DNA of 64,000 bases, taken from the NCBI GenBank assembly GCA_947561395.2, contig OX387187.1, positions 3,168,976 through 3,232,975 of the forward strand. Reading direction: 5' to 3'. Position 1 is the first letter of the stretch; each line of letters begins with the position of its first letter. Below the pieces are notes generated by a model. That model had not been told where the DNA came from. It did not search any database and saw nothing but the letters and a program-made list of their open reading frames with translations. Both the position numbers and the translations under genes were made by a program. Positions 1 to 64,000 of the stretch are shown here, piece after piece. The DNA is from Buxus sempervirens. Taxonomy: Eukaryota; Streptophyta; Magnoliopsida; Buxales; Buxaceae.

Positions 1-111
1 TAATCGTTCATTCCTCTCCATCACATCGTCCAAGAGACTAAAGTATGCGCACTCACTAGATTCCAAGGCTTCCAACTCATAGCGCTCCATTTCGACGAAT
101 GTCATTGGCAT
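1..111 (-). CDS. Possible 5' end of a host gene (partial, runs off window)
   Basis: A minus-strand reading frame opens at an ATG at 111-109 and stays open for 37 codons to the left edge. An in-frame TAG lies directly upstream of the ATG, so this is the first usable start in that frame. The translated start is MPMTFVEMERYELEALE, acidic and unlike any retroelement protein in the window. Upstream on the same strand there is an AT-rich TATA-like stretch (about 127-150) close to the start. I do not recognise the family. The stretch is short, so a chance ORF is possible, but it lies outside the retrotransposon cluster and has a mixed, non-repetitive composition. An intron or a different true start cannot be excluded. 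Confidence 0.35.
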   Translation of the reverse strand, partial: MPMTFVEMERYELEALESSECAYFSLLDDVMERNERL

Positions 112-202
112 CTAGTTTACATTCATGTGAATCATGAATATATAATGATTATATGATGATGATGTGATTGTACCAACCAACCACAGCTGGTTCTTTATCG
201 CG

Positions 203-222
203 GCATGCATGCATGCATGCAT
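203..222. repeat. GCAT microsatellite
   Basis: Five uninterrupted copies of the tetranucleotide GCAT, each self-complementary across its junction, followed by degenerate ATGT and AATG copies to about 242. It lies about 90 bp upstream of the putative minus-strand start at 111. Confidence 0.85.
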
Positions 223-3046
223 GTATGTGATTGAATGAATGTCAGATGGAAACAATGTGCGCAGTCCTGGAATGAGAAAAACCAGCCACAAATACCACCA
301 AGGGCATTTGCTTCTGTCACCATTAATCCTTTCCCACTTACAACAACAAATTAGTATTCTATCTTTTCATATATTTTATTCACTCCTTTTCAATCCCCAA
401 AAGAGATTCTCTTATATCATGTGATCACTAGAGTGCCAAGTAAGAGACAAAACAAACCTACATTTTGATATTTTCTTTTGCGACTGCTGTGATGGAAGCC
501 ACTCCAAACTACATTATCTGTACTCCTACTGGTAGGACCCACCATGGCCTCGGATATTGGGAATAGGACGTAGGCAACTTGGAGCAAGCTGTCACGCAGT
601 CTGGATTTAATTTGGATGATTATAATATGCTAATGATGGTTTAATTTGTATCTGTCAGGTCATTTAAGTGATAGGTCATTGATGTTATTATCTTTAATTT
701 AGGAGGTATTATATAATTAGGTTGAAACTTTGAAATGTCATTCTCAACATCTGGATTCCTACAAATTAATGAGAAAAGGTTCGCACAACACATAATAAGA
801 ACAAAAATTTTATTTTGCAATTAAAGAAAATACTTTTGATATTCAAATGCACTTCTAAAACCTATAATCACTCTTGTAAGATCTAAGTTTTTTAAAGCAA
901 AATGTAGGATCTTTTATCTATAAGTCAATAACATAAACATATAATCCAATATTTTGATGTGACTATAGTTAGGGTATAAAATCAAATGAATGGTCAAGAA
1001 TTTTTCTACCCATAAAATTAACTAGTCCTTAATTATGGGGTTGTTTATGTTTATCAATTTGCAACTCACCAGACAAATCAATAATTCATTGCAATAAAGT
1101 TCGAGAAGGCTATCTTTCCAATACTTGTGTATCAACACATCTTAGTTCTCCATTATACGAAGATCGCCAAATGAGATAGTACTTTTACCCCATCGCTAAT
1201 GGGAGCATTATAGGATGGTACTTTTTTCTTGCATACTTCAAATGAGGTGCTATGTATAGCACCCTCATGCTACCCAGGACAATATTTTTTGTTTTGGTCC
1301 ACTGGATCGCATGATTTTGCTTTTGAGTTTTATTCCAAAAGGTCATGTTGCTTGAAGGATTCATAAGCCTATAAATATATGGACCTTCACTTTCTCTTCC
1401 TCAAGTAATATGGGATTTTGGGATGTCATCATTTATGTACGTAAATATGTATATATATACATAAAAGAGAATATCTATATTTCATGAAAATTTTCATGAA
1501 ATAAGATAAATACCAATATTTTATACTAAGTACGAATCAATATTAGTACACTTATATATATATATACTGGCCAAGTACAACCGATACTGATTAAAGCCTG
1601 TATTGTATCAGATAATGAGGTTTTAAACCTTGCAACTTATAGCGGACCACTTATGTAGCAAAAAGCTACTCTGTGGACTATCCAAATAACAATCTATCAA
1701 ATGGAGACCAATATCAGCTGGATTCGCAGAATCTTCGCTCCATAAAACAGAAGAAAAGAGTAAAATATATGTATTGACACTGTGAATACAGTTGAATCAA
1801 CTATCCAAGCATATATTGACAATCCCCACCAACCTTGAGCAAAAAGATTTATTTATTTATTTAATCATGCATATCCACAGAAACATGAACCTTCCCAGAA
1901 GGGAAGAGTCATTTTCTAACTTTACAGTTGAGGCATGGCTGTTTGGAATTGTTGGAGGGCACCCCCCCAACTTTTGCAGATACATAGTATAATTTTTCTT
2001 AAAAGATCTACTAACTTCTGTTATATTATAATTTCTCATCTGGCTTCTCATTGGCACGTGCCGACATGTTCGTTTCTTTTCATTAGCGGTGCACTCGTCC
2101 CAATGCATTAATCACACGTATGCATGCACGTACAGGACATGTACGTATACACAAACGTTTAATCATTATTAGTCATTATTAGTGGAGCAATTGGTGGGGT
2201 CCACATTCCTTTTAAGTTGTAAAAGTCTAAAAAATAGACCGTACTAGGCAGATTCGAGGTACTTCACATGAGGACGAAAATTATTTTAAAGATCAGTCCA
2301 TAGCAGACAAAAAGGCCAGTTGGCGTGGGTGTGTGACAGGCAATTAAGCCACTTTTTTTAAGCTAATTAATCATGTATTGGGTCTTGCTTTAAGCCTTTA
2401 ACTGTAAAGTAAGCAATTCCACGGCACGGCGCTCTCTCCTTGACTTTAGACGCCTCTTTAACTTTGGCGTTGGGATGGCGATTGGTGAAGTGATGGCATG
2501 TATGGAGATTAGAGCCGTGATTAAATTAAGTATAAAATTGTTAGTCTATCATTTTTAATGCCGTCCAACGTCTTATATTAATGGAAAGTGACAGTTAAAG
2601 AGCTACAATATGAACATGTGTTACTAAAAATACAAGGTTGGTCATCCGAGGATTCTAAGTTTTGGATAATATATAGCTAGGAATGGCTAAGATATGATTT
2701 AGTAATATGTGGGTCAATCCGGCAAAAGTTAATCCCAAGAAAATTACACCAACTAAGGAGGTGGCACATGCAATATTACGCATATGTTTTTGGCATGTTC
2801 TCCAAGAAGCCTTCTCTCCCGTTATTATTACTACTGGGATTATTACTAGTGTGCACGTGCAGTTCTACACGTAGAAGGAGGGAACATTTTTGCAATTGTC
2901 TAGAGTTTAAATTAGTTCACAGAGTTTTGACTATTTAACCCTATATTAATTATGCATCAACAATTAGCAGTAAGGGCTTTTTGCTGAAGTCGTGCATAGT
3001 TTTTGGCATGCTTTCCAAAGGGCCTATTATCATTATGTATAGTATA

Positions 3047-3047
3047 G

Positions 3048-3080
<33 letters not shown>
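3047..3080. repeat. ATT trinucleotide microsatellite
   Basis: About eleven tandem ATT units in AT-rich spacer. On the minus strand it would encode a run of isoleucines, an artefact of the repeat. Confidence 0.9.
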
Positions 3081-3082
<2 letters not shown>

Positions 3083-5082
3083 CTCTTCATTTTGATTTAT
3101 TGATGGCCCCCTTTGTTTTTGAAAATAATATTTTCCTCTATTTAGATTTTGTTGTTTGTAACATTTTTTACCCTTTGTCTGGTGGTAGTCATTAAATTTC
3201 TCCAAATTGGAATTATTTTACTTCTATAATTTAACTGTCTAAATAACAAACATTTTATAACATGTGTGCGTACCTCGGACGCAGGGAAAAAGAGTGTTAC
3301 ATGTTTTATAGAGTTGCCACTACCTGAAATGGTGCATTTTTTGATTTTTTGGTCTACACCAGTGATTCCTTGAACACCCTGGGTTGCCTCACCGAAATGG
3401 GTTCCCTTAAATCAGTTGGATCATATTTGGGCTGATTTACTATTATTTAATTTTTTTTTATCTTTTATCTTTTATATTTTTTTTAATGATCACATGTGTA
3501 CAAATATTGGAGGAATGGGAGTTGCTTTGCTACATCCTATACAAATTATAATACATATGATACATATAAAAAAAAATCCAAAATAAAGAAATGCAAATCA
3601 AATATTTCAACATGGAGCAATGTACTTGGTTATTTCAAAAAAATATATTTATTTATTTATTATTCTTTTCTTTTTCCCTTATTTTTTTAATTTTATCTTT
3701 CTCATACATACAAGGGATTAGAGGAGTGGGGGATTGCTATACTACATCTTGCATGCACATAAGAATTCTAAAGCAAAGAAACCCAAATTAAAAAGAATAA
3801 GAAATAGGGGTTGATTTGACCACTTCCAATAAAATGTTTTAGACTCTATTATATAATAGCATATCTACATTGGGAGAATGGAGGGCCTCTATGTTACATT
3901 TCATGTAGTAAAATAAAAAAAATAAAACAAAACAAATTTAAGTAAGAAAATCACAATAAACAAAGAAAACAAAAAAAAAAAGTGAAACAATCTAAACTAC
4001 TGCGCTATCCGCATTCAAAGATTCATATCTCCCTCAATTCTCAACCAAATTGTGCAAAATCTGATTCCCTAGAATCATAACTTTAAGCACTAAAATAACC
4101 TATAGTCGTTTTTAAAAATTCATTTTCATTTACGAGATATGAAGCTGCAAAATTTATTGTTAGACATCTCCCTGTGAAAATCTGAAGCAAAGAAAATTAA
4201 AAATAAAATACCTACTCATAGTGTAGGGTCTCAAGCATATTTTTACATTAAACTAAAATACAAATACCACAAATCTCATGAAGAACTCCAGACTTGAATC
4301 AAACTAGAACTAAGTAAAAAAAATTGGTTTATCTGGAAAACAGGTGCAAGTCTAATGCAAAAAAACTCAAAACTTTACATTTTTGTCTTCTTTTTTCTTA
4401 CATGATAAAATTACCCAAATCCATCAAAAATATATACATGTCTCTCACATATCATGTAATCTCATCTCAAAAATTGTAATGAAAGAGAGGTCTCATACAA
4501 TATATTAAACAAATGACTCACTGTTATGGATTGACACTTTAAATCAGGTCTAGGAACCTTGGTGTATCGTGAACAGCATTTTTCTTTCTCCCTCCTTGCT
4601 GGTGGACGTCCCTCTTCTTTTCTCCACTCCTACTTGCTGTTTTTTTTTTCAAAGAACTCTCTTATTTGCTCTCTCTTTTTTTCCAAAGAACTCTCTTACT
4701 TTCTCTTCCCCTTTTGCTCCCAACTTCTATCCTTTTTATAGAGAATTCTCACCCCTTCAACTTCTTAACCTCTAACATTTCCTCTTCCTCTCCTCTCCCT
4801 AACTTCTCCCCTTCCTCTCTTAAACATCTAACTCCTCCTCTTCCTCTCTTAAACACCTAAACTCCTAACTCCTCCTCTTCCTCTCTTTAAACACCATCAT
4901 TTATTTAGGTTTGGTCAAAGTCTGTTTTGTCCCATATTTTTGTAAAACCCCAATTTTCTACATGATTTTTATTGGAAAAATAAAATTAATGAGGTGTGTA
5001 TGTAGGGAAAACTTGGTGGGCGAGCGTTGCACCGAATCAAGCTGATTTAAATCTAGTCGAGTGGCAAAGTATATTGGGTAAG

Positions 5083-5090
5083 TATAAATA
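5083..5090 (+). promoter_or_regulatory. TATA box of solo LTR A
   Basis: TATAAATA about 140 bp inside the LTR. A transcript would start about 30 bp further on, and the splice-donor-like site at 5313 lies about 200 bp downstream of that. The layout is the same in sister LTRs B, K and L. Confidence 0.65.
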
Positions 5091-6423
5091 GTTAGCATAT
5101 TTAGACTCGTAGGTTTTACGTTTTCGCATCCTTGGAGTTGAGAGAGATTTCGGCTGGTGATCTAGGGTTTTGAAGAGAAGAAGAAGACTGGGTGTTCCTG
5201 CTGATCGACGTGTTCAGAAAAACTCTTGCGGACCGAAGGAAAACTGGGTGGCTATCGACTTGTTGGATTGCTCTACTAGGAGTTGCTGTTGCAAGGCTTT
5301 GGAGCGTATAAGGTGAGTAACATCGTTTTGATTTTATGGTGGGTTTTGATCTCTGAGATTAGTCGGAAGCATGTTTTTCTGAATAAGTTATTTATCGAGC
5401 GTGAGTATTTGATGGGTTAGAGTCGTGATCATAAAGTTTTTTGGATTAAATCCGAAACATGTTTAACAGTGTTTTGGTAATAGGAGAAGTATAGATGAGT
5501 GGTTACAGAGGTCAAAAATACGGCCAGTCATGGAGTTCTGAGATTAACAGAGAGTCGTGAGTCGGAGGTAGTGTCCGCCAACTTGGCGCCTACCTAGCGC
5601 CAAGTGTTAGAGTCAGTGCAAGGAATGTTACGTGTTCTCGCCGAGTTCGCGCTAAGCTCGCGCCAACCGCGCGCAAAGTACATATTAGTCTCGCCTAATT
5701 CGCGCTTGTCTCGCGCCAAGTCATTTTAATCCGCATGAGATGCTGATGTCGTATGTGCCGAGTCCACGCCGACCTTGCGCCAAGCGCTAGAGGTCGGCGT
5801 ACCCAATAGAATTTTCTGAAAGTTAGTTTTGGCTGATCCAAGCAAAATTTTGATACTTTGAGACCTTAAACTCATACTCAAAGACTAGATTAGGATATTA
5901 GAAATATTATATCTGTTCAAAACAATTGGGAGAGTATTGAATCAAATTCTGGGTATTTCTATAACTTGTCTAAGGGTGAATATAAGGAATCTGGGTAGGT
6001 TATTGCTGTTCATGATCCTATAAGTAAATGAGCCAGTTTGGTTATGTATTTTATTTGTTTTCTGATTTTGAATTTGTATAATCTGGTTTTGTTCGATATC
6101 AAAGGACTGAATAGTATTGAAAATGCCTTGTGTGAGTAAGAGGATTTTATCGCAATGAGTTTTGTTGTTGTGAGGCTGGGATACCTACTGAATTTATATG
6201 AATTGATGTTCTAGTTGGAACAACTCGTGATGAGTGTATTGGGATACACATGATGGTAATCAGTGTGGGTTATTGTTTTGCAAATACGGAGTTTTGTGAA
6301 CTTGTTAAATTGGTTTTGGGTTTAGCTTCCCTTGGATCCATGTTAAGCTTAGTAATGTGATGGTATTGTTTGTTGGGGTAATTGCATGGCCTAGTGTGTT
6401 GCCACAACCGGTGTAGAGCAGTC

Positions 6424-6540
6424 AGATACCCTGAGTAGGCCTGGTTGTCAATGCCGATACCCGGAGTAGACCGGCATTGGATGACAATACCCTGAGTAGG
6501 CCGTCATTTCAGAGTTCCGATACCCTGAGTAGGCTGGGAC
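6424..6540 (+). repeat. Four-copy ~31-bp repeat inside LTR A
   Basis: Four units built on the core ACCCTGAGTAGGC, separated by alternating spacers (GTTGTCAATGCC, GGCATTGGATGAC, GTCATTTCAGAG). The same block recurs in J (59740-59855 and again 60060-60175) and, inverted, in L (61310-61450), so it is a conserved LTR module. The frames through it carry stops and it does not look coding. Confidence 0.85.
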
Positions 6541-7942
6541 TGTGTACATGGAGGTGTGGAGTGTCTCCTTGGCATGTGAATTAACCAACTTAAGCAATAT
6601 GCATGACATTGACCTTTCGTTGTTTTATCGGTACTGTGGTTGATATTTGATGTGAACTAATATTAGACTTCTGGATTTACATCTCGTAATTATCTCTGTT
6701 GATGTATTGGTGTTGGTTATTTATCAGTGCATACTTTATAACTGTGGTTAACTATTTCTGCATGCATGTGCTACTCACTGAGATATTCGTATCTCATTCC
6801 TTTGCTTTTGTTTTGCTTTTCAGATACTTGTGGTGAGGCGCCTAAAGGGGTAGATCCGACTGACACATATAGGGAGGCAGATTATTACTACAATCTATAG
6901 ACTAGTAGGTTTATTTTAGATTGAAACTTTGACTAATTTGATTTTGGGAAATGTAATAAAGTAGTTGGTGTGGATTCGTTTGACTTTACTTAAAGATTAT
7001 TTTGGACGTCTTAGATAAGAATTTAATTGTGCACTCTGATATGGTATTAATTGCGTGATTATCCAGCGATCACATTTATTTTGGATCCTTACCTAACTCT
7101 CTGTGAGACATGTTATATCTTTAATGAACAACGCAGATCCGGGGCGTTAAAATTTTTTAGGCTTATATTTTCTTGAAGCTTAGTCTTAATATCTCAAGAG
7201 AACATGAGTTGGACCAATTCGTCCAACTCATTTCTCTTTGTTTATATATATTTTTTATTTTCTTTTAATCTCAAAACTTTAATTAAATTTTTTATTTATT
7301 TGCATAACAAACCCATTAGGAAACTTATCGTATTTACTAAAAGAACCCCAAAATTTTTAATTTACCATTGGTCACATGGCAGCTGTTAGCACCTGATTTT
7401 TGCACCCCCAAAAATGCAGAAAATAAAATTTTTAATTAAAAGTCAAACCCTAAGGGGTCAAAAAATTGACTTTTTGATCCAAGGATAATTGGCCATCAAA
7501 CTTCCTCTCATTGAAAATAGCATTCCAACACGGTTCCAACGCAATTGAGTTTGCTGGAATCGGGGTCCGAATGAGGAAGTTATGAGTCGGCCAAACTTTT
7601 GGGGGAGCAAAAGTTGGCTTTTTGCTCGGCCCCAATTTAACTGCCCAATTTGATCCCATTGGATAGGACGTTCCGAGCCGATTCCAACGACACTAAGTTT
7701 GCGGAAATCGGATATCGGACGGAAAAGTTATGGTCAGTTGAAGTCTCAAGAAATTTGCCCATGTGGCACAAAAGCAGAAAAGGACAAGAAAAATAAAAAT
7801 TTTGATTAAAATTATAATTATTATTAAAATATCTTATTTTTGGAATTAAAATAAATCAAAAATAAAAGGAAAATCGGATAAAATCTTTGCTCAAAACCAA
7901 ATTGGAGAAGGGTTTGAAATCTGCCATTTTTAAAACGTGTGT

Positions 7943-8146
7943 GACCGTATTTTAAATACGGTCAAGGCACGACCGTATTCGAAATACGGTTCTAAGCTTC
8001 TAGAAGCGAGACACGCGTCCCGTACGATGACAGCTGGCGGATTCGCGAGATTTTATCACATGGGTAATTCGCCCGCATTTGAGATACGGGCAAGGTATGC
8101 CCGTATTTGAAATACGGCAAGGCATGCCCGCATTTCAAATACAGGC
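7943..8146. repeat. Five ~21-bp palindromes upstream of the D1 TATA box
   Basis: Inverted repeats with arms GACCGTATTT / AAATACGGTC at 7943-7963, then variants at 7971-7992, 8071-8091 (GCCCGCATTT arm), 8099-8118 and 8126-8146. The arms drift together (GACC/GGTC becoming GCCC/GGGC), so pairing is largely kept while the sequence changes. Half-copies recur at about 9016-9062. Confidence 0.85.
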
Positions 8147-8160
8147 ATGAAGATTTTGCC

Positions 8161-8168
8161 TATAAATA
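8161..8168 (+). promoter_or_regulatory. TATA box of solo LTR D1
   Basis: TATAAATA directly after the palindrome array and directly before the poly-C tract. The expected start of transcription falls in or just beside the C run. Confidence 0.65.
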
Positions 8169-8178
8169 GAGGTGCCAG

Positions 8179-8208
8179 CCCCCCCCCCCCCCCCCCCCCC
8201 CCCCCCCC
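8179..8208 (+). repeat. 30-nt poly-C tract near the LTR D1 start site
   Basis: An uninterrupted run of 30 C beginning 11 bp after the TATA box. The length may be affected by sequencing or assembly slippage. The opposite strand is a 30-nt G run able in principle to fold as a G-quadruplex. Confidence 0.8.
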
Positions 8209-10541
8209 ATTTCAACAAGCTGGTCCCCCCTCTCCTTCCTTGCCTTCTCCACGTCCCTACTCTGCCAAAACCTCACTAGCCTAGAAAAATACCAAAACTA
8301 CCCCTAGACTATACCAGTTTCTCTCTTCTTTCATCCTTTCAACCTAAAGGTCAGAGAACCCCTTTTCAAATATATTTTGGAAATCCAAGGGAATGCAGAA
8401 GCACTGCCAAAATCACTTGGAGAACCTCCACACCTCAGAACAAAGGTAATAATAGCACAGTAAGCTTTTAATTAGCTTTGTATTTAAAATACATTGTTAT
8501 CAAAAGTTCTCTGAATAAATTTTCTTTTGGTTATTTTAAGGCTGTTCTTTATTTTATTTTCTAACTAATCTGTTTACTTGGTGTATACAAACGGGGCTCC
8601 CCGAGAGGGGGAGTTCCTCCATGCGAAATAACAGGAAGAGAAATAATCTTTGTTAAGAAAAGGGTTTAATTAGGCATCTTTGAGCTAACCCCTTTTATGT
8701 TCATTTATTCTATTTTAAAAGAGGGGTTTTGTCCTCTTCAAAGTCTAATGTACCCCATAATCCTTCCCCCTTTCCTTTCTCGGTAAAATCTCCACGCATG
8801 CACGGCTTAAACAGACAAGAAGAAGAGTTGAAATCTCTATTTCTGCAGAACATCAAAAAAAAAAAAAAAAAAGAAGACATTTGAACCAAAAGCAAGAGGT
8901 TGGAACCATTTGATAGGTTGGAAATCACCAACCAAAATCAGTAGAAGGCAAAAAGGAACCGATAAACCAGATTTGTCTGAAATCGCGACATTTCTCGTAA
9001 ATCGTGCTGAAACTGTACTTCAAATACGGTCATATGGTTCAGTTTAGATCGTAGTTATAATACGGTCAAGCCCATAAATAAGTCAAAAAATCCATTTTTC
9101 TAACCCGGTCGGACCCAATCCGACCCAACTTAACCTGATCCACTGGGCTTCTTGGACGTTTCCAAGCCCATTTTGTGACTGTGGCCCAACGGACCCACCA
9201 AGGCTTCGTGGGCCCCTCAATAGGGCCCACATCCCGTCCGGCCCAACCAAGGCTTATTTTGATAAATGGGCTAAAGGCCGCTTGATTAATTGCCAGTGGG
9301 CCAAATCCAAGCCCATTGAGCCTTAAAAGTTTTAACCCAGTAACCTTGTAAATATTCAATAAATCCTTAAATCAAATAACCAAAATCCAATAAAGGTTAC
9401 CCATAACCCAAATTGGGCCTTGGGCTTGACTTAAGCCCAACTTGGATTCCACTGGGCCTTCCAACGGGGCCCATACCAGACCCACTTCATTAATTGATAA
9501 AAGGATAAAAATCAAATAAAAAGGGGACCCACACCATTAGCAGTCCCCACCAGACCAAATAAGTTTGCATGTCAGCCTAGGAATTGGGTGAGAACTAAAT
9601 TGACCAAAACCAAGGAAACCCATGGGACCTGTCAACTGACGGGGCGGGCTAGGGTGTCTTCGGAGTTCCCTAGACGTAACCGAGAACTTGCCCAAATCTC
9701 TAAAAAGCTGCAGACCAAAATAATTAGGCCCGGATAGGTGCCCCTTTGTGTTTGCCTGCACCTCTCAGGCAGTGGCGACTCCAAACAGTCCCGAGGCGCG
9801 CATCACTTTGCATGCACCTCGCGTGCGGCCAAAATCAGGTGCGCACAGCAGCCACCATGGCGTACACGTAGCTGCCATGTGGCATCCAATTTCTGTTTTA
9901 TAAAAATCCCCAAACTACCCTTTACTTATTTTATCCATAACTTAGTCTTTTGAGATTCAATTTGAGCACGGTTTGGTGCATCGGAATCGTCTCAGCATTC
10001 TCTTTATTATGGGCTTATTATTTCAAAAAGATGAGTCCACTATAAAGCCTTGATTTACGTGCCCACATATATGCCGGTTTAAGATATGCTTCTTGGGCAA
10101 TTTTATGGTGCAAAAATGGGGTGCTGACAGCTGCCCTATTTGTCAGAGTCACCGTGATGATGAATGACAAAGAATAAAAAGAACCCTATTTTTGCACTTT
10201 GCATTTCTGTTGATATAACCAATGAGTTAGGTCCTTTAATGTTTTCAAAGATACGGAAGCGCTGGTGCAAGCTCCATGTTGCTTTGGCTCACTTCCAAGT
10301 TCTGGGGATTTTCCTTGCCATTGGGCGTTTGGAATTGTTCCCCTTTTTTAGTTTGAATTGAAAAAGATGGGTTGGACTTAGACTCACTGACTTGTTTCGG
10401 CATTGATGCAAAAGTGCTTCAACAGTGTTCTTTTCCTTTTGTTTTTTCCATAGACTTTTGACTTCTTCTTTTATCTTTTCACTTTTTCTTTTTCTTTTTT
10501 TAGTTTTTTTTTCGTTTTTTTTCCGTTTTTTGTTTTTTCAA

Positions 10542-10697
10542 TTTTTTGTTTTTTGTTTTTTGTTTTTTGTTTTTTGTTTTTTGTTTTTTGTTTTTTGTTT
10601 TTTGTTTTTTGTTTTTTGTTTTTTGTTTTTTGTTTTTTGTTTTTTGTTTTTTGTTTTTTGTTTTTTGTTTTTTGTTTTTTGTTTTTGTTTTTTTGCT
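10542..10697. repeat. (TTTTTTG)n heptamer microsatellite
   Basis: About 22 tandem copies of a seven-base unit, preceded by T-rich degenerate sequence from about 10425. Long frames through it (Phe/Cys/Leu on plus, Lys/Asn/Gln/Thr on minus) are artefacts of the repeat. It lies in the 3' untranslated part of element E. Confidence 0.95.
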
Positions 10698-11049
10698 TTT
10701 TAAGTTTGAAGTTCTTTATCCCCCGTGTAGGTACACTACCCCTTAACTCTATTTGACTTTTAAAGGGTTTAAGAGTCACTGCTATCCAGCACATCGAAGA
10801 GCTCCGAATCCTGGTTCAAATCTTATGATACAAAAGTGGGAAAATGAAAATTACAAAAGGGGCCATTTGCCCAGCAGTTCTTCATTTGGTCTTCTTCTTC
10901 ATGTCTTGAGACTCTGTCATTTTCAGGAATGGGAACATCTTGTTCAACTTTGCGGAGGTGCCTTGCTCCTTAGGGACACCTTCAATCAGGAGGCTTTGGC
11001 CTCAACTTTTTTGCGGTTTGGAGATTCTTTGCTCCAAGGACGCCATGTC

Positions 11050-11365
11050 CTTCAGTCTTGGGAGATGCCTTGCTCCTTAATTACACATTTTCGTGTCATT
11101 CAGATGTGGAAGACACCTTACTCCTTAGGGACACATTTCCATGTCATTCAGATGTGGGAGACGCCTTACTCCTTAGGGACATATTTCCGTGTCATTCAGA
11201 TGTAGGAGACACCTTGCTCCTTAGAGACACATTTCCGTGTCCATTCAGATGTGGGAGACACCTTGCTCCTTAGGGACACATTTCCTTGTCATTCAGATGT
11301 GGGAGACGCCTTGCTCTCTAGAGACACATTTCCGTGTCCATTCAGATGTGGGACACACCTTGCTC
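11050..11365 (-). repeat. ~50-bp tandem array in the E 3' UTR (type a)
   Basis: About six copies of a unit containing, on plus, CATTCAGATGTGGGAGAC, ACTCCTTAGGGACAC and TTTCCGTGTC. The same unit inverted occurs in element G at about 44255-44480 (GAATGACACGGAAATGTGTC). It shares a CTTGCTC/GAGCAAG core with the neighbouring longer unit. Confidence 0.85.
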
Positions 11366-11379
11366 TGAAGGTCTTCAAT

Positions 11380-14215
11380 CTTGGGAGACACCTTGCTCCA
11401 TTAGTTTAGGAGTCGCCTTGCTCCAGGGACTCCTTGCCCTTTCAGTCTTGAGAGACGCCTTGCTCTCTGTGGTTCGGAGACACCTTGCTCCATTAGTTTA
11501 GGAGTCGCCTTGCTTTAGGGATGCCTTGCCCTTTCAGTCTTGAGAGATGCCTTCTTCTCTGTGGTTGGGAAATGCCTTTCTCCATTAGTTTCGGAGTCAC
11601 CTTGCTCGAGGGACGCCTTGTAACGCCCCGAACCCGGGTCAGTGCAAACCGACACCCGACCCGAACCCAGTTCACTTCTGTAACAACCCGAATTCAGTTC
11701 AACAACCAAATCCGAGGTGTTACTGGTAAAATAAAATGATTACTATCTCTCTTATCTATCTAGTACATCAAATCCAAATGAATAATAGTCTATCAAATAT
11801 GACTAAGTCTAAACAATCCTCCACCTCAAACAAGATCCGGATAAAAGTAATCCTTCGGTGAATACTCAGCTACCTCTCCCTGGAAATCATTATGATCCCC
11901 CTCTCGCGTATTAGCTAAAAATGAAATAAAAGTAGGGTGAGATACGAATATCTCAGTAGGTAACACATGCATGATTAAACAATTAATATAAGTAAAGTAA
12001 CGGTTCATGCATGATTAAACAATATCGACTAGTCAGGCTCGTATAATCATTCGTGAATACAAAATAGTATGATAAACAATTCTAGAGATGAATTTCAGCA
12101 AGTTCATTTATAAGAATCCAATATCAAAATCATTAACATAATTCATGCTTTGCTAGGATGCACTAAACAGTCACATCCGATCAATATCTCAATCACATGC
12201 CTTCAGCATGTATACAATAATAATAACAAGTGTTTGTGATTTCAGTGTCATTGTAGGACTCACAAAGATAGATAACCCTTTTGAGATGATTCTTAACCAA
12301 TTGCTATACCACCGTGCGTCTTAGGAGCAATGCTACTAATGATACTCAAGTCCCATGTAGTGCAGCTTAGACAAGAGCCGTAGTCACTGACTTATTGCAC
12401 ACGTACCCATCAGAGTTGGCATGTACCACTAGCATGCAGCACCAGAATCAATACATGGAGATGGTCTCTTATCCACATGTACAGGGAATCACCAGCGGCT
12501 CACCGGGGTGTCCCTCCAGACATAGGACCTTCCCAGACAAACTAACTTGCAAAGGAAGCGCGTCGCACAAGGGAGAAACTCAACCCAAATGACATATCCC
12601 TCAGCTATCTGGCAACAACTATGGATCCATAACTAGCTATGCCCACTAGACTCCAAAATTCCCTAAAATATAATATTTCTATAAGGGTTGGTGCCTAATG
12701 GCATATAAAGGTTAAATCTGTCAATTACTTCAATATTCGGTCATCTGAGTTCTGAATTCTCTTTATAAAGTTTTCTGGTTTATAGTGTCATTTAGAGTTG
12801 TTTTGATAATCAAATAATAATTAGGTTCTCCAAAAACTAGATTTCTTGATTTCTTTCAAAGTTTGGCAACTAATGTCCTAAATATCTTCCTAATTTATTT
12901 TTCTATAAAACAGGGAAATAGATAATTCATTTTGGTCTTAAAACATCTTAATTAATCATTAAAATTGTCTAAAAATAGTTTGGAATTGAATCGGGGTTTG
13001 AAATTACGAAAATCTGCAAATTCTTAACAGAGCGCCTAGGATCGCTCAGGATCGCCCCGGCGGTCTGTGGTCGACGGTAGTGTAAAATAGGACGCCGATG
13101 ATACATCTTCCAGCGGTCTTCGGCGGTATAAGATTTTTGACTAGCGCCGAGGATCGCCGAGTTCAGTCGAGGTCAGCAGTCATCCAAAAACGAACAGAAA
13201 CAGTTTTAAATCGTGATTTTTCTTGTCTAACATCATTCTATCATACATATAACATTGATACTAAACTAAATACATCAATAGATCATATAAAAACATGCTC
13301 TTACGATTAAACGAACGTAAATACAAATCAAACGAACAAAACCGTGTCACCTACCTCTTGAACGTGCGTTCCTCTTCTTCTCTTCTCTAAACAATGATTC
13401 TCTATCACCCAGCAATACCCTGGACGATGAAGAACCCAAAACCCAGACCTTTCCTCCTCCTTCTTCTTCCTCCTCAGTCGCTCGGTCGTTTGTTGCTTGC
13501 GGCTAAAGTATACGAGCGAAAATACAAACGTATGTGATTAGGGTATTAAGTTATTATTTATATTCCTTGCTCCCATGTATCTCACATACACAAAACTCCA
13601 TACACACAGCCAATCATAGCTCTTAAAATTAAAGCATTAATCATACCTCAATATCTCATGATCGGACGGTCAGATCTACGTCTAACTCTAGATCTCCACT
13701 AATTATATCATCCCCTAAAATAATAAAATATTTCCATCAATTATAACTCTCAAGAATATTATTTATTACTTTATTTTATTATTTAAGGAAAATTCAGGGT
13801 TTTACACGCATTGCTCTCTGTGGTTGGGAGACGCCTTGCTCCATTAGTTTCGAAGTCGCCTTGCTCCAGGGACGCCTTGCCCTTTTAGTATTGAGAGACG
13901 CCTTGCTCTCTGTGGTTGGGAGACACCTTGTTCCATTAGTTTTGGAGTCGCCTTGCTCCAGGGACGCCTTGCCCTTTCAGTCTTGAGAGACACCTTCCTT
14001 TCTGTGGTTGGGAGATGCCTTGCTCCTTAATTTTGGAGTCGTCTTGCTCCAGAGACGCCTTGCCCTTTCAGTCTTGAGAGATGCCTTACTCTCTGTGGTT
14101 GGGAGATGCCTTGCTCCTTATGTCTTGCTTTTTGGGAGGCACCTTGCCCCTTAATTTTTCAATTTTGGGAGACATCTTGCTCCTTAGGGTTGGGAGACAC
14201 CTTGCTCCTTCAATC
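11380..14215 (-). repeat. ~85-bp tandem array in the E 3' UTR (type b), split by solo LTR B
   Basis: Units read on plus as GGAGACACCTTGCTCCATTAG, GGAGTCGCCTTGCTCCAGGG, ACGCCTTGCCCTTTCAGTCT and TGAGAGACGCCTTGCTCTCT in succession, each sub-unit about 30 bp. The array occupies 11380-11618 and resumes at 13807 after the LTR insertion. The inverted array in element G (43549-44270) is the same family, so this is a conserved 3' untranslated module. Confidence 0.85.
11619..13806 (-). mobile_element. Solo LTR B (A-family, minus orientation)
   Basis: On plus it begins TGTAACGCCCCGAACC and ends TTCAGGGTTTTACA, the inverse of LTR A. The flanks are CGCCT (11614-11618) and CGCAT (13807-13811), a 5-bp duplication with one mismatch. 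Length 2188 bp, no interior. On the minus strand it has a TATA-like ATATAAATAATAA (13563-13551), a splice-donor-like AG|GTAGGT at 13354, a GCGC/CGCC-rich cluster (13025-13170) and, at 11938-11957, the GAGATACGAATATCTC palindrome. It split a tandem array whose halves rejoin cleanly when the LTR is removed. Confidence 0.85.
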
Positions 14216-14394
14216 TCTATCCGACACGTGAGATGTGTTGGGGATATCTTTGTCTTGAATCCAATGTATGAGTACACCATGATGGATTTCTTTTGCGTCC
14301 AATGTGTGACTACATTGCGATGATTCTGTCTCGCACCCAACATGTGAGATGCGCTTTGGTGGCTTTGTCTGTCTATTTCAAGTTTTGTCAGTAC

Positions 14395-16235
14395 CTGCAA
14401 AAGTTTATGTGGAGTTCAGTCAATTGGAATTCATCTGTTTATTATCAAAATTACATGTAAATTCAAGCAATTTCTTTTTGATTAAAATCTATTGGGAATT
14501 CATTAAGAGTTTGGAGTTTCCTCTTTGAAGTGGGTTCACGACAAGACCAGTAATCTTATGAAGTGGTGCCTCCTGGCACTCCCTGCGAGGATCTCAACGT
14601 TTTTCGCCTTCAATAGCATGCCCCGGGTTGAAATGAGGGGAATTGTTTTGGTCCAGGGGGTTTCTTTGGCACTACCCTTTCCCCAGCTCTTTTGCCTTCC
14701 TCTCTTGTTTTTTTCTTTCCCCACCATTGTCTGAGGGTTATGGAATGGTTTTTCTCTCAATTGGTTTCTTCTCTCAGGTTCAGTGTGAGGGTCCAATCAA
14801 TTTCCACGTATCATGATCCAACAATCAGAGAGGACTTATCAGTAGGACAAAATGTAGGCTTTGGTTCCAGTGTTCAGAAATGAAGGATAAACGGGCTCAA
14901 ACCCTATATAGCTTCATTCTATGAATAACCATTATGTCTAGTCAAAGTTCTTCTCTCCTTTTGGTTCCGTCATTGCCAGTTCGTCTGAGATTCAATGTTA
15001 CATTCTCTGTAATCAGAAAGGACTTCATAATAAGACGAAACGTAGGCTGGGTTCAAGGGTCCAGAAGAAATGATATGAAGGCTCAAATTTGATGAATGGG
15101 GTGAAGGCCATGTTCTGTCCATTTTTCCTACTAAGGCTCGCTTCATATTTTGTTCCTTCGGCCTTGGTTGTATTTCTTTTCTTTTTTTCCATCTTTGTTC
15201 TCTTCTTTTTCTTTCTTGCGTTCTTTACCACAATCTTTGACTCTTGCTTTCAGGGTTTGCCCCAGCTTTTGTTTTTTCTTTCTTCTTCCTTTTTCTTTTC
15301 AAGGGATTGCTTTAGTTTTTTCTTCGCATTCTTGTTTTCTAGGGTTTACCCCGTTCCTCCTTTTTGCCCCTTTTGTTTTTAAGGTGCTTTTCGCTTTGCC
15401 CTATCTTCACCTTGGTCTTTCTTGTGTCTCTAATTTCAGAAGCGTCATGCCCTAGTTTTGAAGATAGAACATGGTAGGGTTAATGAAGGAATTGTTAGGC
15501 CCAAAATGTTTCGCTAGGGTTTCATCTTGTGTCAGATGATTTTTGGAGAAAATCAAGGACGGCTTTTCATCCTTTTACAGAGAATATAATACTTACTTGT
15601 CTTTGCACAATTAACTGGCTCAAGAGCCATTTTCATCTTTATCCATTTTGTATTTTCTTCTTTGCTTTTTGACTTTGCCTCAGTTTGGGGTGGCTAGACA
15701 TAACGTGGATTAGAAATGAGACGATCAAGCTCTACACGTTTGACTAGCGGAATTTTTTTGAAGTGTCTCAGCCAAAAATGGCCTCTCATCATTTCATCAG
15801 GGTCATTGATCCTGGATCATGTCAGTGACCTTTGACTGGTATGGGCACCTTACCCTTTTCTTTTTTCTTTTTCTTTTTCTGTCTCCAATCATAGCTTGCC
15901 CCAGTGTTTGGCAAGGTAAGTTTCAAATGTGGTGTTGGCGGGGGATCCCTTGGCTATGTTAAGACCCGCACAGTTTGTACTGTTTGGTACGTTTCATCTG
16001 TCAAATTTGATTGGCTAGGTTTATCCCGAGATCACGGTCATACCCTGGTGTGGTCCAGCACTCTAGTGATTTCCCAAAAGATTTCATAAGTTTGCAAAAG
16101 AAACATGCTATCAAGTTATGAATTTAAAAGAAAAGAAAAGATAAACAAAATAGAGTAGCAAACTATGCAAGGAGTGGCGTGGCTGATGCAAATCGGCGTT
16201 CTTGGAATTTAGTTGCATGCTATGGGAGGAAGCCT
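14395..16235 (-). other. Intron-like region of element E
   Basis: Homologous, inverted, to 21598-23485 in G and 33845-35756 in F. On the minus strand it ends in CTTTTGCAG|GTACTGAC (acceptor AG at 14396-14395), matching the acceptors of the other two copies. No sustained reading frame. It contains T-rich (minus A-rich) runs and the repeated CCTACRTTTCGTCC-type motif near 14846 and 15040. I infer an Ogre-type intron between gag and pol; the donor site is not identified. Confidence 0.5.
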
Positions 16236-16627
16236 TTAAGTGTTCCCCTCGTCATCATTTTCCACATCATCTTCTCCTTCCTGCGGGAAGACAAATGATT
16301 CTGATGTTCGAATCTGTGCTAACTTGTCAGAAATGTCTTGTCCTTCAGTAAATCTTGGCTTCTCGATAAGTTACTTCAAGAACCCTTGGTCAATCAAATC
16401 TTGCACGTTATGTCGCAGATCCCAACATCGCTTCGTGCTATGTCCTGGGGACCCCATGTGGTAAGCACAAAATTCACCCGGTCTATAATTGCGGCTAGCT
16501 GCTGCTTGCGGGCTAGGCCACTTAAGCTGCAAAAGGCCCTCCTTCAGTAAATCACATAAGATCTGGACTGGCTGGATGTTCAAAGGGGTGCACTGCCTCT
16601 TGAGTCTGGCTTTCATTTCTTCTTGGG
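16236..16627 (-). pseudogene. gag C-terminal fragment with altered zinc knuckle (element E)
   Basis: The minus-strand frame reads TQEEMKARLKRQCTPL onward to the stop at 16238-16236. It contains the knuckle C-x2-H-x5-H-x4-C (CAYH...GH....CW) followed by LRHNVQDLIDQGFLK, and closely matches the second gag ORF of element G (20836-21597). An in-frame TAA at 16370-16368 stands where G has GAA, so the acidic tail is cut off. The 5' part is missing: LTR fragment M replaces it at 16628. No start codon of its own; clearly a relic. Confidence 0.8.
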
Positions 16628-16729
16628 TGTAGACACCTCAAATTACACGAGTTTGAAATTTGAAAATATAAAGTTTTTTTTTTTACGTTTTGACCAAAGT
16701 CAAAATATGTCAAAGAAGAAAATGTGAGC

Positions 16730-16999
16730 AACTGAAATTTAATTTCGGTTATATTAATCTTATGTGTAACCGAGGAAATATTTCGAGTATGAGTAAATTG
16801 TGTTTAATCGAAATTTAATTTCGGTTTGTTCCAGAAAGATCTGGCGAATATTTGGTTGTTGGGCTTCATCATGATTTCCGCATGGGTGTAACAGAACGTC
16901 AACCGAAATGCAATTTCGGTTAAAATTGTTTTTGTTCATAACCGAAATTCAATTTCGGTTATAGGTAATTTTTAGTATAACCGAACTGTGTTTTCGATT
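16730..16999. repeat. Five ~21-bp palindromes upstream of the M TATA box
   Basis: Arms AACCGAAAT / ATTTCGGTT at 16901-16921 and 16940-16960, and variants at 16730-16750, 16806-16826 and 16979-16999 (the last degenerate). Spacing is irregular, 38-95 bp between starts. They lie 200-470 bp before the TATA box at 17200. Confidence 0.85.
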
Positions 17000-17199
17000 A
17001 TACTGTTTTTGTTTCAAATTGAAAAACCCCGTGAGATCTCACTTATTTACAGCCATACCTGTGTCTAGGAAGTGAGAATTCCCTGATTTAGCCTCCGGAA
17101 TTGATCTAATTCCATCAATCCAAGCCTTAGAGATGAGGTGGAAGGATTTAGACATATTTTTATGCCTACCCTTGTGACTGTCCTACCCTTGGCCTTGCC

Positions 17200-17207
17200 T
17201 ATAAATA
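17200..17207 (+). promoter_or_regulatory. TATA box of LTR fragment M
   Basis: TATAAATA in the context CTTGCC-TATAAATAGAAGG, followed after 107 bp by the donor-like AAG|GTATAAT. Confidence 0.6.
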
Positions 17208-18379
17208 GAAGGCCCCTCCTCTTGCAAATGGCTGAGAATTTGAAGCTTGGAAGCTCTGCAAGAAGAAGGGAACCCCTACCGGATTGCTGTCTCAAGACTC
17301 TCAAGCTACTAAGGTATAATACTAGTCCTCTCCTTTACATTTCCAGCACTCTCTTCTTCTACCTTTCTGTAGTATAAGGACTTGGTGTGTGTTTGGAACC
17401 CCAAACCACTTCCTAAGTACCTAGGAATCCTCTCTAGCCGTAAAACGTGAAGAGAGGGCCTGGGGAAAAAGAAGTTGAAATGGAACCATAGGTTTAAAAC
17501 CCATTTTGAATAAGATGCATATTGATTTCATATTGTTCTTATGTTTACTGTGATTTGGATTTGAATATGGAGAGGATGTAAGGATCCATGCTCTCAATAG
17601 CATTGGATCCCTATCTCCTCCTAGAAATGTGATTTTCCACACTTCTTCACACACTTTTCACTATTTTCATCAAATGGGCTAGATCTTGGATTCTCCATGC
17701 TTCATATGGAAAATCTGAGATCCCGGGCTTAGAACAAATTTTTAGGACTTCATGAGATGGTTTTCTTGATTTTAAGTTGTTTTGGTTGAATCTACTTGCA
17801 CAAATGCACTGATTTTGGCCTTTTTATTCAAAGTTCTTTAAAATAGGACAACGTCTGTAGCCTGTTTTAGAATGCTCATAACTTCATCCTCCGGATGAAT
17901 TTTTGAGTGATTCCAAAGACAGGTGGTAGATGAGTTCACCCGCCTTGGAAGCGACTTGTACCCTTCTTTGGGGCTCCCGACAGCCCTAAAGATGAATTCT
18001 TTGCAGCTTTTGTAAATGTCATGTAAATTTCGCCCTCGATGGCAAGTTGTAAAGTTGCTGTGAACCGACACCACAAAGTAGAAGAAAGAACAGACGAAAG
18101 ACAAAAGGCCAGTCGGGACTTCGACGTGCTTCCTTACACAAGTATGTCTAGGAGTCGTGCCTTGATAGGCACCAACCATTTTTTTAGGACTGTGCACACA
18201 CTTTTGGGTGTTTTTTATGATTCTTTAATAACATAGATTTGCTAGATGGTAATAGGATTTGAGTTCATTTTGCTTATGTGCATGCCTGTTTATATATTAA
18301 GTGCACGCACTTCGAGATCATTTGCACAAATGTTTTGGCCAAACCGCTTTCAAAAGTGCACAAAAGAATTTCCTAAACC

Positions 18380-18625
18380 AAAGTCGCCTTTGGGCGTACA
18401 TCAAATCGCCTTCGGGCATACATCAAGTCGCCTTTGGGCGTACATCAAATCGCCTTCGGGCATACATCAAATCGCCTTCGGGCATACATCAAATCGCCGT
18501 CGGGTGTACATTAAATCGCCTTTGGGTGTACATCAAATCGCCTGCGAGCGTACATCAAGCCGCCTCCCAAGGCGCACATCAAAGTTGCTTTTTCAAAGCA
18601 TACAATAAAGTGGCCTCCAGGCCTA
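18380..18625 (+). repeat. 22-bp tandem array in the G leader
   Basis: Eight good copies of a unit AAATCGCCTTYGGGCRTACATC followed by three or more degenerate copies (AAGCCGCC..., AAAGTTGC..., AAAGTGGCC...). The TCGCCTTYGGGCG core is partly self-complementary (GCC...GGC). It lies 650 bp upstream of the gag start. Unlike a CRISPR it has no spacers: units follow each other directly. Frames through it are repeat artefacts. Confidence 0.85.
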
Positions 18626-19289
18626 CATTGAATTGTCTTCCATGACATAAACACTGTCTCTGGTGACGCACAATAAACCGTCATCTGTGGCATATTGGGC
18701 TAACCATATAGACAAAAATTAAATCACTTTTGGCGTACATTCTCCATGCCAATTATGGCATGATGGGGGCTGTCCAAAATGCATTTTCTGATCTTTATAA
18801 TTCATTTGCCGTTGCATGATTTTAAAGGATTTTAAAATCGCTGTTGATCAAGGCATGAAGTTTGAGGTTTAGTCCTCGCAACTTTTTTTTTCTTTTTTTC
18901 AAGGATTTCCACGCATAAAGCACATGTTGCACGATTTTTGAAAACTGCCAGATACGGCAGGGTCTCCAGAGCTTCAGATCTCTGAAAGACCATATTACAA
19001 GGTTTAAACTTCACACCCTAGGGGTTCTCCGATCAACCGGTGCACTGTCACACTTTCTTCACAATATTGTTTTGTCAAGTCGTGGTTTTTATGCATGAGC
19101 CGCATCGTATTTGTTTTCGCCAAGCACGGCACAAAAGCACCACTCAGTGTAATGATCTCGTCACACACGACACTTCATTCATAATTAAGGAAGGAACTGA
19201 TCAAAATTTCTCTTAACTAGGCACAGTTTAGATAATTCACATTTAGAGCACCATTTGTAACTTGGCCTTCACAGTGAGGGAGGACTGCA
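18626..19289 (+). other. Untranslated leader between repeat array and gag (element G)
   Basis: No coding frame. Contains degenerate remnants of the 22-bp unit to about 18740, then unique sequence ending just before the gag ATG (GAGGACTGCAATGAATCC). Confidence 0.55.
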
Positions 19290-20681
19290 ATGAATCCCAC
19301 CGAGGCCCCAATTCCATCATCGTCAGAGCAAAGGGCTGAAGAGCAGCCAGTCATAACGGATCTAAGCCAACAAGTGGCCATGATGCATGCCACGGAGATT
19401 CGAATGCCAGAATTCCAGCAAGGGCAACCACCTCAGCCAGCACCCATGACGGCACATCCGCCACCACAAAACACTCCATTCCCACATTCGGCGGCAATTC
19501 CTATCCATCCTGCACAACAAGAACCATTTGTGCTTGCCCAATGGGGACAGGAAGAGCGGGACCGGAATAGGGCACGGGAGGCCCAGCTCGAGGAAATTTT
19601 GGTAGCAATGAGGAAAGATAATGAGGCCCAAATGGCCACAATGAAAGAAGAACTTTTGAAGCGATTCCACCCCAACCCCGTGGAAGATGAAACCACTTTG
19701 GAGAGCCTTTATCTCTTCCCAGACATCCAACTGCCAGTAAAATTCCGATGTCCTGAACTGCATAGTTTCGACAGCACTGGCTGCCCTCTGATACACCTGC
19801 GATCGTATGTTGGCGACATGTGCCAATACGCGAAGGATGAAAGGATTATGGTTCAGTTCTTCCAGAGATCCCTGACGGGGGCAGCACACTCTTGGTTCAT
19901 AAGTCTGGATAAGCAAAAGGTTAAGGCATGGAAAGATCTTGCCGCTGTGTTCATCCAGCAGTATCGTTTGAATAGCCAAATGGTTCAAACCCGGGCAGGA
20001 TTGCGAAGGCTGTCAAAGAGGAATAGCGAGTCTATGAGAGACTATGCTAAAAGGTGGATGGAACTGGCCAACGTGGTACAACCCCCCCTTCTTGAACAAG
20101 AGCAGACTTCTTTGTTTATGTCCTCACTATGACAGCCATACTTCACAATGCTATTGGGACAGTGCACTGCAAGTTTCACAGACCTAGTCATAGCGGCGGT
20201 TAGAATCGAGGATGCGGTTAAGATGGAGAAGCTCGGAGGCCCCATGGCGAGCTTGTTGCATGGAACAATCTCAAGTGGCAAAAGGCAAGGAAATGACGGT
20301 GGTGCAAGTACAGTCAACTATGTACAACCTTCGGTGCCATTTCACATCTCTTCCTCGAGAAGTGTGAGCCTCCCCTCTACCAACAACGTCGTGTCTCGCC
20401 TCAGGAGGCGTCTCACCAAAGAGGAAAGAAAGAACCGGGAGTTCACTCAACTTCCGTACACGCTGGCTGAGTTGTTACCAACGCTCCTGAGAGAGGGACA
20501 CTTGCAACTGGCAACGCCGAATCCTAAGGCATCGAAAATGAGTGGCTATGATCCAAACAAGAGTTGTGAGTACCACATGGGCGTACAAGGCCACGATACT
20601 GATGGATGTTGGGGCCTTCGTCATGCAGTCCAAGATCTTCTGGAAGCAGGGGAACTCAAAATTGATCCTCCGTCGGATTAA
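19290..20681 (+). pseudogene. gag: gag polyprotein with capsid domain and altered zinc knuckle, one premature stop (element G)
   Basis: Structural protein of a Ty3/gypsy retrotransposon, expected to form the virus-like particle in the cytoplasm and bind element RNA. From the ATG at 19290: Pro/Gln-rich stretch (residues 40-80), a charged helix likely to coil (83-125), then a retrotransposon-gag capsid domain (about 150-280) with the family pattern F.RSLTGAAHSWF, W.DLA..F..QY and RDYAKRWMELA. An in-frame TGA at 20130-20132 ends the product after 280 residues. The same frame then runs open to TAA at 20679-20681, with the knuckle C-x2-H-x5-H-x4-C (CEYH...GH....CW) and LRHAVQDLLEAGEL near the end. 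The knuckle differs from the usual CCHC spacing, as known for Tat-type elements. A few bases after the stop an A-rich stretch begins. The substitution is a single codon, so inactivation looks recent. Confidence 0.85.
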
Positions 20682-20815
20682 AAAAAAACAAGAAAAAAAA
20701 AACCAAAAAAAAAATTGAAAAAATGATGAAAAAAAAAAGAAAAAGGAAAAAAAAATCATCATTTCCATGCATCTTATCATGTATTCTGCTTCCTAATGTT
20801 TATTTCTCCTGGCAG
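20682..20815 (+). other. A-rich stretch ending in a splice-acceptor-like site
   Basis: Mostly A with scattered G and C, then a pyrimidine-rich end: CTTCCTAATG, a match to the plant branch point CTAAT, followed by TTTATTTCTCCTGGCAG with AG at 20814-20815. Element F has the same arrangement (CTTCTAATG...CCTTCAAG, AG at 33296-33297). In both, an ATG follows 20 bp later. This suggests a short intron between the first and second gag exons. Confidence 0.5.
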
Positions 20816-20835
20816 GAACTCCATTAACAATCAGC

Positions 20836-21597
20836 ATGGACCGTACCTCAGGGACAAATCATGATGTAACCCAGCAAATAACCACCATAGTGGCCTCCCT
20901 ACAGAGCCTACTACGGACAATAACAATCAAGGAAGAAACGATGAACAAATGCTGGGAAGCGTTAGGAGAAGAAAATTTTGAGCTGCGTTCCCGAGTGAAG
21001 GTTCTTGAAGAAGAGATCAAAAGCATGAAGGGAAAGATACCCCTGAGCAGACAAGAAGTGAGCCTTCCGCCCACATTCGCAAATGGTCGGATGCAGAGGG
21101 AGAAAGGAAAAGCCGTCGCGGCAGATGGTCTCCGCCTCACAAAGAAGCTGAATGTCTACCGTGGCAAGGGGCAGCATGACAAACTGATGGATCATTCGGA
21201 GGGTCCCCCAAGGAGAACAAAAGAAGAAATGGAGGCTAGAATGAGGAGGGTTTTTACCCCACTACCATATACACCGGTGGAGTTGCTACCGATGCTGTTG
21301 AAGGAGGGGTATGTGCAGATTAAGCCCCCGAACCCTCGGTTGGTTAATGCCAGAAGCTACAATGCTGCAGAACGGTGCGAGTACCATTCTTGTGCTCCAG
21401 GGCACCACACAAGCCGGTGTTGGGATCTGCGGCACGACATTCAAGATCTGATTGATCAAGGATTCTTGAAGGAACTTCTTGAGGAGCCAAGGTCCATCGA
21501 AGGACGAGACATCTCTGACATGTTAGCGCAGATTCAGACATCCGAACCAGCCATCTTCCCGCAAGAAGGAGAAGATGATGACAAGGAAAGCACTTAA
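20836..21597 (+). CDS. Second gag-type ORF with coiled coil and altered zinc knuckle (element G)
   Basis: An intact 253-residue frame. Residues 30-70 form a heptad-rich, charged helix (EETMNKCWEALGEENFEL, KVLEEEIKSMKG). A basic stretch (85-140) leads into the motif FTPLPYTPVELLPMLLKEG, then the knuckle C181-x2-H184-x5-H190-x4-C195 (CEYH, GHHTSRCW) and LRHDIQDLIDQGFL. The tail is acidic (EGEDDDKE). The knuckle half is a diverged duplicate of the end of the upstream gag ORF, so the element carries two tandem knuckle modules. Its likely role is nucleic-acid binding in the particle. It is preceded by a splice-acceptor-like site and followed by the long intron-like region. It could be expressed as a separate exon fused to gag; no separate promoter is visible. 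Closest relative in the window: the E fragment 16236-16627. Confidence 0.75.
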   Translation: MDRTSGTNHDVTQQITTIVASLQSLLRTITIKEETMNKCWEALGEENFELRSRVKVLEEEIKSMKGKIPLSRQEVSLPPTFANGRMQREKGKAVAADGLRLTKKLNVYRGKGQHDKLMDHSEGPPRRTKEEMEARMRRVFTPLPYTPVELLPMLLKEGYVQIKPPNPRLVNARSYNAAERCEYHSCAPGHHTSRCWDLRHDIQDLIDQGFLKELLEEPRSIEGRDISDMLAQIQTSEPAIFPQEGEDDDKEST

Positions 21598-23485
21598 AGG
21601 CTTCCTCCCATGGCATGCAACTGAATTCCAAGAACGCCGATCTGTGCCGGCCATTCCTTGCATAGCTTGCCGCTCTGTTTTGTTTATCTTTTCTTTTCTT
21701 TTGAATTCAGAACTTGATGATATGTTTCTTTTGCAAACTGATGAAATCTTTTGGGAAATCACTAGAGTGTTGGACCACACCAAGGCATGACGGTGATCTC
21801 GGGCCAAACCTAAGCAATCAAATTTGACAAATGGAATGTGCCAAACAGCACAAATTGTGCGGGTCTCGACATAGCCAAGGGATCCCCCGCCAGCACCGCA
21901 TTTGAACCCTACCATGCCAAACACAAGTTGTGATATGAGAGAAAAAAAAAGAAAGGGCAAGGTGCCCCATACCAATCGAAGGTCACTAACATGATCCAGG
22001 ATCAATGATCTCGATGAAATGATGAGAGGCCATTTTTTGGCTAAGATACTTCAAATAAATTCCGCTAGTTAAACGTGTTGAGCTTGATCGTCTCATTTCT
22101 AACCCACGTTATGTCTAGCCACCCCAAACTGGGGTAAAGTCAAAAAGCAAAAGAAAAAAAACAAAAAAAAAAAAAACAAAAAAACAAAATAAACAAAGAA
22201 GAAAATGGCTCTTGAGCCAGTTAATTGTGCAAAGATAAGTGGGTGTTACATTCTCTGTAAACGGATGAAAGGCCGTCCTTGATTTCCTCCAAAAATCATC
22301 TGACACAAGATGAAACCCTAGCAAAACCCTTTGAGCCTAAAAATTCCTTCATTAACCCTACCATGTCTTGTCTTCAAAACGGGGGCATAAAGCTTCGTGC
22401 AATTAGAGACACAAAAAGGATGAAGGTGAAGATAGGGCAAAGCGAAAAGCACCCTAAGAACAAAGGGGACAGAAAGGAGGAATGGGGAGAACCCCAAAAA
22501 AGCAAGAATTCGAAGAAAGAACTGGGGCAATCCCTAGAAAAAAAAAAACAATAGCCGGGGCAAACCCCGAGAGCAAGAATCAAGAATTGGGGCAAAAGAC
22601 CCAAGAAAGAAGGGAAAGAAAGAAAAGAGCAAAGATGGAAAAAGGAGAAGAAGCTAATCAAAGTTGAGTGTAAAGTTGCAGGAACAAAGGTGGAGCAAGC
22701 CCTAACAAAAAAGGTGGACAGGACATGGCTCTTACCCCATTCATCAATTTTGAGCCTTCATATCATTTCTTCTAGACCCTTGAACCCAACCTACATTTCG
22801 TCCTACTGTGAAGCCCTTTCTGATTACAGAGAATGTAACATTGAATCTTGGACAAACTGGCAATGACAGAACCAAAAAAAAAAAAGGATAGAAAAGAACT
22901 TTGGCTAGACATAATGGTTACCCATAGAGTGAAGCTATATAGGGTTTGAGCCTCTTTATCCTTCATTTCTAAACACTGGAACCAAAGCCTACATTTCGTC
23001 CTACTAATAAGTCCTCTCTGATCATCGGATCATGATCCGTGGAAATTGACAGGGCCCTCGGACTGGGGCAAGGCACCTAACCTGAACGAGGGAGCCAATG
23101 AGAAAAACATTCCACAACCTCTAACCAAGGGTGGGAAAATGAAAAAAGAGAGAGATCAAGGAAAAGCCAGGGCGGGGCAGTGCCAAAGAAACCCCCTGAA
23201 CCAAAACAATCCCCTTCGTTCCTACATGGGGCATGCTATTTGAAGGCAAAAAATGTTGAGACCCTTACAGGGAGTGCCGGGAGGCATAACTTCCTAAGTC
23301 TAAATGAGAGTGTCAGGTAACTGACCCCAAAGATTACTGGCCCTGCCAATGGACCCACCTGAGAGGGAAAAATCCAAACACTTGAGGAATTCCCAAGAGA
23401 CTTTAATCAAAGAAAAATTGCTTGAGCTTGCATATAATTTTGAAAAATAAATTCCAATTGACTGAATTCCACATGAATTTTCCAG
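21598..23485 (+). other. Long intron-like region between gag and pol (element G)
   Basis: No sustained reading frame. Closely resembles 33845-35756 of F and, inverted, 14395-16235 of E. Contains A-rich runs (22145-22200, 22540-22550), repeated GGGGCAA words, and two copies of a block with CCTACATTTCGTCCTA (22789 and 22987). It ends with a TTTTCCAG|GTACC acceptor (AG 23484-23485). Gag/pol introns are known in Ogre elements; this one would be unusually long. The donor is not identified. Confidence 0.5.
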
Positions 23486-23831
23486 GTACCAACCAAGACC
23501 TGAAATAGATAGACAAAGGCATCACAGCGTATCTCACACATTGGATGGAGAAAAGAATCGTCACCATGTATTCTCACATAGGGGACGCAGAAAGAGTCAT
23601 CACAGTGTATTCACATACTAGTTGACCAAGTTTGTGAAGCCAAAGCCACCGGCGAATAAGTCAGAGATTGGTGGAGGCAACTCTGAATGCAATCAAGAAA
23701 GAAAAAGAAATAACCAAGTCAGAATAAGTAATGGACAAAAACAGAATGGAGCAAGGAGCCTCCAAGACTTGAAGATAGCAAGAGCAAGGTGTCTCCCAAC
23801 CTTAAGGAGCAAGAAGCCTCCAAAATTTGAA
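23486..23831 (+). pseudogene. Leader repeats, pol stub and broken 3' array (element G)
   Basis: After the splice acceptor come two to three degenerate units with CACACATTGG/CATGTATTCTCACAT. Then 23622-23740 is clearly the same sequence as the start of the F pol frame (35818-35960): VKPKPPANKSEIGG aligns with VKPRPLTDESKIGG, and both continue through the nucleotide word GAAATAACCAA. At GGAGCA (about 23748) G departs from the RNase H reading frame and enters AAGGAGC/AAGGTGTCTCCCAACC repeats typical of the 3' array. All of RNase H and integrase is missing. The array is cut at about 23831 by element F. Confidence 0.7.
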
Positions 23832-24490
23832 GGAATCGGGGTTCGGATGAAGGTTCTGCGGGCGGTCAAACCTGAGCAGAGCCAAAAGTTGACTTTCTGC
23901 TAAAATACGATCCAGAGGCCTACCCCTAGGTCATTGGATAGAGAATCTCGACACGGTTCCAACGCAACTGAGTTTGCAAGAATCGGGGTCCGGATGAAGG
24001 TCCTGCGGGCGGTCAAACTTGAGCAGAGCCAAAAGTTGACTTTCTGCTAAAATCCGATCCAGAGGCCTACCCCTAGGTCATTGGATAGAGAATCTCGGCA
24101 CGGTTCCAACGCAACTGAGTTTGCAGGAATCGGGGTCCGGATGAAGGTTCTGCGGGCGGTCAAACTCGAGCAGAGCCAAAAGTTGACTTTCTACTCAAAT
24201 CCGATCCGGAGGCCTACCCCTAGGTCATGGGATGGAGGGCTCCGATACAATTCTAATGAAACTAAGTTTGCCCAGATCGGAGTCCGGATGAAGAAAATAT
24301 GAGCTGATGAAATTTCCGAGCAGCAAAACCGGCAATCTGAGCACGTGGCAAACAGCTGCACACGTGGCGAGTTGCGCAGGAAAATATCTCGAGGATCAAA
24401 TCCGTAAATATCCAAACATTCGAAATATCCCAGGGACTGAATCTGTAAAAAACCGAGAATATCGGATTAAATTGAAATTTTCCAGGGACT

Positions 24491-24581
24491 AAATCCGAAA
24501 ATTCGGATTTTCCGACCAAACGCGCGGCGGCATTTAATGATTTTTCATCATTATGCCGCTCGCACAAACGTGGCGAGCGGC
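24491..24581. repeat. Three adjacent hairpins upstream of the F TATA box
   Basis: 24491-24510 is a perfect palindrome (AAATCCGAAA / arms). 24527-24559 pairs GCGGCAT...ATGCCGC around an AATGATTTTTCATCATT centre. 24554-24581 pairs GCCGCTCGC with GCGAGCGGC. The 3' LTR has the same set at about 40815-40905. They end about 55 bp before the TATA box. Confidence 0.8.
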
Positions 24582-24637
24582 AGGCGCTCACCTTGAGCTG
24601 GGCGCCGAAATGAGCGGCACCCCTTTCCCCCCTTGCC

Positions 24638-24645
24638 TATATAAG
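24638..24645 (+). promoter_or_regulatory. TATA box of the F 5' LTR
   Basis: TATATAAG in GCC-TATATAAGCCGCG. The 3' LTR copy is TATATAAAC at 40962. It would drive the full-length F transcript. A donor-like CAG|GTATCA lies about 315 bp downstream. Confidence 0.7.
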
Positions 24646-25717
24646 CCGCGCGATTGCTCGCGCAAAAAGGTTCGGACATTTTTTTTTGGTTGGAGGATTT
24701 TCAGGTCGGCTTCTGGTTGATGTTGGCTCGCCCCCTCTTCCTTCTTCCCTCCCTCACCCGAATCTCTTCTCGAGATACGGCCTTGACTCCCTAGCACCCC
24801 AAACACCCCACCTACCATTCTCAACCCTTCCCCCTTCTGTCTTCTCCACTATCTCACGATGCCCCAAAAAAAGGGAGGTTGCTGTTGAGGATTCGGAGGA
24901 GGACCCTGCTACTACCCGTGTCTCCACCCAGCACCAGTGCTCGAGTACTCTCAGGTATCACTCTTTACTACCTTTTATTCCTCATATATGAAAGTGGAGT
25001 TTTTCTAAGCAAGTTACTATATGTGTTTTTTTTTCTCTTGTTATAAACCTGTTTAAATGCCTCGGTGGCATGAATCCGTCCCCTATCCCACTTCATGAAG
25101 ACTACCAGGTAAAGAGAGGATTAGATGTCGGTTTCATAAAAGTGAGAGTTAGTCCATCCTAGTCCCTTTGTGGTTTGGATCGCTGTTTTTCTTGGTTGTT
25201 GTTTTTTTGTTGTTATTTGTTGTTGTTATATTGGTATGATTTGAAGGAGGGAGCATATTCCCCAAGTTCCCTTCATCTAATGTACCCCTGTAAACCCCCC
25301 TTCTCCTTCCCTTCTCTCCAAATGTCTGCATGCATGCACAGAGCTTAGGAACATGCGTAGGTGAGAAAAACTAGGTTTCCATGTTGCATAGGCAATCTCT
25401 GTTTATTAGTGTTTTTTTTTCTTGTTGTTTTATTGTTTGCTATACTTGCTAGCATGCTCCCATCACCCCCCCCCCCCCCCTTTTTTTAAGCTGTTAATGC
25501 ATCTGTACCTGTTTGTTTTTTATTGGGTTTGTTTTTTCTTTTAAGAGATTTTGGGTTGCGGGATGAAGCATGAATCATGTTTAGATTAATTTCAATACAA
25601 GTTTAAGTATATTTTGGGGAGTGGTCGAAGCCCTGGGAGGGCTTACAGAGCTTAAAAAACCAGTTACAGAGCCTGAAAATCAGCTAAAAATGGAGTTTGA
25701 AAGAAAACCGAGAGCAT

Positions 25718-25912
25718 CGAGTGTCCGCGAAGCTCGCGCGAATCTCGCGAAGCTCACGCGAATCTCGAGAAGCTCGCGCGAATCTCGCGCGAATCTCGCG
25801 CGAACCTCGCGCCCACTTCATTTTTTTGTGTTTTTCGCTGTTTTCGGTCCGCCCATTTCGCGCCGACCTCGCGCCTACTACCTGAGGTCGGCGCCTACCC
25901 CACAAGCCCCCG
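25718..25912 (+). repeat. GCGC-rich short tandem array in the F 5' LTR
   Basis: Repeats of about 12 bp built on CTCGCGCGAA / CTCGCGAAG, ending in GCGCCGACCTCGCGCC and GAGGTCGGCGCC. The matching array in the 3' LTR (42037-42372) is roughly twice as long, so it expanded or contracted since insertion. Frames through it (Arg/Ala/Ser-rich) are artefacts. Confidence 0.85.
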
Positions 25913-27004
25913 GGTACCTCCCCTTGGACCCAGCACAATGAGCCAGTTTTTTTTTATCTCTGACAGAGTGTCTATCTTGTGTTTTTTTTGTGATTAGTGC
26001 TAAATGTGAATGATATTTCCGAACCGAACCGGATAAACCAAGAGGGTTTCTGGGTCACCCGGAAACCCGACATGGGACTTGGACTCTCGGTCCAACTTGA
26101 CTTCCAGTGGGCCTTCCAACGGGGCCCACCAAGCCCAATAAACACCAAAGCATGCCATTAAAATAACTTAAGTAAAATGAACAATTTGAACCAGGCAGGC
26201 CAAACCCAATGCCTCCCACCCGAGCCTTGTTATGTGAAATTGATGCGTGAATTGCGTGGTTTGGCCGAGACCAAGGGCAAGGGCCTACCGGGCCCGCCAA
26301 AGCCCTCCAACCAAACCAAGGAAGGGTACAAACCCTAACTTCCGGTAACTTGGGCTTACAAGCCCAGATTTGGACTGCGGGCCCCAAGCCCAGTGTCCAA
26401 ATCACTTTGGCAAAATTAAAAAGATAAATCCAATAAAAAATACTCGGACACCATGTGGGCCCACCTTAGGGGCCCACAAACCGGTCCGGCCCACTTGTGC
26501 ATGAAAAACACTTAATCTTCAAATCTGAGCTTAAAGTAAAATCAATTGAACTAACCAAAGCCCAAAGGACCTCTCAGGCTAGACTGAGGTCCACAAGGGT
26601 ACACGGGCTTGACTAAGCCCACCAAGGATACCGTGGGCCTTCCAACGGGGCCCACCCAACCAGACTCAGATCACCAAAGTAATCAAGATAAAAGCAATTA
26701 AAGGGACCCACACCACTCAGGTGGTCCCGCCAGACTTAACCCAACTGCATATCGGATTAGGAATCGGGTGAGACCAATGTAAGCTGACTCAAACCAGGGA
26801 ACCCACGGGACCCGTCATCCGACGGGGTGGACCGGGGTGTCTACAGACTTCCCCGGACCACAACCGAGACCCTACTTAGAATCTCAAGCCGCAGACCAAA
26901 AAGCCCTAATAGGCAAGATTAGGCACCCAGGTGTCCGCCTGCACCCCATCAGGCGGTGGCGACTCCGAATTACCCCGTGCTGCGTTTCCGACGCGCGCAC
27001 GGCC

Positions 27005-27021
27005 TGCGACTCCACTGGGGA
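27005..27021 (+). promoter_or_regulatory. Primer binding site of element F
   Basis: TGCGACTCCACTGGGGA just after the LTR end. In H the same place reads TGGCGACTCCGCTGGGGA (52709-52692, minus). The first ~12 nt fit the 3' end of plant tRNA-Arg, the primer reported for Ogre elements. The F copy has lost one G, which may weaken priming. The tRNA assignment is from memory and was not checked. Confidence 0.65.
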
Positions 27022-28530
27022 CATTTCAGCCCAGTAGGACCCTGGTTAGATAAGTCAGCATAAAGAGAGATTTAGTTGACGTTTAGGGTTTCTTACTACC
27101 CCATTTAGTAAGATACAGAATACGCGTAATTACACGTTCTGGGGAGTCCTGTCAAAGGGACGCGATAATTGCCTAAGGCAAGTGGGATTTAAGCGATCCC
27201 TTGTGACCCCCCACTTACCTGGGGACTCTCCCGGAACCTCGTATTGCGTGCTAATTCTGCACCTTGCTATACGAGACAGTAACAATCCCTTTACCAACAA
27301 AATCTAGACAAATCTCACCTGTGTAGACACAACACGCAGCCCAACTGCACACACGGGCACACCACCACACCGTGGATGGATTTTTATTTCCGTTCTTGTG
27401 AGATAAACTGCGTGGGGTGACACGCACAAGGGAGGCTGCGTGAATGATCCGACCCTTGGTAGATGAGTGAAATCGGATATTGCTACTTCTTTACCAAACC
27501 TAGACCTCTCTAGCAGCCTACCCTTCTGATTCCTATGAACTGATCTTTGGGATGGTATTAGCACCTACGCTCCCGTGGCTTGCCGGGGAAAGCAAGGTCA
27601 ACCCATCCCCCCAGTTTGCTGGAGTCCATTAGCACCACTGGTTTCTTGCCGTGGCACGCGAGGATCCAGTACTGGTCCAGACCCTTGTAGGCTTATGTCT
27701 CGGGCTGGGTATCCTTCCCCACCTAACGTTTCTGAATGAACCTTGCGTTGAACATGAGAGGGTGAGTAGGATGTGAATGATGAATAAAATTGGAATAAAA
27801 TTCAGAGTCCATCAGGGGCAGCAACCCCCGCTTTTTGCATCAAATGGAGTAAACCCTAGATGCTGGGCTACCTCGGCCCTAGCTCAGGAAGCTCACCTAA
27901 CCATGATCAGGGGAACCACCCCAGATCCATGCATGGAGTCCTGTATGCTATGGGTTTTGACCCATTAGAGTCCGCTGGGAGCACTTTAAGTCCAGATTGG
28001 TCTTTTAGAGCAGATGAAAGCCGGCCAGATCAGACAAACAGATGAAAGCATGCCAAATCAGAACATGGGCACTAAACCCTAGATCTAGGAATTTTTTAGC
28101 CTACCCACTTGAAAAGCAATTTGTATCCTCCCTTTTGGCTCCCAACAGCCTTAAGGATGAGTTCTTTGAAGTTTTGGTGAATATCTTGTAAACCTTCGCC
28201 CTCGATGGCAAGTTGTAATTTTGCCTTGGTCCGACACCGGAAGCAGATGAAAGAACAGATGAAAAACAGAAAGACTGATCAGGACTTGAATGTGCTCCTT
28301 TACACAAGTACGTCTAGGAGTCGCGCCTTCATTGGCGCCAACCCTTAGGACCACACACCATGTGTGCTTGAGTTAAATTTCGAACTGGTTTTGTCTTTTG
28401 CTTTATTTTGTGAAGCATGTTAGAACTACTAGTGATTAGTTTTTTGCTTGAAATTTTGCATGTCTTAGGACTGATTAAGAGTTTGGTGTGGAACCTTAAA
28501 CTGATTTGGAATTTTGATCGGATAGTTGGC
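27022..28530 (+). other. 5' leader of element F
   Basis: A 1.5-kb untranslated region with no gene-like frame. It matches the H leader (inverted 51194-52691) over its whole length, and its last ~450 bp match G from 17936. It ends directly before the ORF1 ATG at 28531. Confidence 0.7.
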
Positions 28531-29964
28531 ATGGCATCTTCATCCTCATCTGAGAGAACCCGTTTCCCTAGGATAGAGAAGTGCGCCTAGGATACCCCCT
28601 GGATCCGTTCTTGGACAAGGCAGCTCCAAGGGAGTGAGCAGATTGAATGGGAGCACAAATACCACATGGGACAGACTTTGTCCCTGTTAAATGTGCCAAG
28701 CAACTGGGATATGATCCAAGCAGCTTTGCTTTTCTGGGATTCCCAGCTTTCAGTGTTTCGATTCTGGATCAATGAGTTGACTCCCACAATTGAGGAACTT
28801 GACCTGTTCCTCCGATTTCGCGACTTAGGAGAACCCGCTAGGCCAAGTCTCAAAGAAAGCTACAAGAATGAAGCTTGCGCTTTCTTTGGCCTCTCAAGGG
28901 GAGAATTCCAGACCTTAGGAGGTGACAAATCATTCACTAGAGTCTCCAAAACATTCCTTGCTAAAAAAATAAGAAACAAAAAGCAGGAAAGACCCCGGGC
29001 TTGGTTTGACACCTTCACCCTTGTGGTTCTGTCGCAAATCTTCTTTCCAACTGGGGGAGACACCATTAATTTGGCCCTCATGGAAATTGTAGATCAACTC
29101 AGGGCAGGGTACCGAATCATGCCACTGATCCTAGCTCAACTGTTCCATTCCCTGACTTTGTCCAAAAACGGAACCCGGAGGTTTCAAGGGTGCGCTCCCC
29201 TCCTCCACCTTTGGCTGCAAGACCACCTGATGGTGTCATCACCAGTCAGTGCATATTACAAGGCAACTGGCGACAACATCTGTTGGTTGGCTCGAAGAGA
29301 GATCAAACCAGACCTACCCACTCGTAAGGATTGGTTTAACCACTTTCTCCACCTGAAAGGAGAAACGGACATCAGATGGTGGGGTATATACAACATCCCC
29401 TAAACCCCCATTATAGCTTTCAAGAAAAGAGAGGGACTTGCCTTGATAGGCCTCACCCATGCCATGCCATACTATCCGATTCGGGTTCTGAGACAGTTTG
29501 GGAAACCGCAGGGAATCCTGGTCAAGGACGACTTGGGCAATTTGATTGGCCCACTCACCAAGGGACTAAGGACCCACCTGCTGATAGAGTGGAAGACGGT
29601 GTGCGTGTATCGGGAAGACGTCTTCACCGAATTACACTTTCAAGATTACGAGCAGTGGATAGCTCGGGAATTTGGCCACAACGGCCCCCAACCTCTTCAG
29701 CCTGTCGCATCAGGCGACATTCCAGTTCCGCCCCCTAACACATATAGGGACAGGGTGGCCGAACTACAGGAGACCCACTCCCGTATCCATTCAGCTTATG
29801 TGGATTCGGAACGGGAGAGTAGGCAGGCCAATACGGCCTTGCAACATGAAATGGAATTAGTGCGCAAGCGTGCTGAGGAGGACCGACGTCTGCGGAACAA
29901 CCTTCTGCGAGCCTTGAGGAGGCAAGACGTGTCTTCCCACTATGATGATGACCAACCTAGCTAG
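28531..29964 (+). pseudogene. ORF1 of a Tat/Ogre-type element, two premature stops (element F)
   Basis: The extra ORF upstream of gag typical of Ogre-like elements; function unknown. I believe it belongs to the plant DUF7745 type (cues WWG near residue 285 and MPYYPIRVLRQFGKPQG near 308-324), from memory. From ATG 28531 (MASSSSSERTRFPRIEK) the frame is continuous for 477 codons except for TAG at 28588-28590 (codon 20; the H copy has Trp) and TAA at 29401-29403 (codon 291; H has Tyr). Both are consistent with single-base changes. The C-terminal third (about residues 405-465) is a charged helix likely to coil (RVAELQETHSRIHSAY, EMELVRKRAEEDRRLR). No membrane segment or signal peptide. The H copy (50265-51193) confirms the frame. 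Confidence 0.8.
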
Positions 29965-30283
29965 ACTTTGGCTTTGTTGTATTTTTGATGATGTACTTTG
30001 TGCCGCGGCGGCACTTTTTGATTGAAGCATGAATTTATTTTCACTATGCTATGTTATTCAAACTTAACAAAACAAGAACAAGAAATGAAAGAATTAATTC
30101 CCTCCAATAGGGCAACACGGTCTCCAACAGACCACCTCTTCTCAGATAATTGCAATATTCCTGGTCGCTGCGACCACCTAATCTCCTTTAATGGCATCTC
30201 TCTTATTGAGATCGCAAAACCCAGCAAGTGCTAAAAAACACCCAAGACCTTGAGCTCAGATCACACCCGTCTGTATCTTTTCG
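29965..30283 (+). other. Spacer between ORF1 and tandem array (element F)
   Basis: Untranslated sequence after ORF1, including a GC-rich inverted repeat GTGCCGCGGCGGCAC at 30000-30014. No gene seen. Confidence 0.5.
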
Positions 30284-31865
30284 AGATCATTCGGTCCAGC
30301 CTGTAGGGCACTGAAGCTACCGGTGATTAAACCGTTTGGTGGATGAACGTCCTGGTATAGCCTTCCCCTTGTGAGGCGCCGAAGTCAATGGTGATTAAAC
30401 CAACGACTAGCTAAGGCACGCCCGGGAACTACTAGCCGAAACCTTTGGGGCACTGAAGCCGCCGGTGATTAAACCGTTTGGTGGATGAACGTCCTGGTAT
30501 AGCCTTCCCCTTTGTGAGGCATCGAAGTCAATGGTGATTAAACCAACGACTAGCTAAGGCACGCCCGGGAACTACTAGCCGAAACCTTTGGGGCACTGAA
30601 GCTGCCGGTGATTAAACCGTTTGGTGGATGAACGTCCTGGTATAGCCTTCCCCTTGTGAGGCGCCGAAGTCAATGGTGATTAAACCAACGACTAGCTAAG
30701 GCATGCCCGGGAACTACTAGCCGAAACCTTTGGGGCACTGAAGCCGCCGGTGATTAAACCGTTTGGTGGATGAACGTCCTAGTATAGCCTTCCCCTTTGT
30801 GAGGCGCCGAAGTCAATGGTGATTAAACCAACGACTAGCTAAGGCACGCCCGGGAACTACTAGCCGAAACCTTTGGGGCACTGAAGCCGCCGGTGATTAA
30901 ACCGTTTGGTGGATGAACGTCCTGGTATAGCCTTCCCCTTTGTGAGGCACCGAAGTCAATGGTGATTAAACCAACGACTAGCTAAGGCACGCCCGGGAAC
31001 TACTAGCCGAAACCTTTGGGGCACTGAAGCTGCCGGTGATTAAACCGTTTGGTGGATGAACGTCCTGGTATAGCCTTCCCCTTGTGAGGCGCCGAAGTCA
31101 ATGGTGATTAAACCAACGACTAGCTAAGGCACGCCCGGGAACTACTAGCCGAAACCTTTGGGGCACTGAAGCCGCCGGTGATTAAACCGTTTGGTGGATG
31201 AACGTCCTGGTATAGCCTTCCCCTTGTGAAGCGCCGAAGTCAATGGTGATTAAACCAACGACTAGCTAAGGCACGCCCGGGAACTACTAGCCGAAACCTT
31301 TGGGGCACTGAAGCAGCCGGTGATTAAACCATTTGGTGGATGAACGTCCTGGTATAGCCTTCCCCTTTGTGAGGCGTCGAAGTCAATGGTGATTAAACCA
31401 ACGACTAGCTAAGGCACGCCCGAGAACTACTAGCCGAAATCTTGGGGCACTGAAGCCGCCGGTGATTAAACCGTTTTGTGGAGGAACGTCCTGGTATAGC
31501 CTTCCCCTTTGTGAGGCGCTGAAGTCAATGGTGATTAAACCAACGACTAGCTAAGGCACGCCCGGGAACTACTAGCCGAAATCTTGGGGCACTGAAGCCG
31601 CCGGTGATTAAACCGTTTTTTGGAGGAACGTCCTGGTATAGCCTTCCCCTTTGTGAGGCGCCGAAGTCAATGGTGATTAAACCAACGACTAGCTAAGGCA
31701 CGCCCGGGAACTACTAGCCGAAACCTTTGGAGCACTGAAGCCGCCGGTGATTAAACCGTTTGGTGGATGAACGTCCTGGTATAGCCTTCCCCTTTGTGAG
31801 GCGCCGAAGTCAATGGTGATTAAAACAACGACTAGCTAAGGCACGCCCGGGAACTACTAGCCGAA
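30284..31865 (+). repeat. 142-bp tandem array, 11 copies, in element F
   Basis: Eleven units of 142-143 bp with few differences; the GAACGTCCTGGTATAG landmark sits at 30345, 30487, 30630 and so on to about 31767. Each unit is itself an imperfect dimer: both halves contain a C/GAAG..-GGTGATTAAACC block (one followed by GTTTGGTGGATG, the other by AACGACTAGC). The array sits between ORF1 and the knuckle ORF, where G has its capsid gag. No long frame runs through it. High similarity among units suggests recent amplification or homogenisation. Confidence 0.92.
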
Positions 31866-32007
31866 GTTAGGCGCCGACGCCACCAGTGAATGAACTGGAG
31901 ATCTGGCTGAGGTACGCCTGGGTGCTGCTTTTCAGCGTCCCCCCTGCGGAGACCCTACATTGGTCCAACCCTGTGATTCTGAGCTCAAAACAAAACCCCT
32001 TTAAATT
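31866..32007 (+). other. Unique spacer between two arrays (element F)
   Basis: Contains a diverged partial unit of the 142-bp repeat (GGCGCCGACGCCACCAGTGAATGAAC) and no coding frame. Confidence 0.5.
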
Positions 32008-33150
32008 AAAGGTTCTCTTCCCTTGTTACCTACGGGTAGCTAAAATAGATCAGTTAATTCATTAAGGTTCTCTTCCCTTGTTACCTATGGGTAGCTAAAA
32101 TAGATCAATTAATTCATTAAGGTTCTCTTCCCTTGTTACCTACGGGTAGCTAAAATAGATTCGGTCATTAGGGTTCTCTTCCCCGGTCGTCTTAGGGCAG
32201 CCAAAATAGATCAGTCTTCAAGATTCGTTAGGGTTCTCTCTCCCAGTTACTTGCGGGCAGCTAAAATAGATTCGGTCACCAGGGTTCTCTTTCCCAGTCG
32301 CTTCCAAGCGACTAAAATAGATCAGCTTTCAGAAAAATAGGGTTCTCTCTCCCAGTTACCTACGGGTAGCTAAAATAGATCAGCTAATTCATTAAGGTTC
32401 TCTTCCCTTGTTACCTACAGGTAGCTAAAATAGATTCGGTCATTAGTGTTCTCTTCCCCGGTCGTCTTAGGGCAGCCAAAATAGATCAGTCTTCAAGATT
32501 CGTTAGGGTTCTCTCTCCCAGTTACTTGCGGGTAGCTAAAATAGGTTCGGTCACCAGGATTCTCTTTCCCAGTCGCTTCCAAGCGACTAAAATAGATCAG
32601 CTTTCAGAAAAATAGGGTTCTCTCTCCCAGTTACGTACGGGTAGCTAAAATAGATCAGTTGATTCAAAACCAGGTTCTCTTCCCTTGTTACCTATGGGTA
32701 GCTAAAATAGATCAGTTAATTCATTAAGGTTCTCTTCCCTTGTTACCTACGTGTAACTATAAAAAAAAATCAGTCTTCCAAATTCATTTGGGTTCTCTCC
32801 CCTGGTCGTCTCAGGACAGCCAAAATAGATCAGTTTTCCAAATTCATTAGGGTTCTCTCTCCCAGTTACCTGTGGGTAGCTAAAATAGATCAGTTGATTC
32901 AAAACCAGGTTCTCTTCCCTTGTTGCCCTAGGGTAGCTAAAATATATTAGTTAGTCCAAATCCAATCAAATAGATCAGTTTTCCAAATTCATTAGGGTTC
33001 TCTGTCCCAGTTACCTACGGGTAACTAAAATAGACCAGTCTTCAAATTCATTAAGGTTCTCTTCCCTTGTTACCTACGGGTAGCTAAAATAGATCAGTTG
33101 ACTCAAAATCAGGTTCTCTTCCCTTATTGCCTCCAGGCAACTGGAATAGA
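32008..33150 (+). repeat. ~57-bp tandem array, about 20 copies, in element F
   Basis: Each unit has GGTTCTCTTCCC, then a short inverted pair (TACCTACGGGTAGCTA or GTCGCTTCCAAGCGAC or GTCGTCTTAGGGCAGC), then TAAAATAGATCAG. The middle pair changes sequence between units while staying partly self-complementary (TACC...GGTA, GTCGC...GCGAC). Higher-order repetition exists: the block at 32119-32360 recurs at about 32395-32640. No coding frame. Confidence 0.9.
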
Positions 33151-33297
33151 CCAGATAGACACACAAAAAACAAAAAAAAAACAAAAAAAAAAACAAAAAA
33201 AAACAAAAAAACAAAACAATCATTAGCATCATCCCTATGTATGCTAACATTTCATATTATTGTATTCTGCCTTCTAATGTTTATCTCTCCCTTCAAG
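33151..33297 (+). other. A-rich stretch and splice-acceptor-like site (element F)
   Basis: CAAAAAA-type runs (33163-33217), then CTTCTAATG (branch-point-like) and CTCCCTTCAAG with AG at 33296-33297. Same arrangement as 20682-20815 in G. Confidence 0.5.
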
Positions 33298-33316
33298 AAC
33301 CGTGTCAACAATCAAC

Positions 33317-33844
33317 ATGGATAGTACTTCAAGGATGCTTCCTGTGGTGCGCGAGATACTGGACCTTTTCCCTATTTTAATGAAAGTGATACAGGACAAA
33401 GAAGAAGCATGGGGCAAACATTGGGAAGCACAGAGGGAAGAACATTTTGAGCTGCAATCCCGAATAAGGGATCTGGAGAGGGAGATGGAAAGCTTGAAGA
33501 TAGAAGTATTCCAGGGCAATCAGGAAGCGAGCCTCCCCTCTGCTAACAATGGTGCACCTCGCCTCAAGAGGCGCCTCACCAAGGAAGAAAGAAGGAACCG
33601 GGAGTTTACGCAGCTTCCATGCACCCAAGCAAAGTTGTTGCCTTCCTTGTTGCAAGAAGGACACCTAAAGCAGGCTCCACCAAATCCAAAGGCATCGGCA
33701 AGTCGAGGGTATGACCCGTCCAAGACATGCAGTTACCACAAAGGAGCTCCGGGGCATGATACTGAAGAATGTTGGGGTCTTCGCCATGCAATCCAAGACC
33801 TTCTTGATGCCGGGGAGCTCAGGATTGATCCTTCGTCGGGTTAA
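33317..33844 (+). CDS. Short gag-type ORF: coiled coil plus altered zinc knuckle (element F)
   Basis: An intact 175-residue frame starting at ATG 33317, 20 bp after a splice-acceptor-like site. Residues 20-65 form a charged helix (KEEAWGKHWEAQREE, LEREMESLK). A basic segment (PRLKRRLTKEERRNREFTQL) leads to the knuckle C138-x2-H141-x5-H147-x4-C152 and LRHAIQDLLDAGEL. The first ~70 residues match the start of the second G ORF (20836), while the rest, from about SLPSANN, matches the end of the first G ORF (20148-20681). It is therefore a hybrid of two adjacent G reading frames, keeping one knuckle of two. The capsid domain is absent from F. Likely nucleic-acid binding; no enzyme motif. Confidence 0.75.
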   Translation: MDSTSRMLPVVREILDLFPILMKVIQDKEEAWGKHWEAQREEHFELQSRIRDLEREMESLKIEVFQGNQEASLPSANNGAPRLKRRLTKEERRNREFTQLPCTQAKLLPSLLQEGHLKQAPPNPKASASRGYDPSKTCSYHKGAPGHDTEECWGLRHAIQDLLDAGELRIDPSSG

Positions 33845-35817
33845 GAAAAATCTCTCGGAATATGCAACTAAACTCCAAGAACGCGGATCCACATCGACCA
33901 CCCTTTTTGCGCAATTGCTATTCTGTTTTGCTTATGCTTTCTTTTCTTTTAAATTCTGAACTGGATAGCATGTTTCTTCTTCTGCAAGCTTATAAAAATA
34001 TTTTGGGAAATCACTGAAGTGCTGGACCACACCAAGGCATGACCATAATCTCGGGACAAACCTAAACAATCGAATTTGACAAGTGAAATGTGCCAAGCAG
34101 CACAAACTGCCCGAGTCTCAATATAGCCAAGAGGCCCCCCCAGCATCCTGTTTGGAACCCACCCTGCCAAACACAGGGGCAAGCGGGGATATGAGAGAAG
34201 AAAAAAGAGAGAGAGCAAGGTGCCCATACCGGTCTCGGGCCACCGACATGATCCAGGATCAATGAACCCAACGAAATGATGAGAGGCCATTTTTGGCTGA
34301 GATACCCCAAATGAATGCCGCTAGTCAAACGTGTTGAGCTTGATCGTCTCATTTTTAACCCACGTTATGTCTAGCCACCCCGAATTGGGGCAAAGTCAAA
34401 AAGCAAAGAAAAAAAAAGCAAGCAAACAAAATGAACAAAGAAGAAAAATGGTTCTCGAGCCAGTTAATCGTGCAAAAGTAATTAAGTGTTACATTCTCTG
34501 TGAAAGGATGAAAGGCCATCCTTGATCTTTCCCAAAAATCATCTGACATAAGATGAAACCCTAGCAAAACACTTTGAGCCTAACAACTCCTTCATTGAAC
34601 CTACCATGTCTTGTCTTCAAAACGGGGGCATAAAGCTTCGTGCAGTCGGAGACACAAAAAGGATGAAGGTGAAGATAGGACAAAGCGAAAAGCACCCTAA
34701 GAACAAAGGGGGCAAAAAGGAGGGATGAGGAGAACCCTATAAAACAAAAAAAAAACTGGGGCAATCCCTTGAAAGAAAGGAAAAGAAGAAAAAAGAAAAG
34801 AAAAGGAAAAGTAAGGGCAAACCCCGAAGGCAAGGGCCAAAAGTTGGGGCAAAAGAAAAAAGAACCCGAGACAAAAAGAAGAGAAAGAAAAACAAAGATG
34901 GAAGAAGGAGAAAGGAACTACAAATTAAAGTTGAACACAGAGTTGGGGGAGCCGAAGGCGAAGCAAGCCCTAACAAGGAAAGTGGACAGGACATGGCCTT
35001 TAACCCGTGCATTAATTTCAAGCCTTCATATCATTTCTTCTGGACCCTTAAGCCCAGCCTACATTTCGTCCTACTGTGAAGTCCTTTCTGATTACAGAGA
35101 ATGTAGCATCGAATCTTGGACAGGCCGGCAATGACAGAACTAAAAAAAAAAAAACAGAGAAGTGTTTTGGCTAGACATAATGGTCACCCATAGAGTGAAG
35201 TTATATAGGGTTTGAGCTTGTGTATCCTTCATTTCTAAACCCTGGAACCAAGGCCTACATTTCGTCCTAAGGATAAGTCCTCTCTGATCATTGTGTCATG
35301 ATCCATGGAAATTGTTAGGGCCCTTGGACTGGGCAAGGCACTGAACCCGAATAAGAGAACCAATGAGAGAAAAACCATTTCACAACCCTCAAACAAGGGC
35401 AGGGAGAGAAATACCAAAAATAGAAAATCAAAGAGAAGGCAAGGTGAGGCAGTGCCAAAGCAACCCCCCTGAACCAAAACGATTCCCCTCATTTCAACCT
35501 AGGGCATGCCCTTGAAGGCCGGAATGTTGAGACACTTGCAGGAAGTGCCGAGAGGCACATTTTCCTAAGTCTAACTGAGAATAACAGGTAACCGACCCAA
35601 GGGTTACTGGTCTTGCCATGGACCCACTTCAAAGGGAAAATCCAAGCATTCGGTGAATTCCCAAAAGACATCAACCAAAGAGAGACTGCTTGAATTCGCA
35701 CATAATCTTGAGGATAAAAAAAAAAATTTAACTAAATTCTACTTGGACTTTTGCAGGTACTGACAAAACCTGAGACAGATAGGAAAGGTCGTCACGGTGT
35801 ATTCGTACATTGGTTGA
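33845..35817 (+). other. Long intron-like region and leader (element F)
   Basis: No coding frame. Homologous to G 21598-23620. Contains two copies of the CCTACATTTCGTCC block (35058, 35253), A-rich runs and GGGGCAA words. The acceptor-like TTGGACTTTTGCAG|GTACTG has its AG at 35755-35756. One CGTCACGGTGTATTCGTACATTGG unit follows. In-frame stops at 35761 and 35815 separate the acceptor from the pol frame, so simple read-through from this acceptor into pol is not possible in frame. Confidence 0.5.
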
Positions 35818-37629
35818 CAAGAGTTCGTGAAGCCAAGGCCACTGACGGATGAGTCAAAGATCGGCGGAAGGGTTTTTGCAAAAAAAAAAAAGAGAAGAGC
35901 ACAGAAAGAAATAACCAAATCAGAATATGTAAATGAAAAAGGGATCGGAGCAGTGCTAATCTCCCTAGACGGTGTTCATCACCCAATAGCAGCAAAACTT
36001 CTGTTTGATTGCACCAGCAACATGGCCGAGTATGAAGCGTGTGTGTTGGGCTTGCGAGCGGCAATTGAGATGCGTATACAAGAGCTGAAAGTGTTCGCTG
36101 ATTCAAGTCTTATCATCTATCAAGTGATGGGAGACTGGAAGACTAGAGATGTGAAGTTGGTACCATACCAAGAACTGGTCAAGGAATTAGAAGGCGAATT
36201 CGAGAGCGTGACATTCGACTACATGCCACGAGACGGGAACCGGTTTGCGGATGCACTAGCTACGCTAGCATCAATGGCCACCATCACGGATGATGCTTGG
36301 GTGCAACCTTTGGAGATAGAAATTCGGCGTTACCCTGTTTACTGCTTCAGTGTCGAGAAAAGCACGCCCGAAGAAGAGCCTTGGTACGCAGACATTGAGA
36401 GATACATAAGAAACAGAATTCTGCCAGAAGGTGCCTCAGCTGCAGAGAAGCGAACTATACAGAGGTTGGCAGGGCAATACTTCTACAGTGGAGGTAGACT
36501 GTACAAGAAGTCATACAATGACTCTCTACTACTATGTGTCAGGGAAGCCGAGGCGCAGAAATTGATTGAGGAAATCTATGGAGGGTTGTGCGGCGCACAC
36601 ATGAACGGGCATATGCTAGCAAGGAAGATTCTAAGAATGGGCTATTACTGGATGACCATGGAGGCAGACTGCTACGCTCATGTCAGAAAATGCCAGTTAT
36701 GCCAGATTTATGCCGACAACATCCATGCACCGCCAAACACACTGTATTCCATGACATCGCCATGGCCATTTGCCATCTGGGGAATCGACATGATAGGCCA
36801 GGTTCATCCAATGGCGTCGAACGGGCACCGGTTCATCTTAGTGGCAATTGACTATTTTACCAAGTGGGTAGAGGCCATGTCCTTCGTGGATGTGAAGAAA
36901 TCTCATGTGCTCAAGTTTATCAGAAACAATATAGTCTGTCGCTACGGAGTTCCAGAAGCGATCATCACTGACAACGCAAAGAATTTGAATAATAAGGACA
37001 TGGAAAAGATGTGCGAAGACTTGAAAATCAGACATCTGAACTCCACGGCATACCGGCCCAAGATGAAGGGAGCAGTAGAGGCTGCCAACAAGAATCTGAA
37101 GAAGATACTCGAGAAAATGGTGGTCACCTACAGAGACTGGCATGAGAAGTTGCCGTATGCACTGCACGCCTATCGAACGTCGATTATAACATCAACCGGG
37201 GCAACCCCGTTCTCCTTGGTATACAGAATGGAAGCAGTTCTCCCAGTGGAAGCACAGATCCCGTCACTCAGAATTCTTAAGGAAGCTGAAATCAGTGATG
37301 TCGAATGGGAAGAATCCAGATTTGACCAGTTGCAGTTATTGGATGAAAAGAGGATTAAGGCTTTGTGCCATGGCCAGCTTTATCAACAGAGAGTGGCGCG
37401 AGCCTACAACAAGAAAGTGAAGCCACGACAGTTCAAAGTGGGAGATCTGGTATTGAAGAGAATCTTCCCTCTTCAAGAGGACAACAGAGGGAAATTCAAG
37501 CCAAACTACGAAGGGCCGTTCGTAGTCTACAAAGTCCTGTCAAGAGGAGAACTCATCCTACAAGAAATGGACGGGGCAATTTTTCCTCAGCCGATAAATG
37601 CAGACGCAGTCAAACTGTACTATGCCTGA
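35818..37629 (+). CDS. pol: Truncated pol: archaeal-type RNase H plus integrase, no reverse transcriptase (element F)
   Basis: Open for about 600 codons with no internal stop. No ATG near the start: the frame opens after TGA at 35815, a GTG stands at 35827 (taken as residue 1) and the first in-frame ATG is inside RNase H (MAEYEA). RNase H (about 38-150) keeps E68 (AEYEA), D92 (FADSS) and D142 (NRFADALA), but the first-strand Asp is missing, since a Lys-rich linker replaces it. The integrase has an H258-x3-H262-x26-C289-x2-C292 zinc site, then D321, D382 and E418 in exact D,D-35-E spacing, and a C-terminal GPF motif (YEGPF, 561-565). Protease, reverse transcriptase and first RNase H are wholly absent. 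The integrase looks intact and could insert DNA in the nucleus if supplied with a template made by another element. It would probably be expressed as part of a longer product. Confidence 0.88.
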   Translation, partial: QEFVKPRPLTDESKIGGRVFAKKKKRRAQKEITKSEYVNEKGIGAVLISLDGVHHPIAAKLLFDCTSNMAEYEACVLGLRAAIEMRIQELKVFADSSLIIYQVMGDWKTRDVKLVPYQELVKELEGEFESVTFDYMPRDGNRFADALATLASMATITDDAWVQPLEIEIRRYPVYCFSVEKSTPEEEPWYADIERYIRNRILPEGASAAEKRTIQRLAGQYFYSGGRLYKKSYNDSLLLCVREAEAQKLIEEIYGGLCGAHMNGHMLARKILRMGYYWMTMEADCYAHVRKCQLCQIYADNIHAPPNTLYSMTSPWPFAIWGIDMIGQVHPMASNGHRFILVAIDYFTKWVEAMSFVDVKKSHVLKFIRNNIVCRYGVPEAIITDNAKNLNNKDMEKMCEDLKIRHLNSTAYRPKMKGAVEAANKNLKKILEKMVVTYRDWHEKLPYALHAYRTSIITSTGATPFSLVYRMEAVLPVEAQIPSLRILKEAEISDVEWEESRFDQLQLLDEKRIKALCHGQLYQQRVARAYNKKVKPRQFKVGDLVLKRIFPLQEDNRGKFKPNYEGPFVVYKVLSRGELILQEMDGAIFPQPINADAVKLYYA

Positions 37630-39835
37630 GATCATTCTGATTGGGAAATGAAGAGAGGCCATCCTTGACTCTCCTTAGACTGTAAATCCTTCCAAATACC
37701 TTAAATTCTCCCCTAGTTAGACAATTTTGAGCCTTAAAATTCTTTCAACCCATTGCAAGTGTTCTACACATCAAATGGGGCATTCCTGGCAAAGCAAAAA
37801 GAAACCGGGCATTCTTGCCCAGAAAAACCTCAAAAAGAAGAGAAAATACAACAAGAAAAAAGAAAGAAAGAAAAAAAAAGAAAAGAAACAGAGAAAATGG
37901 GGAAATGTTTTCCCCGCCAAAAATATAGAGATACAAATAAGCCAGGATGTAAGACCCACCAACAATAAAAATAGCACACTCTGCAAACCCAGATAATTAA
38001 GCTTTTTTGAGCCATCTATCCTTTCTTTCATAACCGAGACCCAGCCTACGTTTCGTCCCATCTCTAAGACCTCTCAGATCCCAAAAAGAATGATCAGGGC
38101 AAACAGTTAGGTTTGCGTTCATCAGCAATGACGGAATTCAATGTTTCCTAGAAAGGATGGACACAGCGAAAACCCGAGAAAAGGGCGTTGCGTGGTTAGT
38201 CAAAAAAAAAATAGAACTGGTCACATCTGGTTTGAGCAGAGCAAGATACAGAGGAGAGCAGTGATAGTGGCAGATAGTAAAATGAGAAAATTGAACAGAT
38301 TTGAAAAGTCCAGACTGGCAGGTTGCGCCCGAGTCAAAGACTCCACAGTGGCCTGTGATGACAATGCTTCTGAAAGTACCAAGCACTCCAAGTCCCGTCT
38401 GACCTTGGGAAATTTCTTTGATATTGCAAACACAGGCACCCACTGACACACCTGTTTTCTCTATAATTGTTCTGCTTAACTGTTTTGAGCTCCACGTTGG
38501 GCTACTAACCTAAGTGGATAGTCTCTTAACCTTGGCAAAGGCCGCTTCTATCTGCAATGGGCAAAAGGCTCAGAGCAAGAAGAGAATAAAAGAAGTGTTT
38601 TGCATTCCCCAGCTATTCCACGGCTAACATGTTGTCTTTTCCTGCCTTCACAGGTACGGCAAAAGTGGGATAACGGACATCTTCTCCAAAATCCCAGCGG
38701 AGTTCCTTCAGTAAACGGAGAATAGCAACCTCCAAAATCCGCAGTGGGAGGCCTTCAGCAAACAAGGGACGACACCCTTACATCCCCAGTAGCGTCCTCT
38801 CAAGCAATAAGAGAATGATATCGGTGACGTAGACTTGTCAAGCCTCGCCCAGTCTGAAGAGGCCGGCTTTGCGAAGGAGAGCGGAAAGAAGGCAAGTAAG
38901 CTCGCATCAATGCCTGGTGGAGCCTCTCGCACTCAACAAGAGCTTGAACGAACATGAAGAATTCGCACCCAAGCAGAGGGAGAAGGCCTTATGAAGGAAA
39001 ATGACAGCGTGAGGAATCCCCACTTATCCCCAGCGGAGCATCCTTCCCCGGGGAGCTCCCACGCTTGTCACTAACAAGGCTCGACCTGAAAGAAGAGGCG
39101 ATAAGAAAAAAGGTTCCTGCCCAATCCCCAGCAACAGTCACTCCAGGCTAGGGAGCCTCTACAAGGGGGAAAGCCAATCAGAGAGCACTGCAGAAGAAGG
39201 AATGACAAGACGTGAAGAAGAATGAGCATAAAAGAAGATATCATCGGGCAAGATGGCCCCTTTTGTAATTTTGATTTCACACTTTTGTAAATAGAGTAGA
39301 GCAGGTGTGTGGGCTCCCTTGAGGCACTGGACAGCGCTGGAAGCACCTCCTCACCAACAGCAGCTCCTCCTCCACTCTTCCTTCCTCCTTTCTCCATTCA
39401 GTCCACATCCTAACCCAACCCTTGGCCATCAAATCCTATAAAAAAAATGCAAGCAAGCTTCAAGTAAAAGACACAAAATGGATCAGAAGTCTGAAGTCAC
39501 CAAAAAGCTTTAATGGAACAAACAAGAAGAAAAGAATATTGTCAAGTGTCTGGCATCGACGCCGAAACAGGTTGGCGAGCTCAAGTCCAATCTAATCTCT
39601 TTCAAACTTAAACTAAAAAGCTGAAGAGTTGCCCTACAAAAACCCAAAAAGCAAAGGGTAAGGAAACTCTGAAGCCAGGAAGTGGCGCCACATGATTTGG
39701 CCGCTTCCCTCTCAAAGTGAAAATTTCAAAGGACTAAACTCGTCAACCATGTCGACAGAAATGCCAGGCGCAAAAACGAGATTCTCGTTCTCTTTGCCAT
39801 TCATCCGCAAGGTGACTCCGGCAAAGAGGGGCAGC
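37630..39835 (+). other. 3' UTR of element F with polypurine tract
   Basis: No gene. Contains an A/G-rich stretch (37820-37900), a further CCTACGTTTCGTCCC block (38044), a degenerate repetitive stretch (38690-39060; CAGTAAACGGAGAATAGCAAC / CAGCAAACAAGGGACGAC-like units) and a block at 39200-39400 shared with G (44640-44830). It ends in GCAAAGAGGGGCAGC (39821-39835), the polypurine tract for plus-strand priming, directly abutting the LTR start. The G copy at 45237-45251 is identical. Confidence 0.75.
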
Positions 39836-42800
39836 TGTAAGCACCTTATTTTTGCGCTCCCACAAAAAAACCAAAAATACAAACCCTGGACAGAAAGTCA
39901 AACCCTAAGGGGTGAAAAGTTGACTTTTTGATCAAGTGAAAATTGGCCACCTCGCTTTATGCCATTGGATAGAGAATCTCAACACGGTTCCAACGCAACT
40001 GAGTTTGCAGGAATCGGGGTCCGGATGAAGGTTCGGCGGGAGGTCAAACTTAAGGAAAAGCCAAGAGTTGACTTTTCCTCGAATTCCGTGCCAAGTACCT
40101 AGCTTTATACCATTGGATAGAGAATCTCGACACGGTCCCAACGCAACTGGGTTTGCAGGAATCGGGGTCCAGATGAAGGTTCTGCGGAGGGTCAAACCTG
40201 AGCAGAGCCAAAAGTTGACTTTCTGCTAAAATCCGATCCAGAGGCCTACCCCTAGGTCATTGGATAGAGAATCTCGACACGGTTCCAACGCAACTGAGTT
40301 TGCAAGAATCGGGGTCTGGATGAAGGTCCTGCGGGCGGTCAAACTTGAGCAGAGCCAAAAGTTGACTTTCTGCTAAAATCCGATCCAGAGGCCTACCCCT
40401 AGGTCATTGGATAGAGAATCTCGGCACGGTTCCAACGCAACTGAGTTTGCAGGAATCGGGGTCCGGATGAAGGTTCTGCGGGCGGTCAAACTCGAGCAGA
40501 GCCAAAAGTAGACTTTCTACTCAAATCCGATCCGGAGGCCTACCCCTAGGTCATGGGATGGAGGGCTCCGATACGATTCTAGTGAAACTAAGTTTGCCCA
40601 GATCGGAGTCCGGATGAAGAAAATATGAGCTGATGAAATTTCCGAGCAGCAAAACCGGCAATCTGCGCACGTGGCAAAAAGCTGCACACGTGGCGAGTTG
40701 CGCAGGAAAATATCTCGAGGATCAAATCCGTAAATATCCAAACATTCGAAATATCCTAGGCACTGAATCTGTAAAAATCCGAGAATATCGGATTAAATTG
40801 AAATTTTCCAGGGACTAAATCCGAAAATTCGGATTTTCTGCCAAACGCGCGGCGGCATTTAATGATTTTTCATCATTATGCCGCTCGCACAAACGTGGCG
40901 AGCGGCAGGCGCTCACCTTGAGCTGGGCGCCGAAATGAGCGGCACCCCTTTCCCCCTTGCCTATATAAACCGCGCGATTGCTCGCGCAAAAAGGTTCGGA
41001 CATTTTTTTTTGGTTGGAGGATTTTCAGGTCGGCTTCTGGTTGATGTTGGCTCGCCCCCTCTTCCTTCTTCCCTCCCTCACCCGAACCTCTTCTCGAGAT
41101 ACGGCCTTGACTCCCTAGCACCCCAAACACCCCACCTACCATTCTCAACCCTTCCCCCTTTTGTCTTCTCCACTATCTCACGAAGCCCCAAAAAAAGGGA
41201 GGTTGCTGTTGAGGATTCGGAGGAGGACCCAGCTACTACCAGTGTCTCCACCCAGCACCAGTGCTCGAGTATTCTCAGGTATCACTCTTTACTACCTTTT
41301 ATTCCTCATATATGAAAGTGGAGTTTTTCTAAGCAAGTTACTGGATGTGTTTTTTTTTCTCTTGTTATAAACCTGTTTAAATGCCTCGGTGGCATGATAC
41401 CGTCCCCTATCCCACTTCATGAAGACTACCAGGTAAAGAGAGGATTAGATGTCGGTTTCATAAAAGTGAGAGTTAGTCCATCCTACTCCCTTTGTGGTTC
41501 GGATCGCTGTTTTTCTTGGTTGTTGTTTTTTTGTTGTTATTTGTTGTTGTTATATTGGTATGATTTGAAGGAGGGAGCATATTCCCCAAGTTCCCTTCAT
41601 TTAATGTACCCCTGTAAACCCGCCTTCTCCTTCCCTTCTCTCCGAATGTCTGCATGCATGCACAGAGGTTAGGGACATGCGTAGGTGAGAAAAACTAGGT
41701 TTCCATGTTGCATAGGCAATCTCTGTTTATTAGTGTTTTTTTTTCTTGTTGTTTTATTGTTTGCTATACTTGCTAGCATGCTCCCATCACCCCCCCTTTT
41801 TTTTAAGCTGTTAATGCATTTGTACTTGTTTGTTTTTTATCGGGTTTGTTTTTTCTTTTAAGAGATTTTGGGTTGCGGGATGAAGCATGAATCATGTTTA
41901 GATTAATTTCAATACAAGTTTAAGTATATTTTGGGGAGTGGTCGAAGCCCTGGGAGGGCTTACAGAGCTTAAAAAACCAGTTACAGAGCCTGAAAATCAG
42001 CTAAAAATGGAGTTTGAAAGAAAACCGAGAGCATCGAGTGTCCGCGAAGCTCACGCGAATCTCGTGAAGCTCGCGTGAATCTCGCGAAGCTCGCGCGAAT
42101 CTCGAGAAGCTCGCGCGAAGCTCGAGCGAATCTCGCGCGAATCTCGCACGAAGCTCACGCGAATCTCGCGCGAAGCTCGCGCGTACCCTTCGCGCGAACC
42201 TCACGCGTACCCTTCGCGCGAGGCTCGCGCTCAGCTCGCGCGAACCTCGCGCGAGGCTCGCGCCCAGCTCGCGCAAACCTCGCGCCCACTTCATTTTTTT
42301 GTGTTTTTCGCTGTTTTCGGTCCGCCCATTTCGCGCCGACCTCGTGCCTACTACCTGAGGTCGGCGCCTACCCCTAAAACATGCCGAATTGATATATTTT
42401 TGAAAATTTCCAAAAATGCCCTTTACTGTACAGCGGGGGGCTTCGCCCCCCGCACCCCCACCCCCGGGTACCTCCCCTTGGACCCAGCACAATGAGCCAG
42501 TTTTTTTCTCTCTGACAGAGTGTCTATCTTGTGTTGTTTCTGTGATTAGTGCTAAATGTGAATGATATTTCCGAACCGGATAAACCAAGAGGGTTTCTGG
42601 GTCACCCGGAAACCCGACATGGGACTTGGACTCTCGGTCCAACTTGACTTCCAGTGGCCCTTCCAACGGGGCCCACCAAGCCCAATAAACACCAAAGCAT
42701 GCCATTAAAATAACTTAAGTAAAATGAACAATTTGAACCGGGCAGGCCAAACCCAATGCGGCCCACCCGAGCCTTGTTATGTGAAATTGATGCGTGAATT

Positions 42801-43546
42801 GCGTGGTTTGGCCGAGACCAAGGGCAAGGGCCTACCGGGCCCGGCAAAGCCCACCAACCAAACCAAGGAAGGGTACAAACCCTAACTTCCGGTAACTTGG
42901 GCTTACAAGCCCAGATTTGGACTGCGGGCCCCAAGCCCAGTGTCCAAATCACTTTGGCAAAATTAAAAAGATAAATCCAATAAAAAATACTCGGACACCA
43001 TGTGGGCCCACCTTAGGGGCCCACAAACCGGTCCGGCCCACTTGTGCATGAAAAACACTTAATCTTCAAATCTGAGCTTAAAGTAAAATCAATTGAACTA
43101 ACCAAAGCCCAAAGGACCTCTCAGGCTAGACTGAGGTCCACAAGGGTACACGGGCTTGACTAAGCCCACCAAGGATACTGTGGGCCTTCCAACGGGGCCC
43201 ACCCAACCAGACTCAGATCACCAAAGTAATCAAGATAAAAGCAATTAAAGGGACCCACACCACTCAGGTGGTCCCGCCAGACTTAACCCAACTGCATATC
43301 GGATTAGGAATCGAGTGAGACCAATGTAAGCTGACTCAAACCAGGGAACCCACGGGACCCGTCATCCGACGGGGTGGACCGGGGTGTCTACGGACTTCCC
43401 CGGACCACAACCGAGACCCTACTTAGAATCTCAAGCCGCAGACCAAAAAGCCCTAATAGGCAAGATTAGGCACCCAGGTGTCCGCCTGCACCCCATCAGG
43501 CGGTGGCGACTCCGAATTACCCCGTGCCGCGTTTCCGACGCGCACA
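39836..43546 (+). repeat. 3' LTR of element F (complete, 3711 bp)
   Basis: Starts TGTAAGCACCTTATTTTTGC after the polypurine tract and ends GACGCGCACA. The first ~730 bp are four to five tandem 146-bp units (landmark CACGGTTCCAACGCAACTG). It then has hairpins, TATA at 40962, a donor-like CAG|GTATCA at 41278, a C7 run at 41790 (15 C in the 5' LTR), a long GCGC array (42037-42372) and an ~80-bp insertion holding AAATGCCCTTTACTG (a single unit of the repeat amplified in the G LTR) and a GGGGGGCTTCGCCCCCC hairpin. A GGCCCA-rich 3' half follows. The primer-site-like TGGCGACTCC is at 43504-43513. Confidence 0.88.
40962..40968 (+). promoter_or_regulatory. TATA box of the F 3' LTR
   Basis: TATATAA in CTTGCC-TATATAAACCGCG, equivalent to 24638. 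Transcripts from here would read out into the G array and LTR. Confidence 0.65.
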
Positions 43547-45251
43547 CACTAACCACAGAAAGCAAAGCGTCTCTCAAGACTGAAAGGGCAAGGCGTCCCT
43601 GGAGCAGGGCGACTCCAAAACTAATGGAACAAGGTGTCTCCCAACCACAAAGAGCAAGGCGTCTCTCAAGGCTGAAAGGGCAAGGTGTCCCTGGAGCAAG
43701 GCGACTCCAAAACTAATGGAGCAAGGTGTCTCCCCACCACATAAAGCAAGGCGTCTCTCAAGACTGAAAGGGCAAGGTGTCCCTAGAGCAAGGCGACTCC
43801 AAAACTAATGGAGCAAGGTGTCTCCCAACCACAGAGAGCAAGGAGTCTCTCAAAACTGATAGGGCAAGGCGTCCCTAGAGCAAGGCGACTCCAAAACTAA
43901 TGGAGCAAGGTGTCTCCCAACCACAGAGAGCAAGGCGTCTCTCAAGACTGAAAGGGCAAGGCGTCCTGGAGCAAGGTGACTCCAAAACTAATGGAGCAAG
44001 GTGTCTCCCAACCACAGAGAGCACGGCGTCTTTCAAGACTGAAAGGGCAAGGTGTCCCTAGAGCAAGGTGTCTCCTAACCACAGAAAGCAAAGCGTCTCT
44101 TAAGACTGAAAGGGCAAGGCGTCCTTGGAGCAAGGAGACTCCAAAACTAAATGGAGCAAGGCGACTCCGAAACTAATGGAGCAAGGCGACTCCCAACCAC
44201 CGAGAGCAAAGCGTCTCTCAAAACTGAAAGGGCAAAGCGTCCCTGGAGCAAGGCGACTCCGACCATTCGAATGACACGGAAATGTGTCCCTAAGGAGCAA
44301 GACGTCTCCCACCATTTGAATGACACGGAAATGTGTCCCTAAGGAGCAAGACGTCTCCCACCATTTGAATGACACGGAAATGTGTCCCTTAGGAGCAAGG
44401 CGTCTCCCATCACTTGAAATACTGAGGAGCAAGGCGACTCCCACTTTTGAAATCCCCAAGGAGCAAGGCACCTCCCACATCTAAATAACACAGGAATGTG
44501 TCCTCAAGGAGTAAAGCATCTCCCAATGCTGAAGGACATGGAGTCCCCAGAGCAAAGTGTCTCCACCAAGCCGAACAAGTTGTTCCCATTGCTGGAAATG
44601 ATAGAGAATCAAGACAGGAAGAAGAAGGCAAAATGAAGATATCATCGGGCATGATGGCCCTTTTGTAATTTTTGATTTCACACTTTTGTAAATAGAATAG
44701 AGCAGGTGTGTGAGTTCCCTTGAGGCACTGGACAGCACTGGAAGCACCTCCTCACCAACAGCAGCTCCTCCTCCACTCTTCCTTCCTCCTTTCTCCATTC
44801 GGTCCACATCCTAACTCAACCCTTGGCCATCAAATCCTAAATAAAAAAAATAAAAAAAAGAAGAAGAAGAAAATGCAAGCAAGCTTCAGGTAAAAGACAC
44901 AAAATGGATCAGAAGTCTGAAGTCACCTAAAAGCTTTAATGGAACAAACAAGAAGAAAAGAATATTGTCAAGTGTCTGGCATCAACGCCGAAACAGGTTG
45001 GCGAGCTCAAGTCCAATCTAATCTCTTTCAAACTTAAACTAAAATGCTGAATAGTTGCCCTACAAAAACCCGAAAAGCAAAGGGTAAGGAAACTCTGAAG
45101 CCAGGAAGTGACGCCACATCATTGGCCGCTTCCCTCTCAAAATGAAAACTTCAAAGGACTAAGCTCGTCGACAGAAATGCCAGGCGCAAAAATGAGATTC
45201 TTTTTCTCTTTGCCGTTCATCCGCAAGGTGACTCCGGCAAAGAGGGGCAGC
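43547..45251 (+). mobile_element. Right part of element G interior: 3' arrays, 3' UTR, polypurine tract
   Basis: Resumes the G 3' tandem array on the right of the F insertion. The array (43549-44480) is the inverse-orientation partner of the E arrays. A 3' UTR block (44640-45250) matches F 39240-39835, including the GCAAAGAGGGGCAGC tract at 45237-45251. No coding sequence. Confidence 0.75.
43549..44480 (+). repeat. Tandem arrays in the G 3' UTR
   Basis: About eight ~90-bp units made of AACTAATGGAGCAAGGTGTC, TCCCAACCACAGAGAGCAAG, GCGTCTCTCAAGACTGAAAG and GGCAAGGCGTCCCTGGAGCA sub-units (to ~44265), followed by three ~53-bp units with GAATGACACGGAAATGTGTC. Same two unit types, in the same transcriptional order, as in element E. 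A broken start of the array lies left of F at 23750-23831. Confidence 0.88.
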
Positions 45252-46234
45252 TATAAGTATCTCATTTTTGCGCTCCCAAAAAAAAAAAAAAACAGAAATG
45301 CAAACCCTGGACAGAAAGTCAAACCCTAAGGGGTGAAAAGTTGACTTTTTGATCAAGTGAAATTTGGCCACCTCGCTTTATACCATTGGATAGAGAATCT
45401 CGACACGGTTCCAACGCAACTGAGTCTGCAGGAATCGGAGTCCGGATAAGGGTTCTGCGGGCGGTCAAACTTGAGCAGAGCCAAAAGTTGACTTTCTGCT
45501 TAAATCCGATCCAGAGGCCTACCCCTAGGTCATTGGATAGAGAATCTTGACACGGTTCCAACGCAACTGAGTTTGCAGGAATCGGAGTCCGGATGAAGGT
45601 TTTACGGGCGGTCAAACTTCAGCAGAGCCAAAAGTTGACTTTCTGCTAAAATCCGATCCAGAGGCCTACCCCTAGGTCATTGGACAGAGAATCTCGACAC
45701 GGTTCCAACGCAACTGAGTTTGCAGGAATCAGAGTCCGGATGAAGGTTCTGCGGGCGGTCAAACTTGAACGGGGCCAAAAATTGACTTTTTGCTAAAATC
45801 CAGTCCAGAGGCCTACCCCTAGGTCAGGGGATAAAGGGCTCCGATACAATTCTAACGCAACTGAGTTTGCCCAGATTGGAGTCCGGATGGGGAAAATATG
45901 AGCTGACGAAGTTTTCGAGCAGCAAAACCGGCGAACTGCGCACGTGGCAAAAGCTGCACACGTGGCGAGTTGCGCAGGAAAATATCTCGGGGATCAAATC
46001 CGTAAATATCCAAACATTCAAAATATCCCAGGGACCAATTTGAAAATATCTGGAAATATCTGAATAAAATAATATTAAACCTAAATATCCCAGGGACTAT
46101 ATCTTAATTTTCGGATTTTTTAAACAAAACCGCGGCCGCATTAAATGTTTGGCAATGATTTTGTCGCTCACGCCGAGCGACAGCAAGTGGGCGCGAGCTG
46201 GGCGCCAAAGTCGGCGGATATCCCTTTCTCCTTC

Positions 46235-46241
46235 TATAAAA
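46235..46241 (+). promoter_or_regulatory. TATA box of the G 3' LTR
   Basis: TATAAAA in CCTTC-TATAAAAGCCGCAGC, at the position equivalent to the F TATA box. Confidence 0.65.
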
Positions 46242-47059
46242 GCCGCAGCAGCCTTCATTTGCAGGGGTTGGACATTTTTTTTTGCCCGAGGCATTCGAAG
46301 GTGGTCTTGACCATCATCTTCCCCAAAGAAAAAAAACCAGACCCCCCCATTCCTCTCTTCCTCTTCTTCCTCATCAAACCCGAAGGAGATCAAACCCTAA
46401 GGAGATCTTGCTGTGGGCGTGGAGAGGTGTTGCTCCGGTGGCTGCTCGCACGCTCCAAGGAGGCTCCACCCACTTCGGATAGGTGTTGAAACACCCAGGT
46501 AATGTTCCCGACGAACTCTTGTCCAAAATAAATAAGTTCATTGCGATATCTTGTTTTCTAGCATTTTTGTTCTTCACTGCTATTACTTGTTTGTTTGATT
46601 CGAAAGGGGAGCATGTTCCCCATGATTTCTCCATCTCTGTTGTTGTAACCCCATAAAACCCCCCCTGTTCCCTTCTTCATAATCATGTTCTATTAGTTAG
46701 GTTTTTTGATTTCGGAAGTTTATTCATGTTCTGTAGGGTTTAGTGTTCGGATTTGTAGGGTTGTAAAGAGATTTGATCCTCACAACTTAGGTTAGATTAA
46801 TTTCAAATGGTGTTTAGAGGTCTTCTGGGGTTCTAAGGATCCCAGGGAGGGCTTACAGAGCTTAAAAACCATTAAAAATGGAGTTCGGGCAAAAAAACAG
46901 AAAATCAGGGTATATGCGCTCACTTCATTTTTGGATGCGCTCAGCTCGCGCTCACTTAGTTTTGGATGCGCTCAGCTCGCGCTCACTTAAATTTGGATGC
47001 GCTCAGCTCGCGCCCACTTCACTTTTTGGGTGCGCCCACTTCACCTTTACCTTAAAAAA

Positions 47060-47400
47060 TTTTGAAAATGCCCTTTAATTTGAAAAATCCCGAAAATGCC
47101 CTTTACCTTAAAAAAAATCCCGAAAATGCCCTTTACCTTAAAAATCCCGAAAATGCCCTTTACCTTGAAAAAAATCCCAAAAATGCCCTTTACCTTAAAA
47201 AAAATCCCGAAAATGCCCTTTACCTTAAAAATCCCGAAAATGCCCTTTACCTTGAAAAAATCCGGAAAATGCCCTTTACCTTAAAAAATCCCGAAAATGC
47301 CCTTTACCTTGAAAAAATCTCGAAAATACCCTTTACCTTAAAAAAATCCCGAAAATGCCCTTTACCTTGAAAAATCCCGAAAATGCCCTTTACCTTGAAA
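47060..47400 (+). repeat. ~28-bp tandem array in the G LTR
   Basis: About twelve copies of AAAATCCCGAAAATGCCCTTTACCTT with small length changes in the A run. F carries one such unit at the same LTR position (42400-42430), so the array expanded in the G lineage. Frames through it (ENALYLKNP) are artefacts. Confidence 0.9.
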
Positions 47401-48502
47401 AATCCCTCCCCTTGGACCCAGTATAATGAGCCAGTCTCTCCTTGATAAATATCAATTTTGATCTGTTTCTGTGATGTATATTCTGTAACTTTTTCTAGAC
47501 ATGGGTGGCATTCCTAAATCAAGCCAAATGAGCCAAAAGGGTTTTTGGGTCACCCGGAAACCCAATATGGGACTCGGACCCCCGGTCCAACTTGATTTCC
47601 GGTGGGCCTTCCAACGGGGCTCACCCGGCCCAATAAACACAATGAAAAGTATGCATGCAACTTAATCAAGATAAGTAAAATTAACTGATCAAACCGGGCG
47701 GGCCAAACCTAAGGCGGTCCACCCGAACCAGATTAGTGAATTGATGCATGAAATGTGTGGTTTGGCCGAAACCAAGGGCAAGGGCCTACCGGGCCTGCCA
47801 AAGCCCACCAACCGAACCAAGGAAGGATGCAAACCCTAACTTCTGGTAACTTGGGCTTACAAGCCCAGATTTGGACTACGGGCCCCAAGCCCCGTGTCCA
47901 ACTCACTTTGGCAGATTAAAAAGATAAATCCAATAAAATTACTCGGCAACCAGGTGGGCCCGCCTAAGGGGCCCACAAACCAATCCGGCCCACCTTTGCA
48001 TGAAAAACACTTAAACTTCAAATCTGAACCTAAAGTAAAATCAATTGAACTAACCAAAGCCCAAAGGGCCTCCTAGGATAAACCGAGGCCCACAAGGGTA
48101 CATGGGCTTGCCTAAGCCCACCAAGGACACCGTGGGCCTTCCAACGGGGCCCACCCAACCAGACTCAGATTACCTAATTAATCAAGATAAAAGCAATTAA
48201 AGGGACCTACACCACTCAGGTGGTCCCGCCAAACTTAACCAAACTGCATATCGGATTAGGAATCGGGTGAGACCGAAGTAAGCTGACTCAAACCAGGATA
48301 AACCTAAGGGACCCGTCACTCGACGGGGCGGACCGGGGTGTCTACGGACTTCCCCGGACCGTAACCGAGACCCTACTTAGAATCTCAAAGCCGTAGACCA
48401 AAAGCCCTAATAGACAAGATTAGGCACCCAGGTGTCCGCCTGCACCCCGTCAGGCGGTGGCGACTCTGAATTTTCCAGCGCCGCGTTTCCAACGCGCGCA
48501 CA

Positions 48503-50264
48503 CCAATACACAAATAATTCTCAATTCCATTTTTATTTATAGCATATTAGGTTCATGTTTAGGTGATAATTCAAAGTCTGGTTCTAAACAGTTCCTCAGT
48601 TTATTATAATTTTGTTCAGTATATTTACATAAGTTTAGCGTGACATCCTGATTTAGTGTTAGACAGATATTTAATTATACCAGAAATCGAACGCATATCA
48701 TGTACGCTAGAGTGCGGTTATAATAATGTATTAATTACATTAATATAAAAATTTAATTGTTTAATAATATATATGTGGGTCGTTTTAAAGCATTAGGACT
48801 TAATTAAGATTTGGTTAATTTATGAAAAGTTATTACAGTTTAGATTTAGTAGAAGAGTAGATTACGTATGCAATCTAATTAGGTTTAGGTTAAGTTTTTT
48901 CCAGTTATTTAAAGTTTGGTGAGGGTCAAAAAGACATATGAAAGTATTTATAGTTTAGTTTAATTCAATAAAGTAAGATGGAAGTATTTAAGTTTAAGTT
49001 TTTAGTCATTAAAGTATATAGAAATATTTAAAGTTTAGGCTTGTAATGATTACAAGCCATGAATTCGTTTACAATTTTGATCGCCTAGCTACGCTGACCA
49101 AGTCGGCGCTCTTGAGCGATAACGCGTTTCGCGTGTTTCGTTTTAAATAAAGCGAACGCCGAGCGACTGTTAGTCGGCGATCACGGGCGCTCTAAATATT
49201 TCAACTAACGCCGAATAACGCTGAGGAGCGCCAAGTGCAGGCACGGTGGGCGCTCTAACCAAAACGACGAACGGAGTTTCTAAAAATCATATTTTTGTGT
49301 TCTAATCGCTTCTAACATTCATATAAGCATACAATCAATCTATCTACATACTTATACAACCATAAATCATGCAATCGAATCGAATAAACTGCAGGAAACC
49401 AAAACGAACGAGAAAACGGTGCTACCTACCTCCATTCGCTCAAGAACACCTTCTTCCACCTCTTTCTCTTTAGTGTGACTTTGATTTTTTTCTTTCGCAG
49501 CAACCCAAGCCCCTTTGAGATGACGATCTCCTTAGCTGCTCCTTCTTCCTCTTCTCTCGGCCTCCTTCTCTCTTTTGTTTGTTTTTCTCTCTTCAGCCGT
49601 CAGAACCCAAAAACTAAAACTCCCTTACGATCAACCCCACATAAATATAAAAACCCTATTTAATTCTCCTCTGATCCCACGTATCACACTACTGTCGGGT
49701 TCGTTACTTATCCACCAATCAGATTTAATAAGGACCTTTAATCCACCCTCACCTCGATATCTCACCATCCATCGGTCAGATTTGCGCCAAACTTCGGATC
49801 TTCTCTATCCGTGTGATTATAATTAATATCCTTCAATAAAATTCTCATCTCCTCGACTTCAGGCTTCAAATCAAACATAATTACCAATATGCCATTATTC
49901 CAATTACTAAGCTTTAAATATCATTGTTAATAAACAATCTAAACCCCAACTTAAACCTATTATTATTTCTCAAGTCTAATAACAATTTTAATTGATGTAT
50001 TTAATTATTTACCGATAATTAATGTGAATTGACCGAAATACCCTTCTCTTAATATTTTCACATCTACTCATTCAATTTCTTCCGAAATTTCCATGTTTAT
50101 TCTCTTTGTCATTATTAGTCCGTTATACATCCCGAACGAATTATAAGTACCCCAAATCATTCCTTTATATTAAATCCCCAATTTATTTTGACAAATTCAT
50201 TGACACTCAAAATATCTGTATTAAATTTTTATTTATTTATTTACTGAAAATTCGGGGTTTTACA
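48503..50264 (-). mobile_element. Partial A-family LTR C (minus orientation)
   Basis: On plus the right end is CTGAAAATTCGGGGTTTTACA, the inverse of the A-family start, inserted into ORF1 of element H (flank ATGGG). It carries a TATA-like stretch on minus near 49650, a donor-like AG|GTAGGT at 49429 and a CGCC/GCGC cluster at 49080-49260. The other terminus (TGTAACGCCCCG on plus) and the GAGATA palindrome are absent. The left part, next to the G LTR end, is AT-rich sequence that I cannot align to the family, so the left boundary is uncertain. Confidence 0.6.
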
Positions 50265-51193
50265 ATGGGTAAGGCCTATTAGGGCAAGGCACTCTCTGCC
50301 TTTGAAAGCCAGGATGGGGGTGTAGGTGAAGTTGAATGTACCCCACCATCTGATATCTGTTTCTCCATTCAGATGGAGTAAGTGGCCTAGCCAAGCCTCA
50401 CAAGTAGGTAAGTCAGGGCGAATCTCTCTTCGGGCCATCCACGTGACGTTGTCACGAGCTAGCCCATAATGTGCGCTGATGGGTTCTGAGACCCTCAGGT
50501 GGTCTTGCAGCCAAATGTGGAGGAGAGGGGCGCACCCTTGAAACCTCCGGATTCCATTTTTGGACAAGGTGAGGGAATGAAACAATTGAGCTAGGGTCAA
50601 TGGCATGATTCGGTACCCTACCGGGAGTTGATCTACAATTTCCATGAGGGCCAAATTAATGGTGTCTCCCCCAGTCGGGAAGAAAATTTGCGACAGAACC
50701 ACAAGGGTGAAGGTGTCAAACCAAGCATGGGGTCTTTCCTGCTTTTGTTTCTTATCTTTTCATCTATGAATGTTTTGGAGACCCTCGTGAATGACTAGTC
50801 ACCTCCTAAGGTCTGGAATTCTCCCCTTGAGAGGCCAAAGAAAGTGCAAGCTTCATTCTTGTAGCTTTCTTTGAGACTTGGCCTAGCGGGTTCTCCTAAG
50901 TCGCGAAATCGAAGGAATAGGTCAAATTCCTCAATTGTGGGAGTCAACTCATTGGTCCCGAACCGAAACACTGAAAGTTAGGGATCCCAGAAAAACAGGG
51001 CTGCTTGAATCATATCCCAGTTGATTGGCACATTTAACAAGGACAAGGTATGCCCCATATGGTATCGTGCCTCCCATTCAATCTGCTCATCCCCTTGGAG
51101 CTGTCTTGTCCAAGAGCGGATCAAAGGGGTATCCCAGGTACACTTCTCTATCCTAGGGAATCGAACTCTCCCAGTCGAGGATGAAGATGCCAT
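50265..51193 (-). pseudogene. ORF1 of element H, truncated and broken
   Basis: Same protein as F ORF1. The minus frame starts at ATG 51193 (MASSSSTGRVRFPRIEKCTW) and has Trp where F has its first stop. Breaks: TAA at 50980-50978, TAG at 50797-50795, and a one-base loss in an A run at 50743-50746 that shifts the frame. The frame is open again downstream (50702 to the left). The C-terminal third is cut off at 50265 by LTR C, exactly within the codons for LTH. The different set of breaks shows that F and H decayed independently. Confidence 0.8.
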
Positions 51194-52691
51194 GCCAACT
51201 ATCTGATCGAAATTCGGAATCAATTTTAGGGTTCCACACCAGACTCTTAATCAGTTCCAAAAGATGCATAATTTTAAACAAAAGGATGCACCACTACCAA
51301 TCTTATCATGCTTCACAGAATAAAGCGGAAAACTAAAACAGAGGGGAATTTAAATCCAAGCACACATGGTGTGTGGTCCTACGGGTTGGTGCCAGTTAAG
51401 GCGTGACTCCGAGACATACTTGGTGTAAGGGAGCACGTCCAAGTCCCGATTAGTCTTTTGTCTTTCATCTGCTCTTGGTGTCAGACCGCAGCAAAAATTA
51501 CAACTTGCCATCGAGGGCGAGAATTTACAAGAAGCTGTAAAGAATTTGTCTTTTCGGCTGTTGGGAGCCCAAAAGAAGGGTACAAGCCGCTTCCAAGGCG
51601 GGTAGGTTAAAAATTCCTAGATCTAGGGTTTTCTGCCCTTGTTGTGATCTGGCCTGCTTTCATCTGTTTATTTGATCTGGCCAGCTTTCATCTGCTCTAA
51701 AAGACCAATCCGGACTTAAAGTGCTCTCAGCGGACTTTAATGGGTCGAGGCCCACAACTTACAGGACTCAATGCATGGATTTGGGGTGGTTCTCCTGATC
51801 ATTGTTAGGTTGGTTCCCTAAATTAGGGCCGAGGTAGCCCATAATCTAAAGTTTACTCAATTTGACGCCAAAAGCGAGGGTTGCTGCCCCTAATGAACTC
51901 TTGGGTTTTATTCCAATTTTACTGCTCTTGTATTCATCATTCAAGCACAATCACATTCACAAAGCGTGGTTCATTCAGAAGCGTTAGGTGGGGAAGGATA
52001 CCTAGCCTGAGACATAAGCCTACAAGGGTCTGGATCAGTATTAGATCCTTGCGTACCACGCTAAGAAACCAGTGGTGCTAAGGACTCCAGAAAATTGGGG
52101 AGATGGGTTTACCCTACTTTCCCTGGCAAGCCACGGGAGCGTACGGCTAATACCATCCCAAGAGTCAGTTTATAGGAATCAGAAGGGTAGGCTGCTAGAG
52201 AGGTCGAAGTTTTGGTGAAGAAGATGCAATATCCGTATTTCACTTATTCATTCAAGGTCGGATCATTCACGCATCCTCCCTCGTGCATGTCACCCCACGC
52301 AGTTTATCGCAATAAAGACGGGGAATGAAATCCATCAACGGTGTGGTGGCGTGCCTGTGTGTGCAATTGGGCTGCGTGCTGTGTCTAATCGGGTGAGTTT
52401 TGTTCGGATTTTGTTGACAAATGAATTTTTACCGTCTCGTATAGTAAGGTGCAGAATTGGCATGCAATACGAGGTTCTGGGAGAGTCCCCAGGTAAGCGC
52501 AAGGTCACAAAGGACTGCTTAAATTCCACTTGCCTTGGGCAATTATCGTGTCCCTTTAACAGGACTCCCCAGAATGCGTAATTACGTGTATTCTGTGTCT
52601 TACTTAAAAAAGATAGTAAAAATCCTAAATGCCAGCTAAATCCCTCTTAAGCTGACTCATCTTTAACCAGGGGTTCTATTGGGTCGAAAAA
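51194..52691 (-). other. 5' leader of element H
   Basis: Homologous over its length to the F leader (27022-28530), no coding frame. It lies between the primer binding site and ORF1. Confidence 0.7.
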
Positions 52692-52709
52692 TCCCCAGCG
52701 GAGTCGCCA
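52692..52709 (-). promoter_or_regulatory. Primer binding site of element H
   Basis: Minus-strand TGGCGACTCCGCTGGGGA, separated by GCA from the LTR end ...GCGCGCACA. This is the intact form of the site; the first ~12 nt fit the 3' end of tRNA-Arg. Confidence 0.72.
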
Positions 52710-55700
52710 TGCTGTGCGCGCATCGGGAACCCTGCATCGCGGGGCGCAAGAATTCATGCGTGCCTATGGGAGGGTAAAATGGGAAGGTTGGAATCGCCAC
52801 CGCCTGATGGGGTGCAGGTGGACACCTGGGTGCCTAAGTTAGTCTATTGGGCTGGTCTGCGGCTTGAGATTTTAAGTAGGGTCTTGGTTACGGTCCGGGG
52901 AAGTCCGTAGATACCCCGGTTCGCCCCGTCGGTTGACGGGCCCCATAGGTTTCTCCTGGTTCTAAGTCAACTCACTGATTTCTCACTTGATTCCTAATCC
53001 AGCATGCAATTTGGTTAAGTCTGGCGGGACCACCTGAGTGGTGTGGGTCCCTTTAATTGATTTTATATTACTTAATTTAAGTGGTCTGACTTGATTGGGT
53101 GGGCCCCGTTGGAAGGCCCACGGTGTCCTTGGTGGGCTTGGTTAAGCCCACATGCCTCTGGTGGGCCTCTGTCTAGCCTAAGAGGCCCTTTGGGCTTTGC
53201 TTAAGTGTATTGATTTTACTTAACTGTTCAAATTGGGGGTTTAAATGACTTTCATGCTAAAGTGGGTTGGCATTGGTTTGCGGGCCCCTGGGTGGTCCCC
53301 CATGTAGGTAGCCAAAAGATTTTTAGTTATCTTGCTTAAGTTTGCCAAAGTGATTTGGACATTGGGCTTGGGGCCTGTTAGTCCTGTTTTGTGTTTGAAA
53401 GCCCATGTTCTTGGAGTTTAGGGTTTTTGAACCCTCACTTGGTTGATTAGTGGGCTTCGGCGGGCCCGGTAGGCCCTTGCCCTGGGTCTTGGCCAAACCA
53501 TGCTACTTATCACATCATGCCACATCAGGTTCGGATGGGACGCATTGGGTTTGGCCCGCCCGGCTTGGTTGGTTAATTAGCTTATATTGTTTATTTACAT
53601 GCAAAAGAAGTTTATCGGGCTTGGTGGGCCCTGTTGGAAGGCCCACCCACGGTGTATCTATTTAGATTGGCGGTCCATGTCCCATGTTGGGTTTCTAGGT
53701 GACCCGGGAACCCTATTGGTTCTTAAGCTTGGTGGAAATAACATTCAAATACAGCAAAAATCATGAAATACACAAAATGTCATTTCTGCCATGTAGCCGA
53801 TCTTTTTTGTCGGCTACACACAAGCCATAAGTGATTCGACCTGAGTTGTCGGATCACCCTAAAATTACCTCTTATCGGGATTTTGCAATTGGAGAGGCTT
53901 CATGGGTTCCCTAGGGGGTTTCTACAAGTTGTGTGGGCTCCTGAGAGAGCCCACATTGGTTCAGATATGGGGGATCATCCCTTTGATACCCTTTGGGGAT
54001 TTCTGCAACAAAGAAAGGGAGGGGAACATCGAGGTTGCCCCTTCCATTTTGGGTCATGTACATTGCTAGAGTAGGGACCAAGGTGTCCCTACTTGGTCTC
54101 TAGGATCCCACAGGCAACAAGCATGAGTCTTAATGGAAATCAGAAAATGAAGGGGGGGCCTATAGCATGCTTCATATTATGAAATGCATGTGCATGTTCT
54201 CATGTGCATCCTACAAGGGCAGCAAGAGTTTGGTTTCCAATTCATGTAAAATAAGATGGGTGACTGGGTGGGGAATGTCCTAACATGTTACTAGGGTGGG
54301 GGGAGTTCATGTGTGCACCCAATGTCTATGATGGCAAGCAAGTTATGCACAAATGCCTAAGAAATGCATGCTGCAGATGCCCAGGACAGCAATCAAAAGG
54401 GAAGGGTTTTGAAATGCTACCAAGGCTGGATAGGATGGGACTATAGGATGGGGAGGCATGCTTGTAGGCACAAAACAGTGGACCAGACAAAGGCAAGCAT
54501 GGAGGCATTATATGTGCAAGAAAAACAGCAAGTAAGTGAGGCAAAGGAGGGGTGTGGAGCAGCAACCACAGCAGGTATTTGCTGCTGTCTCCAGCAGCAC
54601 CTTGTACACGCAACAACAGAGAATCATTGGGGTAAAGGGGGCATGTTTCTTAGCATAAACAGGTGCATAAAAAGGGGCTATGACCACAGTAAATGAGGTG
54701 GGGGGCATGCATTGGGTAAAGTCAAAACAGCAAGTAAAGGGGCACAAGATCATGCTCACATACACATAAGGAAAACTGCAAGTAGTAAGGGGTTAGGGGA
54801 GCATGTTTATGCAGGTACAGAAATAGAAAAAAAAGAAATAAAACAGAATAGGACCTACTGCAACATTGCAAGGACAGCAGCTATGAAGGGGTGGGGGGCT
54901 CGAATACCACGCTAGGGATGGCATGAATGGAGGTGGGGGGAGGTGGCTTGCACACATGGCTCTCATGAGCTAATACCGGGGGTGGTTTTAGGCTTCCAAG
55001 GCTGCTGAGATAGTAGCAAACAGTGAGGGTTTGCTGCTGTATCCAGTAGCAACTCACATAGGCAGAACAAAGGGTATTGTGGGGAAGGGGGAGAATACTT
55101 GGGGGGTCATGCAACAGCCTCATACCAGATGGTTATAGGGGGTAAGGGAGCATGCTTGGCATCTCCAGCAGCAGCAAAATAAGGAAATAAAGTCACTAAA
55201 AAAATAGAAATTGTATGCATGAAAAGGAAATTAGACTTACACCTAAAACATCTCTACAAGCTAACTATCAAACTTACACCAAGACAGAGATTACATGTGA
55301 GTTTTCCCACCCCTCATCAGCAGGTAATGCCGTACACCACTCTTGGTGGTCAAAAAAACAATAGATTGGCACACATGCAGAGAAGGAACATGGAGAAGTT
55401 TTACTATGCATCACCTGTGTGCTTCAACCAGATCTGAACTTAGATTCCATGCTTAAAACAAAGCCTTTAGAGACGGGAAAGAGAAGGGGGATTTACATGG
55501 GGTACAAGAGATCGAATGGATGAGGAACATGCTCCTCTTATCATAGAGAATCATAAATTGTTCAGCAAGAACAGCAAGCAAAGCACACAAACCAAGAGGA
55601 GCAGCAGCCATATGTTGGTTCAAGGAGTATGTGAGAGGTGTTCTCACCCTCCCCAAAATCAAACGTGCACCTCTCCCTTACTTGGAGACTTCCATGTTAT

Positions 55701-56108
55701 GAAAAAAAAGAACAAATGCATGCTTAAGCTACCATGGGAATGAACTCATGCCAGGGAAGAAGACAAACTTGGGAAAGTGTTTAGAAAATTCTGGTTTTAA
55801 TATATGTGCAATACAATGTGTTGAGGAACCATACCTGGTGGTTCTTAGACCCTTGAGCAAGGTGGAGACACCTCCTTGAGGTTGGACAGCAGCTGGACTT
55901 CCCTCCTTCTTCCATTAGCAGCAACAAAGCTCTCTTTTTCTTTTGTAGGAAGGTGGAGAAGAAGAACAATCCAAGACGTTTAATGGTATTAGGATGGAGT
56001 GGGGGTTGAGGAGACAAAATGTGCCCAAAAGAGAGGGGCTCGGATGAGGGAGGAAAGGGAAGAAAGGGAGAAAGGCCAGCAACCCTCGGCCAAGGGGGGT
56101 TGCTGGCC

Positions 56109-56118
56109 TTTTATAAAA
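56109..56118 (-). promoter_or_regulatory. TATA box of the H LTR
   Basis: TTTTATAAAA, self-complementary, followed on minus by GGCCAGCAACC. It lies just downstream (minus) of the palindrome array. Confidence 0.6.
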
Positions 56119-56126
56119 AAAATTTT

Positions 56127-56333
56127 GTATCCGGCCTTCAAGGTCAGATACACTAGAAAGCCTTTGTGTCCGACATATAATGTCGAATACAAAGCAAAAT
56201 GATTTGAAAAATTGAATTCCGCCGCGAATTTGTCGGGAAATCCACGAGAATCCAGCGAGCGTATCTCTTGTATCCGACATTTAAGTTTGGATATACACAA
56301 AAATATGTGTATCCGACATATATGATCGGATAC
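56127..56333. repeat. Four palindromes upstream of the H TATA box
   Basis: Arms GTATCCGAC / GTCGGATAC and variants: 56127-56151, 56165-56190, 56270-56296, 56309-56333. Related cores recur at 53793-53817 (GTAGCCGA / TCGGCTAC) and 53831-53857 (GTGATTCGAC / GTCGGATCAC) on the other side of the start site. Confidence 0.8.
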
Positions 56334-56894
56334 AAATCGGATATTTATAGATTTGGTCCCTGGATATTCGCAGATTCTCCTGATACTCTTGGATATTCAT
56401 AGATTTGGTCCCTGTGCATTTTTGATTTAGTCCCTGAGATATTTTGCATGTTTGGATATTCACGGATTGCCCCTCGAGATATTTTCCTGCGTTTCTCGCC
56501 ACGTGTGCAGTTTTCAGTTTTGCTGCTTGGAAACTTCAGCTACTCATATCTTCTTCGTCCGGACTCCGATTCGAGCAAACTCAGTTGCGTTAGAACCTTA
56601 TAGAAGCCATCTATCCATTGGCACAGGGCTAAGCACCTGGTTCAGGGTTTAGCAGAAAGTCAACTTTCGGCTCCCCCTCAAGTTTGACCGGCCTGCAGAT
56701 CCTTCATCGGGACTCCGATTCCTGCAAACTCAGTTGCGTTGGAACCGTGTCGAGATTCTCTATCCATTAAGATAAAGTAAGGTGGCCAATTATCACTTGA
56801 TCAAAAAGTTAACTTTTCACCCCTAAGGGTTTGACTTTCCGTCTAGGGTTTGCATTTCTGGTCCTTCCGGGGGCCCAAAAATGAGGTGCTTACA

Positions 56895-59229
56895 AATACA
56901 AGGTTCAAAATAAAACTCACTATAACAAATAAAATCCAATTACTATAGTCTACTCAATAAAATAGTCTTCCTCACGATACTCCAGATAATCTGCCGGAAT
57001 ATCGACCCCTAGGCTATCGTCCTCGCTGAGATCTGAAAACAAAACAAAACAGTGAGATACGACTATCTCAGCAAGTAGCAATGCATGCACAAAAATACAG
57101 TTATAACAGTTCCAAAACATGCATAGGTTATAAACGGTAAAGTATACGGTTAACCTCGGTTAATCCATCTAATCTTGGAAAACATCGTCATTCAGATTCG
57201 GAAAAATTTATATATATTGGGACTCGTGAAGTTTGTCTATTTTGTGTGGCTAAGCACTAGTGTTCCAAACAATCCACTTGAAATACTGCAACAGCTCAAG
57301 GAATCCAATTCTTCACCGTCATAGCGGAAATATTCGTATGACCTCACCCTCATGGTGGAAAGGGAGTTGCTGCAGTACTTCCCTCATGGAAGGCCTCTCC
57401 ATCATGGAGGAAATGCACTAAAGAACCCTAGACTTAATCCAAACAAAAAGTACAAAGTTCACCTACAACTAGACTGTAGATCCACACTATACCGTGCAAG
57501 CTTAGTGTAAAACCATGCTCACAATGAATTAAGACATTTTTGGGTTAACAAATCAGACTCAGTTTTTATACTCACTAAAACCATCCAACAGAAAAATTTC
57601 AGCATTTGTACTTACCTTGGAAATACTCATAAATTCATAAGTAAAACGTTTCAGATCATAATAAAAGTTCAGCAATATTAATGTGAGATAAAAACAGTTC
57701 CACAATTCCCAAAAGACCATTCCTCTTATATTAGAATGCAAAATCTATTAATACTTTACTAATTAGGTCTAAGACCTCCTATGCTTCAAACCTTGTTGAT
57801 AATACTGATTTTCTACAGGTTATTATCAATACTGGAATCCCTATTTAATCATTAAATAACTCAAGTGAATCAATAACAGAATAAACACAAGATAAACTTA
57901 AAAGAATCTCCACTAATGTGCTGCAGAAATTTACTATATACTTTGGTATTTTGACTCCCAACAAATGTTCATAATTCCAAATTAATAATATGATCTTTAT
58001 AAGAATCTAATCACCTTAGATGTTACTTTGATCTTCAATAATCCTATTTGAACAGATTTTAGAAGCTTAAATTATCATTACACTCAATTCCGAATCAGCC
58101 GCAGGTTTTTCTAAAAAAACTTAGCTTGGCGCTAACCTGAACCAGCTAGCGCTAACCTGGTGAGGTTGGCGCTAGGTCAAACCCCTTAGTGCTGGTTCAA
58201 TTTTTAGTCTGGTTCATTTCTTGAACCATTTACGGAGAATGAAAAACTTCAATGACAGAACCTTATTTCCCCATTCAAATCTCATCTAACACCTTGATAA
58301 ACATCCAAATAGTACTTCTAAACATTCTTGAATTCAATCTAATCAGACTTAGAAGATTCAGAAATTTTACGTTCAAGACATGATCAGAACACAACACTTT
58401 TTCTTAATTCCAAAACTAAAACTTCTATCTGATCATAAAACATGCAAAAAACACGAAAGATGAAGATGCTACTTGCCTGTTTGATGTTGGAACCCAACTC
58501 CACAAAAATCACCACCGATCAGGAACTTGGCAGCTCTCCGAAATTCCCTGACGACTGAAAATTTCTGCAGGGAATTCCTACAACGTAGTTTCTAATTACT
58601 CCTTATTTCTACGAATATTCAAATGGAATCGAATGAAATCAACTAATTTCTAACATTGAGATGAGCTTACCTGATCTGAGACTTGGACATTTTCTACTCC
58701 AACAGAATTGGACGTTCACTCTCTAACAGCATAGAAATTTTCTTCTTTCTTCCAAACAATTCTCTCCACTCAACTTTGATGATCCAAAACTCCTTCTCAA
58801 GCTCTCAGATCCAACATTTACGTTTGCTTGGACTTCTCCGAATATGAACAATCGTAACTGTTGTAAATGCTCGGTGAAACAAATTTCCTTACGTTAACAA
58901 AACCTTTTATTTCCTTCATGATCAGCTGTGGTGCTCCACCACCAAAACTCCTACACCAACTGCCTATCAACCCTGGATCAAAAGGTTATCCATCCACCCA
59001 AACAAAAGATCGACATCACTTAGTTCATTTTCTAATACAAATTTCTAATTTGTATTTATTAACTATAAACTATAATATAATGTTACTTACCCGTATTTTA
59101 CATAAGACCGAATTTATATAATTCCCATATTGCCCTTGAATAGCCTTTACCTGAAAAACCATCAAGATAAAGAAATAATATTATTAATTATTTCCTCCAA
59201 ATAAATACTAAAAAATTCGGGGTTTTACA
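56895..59229 (-). mobile_element. A-family LTR I (minus), interrupted by element H at its 3' end
   Basis: The right end on plus is AAATTCGGGGTTTTACA. The left side begins within the block ending in TCTGAAAACAAAAC and GTGAGATACGACTATCTCAG (57052-57071), which also occurs near the 3' end of A, B and L. The last ~150 bp of the LTR are missing on the other side of H. GCGC cluster at 58120-58195 (TTGGCGCTAACC). Donor-like AG|GTAAGC on minus at 58670. The flank after the end is CTTCT. Confidence 0.72.
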
Positions 59230-60274
59230 CTTCTTCAAAGATTTTGGATCTGATTGGACTAATTGCTAATTCAAGCATGATTTAATATGTTAGTTCCTAT
59301 TTTACATCAAATCATATTTTGAAATATTTTCAGTACAAATATGCATGATTTCTGAACCCAGAATTGTGGTATATTTTATTATTGCTGAAGTTACCTTATT
59401 TGATATATTGGAAATGAATTTGAATGTGGGAAATGATATTTGAGTGAGTTATTTTAATGCTGAATTATTATTGGAAATTGTTGACATTGCATGTGGGAAA
59501 CTCCATGATGGAGTAAACTGGTCCTGAGTGACCCATGATAACCAGAAACTATGTTTAACCGTCGTCGTGTTATACGTTGGATTTACATGTTATTTTATCG
59601 GTTATGTTAAAAAATTTTAATTAGAGATTGCTATTGGTTTAGCTTGTCCTGGTTCCATGTCTAAGCTTAGTAATGTAATGTTTTTGCTTCATTGGAGTAA
59701 TGGCATGGCCTTGAATGTTGCCACGACCGATGTAGAGTAGCCGAAACCCTGAGTAGGCTGGGTTGTCAATACTGAAACCCAGAGTAGGCCGGCATTGGAT
59801 GACAAAACCCTGAGTAGGCCGTCATTTCAGAGTTCCGAAACCCTGAGTAGGCTGGAACTGTGTACAAGGAGGTGTGGATGTCGCCTTGGCATGTTGATTA
59901 ACCAATCTAAGCAACTACATAACATTGACCAAATGTTGGGATTTGACTTTATTAGACACGAGATGTTTTATCCACTACTTTATTGGTATTTGTAGTTCAC
60001 TGAATGTGGTTTATCGGTTATTTGGTAATTGTACCTCTTCCGCCAGTGTAAAGCAGCATCGTGACCCTGAGTGGTTCGGTGTTGTCAATGCCGAAACTCG
60101 GAGTAGGCCAGCATTGGATGACGAAACCCTGAGTAGGCCATCATTTCAATATCTGAAACCCTGAGTAGGCCAGATATACATTTGGAGGCGTGGACATGGC
60201 TATGGTGTGAATTTGTTATGATGACACTTGTTGGGAACTAGAGATATATCTATTGAGTTGTTTAGAATTATGAT
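59230..60274 (+). mobile_element. A-family LTR fragment J (plus)
   Basis: Matches the central part of LTR A (the stretch after the donor site, including TTGTCCTGGTTCCATG and the four-unit CCCTGAGTAGGC block). The block is present twice (59740-59855 and 60060-60175), so J has an internal duplication. Its left part is cut by LTR I and its right part by LTR K at 60275. Confidence 0.7.
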
Positions 60275-60518
60275 TGTAAGACCTCGAATTTTCCTAAATA
60301 TAAAGGTAAAATAATAATTTATATTCTTGATGATTATCATTGATAGAAATATTTTATTAATGTAGGTGATATTGTAATTAGTGGAGATCTAGAGTTGGGC
60401 GCAGATCCAACTGTCTGATCATGGAATATCACGGTAAGATCGATATTTTAAACCTATTGTATTTTGATTGGGCGATATGTATAGGAATTGATGCATATGC
60501 GTTGCGTGGAATAATGGG

Positions 60519-60528
60519 TATATAAATA
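60519..60528 (+). promoter_or_regulatory. TATA box of LTR K
   Basis: TATATAAATA about 245 bp inside the LTR. With LTR L removed, the donor-like site lies about 245 bp downstream, as in LTR A. Confidence 0.6.
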
Positions 60529-60694
60529 TACAATAATAGCCCTAGGAGAATACGCTGGTATTCTATTCATATTCATTTTGTTTGCTGAGTACTCGACGGC
60601 CGCAGAATACAGAAGTCACATGACCGAAGAAGAAAGGAAGAAGAAGAAGAAGGAAAAGGGAGAGTGTTGCTTTGATTTTCATCTCCTGAGCATT

Positions 60695-62984
60695 TTTAAC
60701 CCCCCGGATTCGTGTTGTTCATTAAAGATATAACACGTCTCACAGAGTGTTAGATAAGGATCCAAAATAAATGTGATCACTGGACAATCACCTAAGTTAT
60801 AACATATCAAAGTGCACAACCATTTATTAACTAAGAAGTCCAAAAATAAACTTAATTATAATCAAACGATTCAACCTCAAACTACTTTATTACACTTCCA
60901 AATTAAAGAAATCAAAAGAATCAAAGTTTCCAATTTAAAAATAAACCTACAAATCTAGGAATCGTAGTAATAATCCTCCTCCCTATAAATCTCAGTCGGA
61001 TCTACCCCAGTAGTCGCCTCACCATGAGTATCTGAAAACAAAAACAAAAACAAAGGAGTGAGATACAAATATCTTAGCGAGTAGCAAATGCATGCAAAAA
61101 TAGTTATCAACAGTTATAAATATGCATCGATAAATAACCAGCACGATCAAATCAACAAAGATAATTCCGAAGATTTAAATCCAATCCCATTAACAGTTTT
61201 ACACAAAAGACCAACCACAATTACTGATTACACATCGAATGGTCAATGTCATGACTATTGTTTGAATTGATTAATTGACATGTCAAGGAGAAATCCACAC
61301 CTCCATGTACACAGTTCCGGCCTACTCAGGGTTTCGGAAACTCTGAAATGACGGCATACTCAGGGCTTCGTCATCCAATGCCAGCCTATTCATCGGGTTT
61401 CGGCATTGACAACCAGGCCTACTCAGGGTTTCTGGCTGCTCTACACCGGTCCTGGAAACACACAAGGCCATGCAATTACATCAATAAACAATACCATCAC
61501 GTTACTAAGCTTAGACAAGGATCCAGGTGAAGCTAAACCAAAACAAAAAACAATTGCATAAACTCACACTGACAACACATTAAACCAATCACTTCCATCA
61601 TCATGTATAACGCAATACAGCTCAACACAGGTCACTCCAGACCAGAATAATACTCATGAAAACTCAGTGAATATTCTAACTCAAAACACAAAACCAACTC
61701 GTAGTAAAATTCTTTTTACTCACAGGACAATAATTTTACAAATTCTGTTCTGCACTTTGAATTCAAGTAAACCCCAGGTTAAACAGTTCACAATAGTAAC
61801 ACATGAAAACCTAAATAACCAAGTCATCAATCCATAATATTAGGAACAGCCAGTAAATCTACCAACAATCCTTCAATTGTCACTTCGGGAACACATAAAA
61901 CTACCAACAGTTTGACTCAATGATCTCCGGATGTTTTTGAGTAGATAAACTACTTCTAATATCCTAATCTAGTTTTTGGCTAAGAGGTTTAAGCCTCAAA
62001 GTATCAAAATTGCATTCAAAATGATCAGTCGCACTTTACTGGAGAAGTTAGTGGGTGCGCTGACCTCGGCTTAGTTGGCGCTAGGTCGGCGGATCCAAAA
62101 TTTTGCTTGCGCCAAGCTGCCGCTGAGGTTAAGGAGGTTGGCTGCAGCTCAGCGGACACCCTTTTTCGATTCACGACTCTTTGTTAATGCGAAAACTCCA
62201 TGACTGTCTTGGTTACTAGTCTCTGTAACACTTTTCTTATACTTCTACGATCCCTAAAGACGATTAAACATGATTCGAAATTAATCTATCACACTTCATA
62301 TCATGCCTCAAAATTTATTCGTATAATCCACGTTTGAAACTATATTCCCAGAAATCATGCTTTACAGCTAAGCTTAGAGATCAAAAACCAAATACAAATT
62401 AAAACGATGCTACTCACCTCTTGTACACTCAAATCCTTGCACTGCAACTCTGAGAACTGGAAGTGCAATATCAATCTTCGCCGACAACCTTCTCTAATCG
62501 TGAGATGGTTCCTGAACTGAAAGCTCGCTGATCACAGGAAATCCACAAGTCTAATCTTCTCTCAAATGCCCTAGAACTCCAGCCGCAATCTTCTTCAAAC
62601 TCAAGGTATGCGAAAACCTACACACCTAAATACATTGAGTATTTATACTCACCCTACGCTTTGCCTCTCGACCAATTTAAACTCAGGATTCAGTGCACAC
62701 TCACCCACAAAGTCTCCCTACATACGCAGCTTTCCAGCCATTGATTCACCGACTTGACTCTCCATCTAAACACCCATATAAATAAATATTTTATTCATAA
62801 CGACTAAATTCAAACAGTAATATACTTCAAATTAAAATTAACGCATTACTCACCTTAATTCATCTTGCTTCACACATGTCTCAAATTCCAAATACACCCC
62901 TGCTTGACAGATTTCTGCAATTTCACCCATATAGACTTATTAATTTCCATAAACAATAAACATGCAGAAATTCGGGGTTTTACA
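60695..62984 (-). mobile_element. Solo LTR L (A-family, minus orientation)
   Basis: On plus it begins TTTAACCCCCCGGATTCGTG (family TGTAACGCCCCGGATCTGCG, a few changes) and ends AAATTCGGGGTTTTACA. It is flanked by a perfect duplication GCATT (60690-60694 and 62985-62989), length 2290 bp, no interior. Minus-strand TATA GTATAAATA at 62648-62640, donor-like AG|GTGAGT at 62417, GCGC cluster 62045-62160, CCCTGAGTAGGC block inverted at 61310-61450, palindrome-like GAGATACAAATATCTT at 61061. Nested in LTR K in opposite orientation. Confidence 0.88.
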
Positions 62985-64000
62985 GCATTGCCTAGTATCA
63001 ATGAAGAAGAGTGAACACTGTTGGTTAGATGAAGAAGAGGAGAAACGTTCACAGGAGGTAGGCAGCACTGTTTTTAACGTTGGTTTTGTATTCACGATTG
63101 GTTTAATCTCCATTGCATGTTTTTGTGTTGTATATTCATGTATTTAGTTTGATAACAACATTATAAGTATGTTAGTATCGATTAGAGCATGAAAAATCAA
63201 GTTTTTGAATACTGTATGTTTGTTTTTGGGAGACCGCCGAGCTTACTGTGCTCAGCGATCCTTGGCACTCCCAGGCACTCGTTGAAAAAAGTTGACCGCC
63301 CAAGACCGCTTACTGACTTATCGTCGGTGATCGATTTTGAACTACCGCCTACCTTAGACTGCCTGAGCGATCCTAGGCGAACCTGAGCGCTCTATGCAGA
63401 AAATAAAAATTTTAGTATTTTTAACCCCTGATTCAATTCTAAACTATTTTAAACCAATTTTAACATTTAAATAAGATGTTTTAAGACCAAAATAAATTAC
63501 CAATTCCCTGTTTTACAAAAAAATAAAAATAGGAAGGTATTTAGGGTAATTAGTGGCCAAGCTTTGTAAATAACAAGAAACCTAAGTTTTGGGAGAACTA
63601 AACTTGTAAATTTGAGTTAATTAAATTAATAGACATGTAAATTTATACTGTTAACCAGAATATGATATACAGGATTTCCAAATCAGATTTTGAACCTAGT
63701 TAACCCAATAAGGAAAGAAATTACAGATATAACCATTATATGCCGCTAGGCACAAATTACTTACAAAAATATTAGTCCTTAGGGATTGTTGGTGTCTAGT
63801 GTGCATAGCTGGTTATGGATCCATAGTTTTGGCTAGACAGCTAAGATATATTTCATTTGGGTTGAGTTACTCCCTGTTGCGAACGCGCTTCTTTTGCAAG
63901 TTGGTTTGCTCTGGAGGATCCTATGTTTGGAGGGACACCCCGGTGCTCTGCTGGTGATTCCCTATACATGTGGATAAGCGACCATCTCCATGTATTGATT

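Follow-up and report, generated by a model that had tools for sequence, protein, structure and literature searches.

Non-autonomous LTR retrotransposons of plants include TR-GAGs, in which gag is the sole coding region, and LARDs, whose long internal region has no coding capacity. Ogre elements are recognized by an extra open reading frame (ORF) upstream of gag, a very large size and long LTRs, together with a spliced intron between gag-protease and pol; Onsen is a Copia element. Partnerships between dependent and autonomous elements are known from maize, in which Cinful carries pol and Zeon carries gag (PMC8547701), and from wheat, in which RLG_Cereba and RLG_Quinta form an autonomous/non-autonomous pair; sequence exchange between Quinta lineages has been ascribed to template switching (PMC11302176). 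Among grass centromeric retrotransposons, inter-element recombinants proliferate alongside non-autonomous derivatives (noaCR5), and their differing breakpoints were taken as independent origins (PMC4079200), while members of the Onsen family recombine frequently and pairwise during transposition bursts (PMC5668417). Non-autonomous Retand elements, of a non-chromovirus lineage, have tandem arrays between pol and the 3' LTR, and some Retand clusters are without GAG, AP, or RH and INT. The Retand survey, for which Cinful-1 served as a reverse transcriptase (RT) query, began from complete RT domains, so that an RT-less form could not appear there (PMC11963269).

The element described here lies in a 64,000-nucleotide stretch of Buxus sempervirens contig OX387187.1 (positions 3,168,976 to 3,232,975 of the forward strand; hereafter the window). 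It is a recombinant non-autonomous satellite, in which an already known type of partnership appears in a variant, the capture of an RNase H-integrase segment without RT. As with Cinful and Zeon, a gag-coding partner would depend on a pol-coding one; unlike Zeon as presented in the passages on that pair, gag here survives as a remnant of 188 aa, and an RNase H-integrase fragment is carried by the dependent partner (PMC8547701). As in the Cereba/Quinta pair, parts of the LTRs and the primer binding site (PBS) are shared and gag is retained, whereas Quinta, in the sections devoted to it, has GAG and a domain of unknown function without RT and INT; our element keeps a 3' fragment of pol, and a single middle segment has two fusion points (PMC11302176). 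Proliferating recombinants likewise link our element to the grass centromeric families, but these are chromoviruses with absent or truncated RT and integrase, and the relevant portion of that paper describes no RT-less RNase H-integrase frame (PMC4079200). The likeness to Onsen lies in recombination among family members; Onsen is a different, Arabidopsis family, and no defined satellite figures in the part of its account concerned with recombination (PMC5668417). Retand is a related lineage and resembles our element in its tandem arrays (PMC11963269). Our literature search, with subscription papers largely outside its reach, found no RT-less RNase H-integrase LTR family.

The features of the focal element and of two relatives in the window, designated B and C, are as follows.

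14269 to 16437, minus strand: relative C, with the same filler as the focal element, then 92-bp repeats of 3' UTR type; no pol match
20366 to 23675, plus strand: relative B, with gag remnants and filler; without RNase H and integrase
23826 to 27000, plus strand: focal 5' LTR, truncated on its 5' side; 97–98% identical to 40152-43547 in two long pieces (58 mismatches over 2,985 sites)
28531 to 29964, plus strand: ORF1 (DUF7745 / plant mobile domain by Pfam), with two in-frame stops
30300 to 33157, plus strand: leader tandem arrays, of 143-bp units to 31865 and of ~275/55-bp units at 32005-33157; common to the autonomous element
33278 to 33844, plus strand: mini-Gag ORF of 188 aa, with a zinc-finger-like motif in its C-terminal part
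33845 to 35920, plus strand: non-coding filler with Lys-rich stretches; common to the pol-less relatives B and C and absent from the autonomous copy L039
35921 to 35929, plus strand: point at which the filler is fused to autonomous pol; 8 of the 9 copies of the presumed older form have an AATGGA overlap
35929 to 36282, plus strand: truncated archaeal-type RNase H, with the first strand and catalytic Asp gone and E71, D95 and D145 retained
36445 to 37629, plus strand: integrase, with zinc site, D,D-35-E core, C-terminal GPF region and stop codon
37309 to 37629, plus strand: the stretch of integrase kept, with nothing else of it, by the sister family K, whose junction is at 37309
37630 to 39195, plus strand: 3' untranslated region (UTR), ~93% identical to an autonomous copy
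39196 to 43549, plus strand: 3' LTR

The ORF at 35818-37629 encodes 603 residues and one terminal stop, and what the initial annotation observed in it is confirmed. The integrase with a D,D-35-E core, zinc site and GPF tail is located residue by residue: the HHCC set is present, and D324, D385 and E421 are in place, with 35 residues separating D385 and E421. Pfam places rve at residues 317-414 (E 7e-11, over its cut-off) and Integrase_H2C2 at residues 243-298 (E 8e-5), the latter scoring 23.1 bits and thus under its 25.5-bit cut-off. The archaeal-type RNase H is mostly kept, as claimed, with RVT_3 at residues 42-150 (E 7e-15) covering profile positions 14-122 of 123; the first 13 are without a match, and in the autonomous partner the match begins at profile position 2. 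The frame is open for all 603 codons, against a claim of 600, and both stops reported in ORF1 of the same element were seen. RT and the native RNase H, said to be lost together with the protease, are indeed gone: when 300-aa pieces of an autonomous polyprotein were used as tblastn queries, residues 601-2236, which contain both domains by Pfam, had no match in the window at E 1e-3, ruling out a location of either elsewhere in the window. The protease part of that claim stands less firmly; it would be expected within the same unmatched residues, but Pfam found none there in the autonomous polyprotein itself. The description of the locus as a pol reduced to RNase H and integrase is apt for its domain content and not for its origin, the middle of the element having come from another family, one without pol. 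The PKM-x-GAVE motif departs from the others at residue 417, where the focal copy has Lys and each of the 41 other aligned copies covering it (24 junction and 17 autonomous) has Asn. With 58 differences between the flanking LTRs over 2,985 sites, we calculate that less than one new stop would be expected in the focal frame since insertion, and the openness of this frame is by itself weak evidence of use.

The focal LTR pair has a K2P distance of 0.020 over 2,985 sites, which at a substitution rate of 1.3e-8 per site per year would put the insertion at about 0.8 My. The filler of the focal element is 81% identical to that of relative B and 77% to that of relative C. Beyond the junction point, relative B continues into GGAGCAAGG-type repeats, which a truncated LTR follows. 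The truncated LTR at 23826-27000, the LTR at 39196-43549 and a third at 44600-48503 form an LTR-sharing array over 23826-48503, and between the last two lies a 3' UTR-like tract of 92-bp repeats alone (about 43551-44420); this array suggests LTR-LTR recombination. Within the LTRs are short, C+G-rich alternating 9- and 11-bp units (25706-25830 and 42023-42283), which differ among LTR copies, and 147-bp tandem repeats (39950-40690 and 45223-45963). Another element, at 50265-53963 on the minus strand, comprises an LTR end and ORF1 region ~84% identical to focal positions 26984-29460.

In the 676-Mb source genome the focal protein has at least 73 matches (73 of 12,423 candidates listed). Sixty-two of those listed, which begin at residues 31-38 and in many cases lie in long open frames (up to 2,809 codons), were treated as autonomous copies; 11 begin at residues 1-23, ten of them belonging to junction copies, and a match from residue 23 at C19:36369280 lies outside the junction-search matches listed. 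The autonomous copy L039/L040 has gag, RT, native RNase H, RVT_3 and rve within a single 2,802-codon frame. L039 (1-1480) aligns to the focal leader arrays (31538-33197) at 77–80%, has no counterpart of the focal middle, and aligns again from 35921 with 96% DNA identity over the RNase H-integrase segment. At the 3' side, L040 matches the focal UTR at 93% and the LTR ends at 92–93%, the LTR middle being more diverged or unmatched, and at the 5' side a further autonomous copy, L093, which carries an open 496-aa homologue of ORF1, aligns to 26036-30868 at 86%, across the LTR/PBS boundary. The focal middle, at about 33.2-35.92 kb and consisting of the mini-Gag and ~2 kb of filler, is common to the pol-less relatives B and C. 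The focal element is a three-part chimera, with 5' and 3' parts matching autonomous elements and a middle matching a pol-less family. Its agreement with L040 in the LTR ends and with L093 across the LTR/PBS boundary is that of a partnered element. At the junction point, relative B reads AGAATAAGTAATGGA and autonomous pol reads GTAAATGGAAAAGG, with the six bases AATGGA in common. Nine junction copies have a form that we take to be the older, the order of events being unrooted; five of them read exactly AGAATAAGTAATGGA and eight retain AATGGA. In 15 others the junction resembles the autonomous sequence at more of its bases, and the remaining two, L020 and L023, have variant forms.

The autonomous partner has the domain order RVT_1, RT_RNaseH, RVT_3, rve by Pfam, with an archaeal-type RNase H downstream of the native one, and this dual arrangement, with a full DEDD set, marks the Tat clade (PMC10508981). 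The focal element itself has lost the native RNase H and the first Asp, and its kinship to the Tat clade would run solely through its 96% DNA identity to L039. ORF1 with its DUF7745/PMD domain, the ~4.35 kb 3' LTR and the ~12 kb internal region are Ogre-like in size and ORF content; the intron of Ogre elements is missing, since a single frame of 2,802 codons spans gag through integrase in the autonomous copy, and on this account we name the element Tat-clade and Ogre-like without filing it as Ogre. It is neither a TR-GAG, since besides its mini-Gag it has the remains of ORF1 and the long frame for RNase H and integrase, nor a LARD, since it has open frames of 603 and 188 codons.

The junction is shared by a family, J. 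With a 147-bp query (40 of 604 genome candidates listed), at least 26 copies on 11 contigs span it at 83–100% identity, and the 14 others among the 40 listed begin at the pol side. By coordinates, mini-Gag lies upstream in 23 of the 26 (21 at ~2 kb, two at 3.6 and 4.4 kb), and all 26 are missing the first strand and catalytic Asp of the RNase H. Ten of 25 J copies are open across the aligned part; among the 24 other J copies that cover the seven D,D-E and HHCC residues, 20 keep them all, as the focal copy does, and L017, L018, L027 and L028 do not. The integrase segments of L013 and L014, 21.5 kb apart on C15, are identical in their aligned part, and these two copies are likely a tandem or duplicated array. 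Neither of the two results that the initial annotation named as refuting occurred: other copies share the junction, and dN/dS among them is 0.105 (NG86, 300 pairs), far under 1, which together identify an amplified non-autonomous family and not a one-off deletion.

The same middle has been joined to the autonomous element a second time. Of 40 mini-Gag copies without the J junction, 12 were read over 3 kb, and in ten (L053-L055, L057-L059 and L061-L064) the fusion lies at the equivalent of 37309, in the C-terminal part of the integrase; the 3-kb stretches read in L056 and L060 contain no pol. This form, K, retains the last ~105 integrase codons alone, without the catalytic core. Its junction is spanned by at least 18 genome copies, in addition to split matches (40 of 1,043 candidates listed), a spread comparable in copy number with that of J, and K shows that a closely related satellite can spread without an integrase core. 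By eye, form K has an additional filler repeat ahead of its junction, at which an overlap (GAAG) is at most arguable.

The dN/dS of the J integrase frame rules out simple neutrality; the value was obtained from 25 copies (the truncated L010 was excluded) and compares with 0.045 among 17 autonomous copies, which were chosen by similarity to the focal sequence and, in 13 cases, additionally by a long open frame. The integrase segment has a history that differs from that of the filler and is mixed with that of autonomous copies. The integrase tree rejects monophyly of J, at p-AU 0.008 when 17 autonomous copies are included and 0.004 when 37 are; a split with 98% support has 16 of 25 J and 9 of 17 autonomous copies on one side and the remainder of both on the other. 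The filler topology and the integrase topology are mutually incompatible (p-AU 8e-37 and 2e-6; 24 J copies, leaving out L010 and L028), and distances in the two segments are weakly correlated (Spearman 0.37). Labels cluster on the integrase tree, the J/autonomous label changing 9 times against a mean of 19.7 (minimum 9) after shuffling, and the tree contains no mixed clade of 2-6 copies at 90% support, so that individual recent exchanges between J and its helpers are not pinned down.

Variant counts from 25 J and 37 autonomous copies, for which the neutral ratio of nonsynonymous (N) to synonymous (S) changes is ~2.65, separate what J shares with its helpers from what is its own. Variants occurring in both groups number 196 S to 42 N, and most non-singleton J variants are found in autonomous copies as well. 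Shared variants private to J number 33 S to 33 N plus 4 stops, and those private to autonomous copies 32 S to 12 N; singletons number 65 S to 143 N plus 12 stops in J and 48 S to 70 N plus 2 stops in autonomous copies. Across test variants, J-private shared variants lie at 0.23-0.38 of neutral N/S. The contrast with helper-private variants narrowed as helpers were added, from 0.30 vs 0.06 of neutral with 17 to 0.38 vs 0.14 with 37. By Fisher's test, J-private variants differ from all other shared variants (p 1e-7, 17 autonomous copies) and from autonomous-private ones (p 0.013 with 17 autonomous copies, 0.019 with 37 and 0.012 with the ten intact J copies); RNase H and integrase parts do not differ significantly (p 0.60 for all copies, 0.29 for intact ones). 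Substitutions exclusive to subclades, which are few, number 7 N to 4 S in four J subclades, some of them nested, and 0 N to 4 S in three autonomous ones. Variation private to J is relaxed, though not neutral, leaving room for constraint within the family. Selection within J alone was not adopted as the explanation, the bulk of the constraint residing in variants shared with helpers; as J is not a clade, and most of its non-singleton variants are shared with autonomous copies, its low dN/dS appears to be largely borrowed by exchange.

No start codon or reading frame leading into the integrase ORF is conserved upstream across the 26 J copies. The linker upstream of the pol part is in differing frames among copies and ends in a stop immediately before pol in L023, which eliminates it as a conserved protein part; the initial annotation was correct that it is Lys-rich and that the first RNase H strand and its Asp are gone, but the Lys-rich stretches lie in non-coding filler. 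Ten of the 26 copies have an in-frame Met upstream of the junction, but of the ten intact copies just two do (L012 and L016); in the focal frame no Met precedes residue 69, which lies within the broken RNase H. A putative splice acceptor near 35735, considered by eye as a source of the frame, is followed in the focal copy by a stop in the integrase frame. A conserved route by which integrase could be produced is not apparent to us. The proposal of the initial annotation that the element could supply its own insertion step fails to gain support from these data, in which dN/dS is largely shared with helpers, start and frame are not conserved, and K has spread without the integrase core; an own supply of integrase is improbable, and nothing in the data requires it.

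The mini-Gag has 63 genome matches of at least 78% identity over 174-188 residues. In 41 copies (21 J and 20 others) its 564-nt frame has no indel, and 31 of the 41 are without a stop; the copies were chosen among matches of nearly full length and mostly retrieved from one match end to the other, which biases the set against indels. The filler is by contrast rich in indels, the focal 1,600-nt stretch occupying 2,282 alignment columns. Shared mini-Gag variants lie at 0.40-0.42 of neutral N/S and singletons at 0.90, making moderate constraint plausible; because this is no stronger than that on J-private integrase variants, the mini-Gag is not singled out. Its C-terminal part, containing the zinc-finger-like motif, is 45% identical to the C-terminal part of the autonomous Gag. 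The N-terminal part resembles ORFs of about 262 aa (58–64%) and the C-terminal part ORFs mostly of about 450 aa (about 75%), and the mini-Gag may itself be a fusion.

What has to be accounted for is the mosaic, the shared junction, the second fusion in K, and a distinct 3' history mixed with that of helpers. We hold it quite probable that the element is a helper-dependent recombinant satellite of a Tat-clade Ty3/gypsy retrotransposon, its integrase frame largely borrowed by exchange. Both fusions would go back to reverse transcriptase switching templates when helper and satellite RNAs were packaged together; the shortness of the overlap in J, the existence of two fusion points and the mixture of histories at the 3' side would all follow from this. 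The satellite would be copied in trans by the RT, protease and integrase of the helper, and its own integrase frame would be mostly a passenger, kept clean through exchange; the benefit of the captured 3' end would lie in cis signals (3' UTR and LTR) and not in protein. That J translates and uses its own integrase, borrowing cDNA synthesis only, would fit the retention of the seven catalytic and zinc residues, the low dN/dS and open copies, the upstream Met in some copies and a ratio of 4 S to 1 N among integrase-only private shared variants of the ten intact J copies, counts that are few and lean to constraint. We consider it improbable, however, given the varying linker frames and start, the position of the first focal Met, the share of helpers in the low dN/dS, and the success of K. 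It seems very improbable that a satellite with a conserved 188-aa mini-Gag and at least two captures of helper 3' ends has J copies translating integrase, by internal initiation or from spliced RNA, as an extra trans-acting supply for the pair. A single autonomous element with a one-off deletion, drifting after insertion, would account for the broken focal ORF1 and has virtually no chance of being correct, since at least 26 copies span the junction and the middle is absent from L039 and matched in pol-less relatives.

The order of events is unrooted and was reconstructed without an outgroup genome, and on that ground J might have come first, as a decayed autonomous element from which the pol-less family and form K were later deleted. 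This too appears very unlikely, because the pol-less relative B and L056 run beyond the junction point into repeats of 3' UTR type, B and C fall outside all J copies when the filler tree is drawn with its root on C, and an extra filler repeat seen by eye precedes the K junction. The manner of exchange is more debatable. Chromosomal gene conversion or unequal crossing over could have produced the same mosaic in place of template switching, a route compatible with the satellite explanation; the LTR-sharing arrays of elements in the window and the identity of the two C15 copies in their integrase part speak for it. On balance we find it doubtful, as a six-base overlap between otherwise unrelated sequences at the founding junction fits template switching, and J copies are spread over 11 contigs.

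For a helper-dependent satellite of this kind, an intact frame of low dN/dS may be largely borrowed from the helper by exchange. An open frame with low dN/dS is commonly taken as a sign of use, and caution is warranted when the domains of non-autonomous retrotransposons are annotated on that basis. The fusions J, in the RNase H, and K, in the tail of the integrase, join one satellite middle to one helper and constitute a natural replicate of helper 3'-end capture; the pair makes it testable which parts of the helper the satellite requires.
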